NCBI GenBank assembly: GCA_949316235.1
Contig: OX438745.1
Location: 9,553,001 to 9,617,000, forward strand
Origin: Oegoconia quadripuncta
Taxonomy: Eukaryota; Arthropoda; Insecta; Lepidoptera; Autostichidae
Length of the DNA stretch: 64,000 nucleotides
Reading direction: 5' to 3'
Below the pieces are notes generated by a model. That model was not told where the DNA came from and did no database searches. It saw only the letters and a program-made list of their open reading frames with translations. Shown piece by piece: positions 1 through 64,000 of this stretch (positions are counted from its first letter, which is position 1; each line of letters begins with the position of its first letter). A program made the position numbers and the translations under genes.

Positions 1-644
1 AAGGGACATTTACCTCAATCCCATCACTCAGCATCCATAACTGGCCACTAAAGTGCACAGATTAGTAATAATTAAAAAAACAACTTGACCAAAAAGTTTT
101 GTTTACGTTCGAAATCCAAATAGGTTACGTAAAGAGGTCAAACCAGAAACGTCAAACTATAAATAAAGCCGTCTACGCATGCGCCGCGCAAGCGGTCGGC
201 TAACTTACTAAGTTGAAGTTATCTCGGGTATGGCCTGTGAGTAGGACGAAGAGAGAGGTACGAAGTCTCTTTCACACGTTAGTCATATTGTAAGGATGTA
301 CATAGACATCGATAGAAAGAATCGATAAAGTAAATTGGATCTTATTTTATTCCAAAGTAGTTTAATAATGATTAGCCTGAAAATTTGGATGATATTTTCA
401 AGTAATTGCTTACTGTAAAAATATTAAAAATATTTCTTGCAAATCGAACATACGAACTGTGCTCTAGTTAGAGTAGGTAGAATAAGTAGGTACAGAAATA
501 CTTTTTTTATAAATCTGTACAAAATGGCTAAATAAACTGAATAATTTTTACTAATCTTTTATTCGGCTTGACCATAAATAACCTACGTCAATATATCTTC
601 TAATTGATTATCCTTTTCTAATTTAAATTCTATCCTTATTGTAC

Positions 645-855
645 AAATCATCAGCCTGATGTCCCCACCATTGGAGCAAAGCCTCTTCTCACTAGGAAAG
701 TGTGTGGGACCAAAACTTAGATTAGCTTAGCGGATTTGTGTCAGTTTAATGGCCAACTGACAGCATTTTTAAGTAGCCCCTGTATATGACTGATCTGGCT
801 TAACGACTGCCTTCAATTAAAATCAATCGAAACCGATTGCTTAACGTGTCCTCCG
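645..855 (-). mobile_element. Degraded SINE body (5S-headed SINE family)
   Basis: Reverse complement of the body seen at 3.7 and 19.3 kb: the words for TTAAGCC, GGCCATTAA, GACACAAATCC and CTAGTGAGAAGAGGC all occur in the expected order. The 5S-like head is missing. Confidence 0.5.
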
Positions 856-1889
856 AAGAATGGAAATTCTTGATGAGAGTAGTGGTCAATAAGCCTCAAT
901 TACATTGCTTAACTTCGCCAATCGAGAACGAATAGAATACGCCACAAGTATTTCACGTTTTAGTTCAGAAAGAAATAAATAGGCAAGTCTACAAGTAAGA
1001 CCGACATAATATCGATGTCGATATGCAAACAGTTGACAACCCTACTGTATCTTGTGCCAAACTATGTTCAAGAGCAAGGTGAAGATCTGGGTCTTTGACC
1101 GCGTGCGTCGGACGCTGACAAAACGCCTGGTTCAACAATCCCTAGAGATTATTCTAATCGAAGTTTAGCTTGTCTTTCGTGTTAATCCAAGATATGATTT
1201 GTAATATTTTATCTACGTAATATTATAAGCCAAAACTTGTTGCGTTAGTAAATAGGAAATATTTGGTAAAGAAAGTTTAAATATGTGATCGAGATATTTT
1301 TGAAGAAATATTAAGCTAATAAGTGCTATAACGTTAAACCCTATGGCACTGCTCTGTGTAACTGCTCCTCAAATTTTATATCTAAATTTACTTAAAAAAT
1401 ACTTTTAGTTTCCAAGAACAGTTGAACCAAATGTTCATAAACGTTTTAAACCTTTTAACATTGTAATCATAAAGTATCTAAAAAACATGGAAATATCCAA
1501 ATTTTGATACTTATAGGCAACAGGTGTAATTACTTTCTATAAATATTTATATAATTTAAATTTATATTATAAATTATTGAGATCCGTTGCATAGTTTAGA
1601 ACAACTCTAAGAGCACAAACAGACCGATACGGATAGCGACTTTGTTTAATACTAATTACAGACAAGAGATTCACTAGTGGATTATTCTTGGCTAGTGAGA
1701 CGGGATAAAAATGCTCACAGAAGCCGGTGTCTTTGCGCAGAATATTTTTAATCGCTCGTAATATCATATAATTGTGTTCTAATGCTATCATCAAAAATTT
1801 ATGTAAATTATTTTTATGCAATAGTGACTATTTAATTGTGTAGATTGTAATATTGTGCTCTCGATGTTTATTTTAATGTACCGTAGAGC

Positions 1890-2184
1890 AGATTTTTTTT
1901 ATGCACTACGGGTTAATATAAATACCTGATCTTAATACCCGGAAAAAATATTTGGGGGCACTGGCTATCTTATCTGTGACAACCGGAATACAACAATGCT
2001 ACTAACATTGCTGCTTGGCGGCAGATTTAGATAAGATGGTGGTGGCTAGCCAGGCGGACATTTAAAATGCCCTACCACCAACCAAACCGAGTACTTAAAC
2101 ATGCACCCCGCGATGTATGGGGTTCGAACCCGCGACCTCCGTTTCATGAACCCAATGTTGTTTACATTGAGCCACGGAGGCGGT
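1890..2184 (-). mobile_element. tRNA-like SINE, family 1
   Basis: Minus-strand head GTGGCTCAATGTAAACAACA (A-box-like) and GGTTCGAACCCC (B box), followed by a body with the words CTACCACCA, GATAAGATAGC and GGTTTCCGGG-like sequence. Copies of the same element sit at 10.1, 24.7, 26.0, 26.3, 46.7, 58.0 and 60.7 kb. Confidence 0.8.
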
Positions 2185-2859
2185 CAGATATTAGATAGGA
2201 GATATTTGTATTCATATATTTTACCGGTGGCAGATAACAATAGGAATTTTATTCTACTTTCATGTATGGCTCGTAAGACTAATAAAAAGATAATAATGTC
2301 ACTTCCCAAGTACCGCTGTTACTTTAGCTGAAAGAATCCTCTCTTTCATCTTCTTAGTAAGTTGAGGGTAGAAATATCAAATCTTGGATGACTAAAACGC
2401 GAACACGCACACGCCATTGTCTGCGGCAGCGTAGAGATCCTGCAGTGTACAGGTGTCGGGACAGGCAGGGTAGCTGATATATAGATAGAACATGCCGCAT
2501 AGTTCCACCGCTCAAGCACCGGTTGTCCTCCGTATAGCACCACTTCGACATGTTCTCTCTTTATCTACCGACCACGGGAACACAGTCTATTGGGTGACTT
2601 CCATTCGGGACACTCTAGATCTTGACGTGGTGGAAGCTTCTCTGCAGGTGGAATAAAGTCAGCTCTTCCTGCAGTTGGACACAAAATTTGGGGCCAGTGA
2701 GGCAATACGAACGGAAAGTCTGTTCTTGCTTTATAAACCGCTACACACCAATTACTCGTTATAGAGGGGTGTAGTCGGTTTTTCTATTGATGCAGTTTTT
2801 CATAAGAGGTAATCACTTGACAGGAGTTAGGTAGTTTGCGACAGCATTTCTACCATATA

Positions 2860-3259
2860 TTACCTATGAAATTGGAGTTTTTTTTCTTCGTTAATCATAT
2901 GTACCAATTCCTGCGATTTTCAAAGCTATATCCAAATTTGTTTTTTATTTGGAAAATGGAACAATATTTGAAGGTTTCACATGAAATATTTTTTAATTTC
3001 TGGGCTAAATCACTAAATAAAAAAAATTAACAGAGCTCTTTTCATGTGCTTTCCATAATCATTTCTTAGATATAAAGCTTTTATAAAGCTTTTACTTTTA
3101 TAAATTAACGCTGCCTATACTTAACTTGAGGTTATTCGATAATACACACCAAGTTTGGCTAAATTTGGATTTGCCGTTTCCAAAAAAAAATCAAAAATGT
3201 TTGTATGGAGAAAACAGTCTTAATGAAATTCTTCATACAAAACGCCAATTTCATAGGTA
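2860..3259. mobile_element. Non-autonomous TIR element (MITE), copy 1
   Basis: Ends are inverted: TTACCTATGAAATTGG at 2860 and CCAATTTCATAGGTAA at 3244-3259. A second full copy, inverted, is at 51176-51561, and a remnant at 18.18-18.24 kb. No transposase reading frame. Confidence 0.75.
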
Positions 3260-3524
3260 AGGACCTAATAGGTTTGGGAAGCTGTAGTTAACTCGTCTCA
3301 AAGCCATGGTTACACCACCGGTCCCTTTCGAAAGCGACAGCCGGGCGCGCGCGCCGCTCGCGTTCGTGATACACCATTGAATTCTAAATTATTGCAATTT
3401 TTCCGCCAAATTGGTTAAGTCGAGATAGCTTAATGGTAGGTTGTTTAAGTTATTGTGACATTTTGGTGTAATAGGTATTTAATTTTGTTAAGTATACTTA
3501 ATTGAGATGCGTTTAATATAATAC

Positions 3525-3840
3525 TCTCTTGGCGCAGTTGCAATCGTTTTCGATTAGCGAAGTTAAACAATGTCTGGCTCGGTGAATCCTTGGATGGGTG
3601 ACCACTAGTGGTATTTGAATACGAGTGCCTTGGTTGATTTAAAAACTCATTGGTAGGCCTACATGGCCTGCCTGGGAATCAAACCCGGACCTCCCAAATT
3701 GAGAGACCGCTGAGCCACTGAGGCTCCCTGTTGGCTATTAATTTGACACAAATCCACCAATCTCCGGTGGATTGTGGCCGATACCCCTCTCCCAGTGAGA
3801 AGAGGCTGAGCCACATTGGGGATGTGTAAAGCTCGTCGAT
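3525..3840 (+). mobile_element. SINE with 5S rRNA-like head
   Basis: The head contains CGAAGTTAAACAATGTC and CTTGGATGGGTGACCAC, the hallmark internal sequences of 5S rRNA, but the 5' half of 5S is absent. A tRNA-like minus-strand piece (GGAATCAAACCCGG) is inserted or fused at 3660-3725, and the body ends at the CTCTCCCAGTGAGAAGAGGC word. Confidence 0.68.
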
Positions 3841-4214
3841 GTGTAAACTTTTTGCCAACTAGAGCCGTATTGACGGGCCAGTCTCAGGATTGAGATCGAG
3901 TCTCATTCTCAATAATATATTATATATTTGATACTGTTCAAATTCAGATTAGACGGAAGAAATAGAATAATCTGAAGTATCACTCTCACAGCTATAAGTT
4001 TTTCTCAGTCTTGAGATAGTTTCATTAGTACGAACCTTCTTTAATGTCTTCTTACACTTATATTTATATTTATGTGTGTATGGAAAACAAATGGTATTAA
4101 TGGTAAGACACTCTTTCTTATATTATCTCCATTAAAAAAATTACGTCATTACCCGATTATGTCAGGAAGGGTTATGAATCTCACTGTTTATGTGTGTTTG
4201 TGTGGGCAATAGTT

Positions 4215-4390
4215 TGTGTCATTCATTACCATCATCAATAACCTATGAAAAGTCCACAGCTGGACATCAGCTTCTCCCATGTGATATGCATCGCTCCATG
4301 GGAGGGTTTGCCTAATCGCCACGATGGGCAGGCGGGTTGGTGATCGCAGATTTTTTCTGGGAGCTCCGGGCCAGTGACGACGCTGCCGCC
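4215..4390. repeat. Interspersed repeat fragment
   Basis: Contains CACAGCTGGACATCAGCTTC, GCCTAATCGCCACGATGGGC and a GGCGGGTTGGTGATCGCAGA block that recurs in part at 32.9 kb and 56.8 kb. No coding potential seen. Likely a retrotransposon 3' tail. Confidence 0.45.
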
Positions 4391-4468
4391 CATAAATATA
4401 AATAAATATTTCTATGGATACTAGACAACGGATAAAGATTACATAAATATTTATATAAACATCCATGA

Positions 4469-4715
4469 TTTGGGAATTAGACGACATATTGGTGTAGTGG
4501 ATAGTGACCCTGTCAGCGAAACCAACGGTTGCGGGTTCGAATCCCGCGACGGGTAAATGTTTGTGTGATGAATATGAACATTTATTCCTGAGTCATGGGA
4601 TTTGGGAATTAGACGACCGATTGATGTAGTGGATAGTGACCCTGTCAGCGAAACCAACGGTTGCGAGTTCGAATCCCGCGACGGGTAAATGTTTGTGTGA
4701 TGAATATGAACATTA
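4469..4715 (+). mobile_element. Tandem pair of tRNA-like SINE heads
   Basis: Two nearly identical units 132 bases apart, each with GGTGTAGTGGATAGTGACCC (A-box-like; GATGTAG in the second) and GTTCGAATCCCGCGACGGGT (B box), followed by ATGTTTGTGTGATGAATATG. The second unit starts at 4601. Confidence 0.7.
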
Positions 4716-5263
4716 TATTTACCTTAGACGCATAAGGCATGATGTCAACATTTGATAGGAAGGATAGTATTTTCTTTCTCTTTGTAACAAACGACAATAG
4801 TATTTTTTACTTTCTTAGTTCCAAAGATACACAGCTGCATAATGTCGTATAAACAGTTTTCGAATTCATAACGACCCAGAAGGTCTTATTTTTACTTACA
4901 TATTTATGCATAAAAATATTGACACTCTCGATGCAATGAATGTGAACTGTGTTATTATGCTTCATAAATTATTTTACTACATATCAGCAGTTCATTTAAG
5001 TATATTTAAGTTGGTAGGTATGCCTCAAATTTTTCCCATGTCAGTCGCAACTTTAGATAGATCTTTCTGCCTCTAATATTGGTTTTAATTTAATATGTAG
5101 CGTTATTTTTCTAATGTTAAATTATGAAATCATAACGTCGAATAATAACTTGGCCTGTTATTATTACACTAATGTATTCAGTTGTGAGGTTATGTGTAAA
5201 GATAGAATTATAGAATTGTTTAAATTAAGAAGTTTATAGTCAAAATTACTTTTTTTTTTGGTT
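4716..5263. other. AT-rich stretch with no recognised feature
   Basis: No open frame, tRNA or clear repeat signature was found here. It contains only AT-rich sequence between SINE debris and a LINE tail. Confidence 0.4.
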
Positions 5264-5600
5264 TATTCAATCAATCATTTATTTGCAAGAATACATACAA
5301 TTTAAAGATATAAAATTAAGAATTCCAGTAAATGTATCCAGCCTGCAAGCAGGTGTGCAAATATTTATAAAATAACAATACAAGACAATAAAAAAAATAA
5401 CATTAATTTAAAAACTAATAATAATAATAATCTATGTAATCATTATCATTATTACAAGAGCCGCATTTCACTAACTACTAAGTTTATATATTCTCATTGA
5501 ACTCCAAATATTCCTTAAGACTATAAAAACACTTATCCAATAAAAATTTATCTAATTCTGATTTAAATCTATTACCCTGGAACAATTTTATTTATTATTA
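5264..5600 (-). mobile_element. Non-LTR retrotransposon 3' end (degraded)
   Basis: On the minus strand the right end encodes the pattern FQGNRFKSELDKFLLDKCFY, the usual tail of a CR1-like reverse transcriptase ORF, followed by an AT-rich 3' region. Confidence 0.5.
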
Positions 5601-6069
5601 TTATTTTTTGGTATAATAATCTGCAATAGTTTGAAATGTTTGATATTCAAATCTTAAAGGTAAAGGTTCAGTGCAAATGTGTGCTCCAAGCCGAGCAAAA
5701 AATTGGATTAAAAAAAAAGGTTTAGTGCTAAAATTAAAAATAAAAAACTTCGGAAAAGGTTTTAAAATAAAAGATTATGAGATTTCTTTGAGAATTTTCG
5801 GCTCTCCTGAAAACCCGTCAATTTACACATTAGACCTTATGCGTCTATGGTCAACGCCTTTTGTTCGCCATACCTAATTTACCGCAACTAGCAATTTAAA
5901 GAAATAAATAAATAATATTTTTATTTACAAGTGGTAGGTAATAATAATACGATTTGTTTTAAGTCACAAAGAAAGAACTTTGTCTAGCTCCAAGTCAATT
6001 TTTTTATTAGCTAGGTTTACTCGACAAGAATTTACTCTTAATCGCAACAAAAAAAAACAAAAGAAAGTA

Positions 6070-6141
6070 TTCCGATACCGGGAATCGAACCCGAGCCTCC
6101 TGGGTGAGAGCCAGGTATCCTAGCCACTAGACCATATCGGA
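6070..6141 (-). tRNA. tRNA-Glu (anticodon CTC)
   Basis: Minus-strand 72-nt cloverleaf: acceptor stem TCCGATA pairs exactly with TATCGGA, discriminator A at 6070; A box TGGTCTAGTGGCTAGGATA; anticodon loop in CTGGCTCTCACCCAG gives CTC; B box GGTTCGATTCCC. It matches the standard animal tRNA-Glu closely and, unlike the many tRNA-like SINE heads in this window, has a complete, paired acceptor stem and no SINE body after it. Confidence 0.93.
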
Positions 6142-6479
6142 TAATGATTATCATGGCGAATATCTTATACGCACTCCAAACTGTGTTACGAATACGAATA
6201 CATTTATCTTTTTATAAAAATATTTATTCTATTATGAAACATTATGTACTAGCGTTTATATTTTGTAGAGTATTCTGTTATGAAAAGTCGATAGTAATTA
6301 TATTGTATGGACCTTTGATCCAGCGCCATCTATTTGGTGTAGCTCCAACTACCAAGTTCGTTACTGTTCTAGAAGTTGTAATCGTCATGGTAGTTTTTGA
6401 GCGTTATATCAGATGGCGCTGTATTAAAAAAATCACTAAGCATCATTGGAAGTCCTATCTTTCCAAAATTGAAATTTTC

Positions 6480-6960
6480 TAGTTCATAGTTCCCGTCTAA
6501 TGGTAGTTTTAAATTTACTTAGAGGCACATTTTTAATGTCTATCGGAACCTTATTACAAAATCGTGTACATTGTACTTTGAATGACTTAGTGACTTTGTG
6601 TAAGCGACTGTTATAAATAGCAAGTTTATTTTTATATCGTGTAGGTACCTATATTTATACATTATGTATTTATTTTTCCTAAACAACGGTATCGTGATGC
6701 CTATTCAAGATATACAAACTCTGTTCCCTAAAATGACCCTCTTTACTAGACTACCATTTTAGAAAACTGCAAATGGTTGAGGGTTTATCCCGCACGATAT
6801 TCCATGCTAACTTTCAAGGCAAATTTATTGAAACGAATAAGCCGATTCTAATGGAACTATATAAGCGCATAGAGCACGTATACAGATCTAAAAAGTTAGT
6901 AGAGAACATCAACAGATTATTCAAATTAAATTAGAGCGATTTTAAAATTTCCACAGTAAT
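6480..6960 (-). mobile_element. Non-LTR retrotransposon fragment (RT C-terminus)
   Basis: Minus-strand frame ending at 6481 reads ...YNSRLHKVTKSF...CNKVPIDIKNVPLSKFKTTI..., the N-x-x-P-x-x-I-x-x-x-P-x-x-x-F-K tail of non-LTR reverse transcriptases. A related but more decayed copy is at 52.5-53.0 kb. Confidence 0.6.
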
Positions 6961-7154
6961 ATAAAACATGCAATATATCCTCTTAAATTCGATATTTTGT
7001 AAATGTTTTTTAATAACCTTTTAGATCTATGTATCCTGTTTATAAGTATAAAGTTTCATTAGTCTATTCATATCAAAAAAATTGGGATTGAATGTTTATT
7101 TGAAATGCCGTGTGAGATAAACCCTCTTAAATTTAAATAGCCAGCATGCTATCA

Positions 7155-7315
7155 TTCATGATCATCATATCAGCCACAGAAAGTCCACTGCTGAACATAG
7201 GCCTCCCCATAGATTTCCAGAGCTACCGGTTGGAAGCGGCCTGCATCCAGCGACTTCCCGCGACCTTCATCCGGTCGTCTGTCCACCTTGCGACGTCATC
7301 GTCTCCACTCGGACT
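7155..7315. repeat. Interspersed repeat (retrotransposon 3' tail family)
   Basis: Block with TCATCATATCAGCCACA, CATAGGCCTCCCC, TGCATCCAGCGACTTCC and GTCCACCTTGCG. Related pieces lie at 44.64-44.80, 45.58-45.70 (inverted) and 57.38-57.48 kb (inverted). Confidence 0.55.
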
Positions 7316-7689
7316 ATTTCTTCTATAAATAAATAAATTTAAATAAAAGTTTTAGACTCGTACGCAATTTATTTAATAATATTTTCTTCTTTTTTCCTCA
7401 TTAATTCTCAATATATCTACAATAGATAGATATGTATTTAAATATTAGTAAAGAAAGCACTACAATTATATTAAGTAAAAATAGATGTTTATGGGTAGTT
7501 CATATGGAGAGTTGTGTTAATATTAAGTAGTACAGTGGCACCACTCTGCCTTTCGGATCCACAGAATACCGGCGTCGTGGTTGCTCCAACCCGACACATG
7601 CTGAGTGGAGACCTTTTTGGATTTAGTATAGGTATTGTAAACTTATGTATAAAATACTCTTTATAACAGAAATCTAAATAAATACTATT

Positions 7690-7988
7690 CTTTCTTTCTT
7701 TCTATTATCAAAATCAAAATCAAAAAATGCTTTATTTTGTAGGTCCACAGGGTACACTTAAAATAGTCAGATTTTACATTTTTAAAGCTACTGCTTGTTT
7801 GAAAGGCAATTTGCCCCTGAGAAGAACAAGCAAGAAACTCGAGAGGTCGCTCTTTTAAAAAAAGGTTTTTATATTACAAAATTATTATTTTATATTATAA
7901 TATTTCATTATTAATCGTGAAATAGCCTGGTTATGCGAACGGGCTGGTTATGTCCATGATTGTTTATCATCTAAATAATCTGATATTT
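7690..7988 (-). mobile_element. LINE-type 3' end with (ATTTTG)n tail
   Basis: Minus-strand element ending in AAAGCATTTTTTGATTTTGA; body includes the CTCGAGTTTCTTGCTTGTTC word on the minus strand. Other copies: 40.40-40.67 (+), 57.13-57.31 (-), 57.73-57.83 (+) and 60.04-60.24 kb (+). Confidence 0.65.
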
Positions 7989-8328
7989 AAAGGTCTTAGC
8001 ATACGTGACGTGTTTATTCTCGTGCCGGACGGAACGCATTTAAAAACATAGCAATAAAATACACGTGGCGAGAAACACGGGCGGAACGGGACGGCAATAG
8101 AAAAAACATCGTTGTGGCATCTTCTTCATCTAATACTACGGCAACCATTGCTAGTTCTTCAAAAGTAAAATCGAACATTTTGTGCTGAAATATGGTTGCA
8201 GCACTAGCACGACTATCGTTGAACACCGTCCTGTACGTATATTTTAAAACCACTTTCACGTTAGGAACTATACCTGTCCCGTCTCCGTTCCGTCCGAGAA
8301 ATTACCCGTCACGTATGCTAAGACCTTT
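7989..8328 (-). mobile_element. TIR element (MITE), possibly transposase-derived
   Basis: Perfect terminal inverted repeat: GGTCTTAGCATACGTGACG at the left end and its complement at the right. The minus-strand interior has an 81-codon open frame including FEELAMVAVVLDEED, which might be the N-terminus of a PIF/Harbinger-like protein, but the family assignment is a guess. It interrupts the LINE tail to its left. Confidence 0.65.
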
Positions 8329-8329
8329 A

Positions 8330-9070
8330 TAATATGCTTTCTTAATAAGTTTCTGTTTTATAGTATCTTTAAATTTATTGAAAGGAAGATCTTGTATATC
8401 AACAGGAACTTTATTGACAAATTAATATCTATAATGTTGTCAATCTGGATGGATAGTTACTATAATTATAACAATGCCGGTATCGAACACTGCTTCTTAA
8501 AATACAAGAGCAATCTTAGTTTAAGGAGCAGGGCCCATTGATTGTGCTAAGTGTATTTATTATGTACCTCCTAATTCGTTAATTGACTACTTGTAACTTA
8601 ACCTAAGTTTCCAATCAGGTCGTCAAAAATACGCTGGGCTATTAATCATGTAAATTAGCCCTGTATGGTTAATTACGAAGCCGACTGCTGTTAAACTTTG
8701 AATCAAACAAGAAATATATCGGTGATAGTTTTTTATTGACTGCGTCTTATGAGGTACCTAATTCAAGTAAATAAATAAGGTAAAAGTAACAATTACGTCA
8801 CAATTAATAAATGGCTGTTTCTGACAGCTAATGTAAAATTTTTACGTATTTTTACATTCCAAAAACCATTTTATAAATTAGGATAATTAATTAATTACTA
8901 ACGAAGGGCGTTCCTGTTCGTGGAGTTTGGAGACTCCGGGAAGGGAGGAGTTAAAAATGTTGTTTCCGACTAAAAAAAGTAAATGTAAGTGCAAATGAAA
9001 ATACAAATTTACAGATTTACTTAATTTCGATTGTACCTTATTTTATTAATGAGAAAAAACAGGCAATGTT
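8330..9070. other. AT-rich stretch with no recognised feature
   Basis: No gene seen. The left part (to about 8420) looks like more decayed LINE sequence similar to the 6.5- and 52.6-kb fragments. Confidence 0.35.
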
Positions 9071-9073
9071 CAC

Positions 9074-9191
9074 TTTGAAGACGTCAAAGGGGGTAGTAAG
9101 GCACAGGGCGCAACCAATCACAGCAAGTCGCGGCGCCGGGGCAAGCGCCGGCGGCGAGCGGCTTGTGGTCGCCCTTCGGCGTCTTCAAAAA
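9074..9191. repeat. GC-rich short foldback
   Basis: Ends TTTGAAGACGTCAAAGGG and CCCTTCGGCGTCTTCAAA are inverted repeats with two mismatches. The interior is strikingly GC-rich (GGCGCCGGGGCAAGCGCCGG) in an AT-rich setting. Confidence 0.5.
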
Positions 9192-10144
9192 TACCGCGAC
9201 ACGTGTTTGTGTTGTGGCAAAGTACTTAGAGCGCGCGGCCATTAATGTCCAACTCACAAAATTTACATTTCTTGAATAAAATCTTAACCTTAATCATTTT
9301 TTGAATAAAATCTGTTAACTTTAATGTTTTAATTTTTATTTTTTTCGTAATTACGCAATACATAATTTATCTATACATACACTCTGCAACGTTTGTCAGG
9401 TTAATTTTGTTAGACCTTATATTTATTTGACGCCACACTATAGCAACAACAATATTGATAAAAAAATAAGAAAATTACTACAATATACAGGAACAGGGAG
9501 ATTCAAATAACAATAAATCCTTTTCTAAGTCCGCATATTATCCGCATAAGTACTATAGTATCGTGCACCATACCTGTTTTTCTATCTACAAATTTCCCAT
9601 AGCTGTGGGTGGTCTGGAAGAGATTTTAGTGATAAGAACGCCTAATTGTGGTCTATTATTATCATAAAAAAATATTGTAAAATATTTTGCGAAATAAAGA
9701 GTAGGTATTTGTATTGTATTGTATTATGACGGACAGCTATGGAACCCTACACTGCGCGTGCCCGACACGTGCTTGGCTGGTTTTTTATGTTGGCGATTGG
9801 AGATTACCGATTGCAAAGATAATTGTTAGTATTTCATAACTTTTTACAACATAAGCGTTGATTCAAAGCTTTCGGTAAATCGAAAGTATGCGGTTAGTAC
9901 CTTGGGGACCCTAAATTTAATTTAAAATTTGATCACGCCAACCAAAGATTATAAAAGCTTTTAGGTTGTTTCTCTTAAAAGAATTACTTAAATATCTTCA
10001 TAATATACAATATCTATCTAAAGTCTAAATGTTTTGTACTTAGATTCATTTAAACTTGTTAGGATTCACATACAGAGTTTGGCGAAATTAATCAGAATAA
10101 CCTTACTGCGGATGGGTGACCTGACTGTTCAGAAAGATATAATT

Positions 10145-10452
10145 TATGCTTTTTTTTTACCTGATATTAAGTGAATATGAGGTCGAAGGTGGAAGCGTAC
10201 TGACCTGGTAACCCCAACACATTTGGGGGACTGGCTACCTTATCTCTGACAACCGGAACACAACAATACTATTAACATTGCTACTTGGCGGCAGATTTAG
10301 CTTATCTAAATGGTGGTAGCTAGCCAGGCGGATATTTAAAATGTCCTACTACCAACCAAACCGAGTACTTAAACATGTACCCCGCTGGGGATCAAACCCG
10401 CGACCTCCGAATCCTAAACCCAATGTTGTTTACATTGAGCCACGGAAGCGGT
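10145..10452 (-). mobile_element. tRNA-like SINE, family 1
   Basis: Same element as at 1.9 kb: minus-strand head with GTGGCTCAATGTAAACAACA and B box GGTTTGATCCCC, body with the GCCGCCAAGTAGCAATGTTA word. The right end carries the tRNA-like head. Confidence 0.8.
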
Positions 10453-10673
10453 TAAAATGATGAATATGAGGCTTAATGAAAATCCAATAGTTTTCAAGAC
10501 TTTTGGACTTATTAGTCGATTGTTAAAACATAAAATTTGGTTCAACAAATCAAAATTGGTGATCACAACTGAATGGTACAAGTAGTAACTGGTACAATTA
10601 CTAAAAATATTCTGGTTAGGTTCCATGTAACTCCTATGTAAATAGTTATTTAAGACATACGACGTCGTCCACG

Positions 10674-11000
10674 TTGTGGACATATATGGACGTCCACAGG
10701 ATACATTTCGGGGAGTGTGCGTTGGAATTACATAATCTTATTCCACCGTCACCCTTCCATCTTCGGACCACTAAGCGTGGGGAGGGATTCCACCCGTATA
10801 TAGTTAATATACCGAACATTCGCACTAAGAAGTTCGATTCTTCATTCATCATCCGAACAGCCAAGGCATGGAACTCCCTTCCGGCGTCAGTCTTTCCTGA
10901 ATCCTACAACCTTGGGATCTTCAAGAGCAGAGTGAATAGGCATTTACTGAGATCGCGTGCTTCATCTCCGACCACATCGTCACTTTCCATCAGGTGAGAT
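10674..11000 (+). mobile_element. Non-LTR reverse transcriptase, C-terminal fragment
   Basis: The open frame includes LIPPSPFHLRTTKRGEGFHP and FIIRTAKAWNSLPASVFPES, then YNLGIFKSRVNRHLL, the conserved C-terminal end of an insect non-LTR retrotransposon ORF2. It is cut off at the 5' side (only about 105 residues) and followed by an AT-rich tail. A dead transposon remnant, not a host gene. Confidence 0.8.
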
Positions 11001-11177
11001 TGTGGTCAAACGCGTATCCAGTCAATCATAAAATAAAAAATAAATAAATAAATATTGTAACCATAGTTACACAGTTTTTTGTGAGATTCGAGCTTCCACA
11101 GACAAACTGTGCAAACGGTTTTGTGGGGCATTGTTTAATTATAATTATGAATTAGAAACTCTGCTTTGGAATCTCCC

Positions 11178-11395
11178 TAGGGGCATATGTTTGTATGATG
11201 AATACAGACATGTGTTCCCGAGTTATGGATGTTTTTCATTTATATATGTATTTATTTACATAAAAAATCTATTTGTGTAGTTTATCAACCATCGTATCTA
11301 TAATACAAGCCTAGTTGCTTAGTGTGGAACTAGACGGGGCTGTGTATATGTGCAAAGATATTTATTTATTATTATTATTTATTTATTTAATTAAC
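11178..11395 (+). mobile_element. tRNA-like SINE, family 2, 5' truncated
   Basis: Begins at TAGGGGCATATGTTTG and runs through GAGTTATGGATG, GTGTGGAACTAGACGG and an (ATT)n tail. The tRNA-like head is missing. Confidence 0.7.
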
Positions 11396-11699
11396 ACCAT
11401 ATAATCGTTTTAATAATAAAACTCTAATAAAAATAATAAATAATTCAAGAATGATATTCAAAATAGACAATTCCTTGTTTTGTGACCATGACATCGAAAA
11501 TAGTGAGCAAGGGTGCTGCAATTTTTTTTTGTATCGAAATTGTTCAAATATCTCGAAAACTCACATCATCAATAGTAAAATTTTTTACTTTCAAATAATT
11601 TAGATTTTTTATTATTAATTTTTCAATTTTACAATTAACATTTGAATTTATTATTGGGATTTTAAAACAATGTCTGCCACTGTTTACTAACATAGTTAA

Positions 11700-12010
11700 A
11701 AGAGCACTATCTTTCTCAATCATTATGACTAGGCATTTATTTTTGAATTTATTTATGTATTACTATAGGTTATTTATATGTATTTAGTTATTTGATTTTT
11801 TAAGTATGTAGTTTATTATTAAATGTATTTGTTTCATAAGTATCTATTATTATTGGTTCCACATTTATATTTGTTCCCTCTCCCGTGTAACGTTTGTCTT
11901 TCAGTAGGGGTTGAATGAAAGAGATCTCTTTAGAGATAAGCTCACCTTTGTACACATTTTCTAACTGTAATTTGTTTGTATTTCTCGTGCAATAAAGAAT
12001 AGTTTAGGTA
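11700..12010 (+). mobile_element. LINE-type 3' untranslated end
   Basis: Contains GAGATCTCTTTAGAGATAAG and TCGTGCAATAAAG. Related minus-strand copies occur at 63.30-63.43 and 63.48-63.64 kb. Confidence 0.5.
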
Positions 12011-12783
12011 ACTGTATTAACAAACAAACATGGACCTTATTGTTTGGAGAATAAATCATTTCTTATTATTATTAGTAGCCCAGAAAGCGAACGATTTACA
12101 CTTCGTATAATCTTAAAGTTCCAAATTTCTTGCACATGAATAGAGTACATGTCAGTGATAGAATAAAAATGTTTTCTAACATTTTTTTAGTAATGAAACA
12201 TATTTCATTATACTAAATATCTATGCTATATCTAAAGCAAGCTACTGATTCATGAATCTAATTATTAGATTTAAATTGGCACTGTGAATTTAATTGCTTC
12301 GGAGATTATACATAGAACTCCTGTAACTATTTTCATAAAAATCGATCAATAATTTCTTTATATTTATGAATTTTTTTATAGAAAATATAAAGTTCACATT
12401 ATAATATTTTTTCATAAAACGGATCTTATAGCATCTTCTACGACGCCACGAATTTCTTTAATATTGTAGCTTTCATAACTAAATACTTGTACTATAGGTA
12501 CCTAAAACAAGCTACGGAATGATGGGTACTCTATCCTTCTACAAAAAAATCAGGAAATTACGTATTTTTACTGAACATAGGTGTCCTCCATACGAATTTA
12601 GTATTATCCATTAATTCCTCCATACTCTGTATTATAACATTACAAGTCCCTTTCTACTTACGTGCTATATCAAAAATACAGCAAGTTAATCCAATTCAGA
12701 TCTCTCAGTTATAAAAAGAGAAACGTTTTCAAATCTGGCACCACCAAATTCTCCAACATATAAAACTTCATCAGGTAGTATAG
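12010..12783. other. Downstream flank of gene D
   Basis: No further coding exon seen. This should contain the 3' UTR and polyadenylation site of gene D on the minus strand, but I could not fix a convincing AATAAA. Confidence 0.35.
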
Positions 12784-15700
12784 TCATTGCCACGGGTTAT
12801 CATCCATTGCCACGTTCACTGCATCCTTGAAGCTGGTCATTTTCTTCTTACTCATTCTACTTTCCACTGGACCTTCAACTATTTCCCCTCTATTAAAATC
12901 TTCTGCTGTTATTATTGGTTTGAACTCCACATCAGCTTCAGTCGTCGCTTGAATATGATCAGTTGGTGTCAACACTTTAGGCTTTTTAACCTTCACTTGC
13001 CTTATTGGATAGTAAACGTATTTGACTCCATTAATTAGTTTATATTTTGGATATTTATTATTGTAATACTTTTTATTGTATACGCCTAGGACTCTGTTTA
13101 TCCAGTAAATATATGCGTTTTGTAGCACGTCGACTATGCCTCGTTTCTTTCTTGATTTCGTTTGTTGATTTATGATGACTTCATCATTGTTATTCTTCAA
13201 TAGTGAACTTTTCTTGTTGATATTATTGTTGTATCTAACTATAGGTTTAACGTATGTTATTATAGGTTTATTAGTTTCAATGTTGGATCCTATATCGTGT
13301 TCCAGTATGGATCTACTCTGCCATTGGCCGTTGGCATCATAACCTCCTCCTCCGCCGCCTACGTCTTGGCCACCTGGATGTTTAAAGGACATTTTTATTC
13401 TACATTTAGTGTGTATGTCTACACTATGATTAAATTGGGAATATACCTGCTGGCATCCACGCCCCGCCCCCACCTCCACCGCCTGCTGCCCAACCCTGGA
13501 GAAATTTGAAAGTAATATTAACATTTAGAAGGATATACAGAACCTTTATTTTTACAGTGCTGTGTGGTTTCGGCACGTAAAACGATTAGAACCAATCTGT
13601 CTCTGCCCGTGGGTGTCGTAAAAGGCGACTAAGGGAATTTACACCAAAAACATCTATATATTTGTACGTTTTAACGGCGATGGGCTCACCATATATGGTC
13701 CAGGTAGTTAGCATTTGTCATGTCAACATGGAGTTACTAATACACAAAAATATTATGGTTCTTTTTTCTGTATACTACATGCACTGTCTACAAAATGTTG
13801 GATTTATTTTAGAAATTTAGATCTGTTTGACTTGTTCATTTGTTACTGGTATACTAAAATAGTAATCTTGGTCTTTTGTAGTATTGCGCTTTTGCTAATA
13901 ACTTTCAAATAGGCGGTAGCTTGTAGGTTAGTGTGAAGGTAGGTTTTAAGATGAAAGGGGATTCTTAAATCGTGAGTAGATCACATTACGAAGGTAATAA
14001 TAAATAAATGATAAATAAATATCTTTGCACATACACACAGCGCCATCTAGTTCCACACTAAGCAACTAGGCTTGTATTATAGATACCAGATGGTTAATAA
14101 ACTACACACAACTTTTTTTTGTAAATAAATACATATATAAATGAAAAACATCCATATCTCGGGAACACATGTCATGTCTGCATTCATCATACAAACATAT
14201 GCCCCTAGCGGGATTCGAACCCGAATATAATATTATATATACAAATATAATTTGGAAAAAAACTCAACTCCCCGTACACAAGTGGCGGATCAGTCTTTAG
14301 TAAACGACTAATATAATAATATTTTACCCATGGAGACGTCTTCTGTATGTGTCGCCCTTGTAAGTTGTATTTCATTTTACTACGCAAATTTCCGGAAACT
14401 AGGTTGTATTTGTATTTATTTATCTAAAATATTACAAAGATATACAGGTGTCACAAAAATCTAGTATATCTGAACACCGTACCTATGTCATCGTTGGAAA
14501 CTCGAGTTACATCAGGGGTTACGTTCCGACGTGTTGATTGGTTGACTCATCGCTTGCTCGGCAATTTGATGGTTTCTCATTGGTCAACGTAATCGATAAC
14601 GATACCGATGAGTTACGTAATCTAAGGGCAGGTCAGTGACATGTTGTGTGAGACATAGACACTCGTATGGTTTAAATTTGATGGCCGTTTTCAGAAAAGG
14701 ACCAAGTTAAAAATCAGTGCCGTTACGACTTATGTCACAACAGCACAAAGCTGAACCTGGCACCTTTTATCACTTCTGCTGCTGAAGTTTTAAGTACCTA
14801 CGCACCTGCCAATTGTAAACATATTCTATATTGACGACCTGTTTGGTGTAGTGGTTAGCAACTCTGACCACTATACCAAAAGGTTGCGGGTTCGAATCTC
14901 GCTAGGGGCATAATGTTTGTGTGATGAATACGGACATGTGTACCCGAGTTATGGATGTTTTCATTTATAATAAGTATTTATTTACAAAAAAAATGTATTT
15001 ATGTAGTATATCAAGCAACCTGGTATCCACAACACAAGCCTGTAGTTGCTTATTGTGGAACTAGATGGCGCTGTGTGTATGTCTAAGGATGTTTATTTAT
15101 TATTATTTATTTATTCTAGGGAGCAGTGTACTTCTTTATACTCATTGACCAGATTGTATATCAGAATGTTTGTGATAATAAATTATATTCATTCATTCAT
15201 GACAGTGATTTCTATGGTTCTGGGTGTATTGTGTCATTTCTGTTTTTGCACTTTGTATTTAATCTCTGTATTCAAATATTAACTTGCGTCGACTCACTAA
15301 CCCTCTTAAGAGGTTGCACCGGGTCCATAATTATGAATAAATGTGGCAGTTTTTATCGAAATTTTTTAAAATTATTTAGGTTTCACCATTTAAATCTCGA
15401 AAATAGTCACAATCGAAACTATTTGAATATTATTTTTAATTTACTTTTATTCTTTTCGAGTGCACCCAGTGAGTACACTGTTTGCACAATTGTCATACCT
15501 TTCATGAAATACTTACCCCATCACCTCCTCCGCCGCCACCCCCACCACCCTTCTTCTCCAATATTTTCATAAGCAACATCATCTAAAACAAACAAAAGTA
15601 ATCAAGTTGAACGATTATCTAGGCCTCTAGAATCACGTTCGTAGAAAAACGGAACACAGAATGGAATTCAGCTATTTTAACAATGTCAAGAATTGTTCTG

Positions 15701-18700
15701 AAATATAATGTAGTTTATCTATAGTGGCACATTTACAGATTCGCTTTAGTTTTGCATGTAAGCTGATGGAAAGCAATGACCGCCACCCATGGACACCCGC
15801 AACACCAAAAGGGTCACAGATGCGTTGCCGGCCTTTGAGGAAGTTGTAGGCTCGTTTCTTGAAGGTTCCAATGTCGTACTCGTTCTGGAATACCGCTGCA
15901 TGAAGTCCGTTCCACAGGGTGGTCGTACGTGGTAGGAAGTTTCTTTAGAAACGTACAGTGGTAGACTTCCACTCATCCATGTGACGTGGATGGAATTTTA
16001 ATTTTCGGCGAGAAGTGTATCGGTTAAATTGACAGTGGGTATTAGCTATTAGTATAAGTATAGAATTAAATGAACAAAACACCCTCTGGATATATGTTGA
16101 GTAATTTCAACCAACTCACCTTTGATATCATGAAGGACATCATACTGAACATCATTCCTTTGAAAGACATCATTCCCATCATGCCCATCATTGCAGGCAC
16201 CATCTGTAAAATAAAATATATACTGGATCATTTTTTTTACCGTAAGGAAAAAAATAGGGCATTATAAAATACTATACAATACAAATACTAGGGCTAATAT
16301 ACATGAACAGATACACATATTCACACATAATCATATATAATCACACACACTCATACACACACATACTCACATCAAAACATAACATCCACACTTACTCAAA
16401 AGCGCTTATTATCATCTTTTAAATTATGCCTTTTGATTATTGTTATTCTTATATATATACAGGGCGTCCCAAAGTTATGGGACATGAAGGGGAAGTACCT
16501 TAAATATCGTAGATAGTGAATTTTGCTCAAAGAAGACTTTATGTTATTTTTAAAAGTTAGTAATTCTGCATTCATAGATTTTCTAAAAATTACTTGCTTC
16601 GGCTGGGAATCGAACCGACTTAAATGTGAAAAAAAAAACACCCTACTTTTATGATGCCAATCGAAAGAATAGCTAAAAAATAATAACTCTGCCTAAGTAA
16701 CATAGTATTTTAAAAGAAAGGAACAACATAAAATGATTGAGTCAAATTTCAAGAAAGTTACCTCTCTAGTTACATCTGTAGTTATAGTTATAGCTATCTC
16801 TGTTAGTTGTTAATACCTACTTAATTGACTACGGCAGTTTCATGTATGTTTTTTATTTGATTAAAATGATTAATTTCACGTTGTTCCTTTCTTTTAAAAT
16901 ACTATGTTACTTAGGCAGAGTTATTATTTTTTAGCTATTCTTTCGATTGGCATCATAAAAGTAGGGTGTTTTTTTTTTCACATTTGAGTCGGTTCGATTC
17001 CCAGCCGAAGCAAATAATTTTTAGAAAATCTATGAATGCAGAATTACTAACTTTTAAAAATAACATAAAGTCTTCTTTGAGCAAAATTCACTATCTACGA
17101 TATTTAAGGTACTTCCCCTTCATGTCCCATAACTTTGGGACGCCCTGTATAATATGTTACTTTAAGCAGTCAATGTAAGCTAGCGATAAGGATGAGCGGG
17201 GTCACCTGCCACAAGCATACTTATTATGCTTACTAGGTTGACTCCATCCACTGTTCATAGTCACTATTATTTTAGACTGAAATAAAGATTTTTGTATTTG
17301 CATTTGTATTTTGTAAATACTCTTTATTGCGCAAAATAATTTACAATAATTTTTGATGATAACAATAGAACACAATTAGGCGGTCTTATCACTAAAAGCG
17401 ATGTCTTCCAGACTTATCTTCCAGATTATAGGTAAGCGAAATAAAAGTTATTGGTTTTTAATATATTTTTTTTCAAAACCATCATCGACGCACGCGCCAG
17501 CCGGTGATTGATATGCGACTGGCTGGAGTCGCATATCAATCGTCAATGCGAAATTTATTTGGAAGTCATATTTTCTTCAATTTGATTTTTAAACGACTTC
17601 AAAAAAGGAGGAGGTTCTGTATTCGGGGCATTTTTTTTTTTTTATGTATTATTTAATTTAATGATGTAGTTATGTGTAATAGGCGCGACCGTCAAATGAG
17701 ACAACGCTTTATTCAATGAAAGTTTTGATAAAAAAAAATAACTATGACAATACCTTCTATTTCACTTACCTAATATGCCCTATTTTTTCCCTTACGGTAA
17801 AAAAACTCACCATCATCAACAAATTTTTTATAAGCATTGTTTTTACTTATAGGTTTTTTGTTCTATCGTTTATAAGTCTGTAAATCTTCCAAAAAGTAAA
17901 TAAATAAATAAAAAACGTTTGGGGATCTTATAGAGAAGTATCAAGCTACTTGAACTACTAGTACATTAGGCGTACATAGATCATATTCATTTGTTGACCA
18001 AGTAACAGAGTAGGTACGATACATTTAGCACGTCATAAAACTTTACATAGAGTAGATAGGTAAATAAATACTATAAGTATATAAATATGGTGAAAATAAA
18101 AACAGAACCAACTCAACTCAACCGTGGGTGTCGCAAAAGGCGACTAAGGGACTTTCCACCAAAAAACATCTAAAGTTTTGAGAAAACAGTCTTAATGAAA
18201 TTCTTCATACAAAACGCCAATTTCTTATGTAAGGACCTAATATATGAATCCATACAGACACCGCGAATAGTTCACGCTCTTGACGACTCGGATTCTTTAT
18301 ATTACTTTTGGAAGACGTCACTGATTTTAATTACCATCATTAGCTTCATCTTCATACACATCATGGCCATCATCATCATCTTCTTCTTGCCACCGTCTTC
18401 GCCGCCGTGGCCGTGGCCGCCGCCGCCTCCCCCGCCCCCGCCCCCTTTACGCTTTCTACCGACAAAGTCTTCAACTGTAACACCGTAATTTTGCATGTGA
18501 GTAACACTGTTACGCCATTGTTACCATTAAAATAAAATGTAAGAATGGAAAAATAAATTGCCGTAGACATTTAAAGCTCTTAAAAACATGGAACGGAGTC
18601 TTGTCGCCGACGATATTTAGATATTAAGGAAGTACGAATTAAATACAGTAAGTAAGATCAAAATGCTGTGTGGTTTCGGAACGCAAAAAGAATAGAACCA

Positions 18701-20648
18701 AGCCGTCTCTTCCCGTGGGCGTCGGTAAAGGCGACTAAGGGACTTTCTACCAAAAAACATCTCTAGATATGCTCATTTCAACGGTGATGGGCTCACTCCC
18801 TGTCACGTGTGCATTTCTATATACATATTTCGTAGGGTGAACCGTTGATTTTGTTTAAGCATTAAACTTTTAAGGATTAGAACACCCAAACAGTTTAGGT
18901 TGTCTCTGACCAACCCATTTAGGATAAAGGTCATGTTATGTATGTATTCTATGTTCTAATATTATTTTACGATAATTTTTTATGATTGGCATTTTAAAAC
19001 GACTGTTCCCGTGCTTCGGAGGCGGAGCGCACGTTAAGTAGTCGGTCCCGCCTTTAGATTATGTAACTTCATCGGTATAGTCATCGATTACATTGACCAA
19101 TGAGAAGCCGTCAAATTGCCGAGCGAGCGATGAATCAACTAATCACAATGTCATAACGCATAACCGATGACGATAACGGTGAAATTATGTAATAGAGCCC
19201 CCGGTTGTTTTCAATTGAAAGCAGTCGTTAAGCCAAGTCGGAGGCCTACAGGGGCGACGTTTGTCAGGTGGCCATTAGTCTGATACAAATTCACCAATCC
19301 GCACTTGGCCCGCGTGGTAGATTATGGTCCACCCTCTCCCAGTGAGAGGAGCTGTGCCCCAACAGTAATGCATCATGAGCGTATCAACTCGTTTACTCAG
19401 AGTTAATGGACTATAGGTTTTATAAACTCATGTTTATATTTAAGTTAAAATTACATTTACCTGTTTGCGTCATAGATATATCTTTTCCCAAAGCATTGAA
19501 CTTCAGAATGTGACTGTTGAAGAACTTGTCCACAGCGTTATCGATCATAAATGACAGTTCTTCTGAGTTCTTCGCAAAATGTTCTGCTGAATTTATGTCT
19601 TCACTGTCACTTTCATTAACTTTTACTATAACAAAATGGTTAAATTTATAAATGATTGCGGCAAGAATTGCTTATAATTTTTCGTAAATCATTACAAAAA
19701 TATTTATCACAGACATCTGTCAGATGTACCTGGGATAAGAATCCAATATCCATAAAACAATAATGTGAGATAAGGAAAGTTAAACACGTCTCAATCAATT
19801 ACAGCTCATTTCATATCCCTATCGGGTATTCTTTAACATATCTTTCATTCTACTCCTTGACCAATTTCAAATTGTATTCATCTTGAGTATATATATTATG
19901 TATAATGATTTATATTTATACATTGACATTGATTGAATTATTTGACCAATTTTTTATTTGTAATATTACTTATTGACAAAATTATTTATTATTACTTAGT
20001 TTGTCTCACTATTCATTTTTTACCTCTAGATTGTATAATGATTATTATTTAATACTGACTTTCCACCTAATTATTTTTTTGAGACAGTTGTAGTGAAAAA
20101 TGAGAATCTGTAATTGGCATGACTTTGCTTGTAAACTTTGTGTAATATTTTTATAATGATGCTGTTGATTCTGTATTATCAATAAAATAAAATTAAAAAG
20201 AAAAATACATGATCACGTTTGAGACCACCAGGCATAACGTGACAGGTTAAAAGCAGTTGCTGTAATTGATTGAGATGTGTTTAATATCCTTAAAAATTAT
20301 ATTATTATCACCGAGGGTCAGTTCGTTCACTGTCATCGTCGTTATGAAAATATAAAGGATCTTACCAAATTTCACATATTCCCCGATAACCGAAACTTCA
20401 CTTAACTTATTCAGCTCCTTTAGATACAACAACGTTTTCTTTTGTAAACAGGAATACGATAAATATAAAAAGCATTCAGTATAAACACCGTTGAAAACAT
20501 TTGCAGCGTTCTCCTCATTTACTTTAGTAATATGTAAAACCTCATCACTCCCAAAATCGTTGGTTATTGTACTATTATCATTTAAAACAAATGAATCTAC
20601 TGCTATGATCACCAATAGGAAATTAGATAATATTTCCTTTAGCTTCAT
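12784..20648 (-). CDS. Gene D: divergent Osiris-family (DUF1676-like) secreted/endomembrane protein, Met-rich and Gly-rich, 7 exons
   Basis: I assemble seven exons with GT-AG junctions and matching phases: 20648-20366, 19625-19461, 18474-18335, 16203-16120, 15582-15517, 13495-13447, 13373-12784. They total 1377 nt, or 458 aa. Residues 1-20 form a signal peptide ([16 protein letters not shown]). Residues 59-94 hold the two-cysteine Osiris region (C59, C67, then [20 protein letters not shown]), and 120-138 the second conserved block ([15 protein letters not shown]). Then come poly-Gly/His, about 51 residues with 25 Met (182-232) where Osiris proteins normally have a hydrophobic helix, more poly-Gly, and a basic C-terminal region with RKKR at 337-340. 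The start is the only in-frame ATG with a good context (ACAACA before ATG). Osiris proteins act in cuticle and tracheal apical matrix formation, by family knowledge. The exact orthologue is not recognised. The 73-base last intron must be removed to keep frame. Exons 1-3 and 7 are secure; the three small exons rest on splice sites and composition. Confidence 0.78.
13555..13720. repeat. Interspersed repeat in gene D intron 5
   Basis: Shares GTGTGGTTTCGG, GTCTCTGCCCGTGGG, GTAAAAGGCGACTAAGGGA and CGATGGGCTCACC with 18.12-18.17, 18.66-18.80 and 59.80-59.90 kb. Probably a retrotransposon 3' tail. Confidence 0.55.
13993..14222 (-). mobile_element. tRNA-like SINE, family 2, truncated
   Basis: Minus-strand copy with the AGCGCCATCTAGTTCCACAC word and (AAATA)n on the left. 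It stops at the B box CGGGTTCGAATCCCGC-like end near 14222, without the A box. Confidence 0.7.
14505..14645. mobile_element. Short TIR-like repeat, copy 1
   Basis: Contains GATTGGTTGACTCATCGCTT, TCTCATTGGTCAACGTAATC and ACCGATGAGTTACGTAATC. An inverted relative lies at 19055-19205, also inside gene D. Confidence 0.5.
14832..15115 (+). mobile_element. tRNA-like SINE, family 2, full length
   Basis: Head GGTGTAGTGGTTAGCAACTC (A box) and GGTTGCGGGTTCGAATC (B box), then the body GTTTGTGTGATGAATACGG, GTGGAACTAGATGGCGCTGT and an (ATT)n tail. Best reference copy in the window, along with 39.8 and 47.5 kb. Confidence 0.82.
15735..16030 (-). mobile_element. LINE-derived repeat in gene D intron 4
   Basis: Minus-strand block with CCACGTACGACCACCCTGTG and TTGGTGTTGCGGGTGTCC. 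Longer relatives are at 54.03-54.37 and, truncated, 37.98-38.11 kb. Confidence 0.6.
16456..17151. mobile_element. Large foldback element in gene D intron 3
   Basis: Arms 16456-16727 and 16880-17151 (272 bases each) are inverted copies with few mismatches and no indels, around a 152-base spacer. The outer ends read TATACAGGGCGTCCCAAAG and its complement, possibly with a TA/TATA target duplication. Each arm holds a GGTTCGATTCCCAGCC B-box-like sequence. Its open frames are incidental. Confidence 0.85.
17290..17420 (-). repeat. LINE-type 3' tail
   Basis: Minus-strand tail with CAATAAAGAGTATTTAC, AACAATAGAACACAATTAGG and CTATCACTAAAAGCG on the plus strand. Relatives: 9.55-9.73 (+), 38.50-38.65 (+), 46.43-46.53 (-), 56.42-56.56 (+), 59.07-59.18 kb (-). 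Confidence 0.5.
18660..18960. repeat. Interspersed repeat in gene D intron 2
   Basis: Same family as 13.56 kb: GCTGTGTGGTTTCGGAACGC, then GGCGACTAAGGGACTTTC and TCTCTGACCAACCCATTTAG near the end. Confidence 0.5.
19000..19375 (+). mobile_element. 5S-headed SINE body with a nested TIR-like repeat
   Basis: The SINE body (CGCACGTTAAGTAGTCGGTC ... CAGTCGTTAAGCCAAGTCGG ... CTCTCCCAGTGAGAGGAGC) is split at about 19055-19205 by the inverted relative of the 14.5-kb repeat. The head is missing. Confidence 0.6.
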
Positions 20649-20682
20649 TGTTGTTAAAGGAACAATAGGTTTCAAATGAAAA

Positions 20683-20722
20683 TCTGAGCAGTAGGGTACT
20701 GGTATTTATTTACTTGTTTATA
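20683..20722 (-). promoter_or_regulatory. Possible core promoter of gene D
   Basis: Reading the minus strand, TATAAACA lies at 20722-20715 and a TCAGA initiator-like site at 20687-20683. The start codon follows at 20648. The TATA-to-initiator spacing is about 37, a little long, so this is a weaker call than for the other three genes. Confidence 0.4.
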
Positions 20723-21084
20723 GGATTTAAGGTCAAATGCCATGGTGTACTGGGGAAAACCTGTCATTTCATCGCTATGGTAAATAGTTGTGGTTGCTTC
20801 AGGGCGGACCCCGTATGGAATCGTCTCTCTTTATAAAAGATACCGCAACTAATAGATTCTTTGATTTGTCTTTAATAGGATACATATTTCATTGAATACG
20901 ATAAGAGATTCTTTATTATGTGTAACTTGCGGATGTTGGTACAGAATAGGTATGAAAATTTATTAAATCTCGCGTCTCAGTCTCAATACAATTTCATTGA
21001 TACTGTTTTAATATGCAACAGATTCTCAAGCGTCAACTTTGGGTCATGTCAGTCTTGAGAACGGTTTATTAATACGGGCCTAAG

Positions 21085-21500
21085 TTGTCTATGAGAACGG
21101 TGTCTAATATTAATAAATGCGAAAGTTATGATGTTTGTTTGTTGTTCAATCACGGCGAAGCGGATGAACGTACTCGTATTTAGATGAAATTTGATATATA
21201 AGAACATGCCCTGAATTAAAACATTGGATAAAGTGAGTACTTGCGGGATAAACAAATTAAACATATCCGCGACAAAGTTATCCACGCAGGCGAAGTTAGT
21301 CTAACTAATATTATAAATGCGAAAGTTTGAATGTTTGTTTGTTTGTTGCTCAATCACGACGAAACGGATGAACGGATTGGATTGGATTAAGACATAGGAT
21401 ATTTTTTATCCCGATAAAGTGAGTAGTTCCCGCGGAAAATACAAATTTCCACGATAAAGTTATTCCACGCAGGCGAAGCCGCGGGCGGAAAGCAGGTAGT
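21085..21500 (+). mobile_element. RTE-like 3' tail, two tandem partial copies
   Basis: Two copies with AATATTAT/TAATGCGAAAGTT, CGAAGCGGATGAACG, CCACGCAGGCGAAG. The second ends GCCGCGGGCGGAAAGC. Relatives at 29.10-29.30 (inverted), 35.71-35.80 (inverted), 42.33-42.56 kb. Confidence 0.6.
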
Positions 21501-22293
21501 TCATAAATTTCCAAAAAATTCAGTGAATTTGACTATGATTCCTTGGGGAAAGTTCTTGGTAAACAGGAGTCAATTCTCCTTGACTTTTATTAGGTACATC
21601 CAGGGCTTAATATTAAGTTTCATTCTCAAAAATTGTTTAAAACACATTTTCTCTGTGTAGAGTACATTAATATTACTTGTATAAATATATAATTCATAAA
21701 TAAAACCATTAATCAATCTTTGTAATTATATCATAGTATACTTTTTATTATTAAAACATAATAAGTTAATAGTAGTATAGTAAATAATATTTGGTCCAGT
21801 AAACAATATAATAGGCATTGTAAATAGAATATCACAGTTATACATACCGCTTTTAATATAGGTTAAAAATAGGAAGACACAAATTAATGAAAGCGTTTAA
21901 AGAAAAATAGTGCGGAAAAGGCATAAAGCTAAACATATAAATAAACCTATGTTTATATAAATGAGCAAAAAAGAAATAATAAACAAAATATTAAATGTGT
22001 TAATAAATTAGAGGAAAGAAGAAATAAATAAGCTAAAAAATATAACCGCTAAACTAAGTAAATGAATAAACTAACATACTTATATTTGATATTACGTACA
22101 TAAAGGATAATACTATAAATAACATGAAATAACTTAAATATATACAAAACCTTAAAATAGGGATAAAAAACTAAAAATTGTAAGGCAACTTTAACACACC
22201 AACCATTGACTGCTATAAACAACAAACAACAACAACCAAGACGAAATAAATAACTTAAAAACAACAATAAATTACCTATATCTATAAATATTT
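21500..22293. other. A-rich 3' flank of gene C
   Basis: From 21.85 to 22.27 kb the plus strand is strongly A-rich with few T runs, i.e. U-rich in a gene C transcript. An AATAAAAAG on the minus strand near 21.74 kb could be a poly(A) signal. Confidence 0.4.
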
Positions 22294-23512
22294 CTAACTA
22301 GTGGTGGTATCATAAGGCATGTAACTGTTATAATTATTGTTAGTGTCGTAAGCTCTCCTGTATCCACCATGGTGACCGTGTTCATGTTCATGATGCTCCT
22401 CATGACTGTGGGAGTGATGATGGGAGACTTCAGGCTTCGTGATGATTTCGTATGTCGTCGATTTGTGACCACCGCTGCCTTTCAAACCGACCAGTGCCGA
22501 AAGTAGGAGTGACATAAGAGCAGTCATTAAAGCTTTTCCTGCTAATAATGCTAAAGCCCCTAAAGCAGCCGCTGCTAAAGTTCCTGAAACAAATAATGGT
22601 AATTTAATTAGTATTATAGTTAAGACGATAATCAATAGTATCTATATGTTGGAGTGATTTACAACTGATTCTTTCTTTTTTATATGTGAAGACATGACAA
22701 ATAACTTGTGACAAGGATATGAAGAATACAATCTCGTTGTGAATTATTATCATCTATTTTATTTATTTGCAATTACATATTATTATATTTGCAAATATTT
22801 TATGTATAAAAAATCAGAAACTAGTTGCAAAGAGTTAGTTAATTTATTTCTCGTCACATCTGAAATACACTCACTACTTTGAATCATATGGTTTCATGTA
22901 GATATTCTTAAATCTTTCATCAACATGACTAAATTAGTATATCTTACCCTTCATCATCAAAGCGGCTGCAAGTAGAGCACCACCGCCTCCTTTACCACCT
23001 CCGAAACCCCCACCCCCACCACCTCCTTTCCTTCCTACGGACTCTCGATCTCCTTTAGCCATGTCCATAGCCTCCTTCGTAGTTTGAGGATCAAGAAGCC
23101 TATATCTTAACGAATGCCCATCCAAGTAATCCTGCAAGCGGTAGAGCAGGAATCTGTTTAGCTTCTCTTCAGGTTTTCCAGGGAACTGTCTTGATAATTC
23201 CGCAGCCATTTCCTCAGCACTCGGGGTATTCGTTTGGTTCTCTCTCACTATACTTAATCCAGGTAGAAGTGAAAGTTCATCGCGAGAGCTCAAGTCTTCC
23301 AAAAAGGACAACACGTGAATTTTCAGACATTTTGCACTTAGATTTCCATTGCACTCTTTGTGGAGAGACCTTCCGGACCTGTCGTTGTTCGTCACGTTTT
23401 TCTCGATTTCGGGTATCGTATTCGGTTGTGATCCATCAATCACTCCGTTTGATGGGAACACGTAGCACAGTAACACTAATGACGCAACTACCGCTACATG
23501 TTTTCTAAACAT
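22294..23512 (-). CDS. Gene C: Osiris-family protein (DUF1676), 2 exons
   Basis: Exon 1 is 23512-22948 and exon 2 is 22583-22294, joined by a 364-base GTAAG...TTTCAG intron in phase 1 (284 aa). The true start is the ATG at 23512; the reading frame upstream of it has no ATG. Features in order: signal peptide 1-23 with hydrophobic core VAVVASLVLLCYVF; conserved C54 and C62 followed by LKIHVLSFLEDLSS; the DUF1676 block LNRFLLYRLQDYLDGHSL at 118-134; poly-Gly/Lys linker 160-178; a hydrophobic segment 178-222 containing the family signature [16 protein letters not shown]; and a C-terminal tail with STTYEI and a His-rich stretch (239-261), then Tyr/Asn. Osiris proteins are endomembrane/secreted proteins expressed during cuticle formation (family knowledge). 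The YE[IV] plus His tail suggests the Osi9-type group, but I cannot assign orthology. It is tandem with B and A, same strand. Confidence 0.93.
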
Positions 23513-23582
23513 TTTGTCACTACACTGCAAATCCTTGTTATTTAATGGTTCACTAGTGTCATTTCGTTGGTCGTCTGCATTG

Positions 23583-23619
23583 AACTGATAGCGGTTAAGC
23601 GATCACAATTTATTTTATA
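23583..23619 (-). promoter_or_regulatory. Core promoter of gene C: TATA box and initiator
   Basis: On the minus strand TATAAAATA occupies 23619-23611 and ATCAGTT (arthropod initiator consensus TCAGT) is at 23589-23583. The start of the TATA and the initiator A are 33 bases apart, the canonical spacing. The ATG follows about 74 bases downstream. Confidence 0.7.
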
Positions 23620-23649
23620 GCGCTCTGTTAAGTATAAAAAGTACACTAT

Positions 23650-24660
23650 GCTGATAGAAAAGTTAAAAAGAACAAAATGGAACTATTGCTTTGGGAGTGC
23701 TTATTGTTCGCAGCGAAATCAAGTCACTTTCGATCGGGCAAATAACATTGGCTCGCTCACGGTAATGGAAAAGTTACAGCCCAAATTTTCTATGGTGTCA
23801 AATTGGTCACATTCAAATAATTTATTGGATATGCACGGTGTGAGTACTATAAGAAAAGTGGATCTAAAATTGTTTAATTTTTTAAGCTTTCAATTTGAAG
23901 CGAGAGTTGTGAGTTTGGAACTCAAAAGAATTTCTCGATAGTTGTAACATTCAAGGAAGCAAATTGGCCAGTAATTGCGGAACTTACAATTTTTTTTGCA
24001 CAACGGGTTAGTACTTCAGGGATAAACACCAAACACATTTCAAAATTCCATGTCTCACGACCAACCCTCAGGTTTCAGCAGAATACCAGTGTATCGGGCA
24101 AATGCATACATATGTATCCATCCAACCTTTTTGTATACTGCGGCACACACATAATATTTGTTGTTTCTGTACTTGTGTTTTATTGTTTTAGTTGTATTTT
24201 TCATATGTAAAATTTGTTATATGTGTGTACATGGATGCAAATAAATGCTTATCTATCTATCTATGATAGGACTTCGTTTGATCCTAAGGGCTGTAAAACG
24301 GATCCGGTGTATTCGGCGGTTACTTTATTCAATCCTATTTCTTAGATGTACCTAATTAGATTGGTTCTACCTACATAATATTAAAATAAATTAGATAAAA
24401 ATAATCTAAAATTATTATCTAACGTTATCAAAAGTAAGTCGAATTCAAATCGTTATGTCATTTAGAACTGCATATTCAATATAAACGACACTTTCACCAA
24501 CGTCTCCAATATCTTGTTACGGACGATACGTTAATGTTTTATATTAAGTACTTGGTCGCTCTCAATGTGAGTTTTTGCCAAATAAACAAACGAGCAAGCT
24601 CGTGGACAAAATATGCAAAATATCTGTGCGAAAGGTAGTATATATAGAAATCGGTTTCTA
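23650..24660. other. Upstream flank of gene C, no gene seen
   Basis: A 97-codon plus-strand frame at 23648-23941 has no recognisable family or splice context. The segment 23.6-24.0 kb is the likely regulatory region of gene C. The rest is AT-rich, with a retrotransposon tail and (CTAT)n near 24.25 kb. Confidence 0.35.
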
Positions 24661-24667
24661 ATTTTAA

Positions 24668-24998
24668 CTGTTTTTTTTATGCACGACGGGTTCGTACTTG
24701 ACCTCAATCACACCTGATGTTAAATGAAGATGATGTCGAAGGAAGCGTACTGACCCGGAAACCCCAACACATTTGAGGGACTGGTCATTTTATCTCTGAC
24801 AACCGGAACACAACAATGTTATTAACATTGTTGCTTGGCCGCAGAAGTAGATAAGATGGTGGTAGATACCCGGGCGGACATTTAATATGCCCTACCACCA
24901 ATCAAACCGATTATTAAATATGTACCCTGCTGGGGATCGAATCAGCGACCTCCAAAACGTAAACCCAGTGTTGTTTACATTAAGCCACGGAGGCGCTT
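24668..24998 (-). mobile_element. tRNA-like SINE, family 1
   Basis: Starts TTTATGCACGACGGGTTCGT on the plus strand and ends with the inverted tRNA-like head (GGGGATCGAATCAGCGACCT, GAGCCACGGAGG-like). Near full length. Confidence 0.8.
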
Positions 24999-25974
24999 GG
25001 TCATAGTTCTTTCTATAAGAATTTGGAATAATGCTGTTGAATCATAAATTTAACAATTATTTCAAATCGTATTTGTATTGACTTATTTAAAAAGAGCCAC
25101 CCCTGAGTTTCTTGCTCGTTCTTCTCTGGGGAGACTGCCTAGTGAATGAGCCATAACTGTGTGTCATGACGATTTCAAATGTTATTCTTGTATACTTCTT
25201 TTTGATTTGATTTGATTTGAATCTATGTAAATTAACAAAATAAAAAATAAATATAGGTTGTAAATTTTTTTTTCTGTAATACGTCAGATACTTTTTTTTT
25301 TTTTTTCGTTTTAATTAGAATGGGATCGCTTTTGACGTAATAACAATGCCTAAAGCTGGTGATGTGCCCTTAAACATTTTTTTGCCTAATTTTGCCACAA
25401 CCAATAAATGTGCGAACACCACTTGCGGCAAAACATTTTGCATCGGCAATGGAAACAGTTTCCATCGGCATTGATCTTGGTTGTTGAATGTAAACAAAAA
25501 ACCAAAACAATGGACAGAATTATCGCTTGAATAACGCCGTTAGGTATTATTGTACTTGTCACTGTTTCCTCGCACTTTTTGAGATAGGTATGTCGATGGA
25601 AAAGTAAAACAATACTTGTTATTCTTGAGAAAATCTCACCTTTTATGTGATTCAATAAAAAAAAAACAAAAATATTTTATTTAATGTGGGATACAAAAAT
25701 ATATGTTATTTAAAGTCGACATGTTTTTAAAACTACATCGCTTCACAAGGTGCTATGGTTAGGGAGAAGAAGCGACAGGAATCTCCGTAACAATACATAA
25801 TTTAAATAGGTTTCCTTCTTTACAACTTAATTATATTACATTTTAAAACAAAAGCACATAACTCTACAAAAAGTTCAAAAACAGAAGACGGCCTTATCGC
25901 CAAAATAATGATCTATATCCTATAATAACCCTTGCTACGTATAGAGTTACTTTAACATGGCGTTTAAATTCGTG

Positions 25975-26400
25975 CTCATTTTATTTGGGTACTGGCTATC
26001 TTATCTCTGATATCCGGAATACTGCAGTGCTATTAATATTGCTGTTTGGCGGCAGAATTAGATAAGAACCTTTAAAATGCCCTCAATCAAACCGAATAAA
26101 CATGTATCCCGCTGGGGATCGATCCCGTGACCTCCGATTCGTTAATCCTATGTTGTACACATTGAGCCACGGAGATGGCTATATAAAAAATGTTTATACA
26201 TGAGAAACAATTGACAATTGACCAATGCCGCTGCATCACTGAGCTTTTCTATAACACTTACGATACCTTATGCATCTTTTAAGCGTATTGACCCGGAAAG
26301 CCCATCTTATTTCAACGACTGGCTATCTTATCTCTGACAACCGGAACATTACAATGCTGTCGATATTGCTGTCTGTCGGCTGACTTAGATATATTATTTA
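25975..26400 (-). mobile_element. Two partial family-1 SINEs
   Basis: 25.98-26.18 kb has the CTGGCTATCTTATCTCTGA word and the tRNA-like end CCGCTGGGGATCGATCCCGT. 26.29-26.40 kb repeats only the first word block. Confidence 0.65.
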
Positions 26401-26489
26401 TTTAAATAAGTACTTGTAAGTTACGCCGTTCATCGCATCCATGAACACTTGTATTACGCTTTGTCGAAACACATACTCTTAGAAAATAC

Positions 26490-26622
26490 TCTTGTGGCGC
26501 AGTCACATTCGCTGTACGATTTCGATTAGCTAAGTCAAGTAATGTCTGGCGCTCTCAGTTTTTGGAGGGGGGATTACTAGAGATATTTTACTAAGCCAAG
26601 TCGGTGGCCTACTGGAGCGATT
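26490..26622 (+). mobile_element. SINE with 5S rRNA-like head, truncated
   Basis: Contains CTTGTGGCGCAGTCACATTC, GATTAGCTAAGTCAAGTAAT and TTTTTGGAGGGGGGATTAC, aligned with the 5S-like head at 3.53 kb but more diverged. It joins the LINE fragment at about 26.62 kb. Confidence 0.55.
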
Positions 26623-26625
26623 TAA

Positions 26626-27221
26626 AACTGGGTCACAGATACCCTTAAGGACGATTATGATATTGAAAGGGAGCGCAGGGCGCTGGCTGTAAGGGGTAAT
26701 ATTATGCTAACACGGAGGTTTGCACGTTGTTCCTATGAAGTGAAAATTACACTATTCAAAACCTACTGCCAAACTTTATACACGTGCAACCTCTGGATCA
26801 ATTACACCAAAAAAGCCTTCAGTGCCCTGCGCGTTCAGTATAATAACACCCTCAGGGGATTGTTGGGACTGCCTTCGCGCTGCAGCGCCTCGGGAATGTT
26901 CGCCGCTTGGAACACGGACGGCTTTCATGCCGTGCTGCGAAAGCGCGTGGCCTCTCTGAGGGAGCGGGTGCGGGGCGGTAACAACAGTCTCCTGAGGGTG
27001 ATAGCTGAGAGAATAGACAGCCCTGTTCTCGCTCACTGGATGTGGATGCATGTGGCATCCAATGAGCATTTTAAATTTTACTGAAAAATTTTACTGACAT
27101 AGTTATTCAGTTGTTTGGTACTAACACTTTTGTATATTTATATTTATGTGTATGTATTTTATTTTATAATGTATGGACCTCAAAATCCGAAATAAATGAT
27201 TTCTTTCTTTCTTTCTTTCTA
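26626..27221 (+). mobile_element. Non-LTR reverse transcriptase C-terminus with 3' UTR and (TTTC)n tail
   Basis: Frame open from 26626 to 27084: VTDTLKDDYDIERERRALAV, MLTRRFARCSYEVKITLFKT, YCQTLYTCNLW, then AFSALRVQYNNTLRGLLGLP. This is the C-terminal part of an insect non-LTR RT. A short 3' UTR follows, ending in TTTCTTTCTTTC. 5' truncated, hence dead on arrival. Confidence 0.85.
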
Positions 27222-27226
27222 AAAAC

Positions 27227-27740
27227 ATCGACTGTCAGATGGCCAACCAAATTGTACTCAATGGCATTGGTGGAATCACCGGAATGTGATTGCGGCTCGG
27301 GTGAACAGACGGCTCACCCCATTCTGTGGGAATGCAGTAATTGGAGTCTGGAACGCAAACTCATGCTTGGCAATCTGAATTCGGATATCCGGCCTAGTAC
27401 AAAACCGCCACAATTTCCGAGCGTTCAAGCGCTTTTGCCATACCTACTATTGGCACTTTTACCTATACGGTAGCCTCTTGGCTACCGCACCATCAACGCT
27501 CACTGCGATCCGGCGCTGTCCGTGGTGTATTAAATTAGGGATTCGAGCTTCACTCGACTCTCCCCCCCATAGGGTTAGCCGCTTTGGCTTTTTGCGTCAC
27601 ATTAGCTACACTCCCATTTTATTTATTTATATTTTATTTTGTTTTGTTTTATTTCATTATGATTATTTTATTTTATTTTATTTCACTTTTTGTTTTTATT
27701 TTATTTTAGTTTTGTTTTATTTCATTATTCAAAAATAGTA
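27227..27740 (+). mobile_element. Second non-LTR retrotransposon C-terminus with zinc knuckle
   Basis: Frame 27227-27473 has ESPECDCGSGEQTAHPILWE followed by C, i.e. C-x-C-x7-H-x4-C, the knuckle found at the C-terminus of R1/I/LOA-type elements, then SLERKLMLGNL. The 3' region ends in a TTTTA-rich tail. It sits directly behind the preceding LINE tail. Confidence 0.8.
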
Positions 27741-28002
27741 TGACGTTGACGTAACAATGGTTACATACTTATACTTTATTAATTAATTTTGACATAGTTA
27801 CATATAATAATATGTAGATGCTAAATTTCTATCTTATTTTGTTCATTTTGTGACTTAACAAATAATCTAGTAATGTAATGTATGTGTATAGTTATTGTTT
27901 TATGTTTGACAATCACTTTTACTTCAAAAATCATAAATTTACGGAACTGTATATGTGACTTAATATTGTAAAAGTGAACTAAATAAATCTAATCTAATCT
28001 AA

Positions 28003-28330
28003 TCATTTGCTGGGGGGGAGGTGGGACTTTCTTTCTTTCCTACTTTTAATTTTTTTCATTCTTTCTTTAATTAGTCTGGGGTCCAAGGTAGCAATAGAGT
28101 TACGTAGGGCACCGTCTACCTTCAGTAGGCGCCGTGCAGAGTACCACTGTTGATACTGGCTTATAGGAGTTACAGTGGGAGGAGAGCGGAGGTGGGATCT
28201 GTCAGATGGCCACCAGCCACACACAAAATCCAGCAACTGGGACCGCGTGGTGGATTATAGCTCATACCCCTCCCAGAGAGACGAGGCTGTGTACCAACAG
28301 TGGGGACATGTAAAGTTAATAGTGATGATT
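28003..28330. mobile_element. Retrotransposon tail plus 5S-SINE body fragment
   Basis: 28.01-28.19 kb has GTAGCAATAGAGTTACGTAG and GCCGTGCAGAGTACCACTG, a repeat-like block. 28.20-28.33 kb matches the 3' end of the 5S-headed SINE (GGACCGCGTGGTGGATTATA, CCTCCCAGAGAGACGAGGC). Confidence 0.45.
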
Positions 28331-29094
28331 TTGCTCTTTAATAATCACCATAAGATATACGGGCTGACAAAGTGTAGAAAAATATATATAAATGGTCGCG
28401 CCTGGCTAACTTTGAAGATTATTAAGTATACCTTCTCGTGCTGTAATGTAACTTTATTCTGTGCATGATTTAGTTTATCATACAGACTTACATGTCAACC
28501 TCTCACCATTGTAATCATCAAGATATTAAACAGTCATTATATCATGCTCCAAATGACTAAAAGAAGAAAAACACCACCACCATGGCTTTCTCTCACTTGT
28601 TAATATTGAAAAAGGAGGAACAAAACCGCGGCGGTCGATCAGACAATGAAAGTGGCAACACTTTTATTTTTACTGGATAATATTTAGAACTGGCATTTCT
28701 TAATGCCTTTTTGTCGACTTTCGATTTTATTTAGGGTTATCTATCACAGTTTAAATATTTTGGAATAACTTCATGTGTAATATCGCCTTTTAAAAAATAA
28801 GATGCTGAATTTATCGCGTAGATATGTATTTTTTTTTGTATGTATGAATATCGATTACTCTGAGATTCCGTTATCGATTTACGTGATTCCTATTTTAATG
28901 GAAAGAAAATACCATTGTTCCACGTGGTTCCATTTGAATTTCATCAAGATCTGATGTTGAAGAGACCGTAATAAGTGTTGACGGCAACACTTACTACTTA
29001 CTGACGGTTAGGTCCTATACCCTGGAAATAAAAGGGCTTAAATTATTGATTTCATTAAATACCTATACCTAAGTTTATATAAATTATAGCATAC

Positions 29095-29520
29095 TAGCTT
29101 TCCGACCGCGGCTTCGCCTGCGTGGAATAACTTTATCGCGGAAATTTATTTATCCCTCGGGAACTACTCATTTTATCGAGTTAAAAAATATCCTATGTCT
29201 CAATCTAGGGTATATTCTATCTATATATTAAATTTCATCCAAATCCGTTCATCCGTTTCGCCGTGATTGTGCACCAAACAAACATCCAAACTTTCACATT
29301 TATAATATTAATTAGATTTATGAAGGAAATAATCTTAGCTTTACATATTTTTTTGTCTTTTCTATCTGAGTCAGCGAAATCTAGTTTTAAAAGCAACAAA
29401 CAAACAAACATTCAAACCCTTGCATTTATAATATTAATTAGATTTATGAAGGAAATAATCTTAGCTTTACATATTTTTTTGTCTTTTCTATCTGAGTCAG
29501 CGAAAGTTTTAGTTTTAAAG
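29095..29520 (-). mobile_element. RTE-like tail with a 126-base tandem duplication
   Basis: 29.10-29.28 kb is the inverted RTE-like tail (GCGGCTTCGCCTGCGTGG). From 29277 a unit containing CATTTATAATATTAATTAG and TTTTTGTCTTTTCTATCTGA occurs twice with a 126-base period. Confidence 0.65.
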
Positions 29521-29529
29521 GATTTTGAT

Positions 29530-31676
29530 ATTTTCTGAGGTACGATTTCTAGTATGGCAATTATCAGTTCTGTTTTATGGGTCCATGCATGGTATTATTG
29601 ATAACGCAGGTGTTTTCGAAGTCTTTTAGTACCATGGATTATTGAGAGATTTAGATATATTATAATTATAATATAATATATCCATATAATTAAATAAAAT
29701 ATTATAATAACGCCACCTAATCAAATGTCAATCGCTCTTAAAACGCCAACTTGTAATAACTTTAAATTCTCTAAATGACAACTTCTCTCTTTTCTGCGGC
29801 AATCACAGGAACATACGATTTCGCTATATCATAAGAATTTTAAAAGTGTTTCCAAGTAATCAGTCATGTTGTTTGTTGTGTCGGCCCTCAAGCAAAAGAT
29901 TTAACTATATAATACTTCAAGTGTACTTAATTACTCTTTAGAAATGAACTTAGACGGACAAAGATGATAAGTCGTAGGAAATAGGATTTGTAGGAAAGGA
30001 ATTTGCAGTAGAAGTCAATGAAAACTGAAAATGAAACTTAAAAGACATATTGATCATATTAAATATTTTATTTACGAGTGCCAGAACATAACAACAACAT
30101 AAACACAACACAACAGAATTAAAAAATAAACAAAAAACATACATATTATAAACATTTCAATTAACAAAATATAACATATTATACATATTACCTATACGAG
30201 TACATTATACATAAAACTACATAAATCTATTCACAGTCTTTTAAATAACATAATGTTCGAGATACAGATAACATATTTAAAAAAGGAACAATATTTATTT
30301 ATACTACCTATACTACAAACTATTAAAACTAATAAAATATAACAGAGTAATACTGCATACATAAAATATTTATCAACTTTATTTTTATATGAGTGAGCGC
30401 GATTAAAAAATTAAAATTATGACATGTATGATAAATAATAAATACATATAAAAATAATAAGTATTAATCAGAAATGGCAATAGAATGTAAATGTTAATAA
30501 TTGATTATACTGGAATAAACTAAATTTTTCAATAATATATTTCCAGAATGAGAGAAAACAAAGCTACACATATTATAGAAATATATAGCAAAAAATAGAA
30601 TAAATATCTTCTTAAATATTTATATATTGATAAGTAATGTTAACAAAAGAAATAGTTCATAATGTAATATCCTGGTAATAATAGTTGTAATAAACACGTA
30701 ATAAAGGGACGAAAATATAAATATAGAGAAGAGGCATAATGAAGAAGAAGCCTATACCCAGCAGTGGGTGGATGTGGGCTAAGATTGATTGATTGAATAA
30801 TAAATAAAGGAACGAAGCTATGAGATTTAAACAAAAATATACATTCTAATAAACATAGGATACAACAAATAGATATTACAGATGAATAAAGCGTAATATA
30901 AGATAAATAATAAAATTAATAAAAAACTAACAAAAAAATAACAAATAACAATTATAACGAAAAATTAATAAACTAAATATATTTTGTTAAATAAAATTAA
31001 TAACAGGTTAAAACAAAAATAAGGATAAAACAAAACAAGACACAATAAAATCAAATGGAAAGACTAAACGTGTTATACTTATTTCTAGAAATAAATTATT
31101 TTCAATAAATTAATTACGTATGAGCATTTCGTTGGTACCATTTTGGTTACTTGTAAGTATTTAAAATAAAGCAAAGTAATTCATCAAAGACACAACAGCA
31201 AAGAAATCTAAAAACAATGAGAATTCAATAGTACCTACACTTTAAACTAACTTGGTTTATAAGTGTATGTTGACTGTAGCTGTCGAGAATCATTTAAAAT
31301 AACAGAATGAAAGAAGAATGCAAGAAATGCAATTAGATATTCAAAGCGCAGATTGTAAAGGAATCATCAGAACATACAAATAATTCCACATTAAATAATA
31401 CACACGAACTGGTGTTGAAATGAGATGAGAGTAATGTATCATGTTTCTTTCCAGTTAAGATAACTGAATTTTACTTAGAAAAAAGAATAGTTCATTTTTA
31501 TAGTAATGTTAAGACGAAGTTAATAAATTAGAAATATCATGTGAAATTTGTACGTCTTATCATTTTCTTACAACTATACAATAAATTATTGGTAAATATT
31601 AGGAAGATGGAAGACTATTTGAATGACTTTCTCAATCGAATCCGAAAGGCCACCAGAACTAAGAGTATTTAATGGA
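29530..31676. other. A-rich 3' flank of gene B
   Basis: No coding exon. From about 30.0 to 31.1 kb the plus strand is heavily A-biased with few T runs and no recognised repeat. Being directly 3' of gene B, it could be a long U-rich 3' UTR or a transcription-skewed flank. Confidence 0.4.
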
Positions 31677-34600
31677 TTAACGTCTCCTAACATTTAAGTT
31701 CCTTCCGTAACCTGAATGTCCATAGCCTCCAACGTCTTCATGAGCTGTTGAATGGCTGTGCGAGTGACTGTAAATAGGCTTCGAGACGATTTCATATGTG
31801 GTGGACTTCTGACCTCCGGAGAGGGACTTGATGCCAATGATGGCGGAGAGGAGGAGAGACATCATGGCTGTCATGAGAGCCTTACCAGCGAGCATCGCGA
31901 GGCCTCCAAGACCGATTGACATGAGAGTACCTGTAAAGAAAATGAAAATGTTAGATGTTATACACATTTTGAATTTATACGTAATATTAATGAGTTTAGT
32001 TATAAATAGTGTCAGGCTAACATTGCTTCGAACTAGGATTCCCTGTACTACGAGGAAATATGAGTAGCAGGAAACTACGACTAGGAAAACTACACAAGAA
32101 TTCACTTAAGGTAATTAATGAAAGTTCACTGCTTAAATTAATTTGTGTAATAACATAGATTCATGGACACAAAATTATCTTAAGGCTTTGAACTCCAACA
32201 CCGTCAAACAATGGATTTTTAATAGTTATTTTGTCGCGGCATTCAATGTGTTAAACCAGAATAACATTGATCAAAAGGAAGTACTCCATCCTTTAGAGCA
32301 CAATCGTTTTAGGCTTTGTAAAAAAAAACGAGTAACAAGAAACTTAACAAAAAACATTATATTCAAATCCTGTTATCGATGGAAAGCAATCTTTTTCATA
32401 CAATATTTCGATGAGCGTTTCTTTTCGAGATCTATTTAAAGATTATGGGTGTAGCTGGTAAGTTATTATTATACCAACACTTTTCATTTAACAAAACAAA
32501 TTAGTTTATAACCCATTTAGATGTGAAAGACAAACTACAACAATTATTTTAAAGAAAGAAATAAGCAAGTCATACTGGCGTAGAAAAGCAAACTCCCCAA
32601 CCATCAATTACTATTTATTAGTCCACAATAAAATTGTCTCTGTGACTATTTTCGCTATTATTTTTTCTATGCTCTGTTTCACCTCCACTCCATCATTCAT
32701 TACTTACATATTACGATTTTACACAAAACGTTTTCTTTTTCTTACAATAAAATAAGATTTAGTGAATAGAATAAAACTTTCAATCTCAATTGCTACAATT
32801 TAAATGCAAAATATTGTCATTACCTACAAATTTTAGAAATCAGTAGCCTATTAGAAATTCAACGTTGGATAATATATAAGAGAAGGATTTGCACTAAATA
32901 CTATACTGGGTAGGCGGGTTGGCTATCGCTGATATTTTGGAGCTCTGTGCCTATGACGCTGCTGCCCTAATTGGGCTTTGCTTTGGGCCCGTGATCCTTT
33001 AGTTACCTTTTGTCGTAAGATGGAACTGGTTGGTCCTATTCCACTTTGCCCAGAACCACACGACTACTTGTAAATATCAATTGGGTGTTCAATTGTATAA
33101 CTTTTTGTCTTTTAAATTTTATATTATGGCGCTTTAAAGTATACCTTGGAAGTGATCTGAGTTCAGTAGTCAATCAACTAGTTTTTAATTTAAGCAATGT
33201 TTTTGTTAATTTTTGTAACATATATTGAAACATTTGCAGGTCAGTTGAACTAATTTTATGCAGCACCTCGAATAATTTGATCCTAAAGAGTCGTATAATA
33301 TATCTTGTTTTGTTGAATAACAGAACCGAAAAACCTCAACATATTTGGGGTTCTGGCTATCTTATATCAAACAATCGGAAAACTTGGTTTAATACTCAAA
33401 CTAAGTACTATGTATCTGTGTTGTTTCATTAAGTGACGAAGATGGTTAGAAGTTTTGAACTAGCTTCAGGTCCAAATTGTGCTTTACTTTCATGCTTACT
33501 GACATGTGTGCGTCCATTGCGGTTGAGACACAAATCGACGTAAAAGACTTGTTAGCACGTAACGTATTTGAATCTAGCATATAAAAACACGTAGGTAAAT
33601 AAAAGTAAATCTAAGAAAGAAAAAAATTATGATTAACTTATTAGCTAATTAAATTAATTGTGTTAGCTACTTAAATGTGACTTTTAATTGTGACATTTAG
33701 ACATCATTTCACGGAGTGTTTTTGGCTTATCAATTAGTAAGTAAGTTCGTAAGGGTTTAAAAATGTGTTTGTCGAATTGTCACAGAAATTACGCATCAAA
33801 AACAAAACAATCCTAAAAATTCATTATGGCATTGCATAGACGAACTAAAGTTCTCGTTTTATCCCTAGGGACTAACATAGGTTTTCTTTTTAATTTTCTT
33901 CAGAACACCACAAACCGCCAGCTACATCATAAAAAACCGCCAATTAGTGCCAAATGGTGTCCAAAGGAATAAAATTGTGCCACTGTGCTTTAAGAGTTAT
34001 TCAATGTGAGCGTACTGGCGTCACGTGCTACTGGAATCCTCATTTTCATAATGTATTCACTATTTTACCTATGATTATAATTTGTATTCCTAAAAACTGT
34101 GCGCGAATAGTGCCACCGAAATATACAAGTCCCATAAATAATACTTCAAAAATAATACTGCAAAAGCAGCTGAAACACTTTTGTGTTATGAAGGTTGTCA
34201 ATAAAAAAACAATAAAGTTCATTATTTTGTCAATATCGACGGACAAGCAGTTCTTATAGTATTGACAAGTGTAACGGACCATGATCTATAAGATGGTTAC
34301 CCTTTTCATTTCTCGAGTGTACATACAAATACTTGTAGGGTGAAATTTAATTCGTGTAATTCTTGTTTACTGGTGACTCCGCTTCTGATTACGAACAACT
34401 TTCCACAAGCAACCATAGCCGAATTCGATCATAAAATTTTCGATTAACCATACAAAGTAAACCATTCTGTAACCACCTTTAGTATGAGAGTCCAATCATT
34501 TTTGGCTGAATTCGGCTATGGTTCCTAGTGGAAAGTTGTTCGTAATCAGAAGTGGGGTACCATACGAAAATTGTTGGACTTCCATACTGAAGGTGGTTCG

Positions 34601-37600
34601 AGAATGGTTTACTTTGTATGGGTAATCGAAATTTTTTTTTTTGATCAAATTCGACTATATTTCCTTGAGGAAAGTTCTTGAACAATTGCGTCACTAGTCA
34701 ATGGAATTAAACGAATTCCAATTCACTCTGTATAACATTTGTAGGATGGGTGGATAGGGACGCGTTTATTAAAGTGGATTTCTTGATTAGACATAGACAT
34801 AGAAACTTTTTATTCAGTGCCACAATGCATTGTATAGAACCATAAATATAATTATTATTATCCAGGAAGAAATCTTAGAATAATGCACAATATAATTGTA
34901 GCAGTGAAAGGGCTTGCTGGCTCAGCTAACGCTGCAAACGCTGAACGCGCTTACAACACTGATAATTCTGCCAGTGCCTCAAGTGGAAAGTGACGTTCAG
35001 CTTAAAACAGAACTTTGGAAGTAAATAAAATAATTAGTGGGATGGTAGCAGTATTGGTTACTTGTTATATAATATGTACTAATATGTATTTCGTTTGAAA
35101 AGCGTACTGGGTTGAGTTGGTTATTAATATCATATTGGTGATGCATGTATTTATAATATTAGTATTAGTAGTATTTTAGGCTAGTTTATCAGACGGGACG
35201 TAGGACACGGTCAACTAAGTACGGAAATCAGTCTTTTGATTTGCAAAGATAAGATTAGTCGTTGTTTGAAACGGCCTTCAAATCAAGTGTGAGTATGTAC
35301 TTCAAGTTCAACGGGGTCCTAATCATTATTGACTATAAAATACTTGAGCCATGTGTAAGTACGTCCTACAGTCTTGCTAAATGGCATACTGCACAAGTGA
35401 TTTTAATTTACAACAGTTTCATTTTCTAGTGAATGATGGCTTAAAGAGATAACCCATGGAGTTCTTGCTCTGTTTATTTGAAATCTACCAATGTACCTCA
35501 TTAAGATGGTAGAGAGGTATTATAGGGCTTAATTACCATTGTTTCGAAGTTTTTGTTTATTCAAACATAATTAATACTATGTACATATCGTCGCTCTCAC
35601 ACTAGGTCAGACTTAGGGAAAGGATTCCCCGTATACAGACCATTTGAACCTTTTTTAGCTAGGTATTCTCATACCGATTCATTTAATGCTAGGATATGTT
35701 TCGAGAAACAATAGTAAATCCAAATCCATTCAACCGTTTCGTCGTTATTGAGCAACAAACAAACAAACATCCATACTTTCGCATTTGTGTCACTAGTTTG
35801 TGTGTATAATTAAAAATATAGTATCTATGGATATATAAAAATAATAGAATCATTTATTAATATTGTTTATTACCCGATTCTTGTCTTGATCGCAATTTAT
35901 GCAGTGTTTCTTTTCCTTCGATTCTCTGTCATGATTCACATCCTTTTCGTTTATATCATTCATCACACAATTCATTCAAACACCCAAACTTTCGCATTTG
36001 TGTCATTAGTTTATGTATATAACTAAAAATATGGTATCTATGGATATATAAAAATAATAGAATCATTTATTAATATTGTTTATTATCTGATTCTTGTCTT
36101 GGCCCCAATTTATGCAGTGTTTCTTTTCATTCGATTATCTGTCAGCCATTACCTCGTGATTCCCATCCTTTTCGTTTATATCATTCATCACACAATTCAT
36201 CCATTTTTTTATAATAGGCCCTCATTTACAGGGTAAATTTGTATTCATGTAATTCCCATGTAAGTTGACGCCACTCTTGATTAGGTACAACTTTCACGAA
36301 AGAAGGTGATTTCAGAATGGTTTACATGGGTAATCGAAATTTTTTGAACGTATTCGATAATAGTTCCTTAGGGAAAGTTGATCGTAATCAAGAGTGGCGT
36401 CACTAGTAAACGGGAATTACACGAATTAAAAAAAAAAAACTAAAATTAAAATAAATTAAATTAAAATTCACCCTGTATAAAAGAGAAGTTGAACGTCGTG
36501 AAAGAGGAAGGCGGAGAACTCATAAATAAGTTGACGATGATAAATAACCAATTTTCAAACATAGCTTAGATATAACTTATAAGAAGAAGCTATCCCCGAA
36601 ATTAATCTTAAATATATATAAAAAAAATATAGATATCGTTAGAAGGACTACTATGACACCTTTTAAACTAAATCACATTTTATTTATCTATATATCACAT
36701 GTATATCAAAATATTTTATTTATGTTATGTTATTTAAATATGTAAGTAATATTTATACTTCAATATCAGTTGTAAGTATTGTTTTTATATTTATTTATAC
36801 TTATTTATTTATACTCATTTATTTATATGTTTTTTTCCTACTTATTACATATACTCATCTTGATTTGTATAACTGCAGCCAAGTTTCTACATAGCTTTGT
36901 ATTTCCGATCTTTTTCTCAACAACAAAATGTCGGTATTATTTAAGTACTGGAAAACTATTTTGGCTGTATGAGAAGTAACTATTTATTGTAAATAAATGT
37001 AATGTTAGCTGTTGTTATCCCAAAATAAAATATAAAAATTTAAATAAAAAAGACTATAGTCGAAATACACCAAAAAACTGTGTTAAAAGCTAATCATTGA
37101 AACAATTTTAATTAACCTGTCCCATCATTTAATCTTTTATATAAAATAACCGCACTGAAATCGGTTCACGCAGTACTGATGAACAGCCGGATAAAGGCTG
37201 GACACACATACACACACATACACACACATACACACACACACACACAAATACACAACGGCGTAGACACATAACACCTGTCCTTTTTCGTCGGGGCTCCAAG
37301 ATTTGTGGTGTGAGATGGATTTACTTTTTATTTGATGGAAATCGGTCTTTACGAGATAATTAATTTGATGCGAGACATGGCTTTTTTTATTTATAATCGT
37401 GAAATAAATAAATAAATGTGTTGGAAAATGTCGAAGTTTTGACGTGAGGTTTCCTACATAGAAATCATTATTAGTATACCTACTTACTCCTACCTATAGT
37501 CTCATTCCAGTGTCTATCTGTCCGTATGACTACCATACATGTTTTATCTCAGTAACTACATAAGCTATCGACTTGGGAACTTTGGCGTAGTTTAGAAGTT

Positions 37601-40600
37601 GCTTAGACATATCCATCAGGTTTTAAAGAATTATTGAAATATTTATATTGGTCGGAAATTCGATCAAATGAGATATTATCATATTAACGAGCTTTGTTTA
37701 CACGTTCTGAAACTATTTGTTTTATTTTAAGCCGTATAAATCGGCTACGACGCTGTCGGTGATTGGTTCCCAATTCTTAGTTTATTCTTCAAGATAAGAT
37801 ACAAATTGTGACTTACAAGTCAACGGGTTTTTGTTAAACTAAATCTCTACAATAAAGTGTTAAGTAAGTGTTACATGTTATGGCGAAAAAGCGACGAGAA
37901 CCTCGATAATAACATATATTTTAAATATCTTGATAGATATTAGATAGACATATTTTAACATAGGTTGGTATAAATGTGGTTTTTTTTTTTTATATGAGAG
38001 GGCGGCAAACGAGCATGCGGGTCACCTGATGGAAAGCAATCACCGCCGCCCATGGACACCCGCAACACCAAAAGGGTCACAGATGCGTTGCCGGCCTTTG
38101 AGGAAGGAAGGTTATTCTTAATTAACAGAAATCTGCAAGATATTTTACCAAAAAAAAGATTTGCGGTTCGATAAATGAACTTTATGAAATACTTAAAATA
38201 CTACATACATTATAGCATTGTCTCACAAGAGTGCCTCAGTATGAGGCACCTTACCTATACCTTAGCACAATTCTGTTGTCGTTATTATATATATTATATA
38301 TAAATATTTATTTTGTACACCTATATATTTATGTTTGTATTTTGTTGCTATTTTATAGATTTTATAGATGTTAATCTTTAAGTAGGTATATTTGTCTATT
38401 GATCTATGTATGTATGTGTACGTAAAAATATATGAAAGTTATTCACGTATCTACATCCCTATTTAATACCGTACAATCTACCTATTTCAAATATACTGTT
38501 CTTATACCCAAAGGTTGCATGGAAGAGATCGCTTTTAGTGATAAGGTCGCCAAATTGTCCATTCTATTATTACCAGTTTTCTGAAACTATATTTTCCTTT
38601 CTGTTGTGCAATAAAGTGTATTTGTATTGTATTGTATTGTATTGTATGAGCTGCCGTTTTATTTACCTTTAAATTTATTTTACATTTTGTTGATTGTTTA
38701 AAAGAGACAAATCCCTGGCGGTTTAGCTTCACAGTCGTTTCATTTTCTCCATTTCTAAGTTACTACATAAAAATCTTTCACATTATATCATTGTCTCGCA
38801 TCAAGATTTCTGTATAAACTGCCTTTAGCAGGTTAATAATTCAACTTGTTGATTATTAAATTTTTTTAACAAAATATAAACGACTACACAGAGTCAGGCA
38901 CTACAAAAAAAATATTGAAATGCTCGTATCTCTCAATCAGTTATATTCCGTGCTCCTGTTGTAATTATTATTATTTCTATTATATGAAAAAATATCATTC
39001 GAACTCGGCGCTCCAATTGAATGTAAATCAATGTACATTATAATCACTGTTACACTTTTTTCATACAAACCCAAACTGTATCTATTAATAGTTTCCTTGT
39101 GCAAAATCTACACAATCGTCTAAATATGTAATGCTGTTGTTGCTGCTGTTAAACATCATCAGCTCATAAACATCCCCGTGCAGGGATATAGGCCTTCCAC
39201 GTACACGCCGGAAAATCGGCCTTAAACCACCACGCTGGCCAAATGCGGCTTGGGGACTTCATAAGCTGTTTACCATGATTGCGAAAAAACTACTGATCCA
39301 ATTGCGCTGAAATTACAATGGGACCAACTTGAGGGTATCCCCTTTCATTTACAAAAAGAATCATGTGAATCAATCGCCAAACGGCCGAATTGAGAACCTC
39401 CTCCTTTTTGAAGCTTCCTAACTGTTTTTTAGATTTATATGTTAGGAAATAAAAATTTTAGAAAATAAACTTAACTCGATGGGCTATTAGCGTTTTTAGA
39501 AGGAACACATCTGATTTCCACCTAGTTGAATGCGAAAGATAGAAATTTTGTTACCCAATTTTGATTTCATTGAAATATAGTATGATGGACTACTTATGTT
39601 ATTTTGTCCTGATTAACCCCCGACGTAACACAACGGGTGTTATTGGTGGCGTGCAGCTTCACCAACCAACCTTTTCTATATAGTTCACTTTTATATTAAT
39701 TTTGATATTAGTTTTTTAGGACTTTTGGCAGTTTGGTGAGTTGGTTGCCCAAGCTTGGTTATGGTATTTTATAAGTCGATTGTCAACCTATCTGCCACAT
39801 ATAAATAATAAATAAATATCTCTGCACATACACACAGCGCCATCTAGTTCCACACTAAGCAACTAGGCTTGTATTATGGATGCCAAATGGTTGATAAACT
39901 ACACGAATACATTTTTTTTGTAAATAAATACATATATAAATGAAAAACATCCATAACTCGGGAACACAATGTCTGTATTCATTATACAAACATATGCCCC
40001 GAGCGGGATTCAAACCCGCGACCTTTTGGTATAGCAGTCAGAGTTTCTGACCACTACACCAAACAGGTCGCCAGTAGTATAGCTTTTAAGTTCAATAAGT
40101 GCTACCATAACGTCTTATTTTATACGATGGTTTCAGTTATCCCATGACGGATATAGATGGGATCATAGCATAACATAGCATACGCAAAGGAATTAGAAGA
40201 ACATAACAATTCATTTGATATGTAATATGTGCATCGGCCTCAAAGTCTCATTCATTACCTATCATAAATTAATTAAATTATTTTTACCCGGCTGCTAAAG
40301 AAAGGATGGTAACGTTTTTCGTGTGTATGTATGTTTGTAAGTATGTACGTACATATGTATACATGTATATACATATGTATACATGTATATACCTATGTAT
40401 GATGATAAACAATCATAACCAGCCCGTTCGCATAACCAGGCTATTTCACAATTAATAATGAAATATTATAATATAAAATAATAATTTTGTAATATAACAA
40501 CCTTTTTTTAAAAGAGCGACCTCTCGAGTTTCTTGCTTGTTCTTCTCAGGGGAAAATTGCCTTTTGAACAAGCAGTAGCTTTAAAAATGTAAAATCTGAC

Positions 40601-43600
40601 TATTTTAAGTGTACCCTGTGTACGTACAAAATAAAGCATTTTTTGATTTTGATTTTGATTTTGATTATGTATGTATGTCTGTTCCTTTGGTGCATCCTGT
40701 AGCCTAAACGGCTTGACAGATGTCGAAGTGCATGATGTCGTTAAAAACGTCTTGATACGTGGAGTGTCAGATACATGTTATGGTAATAAAATCCAACATG
40801 GCGTCCGCAAAAAACGAAATATGCTGTCGGCTTTTGTGGTTTTTAAATTCTTTTATAGTTACGTGACGGAAACCACACGACACTATGAGTTTCCAAAAGA
40901 TGTCAAAGAAAAGTCGGACTTCTTGAAAAATAATATAAGTTATGTTTATGAGTTTACAAGCAAATACACAGTGAGCAACTATATTTTTTTTGTTTTACCT
41001 CCTTTTAAGCATCCTAGAAATTAATTTATCTCTTCTTATCTTAAGATCTTAAGATCTCTAAAAATATAATATACAAAGACATATGATACAACACTTGTGA
41101 TACTTTGTTAATTGGATGGGGAAGAGACTGGTTACCCACAACACAGGGAATCCTAGTGTGGGGACCAGGGCTACCTCATTATTTATATTGTAACTCTGTG
41201 TTTGACACAATAAATGATTTTTACATTTTTTTTGCCCTTTGTGGATTCCACAGGGTTATGTAAGATGGGCAAAGCATAATATTGTCCACGAGAAGTTGTC
41301 CGTCATCAAATCTAATCTTGAGTGAGAGTATCATGGTTAGAACATCCATTTCATTTGTTTAGAATCCTTTTTTACAGAATGGGTTAGCGCTAATGATGAG
41401 GCCAAAAGTGGAAGAGCGCTTCCCGGTATCCCCAACTTTTGGGGGGCTGGCTATGTTATGTCAAATGGCCGGAATACAAGGGTATTAACGACCTTTCATC
41501 TTTAAAAGCATACCGACGATTCAAACCCGCGACCTCCGTTCTGTATATCTTAAGCTGTTTACACCAAGCCACGCTGTGCACCAAGCCACGCTGTGCAAAG
41601 AGACGCCATTGCAACTAGTTCGTATTTAGTCATCTCCTTGCGCATATTAGATTCGTTTACGTCACATTTATTTTAAATCACGAAAGATTGCCGTCATTTG
41701 TTTGTCTGTCAAATTACAAAAAAATCCTATTCTAAGCATTGATTTATAATTAATTATTATTATTATCCGACTGTTTTTCGAGCGTATGTATATGTAGATT
41801 TCTTTATCGTCTGTAACTTTTACGGCTTGACCAACTTTAAAGTGCCAGGTATCGTTCGATTCACCTTGATCATTCTAGAATGTCATAGGCCTTCAATAAA
41901 AAAGGAGGAGATTTTATGTTCAGCTGTATTTATTTTTTTAAGGTCAAAAAATCAAACATGACATCAGCTAAACACAAAATATGCTATCGGGTTTTTAAAT
42001 AGCTATTTATGCCAATTTTAAATTCATTCACATCCCGTCTACTAGTTCTATTCCGTGGATTATCCCTGAACAAGGATCTTAGCATGGTGTCCAAAGAGAG
42101 TGCCACAGCGGCACCTGTCCTGGTCAACTTTAAAACCATACCGACGATTCAAACCCGCGGCCTCCGTTCTGTATATCTTAAGCTGTTTACACCAAGCCAC
42201 GCTGTTACAATTTTTACCCTAACGACGGATTTACAGATTATTAATCATAATAGAACATTAATAACACCATTGTTATAATCTTACTTGTAATAAGTCTGTC
42301 TCTGTAATGTGTCTAAATGCGTGAGCATAATAACATCTCACTAATAACTAATGCGAAAGTTTGGATGTTTGTTTCTTGCTTGCGAAACAGATGAACGGAT
42401 TGGGATGAAATTTGTTATATAGGTAGAATATACCCTCGATTAAGTCATAGGATAGTTTTTATCCCGATAAAAGAAGTAGTTCCGGGGGAATAAACAAATT
42501 AAACATATCCGCTATAAACTTATACTAACGCAGACGAAGCCGCGGGCGGAAAGCTATTTGTCGCACTAAAATCATAAGGTCGTTGAACATTATAATCGAG
42601 AGGAAGCTCGCTGGACTTTTACGCTGTGACTAAGCATGTTATTTTGATCATATTATTAGTTATCGTGGTTTCTATTTCGGAGTCAGAACGCTATGTAAAC
42701 GTGTTCCATACATTTACAACCATTTGACAGCAGAAATCAGAAACGAGAAAAACAAGGGTAGGTTATGTAAAAATCGTCTATTCTGTCAATCAGTCAGTTA
42801 GCTCAGTGAACGCTGATCAATACATAAATTGTAACATGTATTCTTTTTACTAAGGCGTACCTACTTTGTATTGACATTTGTACTGTGAATTATAGTCCTG
42901 ACCTCCCATAGACAAACCGATCAATTTGGTTTTGTGGGGTTAGCCTATGACCTATGATATGATGTATATGTATAATAAGGAAAAATAAATAAATAATAAT
43001 AATCTTTTGTCAACATAATTATGGACAGCAATTATTATGATCGTTTGGTAATTAAAAATGTCCTTAACGAGTTTCGAGTTCGACTGTATCAAGATAGATA
43101 TAGTAATAAAAGGAAGTTGATTTGCGTTAAAACAATCACTTGGTGCTGTCTTCAATACGTACCTTTCATCATTAATCCCATAGCCAGCAGTCCACCCATT
43201 CCCCCTTTCTTCCCTCCTCCCAAGACTCCTCCTTTCCCCCTTGCTTCACCAATCAACGCCCTGGCTTCCTCCGTAGCACTCTCATCCAGCAACCTTAGCT
43301 TCACTGAATGAGTGTCCAAGTAGGTTCCAAGTCTATACAGCAGGTACTTGTCTAGTCTCTCATCAGGTTTGGAAGGTAAAGCTCTTGCTAACTCCGCAGC
43401 GAACTCTTCAGCTTTGCTTCCATTTTCCTTAGTCGGTTCTTTAACGAGACTGACTCCTGGGAGAAGGTGAAGTTCTTCCTTCGCGTTTAACTTTTCCAGA
43501 ACGGATATCGCTTCAATTTTCAGACATGTGGGACTGAAGATTCCGTTCGAACAATCCTTGCCCATCGCTCTCGCAGCGGTTCCCACTGTTGGTTCGACAA

Positions 43601-43670
43601 CTTCAAGTGATTCTGGATTAGGCAAAGCAGTGGTACTGACCACTAAAACTAAAACGGATAACCGATACAT
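31677..43670 (-). CDS. Gene B: Osiris-family protein (DUF1676), 2 exons split by an 11.2-kb intron
   Basis: Exon 1 is 43670-43163 and exon 2 is 31930-31677 (253 aa); donor AAAG/GTACGT, acceptor TTTACAG/GT, phase 1 exactly as in gene C. Signal peptide 1-16 ([17 protein letters not shown]); C40 and C49 with [23 protein letters not shown]1676 block [18 protein letters not shown] at 106-123; Gly/Lys linker 145-160; hydrophobic segment 159-203 with [19 protein letters not shown]; tail [20 protein letters not shown], then Gly/Tyr/His and ending RRR. It shares roughly 60 % of exon-1 residues with gene A by eye. The long intron is mostly repeats. Linking these two exons is an inference from phase, signature and lack of any nearer candidate; the same acceptor could also serve gene A. 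Role: cuticle/apical-matrix trafficking by family, not shown here. Confidence 0.87.
31931..34334. other. Part of gene B intron 1, no recognised gene
   Basis: Only small repeat traces (32.92-33.08 and 33.32-33.40 kb). The 33.95-34.26 kb open frame has no recognisable domain. Confidence 0.4.
34335..34735. mobile_element. Nested foldback element, copy 1
   Basis: Ends AGGGTGAAATT... and ...AATTCACTCTGTATAAC. Internally CTGATTACGAACAACTTTCC and AACCATAGCCGAATTC are repeated in inverted orientation (GAATTCGGCTATGGTT, GGAAAGTTGTTCGTAATCAG). A shorter relative is at 36.2 kb. Confidence 0.7.
35770..36200. repeat. 213-base tandem duplication
   Basis: Unit with GTATCTATGGATATATAAAA, TCATTTATTAATATTGTTTA and TTTATGCAGTGTTTCTTTTC occurs twice (starts near 35781 and 35994), diverged by a few percent. 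Both units end before an AAACATCC-type RTE tail word. Confidence 0.75.
36228..36478. mobile_element. Foldback element, copy 2
   Basis: Outer ends ACAGGGTAAATTTG and AAATTCACCCTGTATAA-like. Inner inverted pair TTGACGCCACTCTTGATTA and AATCAAGAGTGGCGTCA. Same family as 34.3 kb. Confidence 0.7.
37195..37260. repeat. (ACACACAT)n microsatellite
   Basis: Runs of ACACACATAC and CACACACACA lying in the tail of a repeat (GTCCTTTTTCGTCGGGGCTC after it). A similar ACATACACATACATAC tract is beside gene A at 55.02 kb. Confidence 0.7.
37980..38110 (-). mobile_element. LINE-derived repeat, truncated
   Basis: Same start as at 54.04 kb (ATGAGAGGGCGGCAAACGAG, CACCCGCAACACCAAAAGGG), cut at TTTGAGGAAGG. Confidence 0.65.
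38455..38650 (+). repeat. LINE-type 3' tail with (GTATT)n end
   Basis: CCCAAAGGTTGCATGGAAGA, TTTTAGTGATAAGG and GTGCAATAAAGTG followed by TTGTATTGTATTGTATTG. Close relative at 56.42-56.56 kb. Confidence 0.6.
39798..40070 (-). mobile_element. tRNA-like SINE, family 2, full length
   Basis: Minus-strand copy: head at right (inverted GGTCGCGGGTTTGAATCCCG and GGTGTAGTGGTCAGAAAC), body AGCGCCATCTAGTTCCACAC, (AAATA)n at left. In gene B intron 1. Confidence 0.8.
40320..40670 (+). mobile_element. (ATGT)n tract followed by LINE-type 3' end
   Basis: 40.32-40.40 kb is an alternating GTATGT/ACATGTATAT simple repeat. 40.40-40.67 kb is the plus-strand copy of the 7.7-kb element, ending in (TTTTGA)n. Confidence 0.7.
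41375..41605 (-). mobile_element. Diverged family-1 SINE
   Basis: GGGGGGCTGGCTATGTTATG, then the inverted tRNA-like head with TTCAAACCCGCGACCTCCG. Ends in a short duplication of ACCAAGCCACGCTGTGC. A head-only copy lies at 42128-42205. Confidence 0.6.
42330..42560 (+). mobile_element. RTE-like 3' tail
   Basis: CTAATGCGAAAGTTTGGATG, GAAACAGATGAACGGATTGG and GAAGCCGCGGGCGGAAAGCT in order, as at 21.3 kb. Confidence 0.6.
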
Positions 43671-43723
43671 TTTGGAATAAAAAAAACCACCACGTCTGAA
43701 CTGCGTCGAATGCGGTTACACTT

Positions 43724-43756
43724 TGATAAGACAATTCTTTCGTTCAGCTTTTTATA
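43724..43756 (-). promoter_or_regulatory. Probable core promoter of gene B
   Basis: TATAAAAAG on the minus strand at 43756-43748, with an ATCAAAG initiator-like site about 32 bases on (A at 43724). A second CAGTTCA at 43703-43697 resembles the initiator of gene C and could be the real start. The ATG is at 43670. Confidence 0.55.
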
Positions 43757-44636
43757 TGTCTCACATAGTTGGATGATTAGTACGAAGTGCTCTTGCATCC
43801 ATTATATTTTCATAGAAGACTGATTGCAAAAAGACATTAATAATCGACGCTGATTTGTACCTTGTGTGTGTTGGAACACGGCGTATTTTTGATGGCGCAG
43901 CTTTAGAGTGTAAGGCTTTGGGTCATTATCGCAAGCAGCCATCGAAGTAGAGGGAACTGATATAAATGTCTATATTTTTTTACCTTTTTTCGGTATTAGT
44001 TCATACATTTGTATTGATACATGTCGAATTATCGTACAAGCGTTTCATCGAAGTATAGGTAGTAAAAGTATCTGCATATTTCATTCTAGTCTAGTAGACA
44101 GATCCTGCCTCCGAAACAATGGTTGGGGATTCAAAACCCGTTAGGTGTAGATGGAGTGATTAAGTTCCCGAGCTATTTATGTATATTTATTCGCCATCTA
44201 GTTTGTCTAATTTGGGACTTAAAAATTGGTGTCGTACGCATAGTCCTATAGACCGATGTTTATGAATATGTTCCTTAGCTTACTTAGAGCGCACTAAGAA
44301 AAGGTTTTGTAAAATTCCCACAGGAACGAGAGAAACGGGATCAGCACATATAACATCTCGGGGCGCTTTCGGTTTATGTTAAAGAAAATTTTACTCTAAG
44401 CAGATAATTCGTACACAAAATTATTTAGGAATTAGCAAAGTCACTGTGTTGTTACATTACCTAGAGATTATCATCTTTTGAATCTCAATTTATGATTCAA
44501 TTTCACTTTCAGTCGGAAGTTCGCCATCCGTAACCAAAAAAGTTAGTCTCGGTGAAGAACTCAATTTGAAACATTTCTTTCAATGATGGATAATCACCAC
44601 TCCGATCTACTTTGCTCCTGCTTCATGGTGAAATTA
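43757..44636. other. Upstream flank of gene B, no gene seen
   Basis: Searched specifically for a second exon belonging to gene A (GKALMT-type signature on the minus strand) without success. No repeat family recognised in most of it. Confidence 0.4.
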
Positions 44637-45224
44637 TTCATCATCATATCAGCCACAAGACGTCAACTTTTGAATATGGTCCTCCTCGATAGATTTCCAT
44701 AGGGTTGGAAGCTGCCTGTGTCCAGCGACTTACCTCAACTTTCATTAAGTCGTCCGTCCACCTTGCGGTTGCAGGAGCGTGGTCTCCACTTAATAATCCG
44801 CTCGGCGATGTAGTTGACTTTCCGTTTTCTACAAATTATTTCATTACTGATTGTATCCCATAATTAAATTATCAAGGACAAGACTAGTGACAGACTAGTG
44901 ATGCAAAGTTACGTAATTTTATCAAAAACGTTGGTAAAAAACGGATATTTTACGGTAATTTAAATTAAGGTAAAATTACCGGCGATTTAAGACGTTTTAA
45001 ATTTTAATTTGTTTTAAAACCCTTATGCGACGTTGCCGATTATGGCAGTCCGCCATATATATTGTTGCCGTATGTAGCCCCCTTCTTTTAGAATCGACGT
45101 AGTCGGGTAAGAACCAAATATTTTCCAAACAGTTAAACCGATTTTGATCAAACTTGATTATGAATGGGGGTTCAAAACCGAAAAACTCGACAGTATATTT
45201 CATATTATGAGGACGTCATGTTGA

Positions 45225-45505
45225 ATTCATTATCATCATCATCATCAGCCCGTAAACATTCCCACTGCAGGGATATAGGCCTTCCCTCGTATAATGAGGG
45301 AGTATGGGCCATAGTGCACCACGCTGGCCCAATGCGGGTTGGACTTCACATGCCTTTGAATTTTATTTCTCAGGCATGAAAGTTTCCTCACGATGATTAA
45401 ATTTAAAAAGTCATTGATACATGGCCTGCCTGGGAATCGAACCCGGACCTCCCAAATTGGAAGACCGCGTCTTAACCGCTGAGCCACCGTCGCTCTCGAC
45501 GACCG
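45225..45505 (-). mobile_element. tRNA-like SINE, family 4
   Basis: Minus-strand head GGTGGCTCAGCGGTTAAGAC and GGTCCGGGTTCGATTCCCAG, body with CGTGGTGCACTATGGCC-like and CCTATATCCCTGCAGTGG. (CAT)n at its left end. A headless relative is at 53.28-53.47 kb, and the 3.66-kb head piece is also this family. Confidence 0.72.
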
Positions 45506-46027
45506 CACCGACGACATGTTGGATTATTTACCATAAAATGTATCCTATGACACTTTGAGGATCAAAACAAATCTAACGGTACCTTGCGGGAAGTCGCTGG
45601 ATGCAGGCCGTTTCCAAACGGTCACCCTGGAATTTTATGGGGGAGGCCGAAGTTTAGCAGTGGACGTCCTGTGGCTGATTATGATGATGATGAACGGCAC
45701 CTTGCACTATAAAGTCGGTCATGTCGTTTAGGCTCCACGAGGAAACATAGAAAGCTACATACATACACTCCAAATACTAACTTCCTCCGGTTAATTAAAC
45801 GACTTATTTCTCGTAAGTTAATCAAAAATGTTTATGCGACATACATCCTTTTCATACCGAGGAAAAAAGTAAAAATTGGACATTGGACTGCCCAAGGCCA
45901 ATGCTGCATTAATGTACACTTGCAGCTGTAAGCTGATGCGTGATATAGATGTCTAAAAATATATTATCCAATTGTATGTACCTATATTTAATGTAAAAAT
46001 GAGATGTACCTATAATGGTATACTGAA

Positions 46028-46185
46028 TTACACTACCCCGGAAAACTGACCGAGGAACGATTAATCGAATCGGAGTACATTGCGGAGTTTGTTTTAATTA
46101 AAATTTTTAATGTAGAACAAACTCCGCAATGTACTCGATTTTCGATTAAACGTTCTTCAGTCAAACGTTTTTCGGTGTAGTGTAA
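46028..46185. mobile_element. Short TIR element (MITE)
   Basis: Almost entirely a hairpin: TTACACTACCCCGGAAAAC at the left is mirrored by TTTTTCGGTGTAGTGTAA at the right, and AGTACATTGCGGAGTTTGTT by AACAAACTCCGCAATGTACT in the centre. Confidence 0.75.
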
Positions 46186-46704
46186 TCGGTACACAATTTA
46201 TACATCCGTAAAAATATGGACTTATATAATAATATGTAAGTAATTGAATATAATTTATTATTATATAATTAATATTACTAAAAGCTTTTTATATATAAAG
46301 TCCCAGGAATCACACGCACTAGCATACACACTCATGCACACTAAAATACGAACGCTGAACGCATACAGATATACACAAACACTCTTTAACCGACTTTAAT
46401 TGTATAATGAACTACTCATGTTTACTTAATTTATTGTACAATACAATACAATACAAATACACTTTATTGCAAAACAGACAAGAAAATACAGTTTCAGAAA
46501 AGTGGTAAGAATAGAATGTACAATTTAATTTATTGTACGTTTGTTTCATTTACGCAAATTAGTCATAAAAGAGCGGGGTCTCCTGGTTGTGCCAGGATAA
46601 TTAAAAGAAGTCCCTCGGTCATACATTGTAACAGAATATCAAGCTACTGAATAAATGATTTTTCATTTTTATTTTTTTCATTATGTTCTCAATTAAATTT
46701 TTTT

Positions 46705-47032
46705 TTTTATGCACGACGGGTTCGTACTTGACCTCAATCACACCTGATGTTAAGTGAAGATGAGGTCGAAGGTGGAAGCGTACTAACCCGGAAACCCCAA
46801 CACATTTGGGGGACTGGTTATCTTATCTCTGACAACCGGACCACAACAATGCTATTAACATTGCTGCTTGGCGGCAGATTTAGATAAGATGGTGGTAGCT
46901 AGCCAGGCGAACATTTTAAAATGCCCTACCACCAACCAAACCGAGTAATTAAACATGTACCCCGCTGGGGATCGAACCCGCGACCTCCGAATCGTAAACT
47001 CAGTGTTGTTTACATTGAGCCACGGAGGCGGT
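46705..47032 (-). mobile_element. tRNA-like SINE, family 1, full length
   Basis: From TTTATGCACGACGGGTTCGT to the inverted head CCGCTGGGGATCGAACCCGC and GAGCCACGGAGGCGG. The cleanest family-1 copy in the window. Confidence 0.82.
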
Positions 47033-47509
47033 TTAAAAATACGCTCCGAATACAGAACCTCCTCGTTTTTTTGAAGTCGGTCAAAAAGAACGTAAGTCGC
47101 ATAAAGATTTTGATTAACTTTAAGGTTTACGTCTAAATAAATACGGCTGAATTCACTATACGACTTATGTCCGTAACACAAGCTTTGCCTAGTTTGAGGC
47201 CAGAGTAAGTGTCCGATATTTTGATTTATTTTTATTTTATAATCTCTAATATAACTATAATCACTTTCTCCAAATTGGCTGCTAATCAACTGTCATTTTC
47301 TATATTCCAGACCTCATCAATGTGAAGGTGGAGTGACGGACGAAGAACGACGTAATTACGATACTAAATAATTATTTGGCACCTCATAGCGGGAAGGATG
47401 GATACAAACTGTCCCATAATGGAGCACTGGACCAGGCTGTACCTAAATGGTGTGGTGTGTGCGGATAAGGTAGTTCCTGGTGCAATAATTGCATGTGTAC
47501 ATCACACAT

Positions 47510-47765
47510 TAACGACTTGTTTGGTGTAGTGGTTAGCAACTCTGACCACTATACCAAAAGGTTGCGGGTTCAAATCCCGCTAGGGGCATATGTTTGTGTG
47601 ATGAAAACGGACATGTGTACACGAGTTATGGATGCTTTCATTTATAATAAGTATTTATTTACAAAAAAAAATGTATCTCTGGTATCCACAACACAAGCCT
47701 ATAGTTGCTTACTGTGGAACTAGATGGCGCTGTGTGTATGTCAAGAATATTTATTATTTATTATT
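47510..47765 (+). mobile_element. tRNA-like SINE, family 2, full length
   Basis: GACTTGTTTGGTGTAGTGGT head, B box GGTTGCGGGTTCAAATCCC, body to GTGGAACTAGATGGCGCTGT and (ATT)n. It lies next to the 47.85-kb inverted repeat. Confidence 0.8.
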
Positions 47766-47846
47766 ATTATTTCTATTTTCAATTTCTTTTTCTCAGCATG
47801 AGCTGGTATTATCATACCATTTACGGGCATTAACCAAGTAAATGGT

Positions 47847-48462
47847 ATCCCACCAAAAACATTCTGTAAAAAACTAGCCAAGTCTCGATGGAGCTGCTTG
47901 ATTATCTCTAAAAAGTAATGAAATCTATACAAAGTCGTGCCAAGTGTAAGGTTCCTTACTGCGATTTCTTTATTATTATAGTTAATGTTGTGTGACTTGG
48001 CCGTTGAAGGGTACACAGGGGTACAAAACCAGGTGCTCCATGACACCATTGCACCAATCTGTCGCCAGAACCGCTATTAATGTTATTAAGAATGTTCAAC
48101 GGCAAACTATTAGCGAATAATCTGTGTGGCGTTTACATAACATTCTTTATACGTTAGTGGCTTTATCAAGCCTACAATTGACTGGTTGTTGAATCAACGT
48201 TATCCAAGTGGCAATTTTCCATCGTCAATGCGTAGCGGTTCTGGCGACAGATTGGTGCAATGGTGTCATGGAGCACCTGGTTTTGTACCCCTGTGTACCC
48301 TTCAACGGCCAAGTCACACAACATTAACTATAATAATAAAGAAATCGCAGTAAGGAACCTTACACTTGGCACGACTTTGTATAGATTTCATTACTTTTTA
48401 GAGATAATCAAGCAGCTCCATCGAGACTTGGCTAGTTTTTTACAGAATGTTTTTGGTGGGAT
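47847..48462. repeat. Perfect large inverted repeat (230-base arms)
   Basis: Arms 47847-48076 and 48233-48462 have equal length and read as exact reverse complements, around a 156-base spacer. Both arms carry the same incidental open frame, in opposite orientation. A transcript across it would form a long hairpin. No terminal target duplication or TE family recognised. Confidence 0.88.
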
Positions 48463-48473
48463 TTCACTTCTTT

Positions 48474-48520
48474 TTGTAGAAACGTGGGCATATTATATAT
48501 ATGCCCACGTTTCTACAAAT
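48474..48520. repeat. Near-perfect 47-base palindrome
   Basis: TGTAGAAACGTGGGCATAT is followed, across a TA-rich centre, by ATATGCCCACGTTTCTACA. Only the central bases break symmetry. It abuts the 3' side of the OTU fragment. Confidence 0.8.
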
Positions 48521-48658
48521 ATACTTGATACTGAAAGTTGAGTCAGTTCTACCATACACCAAGAAAGATATTGAATGGAAGAGACAAGACCCGTCTTTGA
48601 GCATACCAACTACTTGGTAGCCACTAAGTTCATCGTCGTCTTTTAATATTATCGACAT
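48475..48658 (-). pseudogene. OTU-type cysteine protease N-terminal fragment, probably from a mobile element
   Basis: Frame starting at ATG 48658 encodes DDDELSGYQVVGMLKDGSCL followed by FHSISFLVYG. The D-G-S-C-L-F motif is the catalytic Asp/Cys block of OTU deubiquitinase folds. OTU domains carried by insect transposons have this organisation (family knowledge). The frame runs into the palindrome after about 50 residues and stops, so the catalytic His half is absent. Upstream, a 0.7-kb leader and promoter-like sequence are on the same strand. It is a fragment, not a working enzyme. Confidence 0.6.
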
Positions 48659-49344
48659 TTTTTACGATAATTATTATCTTGCGAAATCAAACACAATTAA
48701 ACTCAACGACCTTTAGTATATGGACAACAAATCAGAAATACCGATAATATTTAGACTAAAACCTACTTATATCTTTAAGACTTCTTTTGTCTTAATAATA
48801 AAAACTTAAAGAAAATATTACTCTGCCTACTCAATCTATACAAACTATAAGCAAAACGTTAACTCTTAATTATTAGACAAGTGTCAATATAATTAATTAT
48901 CAATGAACTTTCTACCAAAGGTACTACCTACCTAGTACTGAAATACAGCTAAATTAATGATATTTTTAAACGAAACGAAGTAATATCTAACTAAATAAAC
49001 TAAACTAGAATACTAGAAAAGTACTTATAAACACGAACGCGATTCGAAGTACTGCCTAACTGTAAATTAAACCTAGAAAACTAAAAGTAGGTACTAAATA
49101 ATTAACAATTAAATAAAGTATTCAATTGAAACTTCTTTTAATTCTGATAATTAAGTAATAATCAGTAATCCGTCACTAACCATATAATTCCTAACCTATT
49201 TAAATCTTTGAATTAATATAATAACAACCTGCCAATTAACCTTAGCAAACCTCACGAAATAATCAGCGAAATCAACGAAATGCAAATAATCCCTCCTAAT
49301 CCCTAGCAAACATTTTCAAGCGCAATAGAAGAATGTCGTAAACG

Positions 49345-49381
49345 ACTGTAACGCGGCCGGTTGTCCCTTTGCCATATAAGG
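49345..49381 (-). promoter_or_regulatory. Promoter-like sequence upstream of the OTU fragment
   Basis: Minus strand: CCTTATATGG (TATA-like, also a perfect CArG-type word) at 49381-49372, and TACAGTCG with the initiator A at 49347, 31 bases after the TATA start. From about 49.33 down to 48.68 kb the plus strand is notably G-poor, as expected for a transcribed leader with strand bias. Confidence 0.35.
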
Positions 49382-49599
49382 TTATCGGAAAAACAAAACT
49401 TAAGCGCGTTTTAAAATACAGTCAACGCCATCTAGCGACGCGTGCGGGTATCACCGCCACTCTTAGCCAATGCATTATATTTTGACCAAATTTTCGTTTG
49501 TTTATTTAATTTGTGTAATGTTCGAGTAGAATAAAATTAATCGTTTGACTATTTCTTCTTGTAAACTTGTAATAAGTATAAGTAAGTATAAGTATAAAA

Positions 49600-50110
49600 G
49601 CCAGTCTAGTCTTATCCAGAGTTTTCCTTTAATTTTATTTATATTCGTATTAAAAGCAGAAGGGGAGGCATTCGCCCAGCAGTGGGACGCTACCATATCT
49701 CTAATACAGCTGAGACCAGCTGAGGGTTCTTCATCAGATACTTCAGACCTTCGATTTTTGACATCAAATGAAGCGGCCCACCAAGTTGAATATTTTTTGT
49801 AAAGGCGGTATATGTCGATCTCTAATAGTTTGGTTGGGCTCTTGTGTTTCCTAATCAGGGTCACCAGGTACTCCAGATCTTCGATTATCCTAGTTTTTAT
49901 AGTTTTCCCTTTATGTGGCCATTGAACCATAACTCTGTACCAAATTTCAGCTCTCTGAGTTTATGGGAAATACTAGTTCTATTTTGATGATCATGAGTGA
50001 GTGAGTGAGTGAGTGAGTGTCATAAATGCGAAACTTTGCTTTCGCTTAACTTCGGAACTAAATGACCTACAGACTTGAAATTTTGGATTTTAAGTATGTG
50101 ATTATAGCTT
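49600..50110 (-). repeat. Interspersed repeat with (GAGT)n
   Basis: Block with GGCATTCGCCCAGCAGTGGG, GATACTTCAGACCTTCG, then (GAGT)n at 49995-50020 and CATAAATGCGAAACTTTGCT. Looks like a lepidopteran non-autonomous element. No conserved reading frame. Confidence 0.45.
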
Positions 50111-50339
50111 ACTGGATGACGAAAATTTCTGCGTTCTAGTCTTATCCAGAGGTTCTAAAATAGGGGCCTGAAAATGCCGCGAAATGGTTCCAGTAAAGGA
50201 TGGTACGGCAGTGTTTGCTTCGCGCTCGACTTGGCGGGGGCACTGCCGTGCCCCCAGATATTCCTATTTATTTTAAAATCGTAAGTCAGTCCGTTTATTA
50301 TTATTATTATTATTATCACAATTTAACATAATTTTAATT

Positions 50340-50460
50340 TATATCACTATTATTAGATTAGATTATGTCAGGATCGTAGCAAGTGGAAGTCTGTTGTCTC
50401 TGCCTACCCCTACGGGAAACAGGCGTGACAATATGTATGTATGTATGTATGTAGATTGTG
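50340..50460. repeat. Repeat tail with (ATGT)n
   Basis: GGATCGTAGCAAGTGGAAGT, CTACCCCTACGGGAAACAGG and TATGTATGTATGTATG in order, a typical interspersed-repeat end. Nothing else recognised up to 50.9 kb. Confidence 0.45.
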
Positions 50461-51175
50461 AAATCGTCTGGCTAGCGAGTTGGTGTATCCAAATAGTCTG
50501 ATATTTTATAATGCTTTCTTAAAGAGGAGAAGAGGCCCCAACTATGGGGACAAAATATGATATGATAATAATAAGAATACATATTTCGGACAGTTCCACT
50601 AATAATCCTTGTCCAATAATAAACTACAATAATCTTGTCCCAAACTAAGCAAAGCTTGTACACTGGACAGTAGATTACGGATAAACATACATAAATGATA
50701 CTGATTATATATTTCTGTATTTATTACTTAGTTATTGTATTTCTAAGTTAAGTGCTTATTACTTTAGTAAAACTTAGCAAACAGGTACTCTACATCTGCC
50801 AGTGATATGTTCAGTTATGATAGTCGAAATTTTAATCGAATCGAATAGAATTTTTAGCTACAAGAGGTTAGCGTTTGACTTCAATCACAAACATACAGTT
50901 TCATTACGACTTTCATCCCAAATGGGGTGGTCAGATATATTCCAAACATTCACTTTGGGTGTTCCAAACATTAAAAGTTTAATGCTTCAGACAACATCCA
51001 CGGTTCTCTCTCTTCTATTTAAGAGCTATGCTCTTGTCGGTGGAGACCTTTCACACTTCTCTACATTCCGCCTTTTCTTTAATTTCCTGATACGACACGG
51101 AATTTACTTTTTCCTTTACTTGAACCATGTATGTTTTTCTAGGCCTCACGGTTCAACTTTTGAAATTTTAGGTCC

Positions 51176-51561
51176 TTACCTATGAAATTGGCGTTTTGTA
51201 TTAAGAATTTCATTGAGACTGTTTTCTCCATATAAACATTTTTGATTTTTTTTTGGGAACGGCAAATCCAAATTTAGCTAAACTTTGTGTGTATTATCGG
51301 ATAACATTAAGTTAAGTATATGACCGCTTTATAAAAGTTTCAGCGAATCTAAGAAATGATTATGGAAGCACATGAAAAGAGCTCTGTTCAATTTTTTTTT
51401 ATTATGTGATCTAGCCCAGAAATTAAAAAAATATTTTATGTGAAAACCTTGAAATATTATTCCATTTTCCAAATAAAAAACAAATTTGGATATAGCTTTG
51501 AAAATCGAAGGAATTGGTACATATGATTAACGCAGAAAAAAAACTCCAATTTCATAGGTAA
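51176..51561. mobile_element. Non-autonomous TIR element (MITE), copy 2
   Basis: TTACCTATGAAATTGGCG at left, CCAATTTCATAGGTAA at right. The interior matches 2860-3259 in inverted orientation, including AATCCAAATTTAGCTAAAC and AATGATTATGGAAGCACATG. Confidence 0.75.
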
Positions 51562-51684
51562 AGAGCCAATATTATAATTGAATATATTGGACTCCACACA
51601 TCCAGTGAAGTGTTAAGAATTAACACGTTATCACAACCGTATTGTGTATTTGTGTATGTATTTGTATCATGTATTTGTGTATAT

Positions 51685-51900
51685 GTTGACGATCTGTTTG
51701 GTCCAGTGGTTAGAGAACCAGACCGATATGTCTATAGGTTGCGGGTTCGAATCCGCGTAAGGTCGCCAAATTGTACGTTGTACTCTTACGTGACTCTCTG
51801 TAATTGTATTTTCTTTTCTATTGTGTAATGTAGTGTATATGTAAACACTAATGTTTGGGATGTCTCTGACCACCCCATTTGGGATACAGGTCGTGACGTT
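51685..51900 (+). mobile_element. tRNA-like SINE head plus repeat tail
   Basis: GATCTGTTTGGTCCAGTGGT and GGTTGCGGGTTCGAATCCGC form A and B boxes, but the body is not family 2. It continues into GTCGCCAAATTGTACG and TCTCTGACCACCCCATTTGG, a different 3' tail. Confidence 0.55.
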
Positions 51901-52439
51901 ATGTATGTATGGGAAATATCGGTATTTAAAATTTTGATACCTCTATGTTTGGAGTCGTTTAATAAGCCGGGAAGTGCGTGGAAATCTATTACAGCTGAAT
52001 AATAAACTCTTAGAAGCGACAAGCAACGGTTGGCAAGATAATTGTGATAAAGATTAATGTATTTCGAATTGGTTCATGACCACATACTCATAAATAAAAG
52101 ATTTTTATCATACACGTAGCGCGTGCGCTTTCTGATCTACATGTTGTCCGCTCAATTAAAGTAAATTTTGACTTTTTGCCGCTTCAGAGTAAAAGTGAAA
52201 TTGAATTACATTTTGATGCTTACATGTTGGAACGTATGTACATTTTATTTTGAAACGACTTCAAAGAAATTCCAAAATCGAGGCGTATTTAGCAGATGGC
52301 ATTAACCTTTTTGTTATATTTATTTATGCACAGGAATACTTTGTTCAGGCATAAGTGTTATATGTAAGTAGGTAAGTGTTACTTTTAAAGTCTAAGACTC
52401 CCCAGAGAAGAACGAGCAAGAAACTTAGGGGTTCTTAAT

Positions 52440-53000
52440 TCTTTATTGCACAAGAAATACAAACAGATAACAGTTAGAAAATAAATGTAAGCTCATCTCT
52501 AAATGCTCTTACTCTTTTTAAATAAGTATTTTTACAATTTATGATTCGACAATGAAAAAGAAAGAAATTAATAGACGAATATCGCCGAGCAGTTCATGCA
52601 TTCTTATCATCCATATAGTCAGAAATTTTATAATAGCCTTCGGCATATAGATTCCGTTTAATTGTGGTTTTAAATTTATTTAAAGGGAAAGGACTTGTCC
52701 CAGATTGGTTTTTTAATATTTATTAATTCCGACAGGGTTAGGTTATACATATCTGGATGACTTATTGTCTTTGTGTAAGCGACTGCTATGCACAGCAAAT
52801 TTATTTTTATTTCTTGTATTTACATTATGTATTTTACAATTTTTCCTAAACAATTGCAGATTCTTTCTAACGAACATTAAGTTTTCGTAAATATATTGCG
52901 ATGCCAATGTTAACATATTGAATTCTTTAAATTTATTCCTCAGAGATATTCTGAAGCCTAACTAGATCGTACGAACCGCTTGCTTCTGCAGAACAAAAAT
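52440..53000 (-). mobile_element. Decayed non-LTR retrotransposon 3' part
   Basis: Aligns by eye with 6.48-6.96 kb (TTGTGTAAGCGACTG, CAAATTTATTTTTAT, ATTTTTCCTAAACAA) but with more stops. Left end is a LINE tail (TTCTTTATTGCACAAG). Confidence 0.5.
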
Positions 53001-54029
53001 ACAATTTAATGTCTGCGGCATTTCCCCATAACAGGATACCATATCATGCTATAAAAAATGCTGAAGTAAACCAGCCTCGCGGTGTGCACATCGGTTAAAT
53101 AACGTTTTTAATAGCGAATACTGCAGAATTGAGAGATGTCGACAATCTTTCAATATGTGGACCCCATTGTAGTCCTTTACCCAACATACAACCTAGGAGT
53201 AGAATAGTGTCCACAAGCTGTCCAAAACTGTGTTTATTTTACTTTAATTTCATTACTTATGTGCATTTATCCGACTGCTATTAAACGGTAAAGCTAAACA
53301 TCGTGAGGAAACCTGCATACCTGAGAATTAAAAATTCTAAGGCATGAGAAGTCTCCAACCCGCATTGGGCCAGCGTGTGGACTATGTATAGAACTATATA
53401 TATATACATACTATACTCCCTCATTATACGAGGGAAGACCTATATCACTGCAGTGGAATGTTTACGGTCTGAGTTAATGAATTAAGATTTTTAATTTTTA
53501 TCAGAATGGAAAAGAGATGGTCGGAGTTTAAACAAAAATGAGCTGAGCTAAGGAAATGCAAGAGATGCAAGGTAAATTATTTCAAGCCCTATGTAATATA
53601 GAATAAATTAAGTATCCGTAGTGAAAGTTATCGTAAATATTATACATAATGTATGTGTGCTCATAATATTAATTAGTTTGGAATACCACATGCAATTAGC
53701 TTTTGTTTTGTCTCATGAACAGATTAAATTAATGTGTTGCTCATGTTTAAAGCTTATGAAAAGCTTCTATTTGAATTTAAATTACGTATCTAGATAGTTT
53801 CGTATATTCATTGGTGTCTGTCTTGAACACGTTCCGAGACACATCACCAGACACAATAGATGTTTTATTATTAATACGTCTAGAGGCGTAATGTGTCCCG
53901 GAGCGTGGTAATCTGAATAATAATAAAGAATTGAAGAGGACATAAACCGTCCAGCGGCGCCATCGTTAGATAAATTAAGATTTCATATTCAATAGCTTTA
54001 TTGAAAATAAAAAAAAATGCTTATTTTTT

Positions 54030-54370
54030 TTTATTTTTATTTTTTATGAGAGGGCGGCAAACGAGCATGCGGGTCACCTGATGGAAAGCAATCACCGCCG
54101 CCCATGGACACCCGCAACACCAAAAGGGTCACAGTTGCGTTGCCGGCCTTTGAGGAAGGTGTAGGCTCGTTTCTTGAAGGTTCCAATGTCGTACTCGTTC
54201 GGGAATACCGCTGCCGGAAGTCCGTTCCACAGGGTGGTCGTACGTGGTAAGAAGTTTCTTGAGAAACGTACAGTGGTAGACTTCCACTCATCCAGGTAAT
54301 GTGGATGGAAATTTAATGATGTGGAGAAGTGTATCGGTTAAATTGAGCAGCGGGTATTAGCTCGATAGCA
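54030..54370 (-). mobile_element. LINE-derived repeat, longest copy
   Basis: Runs from the poly-T/ATGAGAGGGCGGCAAACGAG end to AGTGTATCGGTTAAATTGAG. An 84-codon open frame on the minus strand is shared with the 15.75-kb copy, but neither looks like a known domain in that frame. Confidence 0.65.
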
Positions 54371-55113
54371 TAAATCAAAAATAAAATAAAATGATCTGAC
54401 CTGCACTCAAAAAGCCTTTAAGATAATTATAAATAACACCTAAATCCCTTTAATTACGCCTATTTTCGTGTATTTAAAATTATTGATTTATAATTGTGAA
54501 TTCGGGAAAATAAGCCCCTTCAAATCTGTTTATTTAATTAAATTAGCTTTTTAACTTCTCGAGTCATTTTTTTGATTTATTCTATATTTAAAAAGTAATC
54601 TTAATTTATCTAATGAAGACACGGAATAAACCCTCTTAAGGAATGATCCTACTGGATCATGATGGCGGGTTATAAATTTGTTTAGTCAGAAATCACTCAA
54701 TATCATAAATAATCAAAGGGTGCTCAAATGATCGATTATTATCAGCAAGCAGAATAACTATAAAAAGAAAATTTTAAAAAGCGAAGGACAAATTTCACCC
54801 AAAAATATACCAACCAAATTATATTAAAAACTGAATATCTTCGTAGTGGCTTAACCGATTTTTATCAAACATAGCTAAGAACCTTTACCCTAGTTTAATC
54901 CGCCGCCGCATAGTTTAATAGTTTACCCTAGTTAATAAAATTAAGTTAATAGAACAAGAAACAGCACTCAAGTCGGACTACGCATTACTGAGATACATCC
55001 GGACAAAGACTGGACACATACACATACATACATAACGCCGTCAAACACATATAAAACCCCTCGTTTTTCATTGATATAATTTTGTTCAAGAATTAAATAA
55101 AAAAAAAACTTAC
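54371..55113. other. Start of gene A intron, no exon found
   Basis: AT-rich with one (CATA)n tract at 55.02 kb. No acceptor followed by an Osiris-like hydrophobic segment on the minus strand. Confidence 0.4.
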
Positions 55114-55603
55114 CCTTCATCATCATAGCCATCGCGATGATTAATCCCATACCGCCTTTTTTACTTCCCATTCCTAAAGGACCTCTCGCTCTTCCTTCAC
55201 TGATCATAGTCCTTGCTTCAGCTGCTGATGACTCATCCAGCAACCTTAGTTTCACTGAATGACTATCCAAGAAGGTTTCCAAGGAGTATAGAAGATATTT
55301 GTCTAGTCTTTCATCTGGTTCTGAAAATTTGACTAGATCAGCAGCAACAGCTTCAGTTTGTCCACTGTCACCATCTTTAACAAGAGATACACCAGGAACC
55401 AATGGAAGCTCATTCTTCGCATTCAATTTTTCTATTAAACTTATAACCCCAATTTTAAGACAAGTGGGATTGAAAACTCCTTTGGCACAGTCTTTTTTCA
55501 TCACACGGGCAGCATTTTCAATTGTCTGTGGTATTTCGGGATTTGGCAACGCGATTACGTAAGATATTGAAGTTAGAACTAGTATTTTGAACATTTTCGA
55601 CAT
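55114..55603 (-). CDS. Gene A: Osiris-family first exon (DUF1676); partner exon not found
   Basis: An intact exon of 163 codons plus one base, starting at ATG 55603 (55594 is an alternative) and ending at a perfect donor, AAGG/GTAAGT, at 55114/55113, phase 1 as in B and C. It holds a signal peptide (MSKMFKILVLTSISYVIALP), C39 and C48 with LKIGVISLIEKLNAK, the DUF1676 block LDKYLLYSLETFLDSHSV at 100-117, and the start of the hydrophobic segment (GLIIAMAMMMKG). Very similar to gene B exon 1, so a tandem duplicate. I found no GKALMT-type second exon on the minus strand between 55.1 and 43.7 kb. The nearest compatible acceptor I see is gene B exon 2 at 31930. Either the first exons are alternatives sharing that exon, or A's second exon has been lost or changed beyond recognition. 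Confidence 0.82.
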
Positions 55604-55643
55604 GTTAAATTTACACGTCCACAAGATGTCAAGTAATTTTAAT

Positions 55644-55679
55644 ACTGTGTTCCATATTTTAACCACCTTCCTTTTTATA
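55644..55679 (-). promoter_or_regulatory. Core promoter of gene A: TATA box and initiator
   Basis: TATAAAAAG at 55679-55671 on the minus strand and CACAGTA at 55649-55643, with the initiator A 33 bases after the TATA start. The ATG at 55603 is about 43 bases downstream. This intact promoter argues that the A exon is expressed. Confidence 0.62.
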
Positions 55680-57130
55680 TTTTATGTTCTGTGGTCCGAT
55701 GATTACCTTTGGCTACCTCATATTTTGGTTTTGGACAAATTGTTATTTGCGGTTGATGAAACTTGTCACTATACTTTTATGACTCGTATTGCTCACGACG
55801 TGGAATCTAAAATCGAATGTCTTTGGCAACAACAATATGATACACCTGAGCATAGTTAAGTTGAGCACAAAACGGACATTTCATAGGGTCGTTAGTAAAC
55901 GGGTACATCTAATATGCATTGTAAATGTTCTTAATTGAGTTTGATCTGTACAAGAAGGTGTGTAAGTCTACATTTGCTCGTAGAGCATGTCACGTATTTC
56001 TCTATTTTGTTGCTAGTCTGGAGCAGATGTAAGGAAATAGTCATTTCGTGATTTCTACGCATGTCTGTGATGGTTACAATGGTTATTATTTAAAATAATA
56101 TTATTTAAATAGGCGTAATAATTTATTTTCATTGAATTGCGGTTACTATATTTTTGTTTATTACATGATACGGCAATGGAGTAAAAGAAAGTGTTTGAAA
56201 TCTGTCCAAAAATAAACAGAATTGTTGGTTTGGCTCGGCAATGTGGTTCTCAACAGAGTAGAATAAGTCCGTTCCTAATTCTAAGTGTTGTAAAATACGA
56301 CTAACGGAATGTATTTCGTTACCATAACAGTATGTGTATGTAGGTATATGAAATCTATTCACGTAGTTTGTATCTGCATCCCTATTTAATCAACCTGCCT
56401 ATTTCAATTGTACTGTCCTTATACCCAAAGGTTGCGTGAAAGATAGCGCTTTTAGTGATAAGGTTTCCAAACTCTTACCACTTTCTGTAACTGTATTTTT
56501 TTTCTGTTATGCAATGAAGTATCTTTGTATTGTATTCTATTGTATTGCATTGCATTATATATTTCACCAGCGATACGCAGAATGAGACACCCACAAGGTG
56601 AACTGACGACTTGGCCATTTCCAACCAAAAAATGCTGAAAATCGCTCAATTGTAGAGGTTATGTCCAGTACTTTTATAGCCTGTCAAGGTAATATAAATG
56701 TTGGTTTGGCTTTGAATACTGCCTTATTGAAATAACTTTTAAGCTTCAAATCCAACGACAATTCCTTCATCATGATTCTTAATAATAAAAGATGTCTGTT
56801 TATAAATATGTAAACCTCTTCAATGGGGTGATTCGCACAGCTTTCCATGGGAAAATTTGCCCTAATCGCCACGCTCGGCACAACCGCTTTAATAATGCTG
56901 AAGCCAATTACTGGTCAATATTGTAATATTCAAGAGCTTATGGCAATCGCTATATAGATGAGGCATCAGTCCAAATTTGTGAATTTTTCTGGTAAATTTG
57001 TAACCTATATTCTATTGGTTCGGGAAACTGCGCAATGTGGATAAAGACATCTGTAGACGAATGAAAGTTTGAAACAGGCCAGCGGATTAGTAAGTGAAGT
57101 GCTGTGGGAAGGGGACAGCTCGAAGAACTC
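55680..57130. other. Upstream flank of gene A
   Basis: Contains a LINE-type tail at 56.42-56.56 kb and small repeat pieces. No further Osiris exon seen upstream of A in the window. Confidence 0.4.
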
Positions 57131-57490
57131 AAATCAAATAAAATCAAAAATGCTTTATTTCGTAGGTACACAGGGTACACTTAAAATAGTCAGGTTTTAC
57201 ATTTTTAAAGCTACTGCTTGTTCAAAAGGCAATTTTCCCCAGAGAAGAACAAGCAAGAAACTCGAGAGGTTGCTCTTTAAAAAAAAAGGGATTTTATATT
57301 ACTGATAGCCGTTGGGGTATTGAAGATCTCGAGTGGACATCACGCACATGCAAGCGCTGCGTTAGGACGTCCACTCACAAGGACGTATGACCTGATGAAA
57401 GTTGCGGGAAGTCGCTGGATGCAGGCCGATTCCAACCGCTCATTCTGGAAATCTATGGGGCTTCCTGTGGCTGATGTGATATTTTTATTG
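57130..57490 (-). mobile_element. LINE-type 3' ends, two families side by side
   Basis: 57.13-57.31 kb is the (ATTTTG)n-tailed element (minus). 57.38-57.48 kb is the inverted relative of the 7.2-kb repeat (GGGAAGTCGCTGGATGCAGG). Confidence 0.6.
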
Positions 57491-57711
57491 GTTCCTCTGC
57501 TTTCATAGCGGGTAGGTACGTTTTTCTGTAAATGGTATTGACAGAATTATCAGTGCTGTGGTATGGGTGTTTCTCTGTAGCATTATGCTGAGTCAGAGCA
57601 ATTTCGGTGAAAAGTGGGTGCAGCCATCATCCCCAAGATAACTATCTTACTTGTTGTATGTAACTACCAGTGAATTATTCATTTATAATGTGAATTATTT
57701 GTTCTTATGTT

Positions 57712-58235
57712 GACGACTTGTTTGATTTGAACAAGCAGTAGCTTAAAAAATGTAAAATCTGACTATTTTAAGTGTACCCTGTGTACCTACAAAATAAAGC
57801 ATTTTTTGGTTTTGATTTTGATTTATTGGTTAGAAACTCTGACCACTATACCAACAGGTCGTAGGTTCGAATCCTGCTAGGGGTATATGTTTGTATGATG
57901 AATACGGACATGTGTGCCCGAGTTATGGATGTTTCCATTTATAATAAGTATTTACAAAAAAAAAAATTTTGCACGACGGGTTCGTACTTGACCTCAATCA
58001 CACCTGATGTTAAGTGGAGATGAGGTCGAAGGTGGAAGCGTACTGACCCGGAAACCCCAACACATTTGGGGGACTGGCTATCTTATCTCTGACAACCGGA
58101 ACATAACACTGCTATTAACATTGCTGTTTGGAATTTATGTAGGATATTATTATCAATCATCTGGTATCCACAATACACAAGTTGCTTAATGTGGAACTGA
58201 TGACATTGTGTGTATGTCCAAGGATATATTTATTT
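57712..58235 (+). mobile_element. Family-2 SINE with two nested insertions
   Basis: The SINE head is split after GACGACTTGTTTG by a LINE tail piece (about 57727-57830), and resumes at GGTTAGAAACTCTGACC with B box GGTTCGAATCCTGC. The body is split at about 57967-58133 by a truncated family-1 SINE, and resumes at CATCTGGTATCCACAATACA. Confidence 0.75.
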
Positions 58236-60039
58236 TTATTATTATATTTATTTATAAGTGTTTTTATGATCTTCGGCTTAATTTTTACTTAACATCAAGT
58301 GTGATGAGATGAGGCTCCAACCCGTTGTGCAAAAAATAAAGTTGCATTTTGAGGGTCATGACTGAAAAATACAGGAGGACATTGTTAAGTATAATACTAC
58401 GGCTAAAATCAGCGCCTGTGCATTAAAAGTTTTTACAATTATAGTCTCTGAGCCTACCTACCATAAAAATGTGTAGATTCAACTTACTATGATAATTGTA
58501 AAAGGATAATTCGTTGTAGCATGAATGGCTTTAAAGATGAATGAAAGTCTTTCAATCAGCATCTACTCAATATTTTACTCTTACAATAACATCGTTACTT
58601 ACATTATCCATTGCTGGTTTTATATAAACCAAGTGTTCATGGATTAGAATATAAAACGCAACTGAAGTTGTTGCACTTCTGGTATCACAAGGTGAAATAA
58701 TGGATTTATTATAAGTATGAAGCGATATGCAAATAAACGAGTAAGTACATACGACCCATTACAACACCGGTAACTCAAACTTAATGTTGCCACTTAATCG
58801 GCCGTAAAAAATACTATGGGTTCTTTTGATAATTCTGCCTTATTAATTTCGTAAGTAAATACCCCATTTTAGGAGAAAATCTAACTTGCTCAATTTAAAC
58901 AACTTTATTGTGTATCCTGATGTTATTTTTTTTCGTATGTTGTAAAATCTTTTTGTTCAATTGTGTTGGAACTTATTCTATATGTGTGACTAGAGTTACA
59001 TTTATCTATCTATATTATGGAAGTCACGTGGGCTCGAATCCCGGTGGGATACATATTTATCATAGATTATACAATACAATACAATACAAAACTCTCTATT
59101 GCGCAAAATAATTTACAATTATTTTTGATGATAACAATAGAACACAATTAGGCGGTCTTATCACTAACAGCGATCTCTTCCATACAACCCAACGCTATTA
59201 TATTTATTTAGTTCGCTTTTACAATGTCATATCATACATACAGTTCCGTAAATTAATTATGTCTAAAATAAAAGTAATTGTCAAACATAAAACAATAACA
59301 TTATTACACATGTCATAATTTGTAGAATTACAGAATTATTTAATATAATTCTTATGTTAAAATATTGTGGAAACACAAAATTAACAAAATAAAATATAAC
59401 AAAAGAACCCGTCATGATATTTTCAATAGGTATGTCATTACACACTTAAGAATAGTACCCATTGTTACGTCTATGTCAAACATGAGAAAAACTAAAACGC
59501 AATAGCATTGTGTACTATAATGTAAAATGTATATACTCTTACTTTAGTTCCGAATGCGTTCAAAGACCTATTGGTGTTTATAAATCCTCTTTTTGGGTTC
59601 TTGGTCAAAGAAGGTGTATTATTAGGTAAATGAATTATAAATCCTACCAATTTAAGATGAAGTTAGGTACTAACTTTATTCATTTGTATTATTTTGCTTA
59701 TTAAAATTTGTGCGCTTGTGAATGCAGTTTTTGTGACCATTTTTATGTAGAGGTATATGAATATGAACTTTGCGGTTCCGGCATATAAAAAAAGTGAATC
59801 CATCCGTTTCTTCCCATGGGTGACGTAAAAGGTGACAAGGGACTTTAAACCAAAAAACATCTATAGATTTGCACGTTTCAATGGCGATAAAATCCTGGTC
59901 TCGTGTCCATATCGTAAAGCGAACTGTGGGTGTTGTTTCTAGCATTAAACTCTTAATGTTTGGGATATCTCTGACCACATATAAATATAAAGATACTATA
60001 CAACAGAAACTTATTGAGAAAGTAGATAATAAAATATCA
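58236..60039. other. Repeat-poor AT-rich stretch
   Basis: No coding exon recognised. LINE-type tails at 59.07-59.18 and 59.80-59.98 kb are the only clear repeat signatures. Confidence 0.4.
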
Positions 60040-60235
60040 GACTATTTAGATGATAAACATCCATGGACAACCAGCTCGTTCGCATGCCCGGCTATTTCAC
60101 AATTAATAATGAAATGCCTTTTTGTAATATAAAAACCTGTTTTAAAAAGAGCAACCCCTCGAGCTTCTTGCTTCTTCTTCTTAGAGGAAAATTAAGCATT
60201 ACCTACAAAATAAAGCATTTTTGACTTTGACCTAA
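60040..60235 (+). mobile_element. LINE-type 3' end
   Basis: TTTAGATGATAAACATCCAT, ACAATTAATAATGAAATGCC, CTCGAGCTTCTTGCTTCTTC and CAAAATAAAGCATTTTTGA: a diverged copy of the 40.4-kb element. Confidence 0.6.
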
Positions 60236-60661
60236 TTTGGGATCAAGGTCGTGCCACTATATAAATAAAGCCATGAAAAATTAATAGTTTCTTTTTCAAT
60301 TCAATTTTGTTGCGAGAAAAGGTACAACATTTTTAATAGTAACGAATATGGAAACAGACTAAACTAACCCTCAATTATTTGAAGAGTGAAAGTAATTACT
60401 GTTGTATTAAAAACGGTTGCTATCGTAGAGTGACATCTGTAATTATTAAAGAGGCTGACGTCAAAATTGTTATGTCGGATTTGAGCTGTTTGGTTTAGGG
60501 TTGTCAACTAATATATAAACGCTTGATTTGTATTTAGATTAGTTTATACTGTAATAAATTTTATTTTATCTTATTTATCTATTTCTGAGATGATGCTAGC
60601 ATAGAGATATAAAAATTTGGTTATGGTACCATACTATCTAAGAGTAAGGATATAAAATACA

Positions 60662-60820
60662 CTTAATGTTAATAGCATTGTTGTGTTCCGGTTGTCAGAG
60701 ATAAGATTGCCAGTCCCCCAAATGTGTTGGGGTTTCCGGGTCAGTACGCTTCCACCTTCGACCTCATCTTCACTTAACATCAGGTGTGATGGGGGTCAAG
60801 TACGAACCCGTCTTGCTTAA
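60662..60820 (+). mobile_element. Family-1 SINE body, headless
   Basis: Plus-strand TTGTGTTCCGGTTGTCAGAG, CCCAAATGTGTTGGGGTTTC, GCTTCCACCTTCGACCTCAT. It is the inverse orientation of the other family-1 copies and lacks the tRNA-like head. Confidence 0.7.
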
Positions 60821-61198
60821 AGAAAAAACCTTTAAAAAAATATTTACACGTTTAAAAGTGTAAATAAATTTCGAGACTATGGTTAAACTGGCGTTTACAG
60901 CGTTTTGGCGCATGGTAGGCAAAATAATAAAATTTGCTATTAATTTAGAAAAAATACAATTACAAAGTAATAACTTTCTCTTTTAGCAATCTCCGCAACT
61001 GTTTAGAACATTTTCTGTTCATATCAGTATGATTCAAAATACATTTCGAGGAAAGCTTACAATTTGCTAGGGTAGGCATTGCCTTTCTGCCTGTATGGAG
61101 GACACGCCACTGGGTTAAAGAATGTGTTAGTCAGACCATTTGGTGATTTGATTACTGTTAGAATGAAGCGTGCTTTTCAATTGTCTAAATTTTAGAAT

Positions 61199-61520
61199 AG
61201 AAATCATTTATTTGCAGTAAAAAATCAACAATAACAGTAGGTATGCAAATCAGTATAAAATTCACAAAACTCATTTCATTGGCAGCGAAAGGTAACTATA
61301 CAACAATTTTCGTTTAAATAAATTCATAGCTTCCCTTTCATCACATAAGTCAAAGTACTCATTGAGACTATAAACAGGATTTTCATTAAGAGACCATTTC
61401 AATTTATAAGAGAATGCCCTCAGATTTGGGCTATCACGTACAATCACCGGTAGAGCTTTATAGATCCGAAAGCGCATATAAAGAAAACTTCTTCCAAAAA
61501 CACCATTTTTACATCGGGGT
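61199..61520 (-). mobile_element. Non-LTR reverse transcriptase C-terminal fragment
   Basis: Minus-strand frame: FGRSFLYMRFRIYKALPVIV, then RDSPNLRAFSYKLKWSLNEN and PVYSLNEYFDLCDE. The pattern (Y-x-x-L-P-x-x-x-R-x-S-P-x-x-x-x-F-x-x-K-L) is the end of a CR1/Jockey-type RT ORF. Its 5' part is missing. Confidence 0.65.
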
Positions 61521-62659
61521 TACTTTTGTATAACTAACGTCGGTAACTCTGGTTACCTTCAAAGTATAAGTCTTTCCTTGATATACTTAGCCGCTATTAT
61601 ATATATGGTAGATCTAAATGACGTGGTATAGAAAGCCTATTCAAGATTACCCGTATTCAAGGTATATGAATCTGCATCCAGAATGTGAAGTTAATAAATA
61701 TTGATAATGATCCAAACGATTGCTGTTTCTATGTACCCCTTTGGGAGAGGTACTGGTATTACCTGATTTTAATTATGTTATTTTTCCGTAATATGCGCGT
61801 TTTACACAACCCTAGTAGTAAAATTTGGTTTACGCACAGAAAGCAGCAGTCGTGTGTATCTAATGACACCTGTCGCGCATCGAGGCTTCGCGAAGCTTTG
61901 GGCAAATGAAATGGTGTATTCAGCTCGGTAAGAACATGTGATTCTACCTAGTGAACAAAAATATTTTATATCCATCATCGGATATCTACTTTTACTGAAT
62001 GTACAAAAGTAGATAATCACTACTTTTTATTCTTTGAACCAATAACAATTTAAGTTTTTAAATACCAAAAAAACGCGGCAGCATATTTTGTATGCGCCTT
62101 GCGGGCGCCATCTTGAATTTCTTACTATACAACTATAAATTGTAAAAGAAAACTCAAGAAAACATGCGCTTAAAACAAAACGGCTGAACCGATTTTCGTC
62201 TACGTGTCTAAGAACATTATAGTAAGATATAAAGTGATAAATAAAATAAATTCAGGTGTCTCTTTACCTCTTTAATTTTTTACAAGTTGTTCAACAAGGG
62301 AACAGTCCACAACTTTACTGATAATGCAATCATAATAAAAGGTACTTGAAACGAAATCTCTGATAATCTTCCTCATCTGCTCTATAGGTAGTCGAAAAAG
62401 AAGGTCCAATCACTGAGCAGTAATGCGAATGCAGCAAACGAGGAAGAATTTCATTTGTCGTCGTCCACTAACCACCAGTTTGTGATAGATAAGTAACACA
62501 GACTGTCCCTTTCTACGTATTCATTATATTTACTGACGACTGTTGCAAAAATACACTTTCTTTTAGACATTTCAATTGAGAATTTAGGGCTAAACCATAG
62601 TATAGTTTTCATACAAACTGTAATCGACCGCACATGTAAAAAAATTGCGATATAAATAT

Positions 62660-62905
62660 GGTAGGATCTAGTTTGCCTAGGCGGGAGGGCGCGCCAGCCG
62701 CCCTCCGGGAACGGGCCTCCTCTAGTGAGGGGGGGCAGGTCGAGGGGGGACCTGGAGCCGCTTATGGGTTCCCAGGTCCTCCCTACTGCCGAGGAAGGTC
62801 GCCGCGGAGTTTTGGTGGGTATTCCACCCGGTAGGGAGGGGAGTCCCACATAACCGTCTCGCCGTCCCCCAGGCGAGCGGTATGCACAACGCATTTCCCC
62901 GCGTA
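62660..62905 (-). mobile_element. GC-rich retrotransposon-derived island
   Basis: Minus-strand frame rich in P/G/R: PSLPGGIPTKTPRRPSSAVG, RTWEPISGSRSPLDLPP. Strong GC contrast with its surroundings and the TWEPISGSRSPL pattern suggest the 3' region of an R1/RTE-like element. No full domain. Confidence 0.5.
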
Positions 62906-63299
62906 TTTGCCTGAATGTAGTGATTTGTTAAAAAGAATATTTTTAACTCACGTAACGTCATTGTCCAGACGTATCTTAGTGGTAAGATTTGAGTGTGATT
63001 TTTTATATTAAATAATAAACGAGGATTCTTAGCTATGTTTGTTAAAAATCGGTTAGGCCGTTTCGATGATATTTAGCTTTTAACAGAGGTTCTTGCATTT
63101 ATGACCTACAGATCAACTAGCAGACCAACTAATTCTGTAATGTTATGCCCTTCGGACCAACTCCCTGTCGGTCAATGGGATATACCTAGTAAATTTGGTT
63201 CAGACGGACGCCCATCCCTGCCAAAGATTTCCCAGACGCTCGTCAAATCATTGATTGTTATAAATTTTTATTGCACCAAAAAATTACATATAACAGAGT

Positions 63300-63650
63300 A
63301 TAAACAATAGGTCATATACAAAGGTGGACTTATCTCTTTAAGAGATCTCTTCCAGTCAACCTGAGCTTTGAAGTAGGAAACGGAGTAACTTTGGGGTTTA
63401 GCAACAAATTGTGTGCAAATGAGAAATACTACAACGAATAATAAAACAAATAAAAAGAAAAGATAACCAAACAATAAACTTATTTATTTATTTATTTAAC
63501 ACTTTATTGCATATATAAGTATACAAACATACATTGAACAAAGATAGGACAGAAATTACAATACACAAAAGGCAAGCTTATCTCTGTAAGAGATTTCTTC
63601 CAGCAAACCCTCGGAAGGAAAAACGAATTAAACTTACATTAAACATAATA
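63300..63650 (-). mobile_element. Two LINE-type 3' ends in tandem
   Basis: Each has an AGAGAT[CT]TCTTCCAG word preceded by a CTTATCTCT block, and the second is preceded by TTATTTATTTATTTAACAC. Related to the plus-strand copy at 11.9 kb. Confidence 0.5.
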
Positions 63651-64000
63651 CATATACCTACCTACTGCGATATAAATACATAACATAAAGCATTTATAAA
63701 CCTATATACACATAAAAATATACATATAAATTTGGATATATATTTTTTTATATTTAATATTAAATCTGTTTGAATTGAATTGAATTAAATCTGTCTTTTG
63801 CTTCCTCGCTAGTTTTCGAAATTTTCAAATTATAGTTATGAAGCAAAACATCTTGACAAATTTTCTCTGATTCAAACAAAATTGGTTTCCAGGACTAGCA
63901 GCATGATAAGCTCCATAAACATTTATTATGTCGCGCGTGATAATATTTGTCCTGCTCGTTCACTTAGACGAAATATACAACTATCCCACTCTCACTCCTA

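What the first reader, a model, noticed from the sequence alone, without database searches (positions are those of the whole stretch)
55114..55603. Intact Osiris first exon without a second exon: shared 3' exon or half-dead duplicate?
Gene A exon 1 is fully open, has a signal peptide, conserved cysteines, a TATA/initiator pair and a perfect GTAAGT donor in the same phase as B and C. Yet the 11.4 kb down to gene B exon 1 shows no hydrophobic GKALMT-type exon on the minus strand. The closest matching acceptor is gene B exon 2 at 31930, 23 kb away, after gene B's own first exon. So A and B may be alternative first exons of one locus sharing a C-terminal exon, giving two N-terminal DUF1676 domains on one tail.
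Basis: partly seen in the sequence, partly recalled or inferred. Interest (0 to 1): 0.75.

Follow-up and report, generated by a model that had tools for sequence, protein, structure and literature searches.

The report
Two Osiris starts sharing one end
In this moth or butterfly genome, two separately promoted first exons of an Osiris gene (a family of insect cuticle-related proteins) most likely splice to one shared last exon, so that one gene makes two proteins with different front halves and the same tail, an arrangement that gene annotations of three other moth species also show.

Summary
First exon A (55114-55603, minus strand) is intact: signal-peptide-like start, two cysteines, TATA box, GTAAGT donor in phase 1. 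No Osiris tail exon lies between it and gene B's first exon. A tail profile finds two convincing copies in the 64 kb: at 31930 (B) and 22583 (C).

In Spodoptera litura, Achroia grisella and Anticarsia gemmatalis an A-type and a B-type protein are annotated as isoforms X2 and X1 of one gene. Their heads are 51-57% identical, their 83-residue tails identical. A-type exons form one clade. Of 43 single-domain A-type relatives, 5 carry a tail, always this type; none has another Osiris tail. A half-dead duplicate is unlikely.

Not shown: transcripts in this species, or the reads behind the annotated isoforms. Nine annotated relatives list A as a short separate gene. A Bombyx cDNA study saw no Bmosi16 transcription. 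Four gene models chain A, B and tail into one protein, probably an artefact. I saw no paper on shared-tail Osiris isoforms in the listings searched.

The parts
55671..55679 (-). TATA box (TATAAAAAG) of first exon A
   Evidence: 76 bases upstream of the ATG
55114..55603 (-). alternative first exon A: 163 whole codons plus one base; signal-peptide-like start, two cysteines, N-terminal part of DUF1676; donor GTAAGT at 55113-55108
31931..55113 (-). inferred intron of the A isoform (23.2 kb), which contains B's promoter and first exon
   Evidence: inferred from matching phase, the absence of any other tail exon before it and isoforms in relatives
43748..43756 (-). TATA box (TATAAAAAG) of first exon B
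   Evidence: 86 bases upstream of the ATG
43163..43670 (-). alternative first exon B: 169 whole codons plus one base; donor GTACGT
31931..43162 (-). intron of the B isoform (11.2 kb)
31677..31930 (-). shared second exon (coding part with stop): rest of DUF1676, hydrophobic GKALMT segment, Tyr/His-rich tail; acceptor CATTTTCTTTACAG

Best explanation
A and B are two alternative, separately promoted first exons of one Osiris gene (named Osiris 16 in some relatives) that share the second exon at 31930-31677. Each first exon supplies its own signal peptide, two-cysteine region and most of DUF1676. The common exon supplies the end of DUF1676, the hydrophobic segment and the tail. Isoform choice is probably promoter choice. 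A transcript started at A's TATA box passes through B's first exon, which normally has no 3' splice site, so A's phase-1 donor joins the next good acceptor at 31930 and B's first exon is removed with the 23.2 kb intron. A transcript started at B gives the B isoform. Shown: intact exons, phase and sites, one tail exon for two heads, and the same two-head isoforms annotated in three other moths. Inferred: that this species transcribes and splices A this way, and that promoter choice rather than regulated splicing decides.
For: Three species have A-type and B-type proteins annotated as isoforms X2 and X1 of one gene ID: S. litura LOC111357194, Achroia grisella LOC131845512, Anticarsia gemmatalis LOC142983726. 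First-exon identity is 91/160, 89/163 and 79/155, while tails are 83/83 identical in all three. Two more A-type proteins have this kind of tail (Chilo P0019, H. armigera P0021); the nearest tails among the other 38 are 78/83 and 82/83, the same species' B protein not being in hand. Of 43 single-domain A-type rows, 5 have a tail and 0 have any other GKA-type tail. Joining A to the exon at 31930 keeps the frame (247 aa) and raises the DUF1676 match from 60.4 bits (positions 1-133) to 107.6 bits (1-169 of 170); reading A through into its intron instead gives 65.2 bits (1-142). The window has three heads and two tails. A-type exons form one clade (100/95 for 31 rows; SH-aLRT 93 for 47 rows). A against B differences by codon position are 49, 40 and 88 of 160 codons; NG86 dN 0.34, dS 1.90. 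A and B each have a TATA box.
Against: No RNA evidence was available, and the annotated isoforms are models whose read support I could not inspect. Nine A-type proteins from annotated genomes stop just after the junction as separate genes: Loxostege, Manduca LOC115452902, Cydia strobilella, T. ni, Bombyx mandarina, Scirpophaga, Galleria, Amyelois, Epargyreus. In three of these (Galleria, Amyelois, Epargyreus) the junction reads K|V rather than K|G, which I cannot explain without their DNA. Four other models chain A, B and tail. A Bombyx full-length cDNA study found no evidence of Bmosi16 transcription (PMC3755909, passages). A's donor would also fit C's acceptor at 22583 in phase; that join was not scored against Pfam. 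dS between A and B is near saturation, and their dN/dS mixes both lineages.
Confidence: 0.87

Rival explanations
1. A is a half-dead duplicate: an Osiris copy that lost its second exon and is decaying.
For: No private tail exon between A and B, and the 11.4 kb after A holds dispersed and inverted repeats of the sort that interrupt genes.
Against: Open frame, donor, TATA box and conserved residues are all intact. A-type exons form one clade with 26 invariant columns over 30 sequences. Tailed A isoforms exist in other species.
Confidence: 0.03
2. A is a free-standing short gene that makes a secreted, tail-less Osiris head ending a few codons into its intron or in a small private exon.
For: Nine annotated genomes list the A-type head as its own short protein. 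Intron read-through in the window would add 47 codons before a stop.
Against: What follows the junction differs widely among species. In 30 of 38 tail-less rows the residue after the junction Gly is K (8), E (11), M (6) or T (5), as read-through of GTAAG, GTGAG, GTATG or GTACN donors would give (residues; the DNA was not seen, and T also begins the real tail). The other 8: two end at the junction Gly, three have another residue after it, three have V in place of Gly. This points to conserved donors, not conserved ends.
Confidence: 0.05
3. A has a private tail exon that is too diverged to recognise, or A joins the tail of gene C at 22583.
For: C's acceptor has the same phase, and joining A to it keeps the frame.
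Against: No tail-like peptide between A and B above noise. In the 3 species with both isoforms under one gene ID the A tail is identical to the B tail. The acceptor at 31930 comes first.
Confidence: 0.03
4. A is joined to B's first exon through an acceptor inside B's coding sequence, giving one protein with two N-terminal domains and one tail.
For: Four annotated proteins (Mythimna, Dendrolimus, Manduca O3G_MSEX014357, Arctia) have this form, and a partial one (Operophtera) joins A to B. Pfam finds two DUF1676 stretches in the two that I scanned (P0084, P0086). The window's B exon has 15 in-frame AG sites, two of them in the signal-peptide part at 43649 and 43643.
Against: The junction falls at a different place in B's signal peptide in each of the four, as expected when gene finders force a coding exon into one model. 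For Manduca, NCBI lists A and B as separate genes instead (P0006, P0112). The two signal-peptide sites have 10 and 11 pyrimidines of 16; the best tract of the 15, 13 of 16 at 43454, lies inside the domain. The 31930 acceptor has 14 of 16 by the same count (by hand).
Confidence: 0.05

Closest known systems
Lepidopteran Osiris 16-type genes with isoforms X1 and X2 (S. litura LOC111357194, Achroia LOC131845512, Anticarsia LOC142983726)
   Same: Two different DUF1676 heads on one identical tail under one gene ID.
   Different: In this window the arrangement is inferred from genomic DNA only. Intron sizes in those species were not seen. The name Osiris 16 is given in rows to other relatives (for example P0021, P0053, P0062, P0103); in the text shown I did not see it for these three.
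Osiris gene cluster (Dorer 2003, recalled; Shah 2012 = PMC3284338, passages seen)
   Same: Signal-peptide-like start, two cysteines, DUF1676, hydrophobic segment; three heads on one strand here.
   Different: The passages seen describe growth by gene duplication. Here only the promoter and first exon are doubled. The AQXLAY motif is absent from these tails (0 of 43).
Drosophila Osi19-A and Osi19-B isoforms (PMC9870157, passage)
   Same: An Osiris gene with two protein isoforms.
   Different: Those differ by 9 residues, not by whole alternative first exons.
Variable-first-exon loci such as mammalian UGT1A (recalled, no call)
   Same: Several promoter-driven first exons splice to common downstream exons.
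   Different: Unrelated proteins; two heads here, more in UGT1A.

Membership tests
Osiris family (five features listed in PMC3284338, passages) | N-terminal hydrophobic, signal-peptide-like region | tested here: met
   Visible in MSKMFKILVLTSISYVIALPNPE; by inspection only, no signal-peptide predictor was run
Osiris family (five features listed in PMC3284338, passages) | two-cysteine region | tested here: met
   C39 and C48 invariant in 30 A-type sequences
Osiris family (five features listed in PMC3284338, passages) | DUF1676 (PF07898) | tested here: met
   A alone 60.4 bits, A joined to the shared exon 107.6 bits, cut-off 24.3
Osiris family (five features listed in PMC3284338, passages) | hydrophobic putative transmembrane domain | tested here: inconclusive
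   Hydrophobic GKALMT stretch present in exon 2; no transmembrane predictor run; structure models of relatives poor (mean pLDDT 47.7 and 47.4)
Osiris family (five features listed in PMC3284338, passages) | AQXLAY motif with nearby tyrosines | tested here: not met
   No AQ in the window's tail and no AQ.LAY string in 43 relatives' tails or in 121 proteins, including ones named Osiris 16. The paper says the domains are found in most, not all, members. So I call this an Osiris-type gene by DUF1676 and named relatives, not by all five features.
One gene with alternative first exons | each first exon has its own core promoter | tested here: inconclusive
   TATAAAAAG 76 and 86 bases upstream of the two ATGs; no start-site data
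One gene with alternative first exons | transcripts joining each first exon to the common exon | not testable with these tools
   No RNA data for this species; annotated isoforms in three relatives

The most novel reading that the evidence does not exclude
Besides the two ordinary isoforms, B's first exon is sometimes spliced in as a middle exon after A, giving a secreted or membrane protein with two tandem DUF1676 heads on one tail, as gene models in four other moths predict.
Probability: 0.06. Interest if true: 0.65.

Novelty: new variant of a known kind. Interest (0 to 1): 0.45.

Why it matters
The Osiris family is described, in the passages I saw, as having grown by gene duplication. Here a promoter and first exon were kept in duplicate, apparently since before several moth families split, while the membrane-side tail stayed single. 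If confirmed, it gives a natural head-swap for testing what the DUF1676 head and the tail each do. It would also explain why annotations of several moths show an orphan Osiris head or an implausible double-headed protein, and it may bear on the remark that Bmosi16 could be misannotated (PMC3755909).

Tried and rejected
Searching for a private second exon of A: permissive tblastn and a tail HMM gave none. Beyond the tails at 31930 and 22583, the best HMM hit was a methionine-rich stretch at 16069-16227 (13.1 bits, E 0.015), downstream of gene C. Pfam gives it only a sub-threshold DUF1676 match.

Structure prediction of the A-type and B-type isoforms of S. litura (P0011, P0031) gave mean pLDDT 47.7 and 47.4, too poor to use; no fold search was made. 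The promoter scan is a bacterial model and was ignored. YN00 dN/dS failed with a numerical error; only NG86 is reported. Search of the window's own genome did not complete.

In the 129-row tree my pattern split the Manduca double protein P0086 at the wrong place (first part 108 aa), so its two rows are unreliable. I did not rerun that tree; the row P0086a is inside the counted clade of 47, so that count rests on 46 sound rows. P0086 is not among the 43 single-domain rows. Two scripts stopped with an error after printing the part used; one search repeats the junction table. The printout was cut inside the A query's weak hits. Counts from the second protein search rest on the 120 rows listed of 133, from 7998 scored candidates. 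One protein search and one paper search were left unused.

Full report
What is there. The minus strand carries three Osiris-type first exons: A (55603-55114), B (43670-43163) and C (23512-22948). It carries two convincing second exons: one at 31930-31677 and one starting at 22583. C's second exon follows after a 364-base intron. A has none before B. The A donor (AAG G|GTAAGT), the B donor (AAA G|GTACGT), the C donor and both acceptors are in phase 1. The A frame is open for 163 codons (chance about 7e-6 at the flanking composition) and differs from B's mostly at third codon positions: 49, 40 and 88 differences of 160 aligned codons; NG86 dN 0.34, dS 1.90, the latter near saturation. A and B have TATAAAAAG at 76 and 86 bases before the ATG. 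The nonamer occurs 8 times in the window against 3.2 expected, 3 of 100 shuffles reaching 8.

The missing exon is really missing. An HMM built from 43 tails (39 distinct) of relatives was run over 3492 six-frame peptides of 12 aa or more in the window. It finds the B tail (175.5 bits), the C tail (93.8 bits) and then a weak 13.1-bit methionine-rich stretch at 16.1 kb, downstream of C. In 43.7-55.1 kb the best scores are 3.9 bits (minus strand, E 11) and 5.4 bits (plus strand, E 3.6), which is noise.

Completing the domain. A alone matches DUF1676 over profile positions 1-133 of 170 at 60.4 bits. Joined in phase to the exon at 31930 it matches 1-169 at 107.6 bits; read through into its intron it matches 1-142 at 65.2 bits. 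The B protein gives 113.9 bits. The join of A to C's tail was translated but not scored.

Relatives. Two protein searches, with A alone (83 hits) and with an alignment of 30 A-type sequences (133 hits, 120 listed), gave 121 proteins; every row whose name shows a species is from Lepidoptera (taxonomy recalled, except Achroia). The decisive rows are isoform pairs under one gene ID: S. litura LOC111357194 X2/X1, Achroia grisella LOC131845512 X2/X1 and Anticarsia gemmatalis LOC142983726 X2/X1. First exons are 91/160, 89/163 and 79/155 identical; tails are 83/83 identical in all three pairs. That is what one shared exon gives and what two old paralogous exons would not give without conversion. Chilo P0019 and H. 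armigera P0021 are further A-type proteins with this tail type; their own species' B proteins were not in hand.

Age and constraint. In a careful tree of 87 rows the A-type exons form one clade of 31 rows with support 100/95. In a quick tree of 129 rows the clade has 47 rows with SH-aLRT 93, just under the tool's star mark of 95, plus two uncertain rows beside it (one of the 47, from Manduca, was cut wrongly). By source names it includes Cydia, Achroia, Galleria, Amyelois, Chilo, Loxostege, Scirpophaga, Manduca, Bombyx mandarina, Dendrolimus, Operophtera, T. ni, Spodoptera, Helicoverpa, Mythimna, Arctia, Anticarsia and, on a long branch, the skipper Epargyreus. So the second head is older than the split of these families (families recalled). 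No listed species name reaches outside Lepidoptera, but the search is word-limited. The root, on a long branch to C, is unsure, so I do not say where the duplication began.

The rows against. Of 43 single-domain A-type rows in that part of the tree, 5 have the tail and 38 do not. Nine of the 38 are from annotated genomes as separate short genes; the other 29 are unnamed contigs. What follows the junction differs widely. In 30 of 38 the residue after the junction glycine is K (8), E (11), M (6) or T (5), as reading through a GTAAG, GTGAG, GTATG or GTACN donor would give; I saw no DNA for these. Of the other 8, two end at the glycine, three have N, D or V after it, and three (Galleria, Amyelois, Epargyreus) have V in its place. 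Five more proteins join A to B: four complete (Mythimna, Dendrolimus, Manduca O3G, Arctia) and one partial (Operophtera). In the four complete ones the junction falls at different places in B's signal peptide, and for Manduca the NCBI models give two genes instead. I take both groups as annotation behaviour around a head that has no nearby tail, but only RNA can settle it.

Same contig. By equal contig lengths, A-only and B proteins lie on one contig in T. ni, Manduca, Cydia strobilella, B. mandarina, Amyelois, Scirpophaga and Epargyreus. Two unnamed contigs of 6500 and 3810 bases appear to hold both heads (P0046/P0057, P0065/P0098). Equal length is taken as the same contig; this was not checked in DNA.

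Mechanism. A first exon has no acceptor, so a transcript from A's promoter should skip B's first exon without any special regulator, and the donor should meet 31930 next. Promoter choice would then set the head. This is inference from exon anatomy; acceptor strength was judged only by the pyrimidine tract (14 of 16 at 31930, by hand; 10 and 11 of 16 for the two AG sites in B's signal-peptide part).

Literature. Passages of PMC3284338 (five family features, duplication, Osiris 9 copies in Bombyx), PMC3755909 (Bombyx full-length cDNA: Bmosi2 and Bmosi16 without evidence of transcription, 'may be pseudogenes or misannotated'), PMC9870157 (Osi19 isoforms differing by 9 residues), PMC11151929 (Osi16 expression in Drosophila antenna, mutant without obvious phenotype), PMC12825958, PMC9552441 and PMC7084798 were seen through term searches; none was read whole. 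Nine paper searches showed no title or abstract opening about shared-tail Osiris genes. Two returned nothing, and two listed only a part (20 of 3,160, 15 of 25,593). The library holds open-licence papers only, so this is weak evidence of absence.

Verdict. The arrangement already exists as isoforms in public annotation. It is a new variant within the Osiris family rather than a new kind of system.

Noticed in passing
47840-48469: A near-perfect inverted repeat: 237-base arms, 99% complementary, 156 bases apart, in the A-B interval; looks like a fold-back element.
   Followed up: no
37948-38121 and 53979-54164: The same translated stretch ([29 protein letters not shown]) occurs in B's intron and in the A-B interval, so a dispersed repeat has entered both (ORF list).
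   Followed up: no
16069-16227 and about 18326-18463, minus strand: Glycine- and methionine-rich pieces with weak DUF1676 matches (E 0.049 and 0.018, below cut-off) that may be parts of a further, very diverged Osiris gene downstream of C.
   Followed up: partly
22294-23512, minus strand: Gene C is a two-exon Osiris-type gene with a 364-base intron, in contrast to the 11 and 23 kb introns of B and A.
   Followed up: partly
P0058, P0070, P0074, P0116, P0117 (Phthorimaea, Tuta): These moths have several copies of this gene with differing tails of their own, so whole-gene duplication also happens. Two Tuta proteins with different heads, P0097 (no tail) and P0117 (tail), carry one gene name, g6471, which may be another shared or misjoined case.
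   Followed up: no
P0044 (Ostrinia furnacalis LOC114366381 isoform X1): A B-type protein named isoform X1; its other isoform was not among the listed hits, so it could be a fourth two-head case.
   Followed up: no
6070-6141, minus strand: A tRNA gene (Rfam RF00005, 64 bits).
   Followed up: no
47509-47577 and 51686-51754: Two 69-base copies, 75% alike, ending GGTTGCGGGTTC(A/G)AATCC, which resembles part of a tRNA-derived SINE (resemblance recalled).
   Followed up: no
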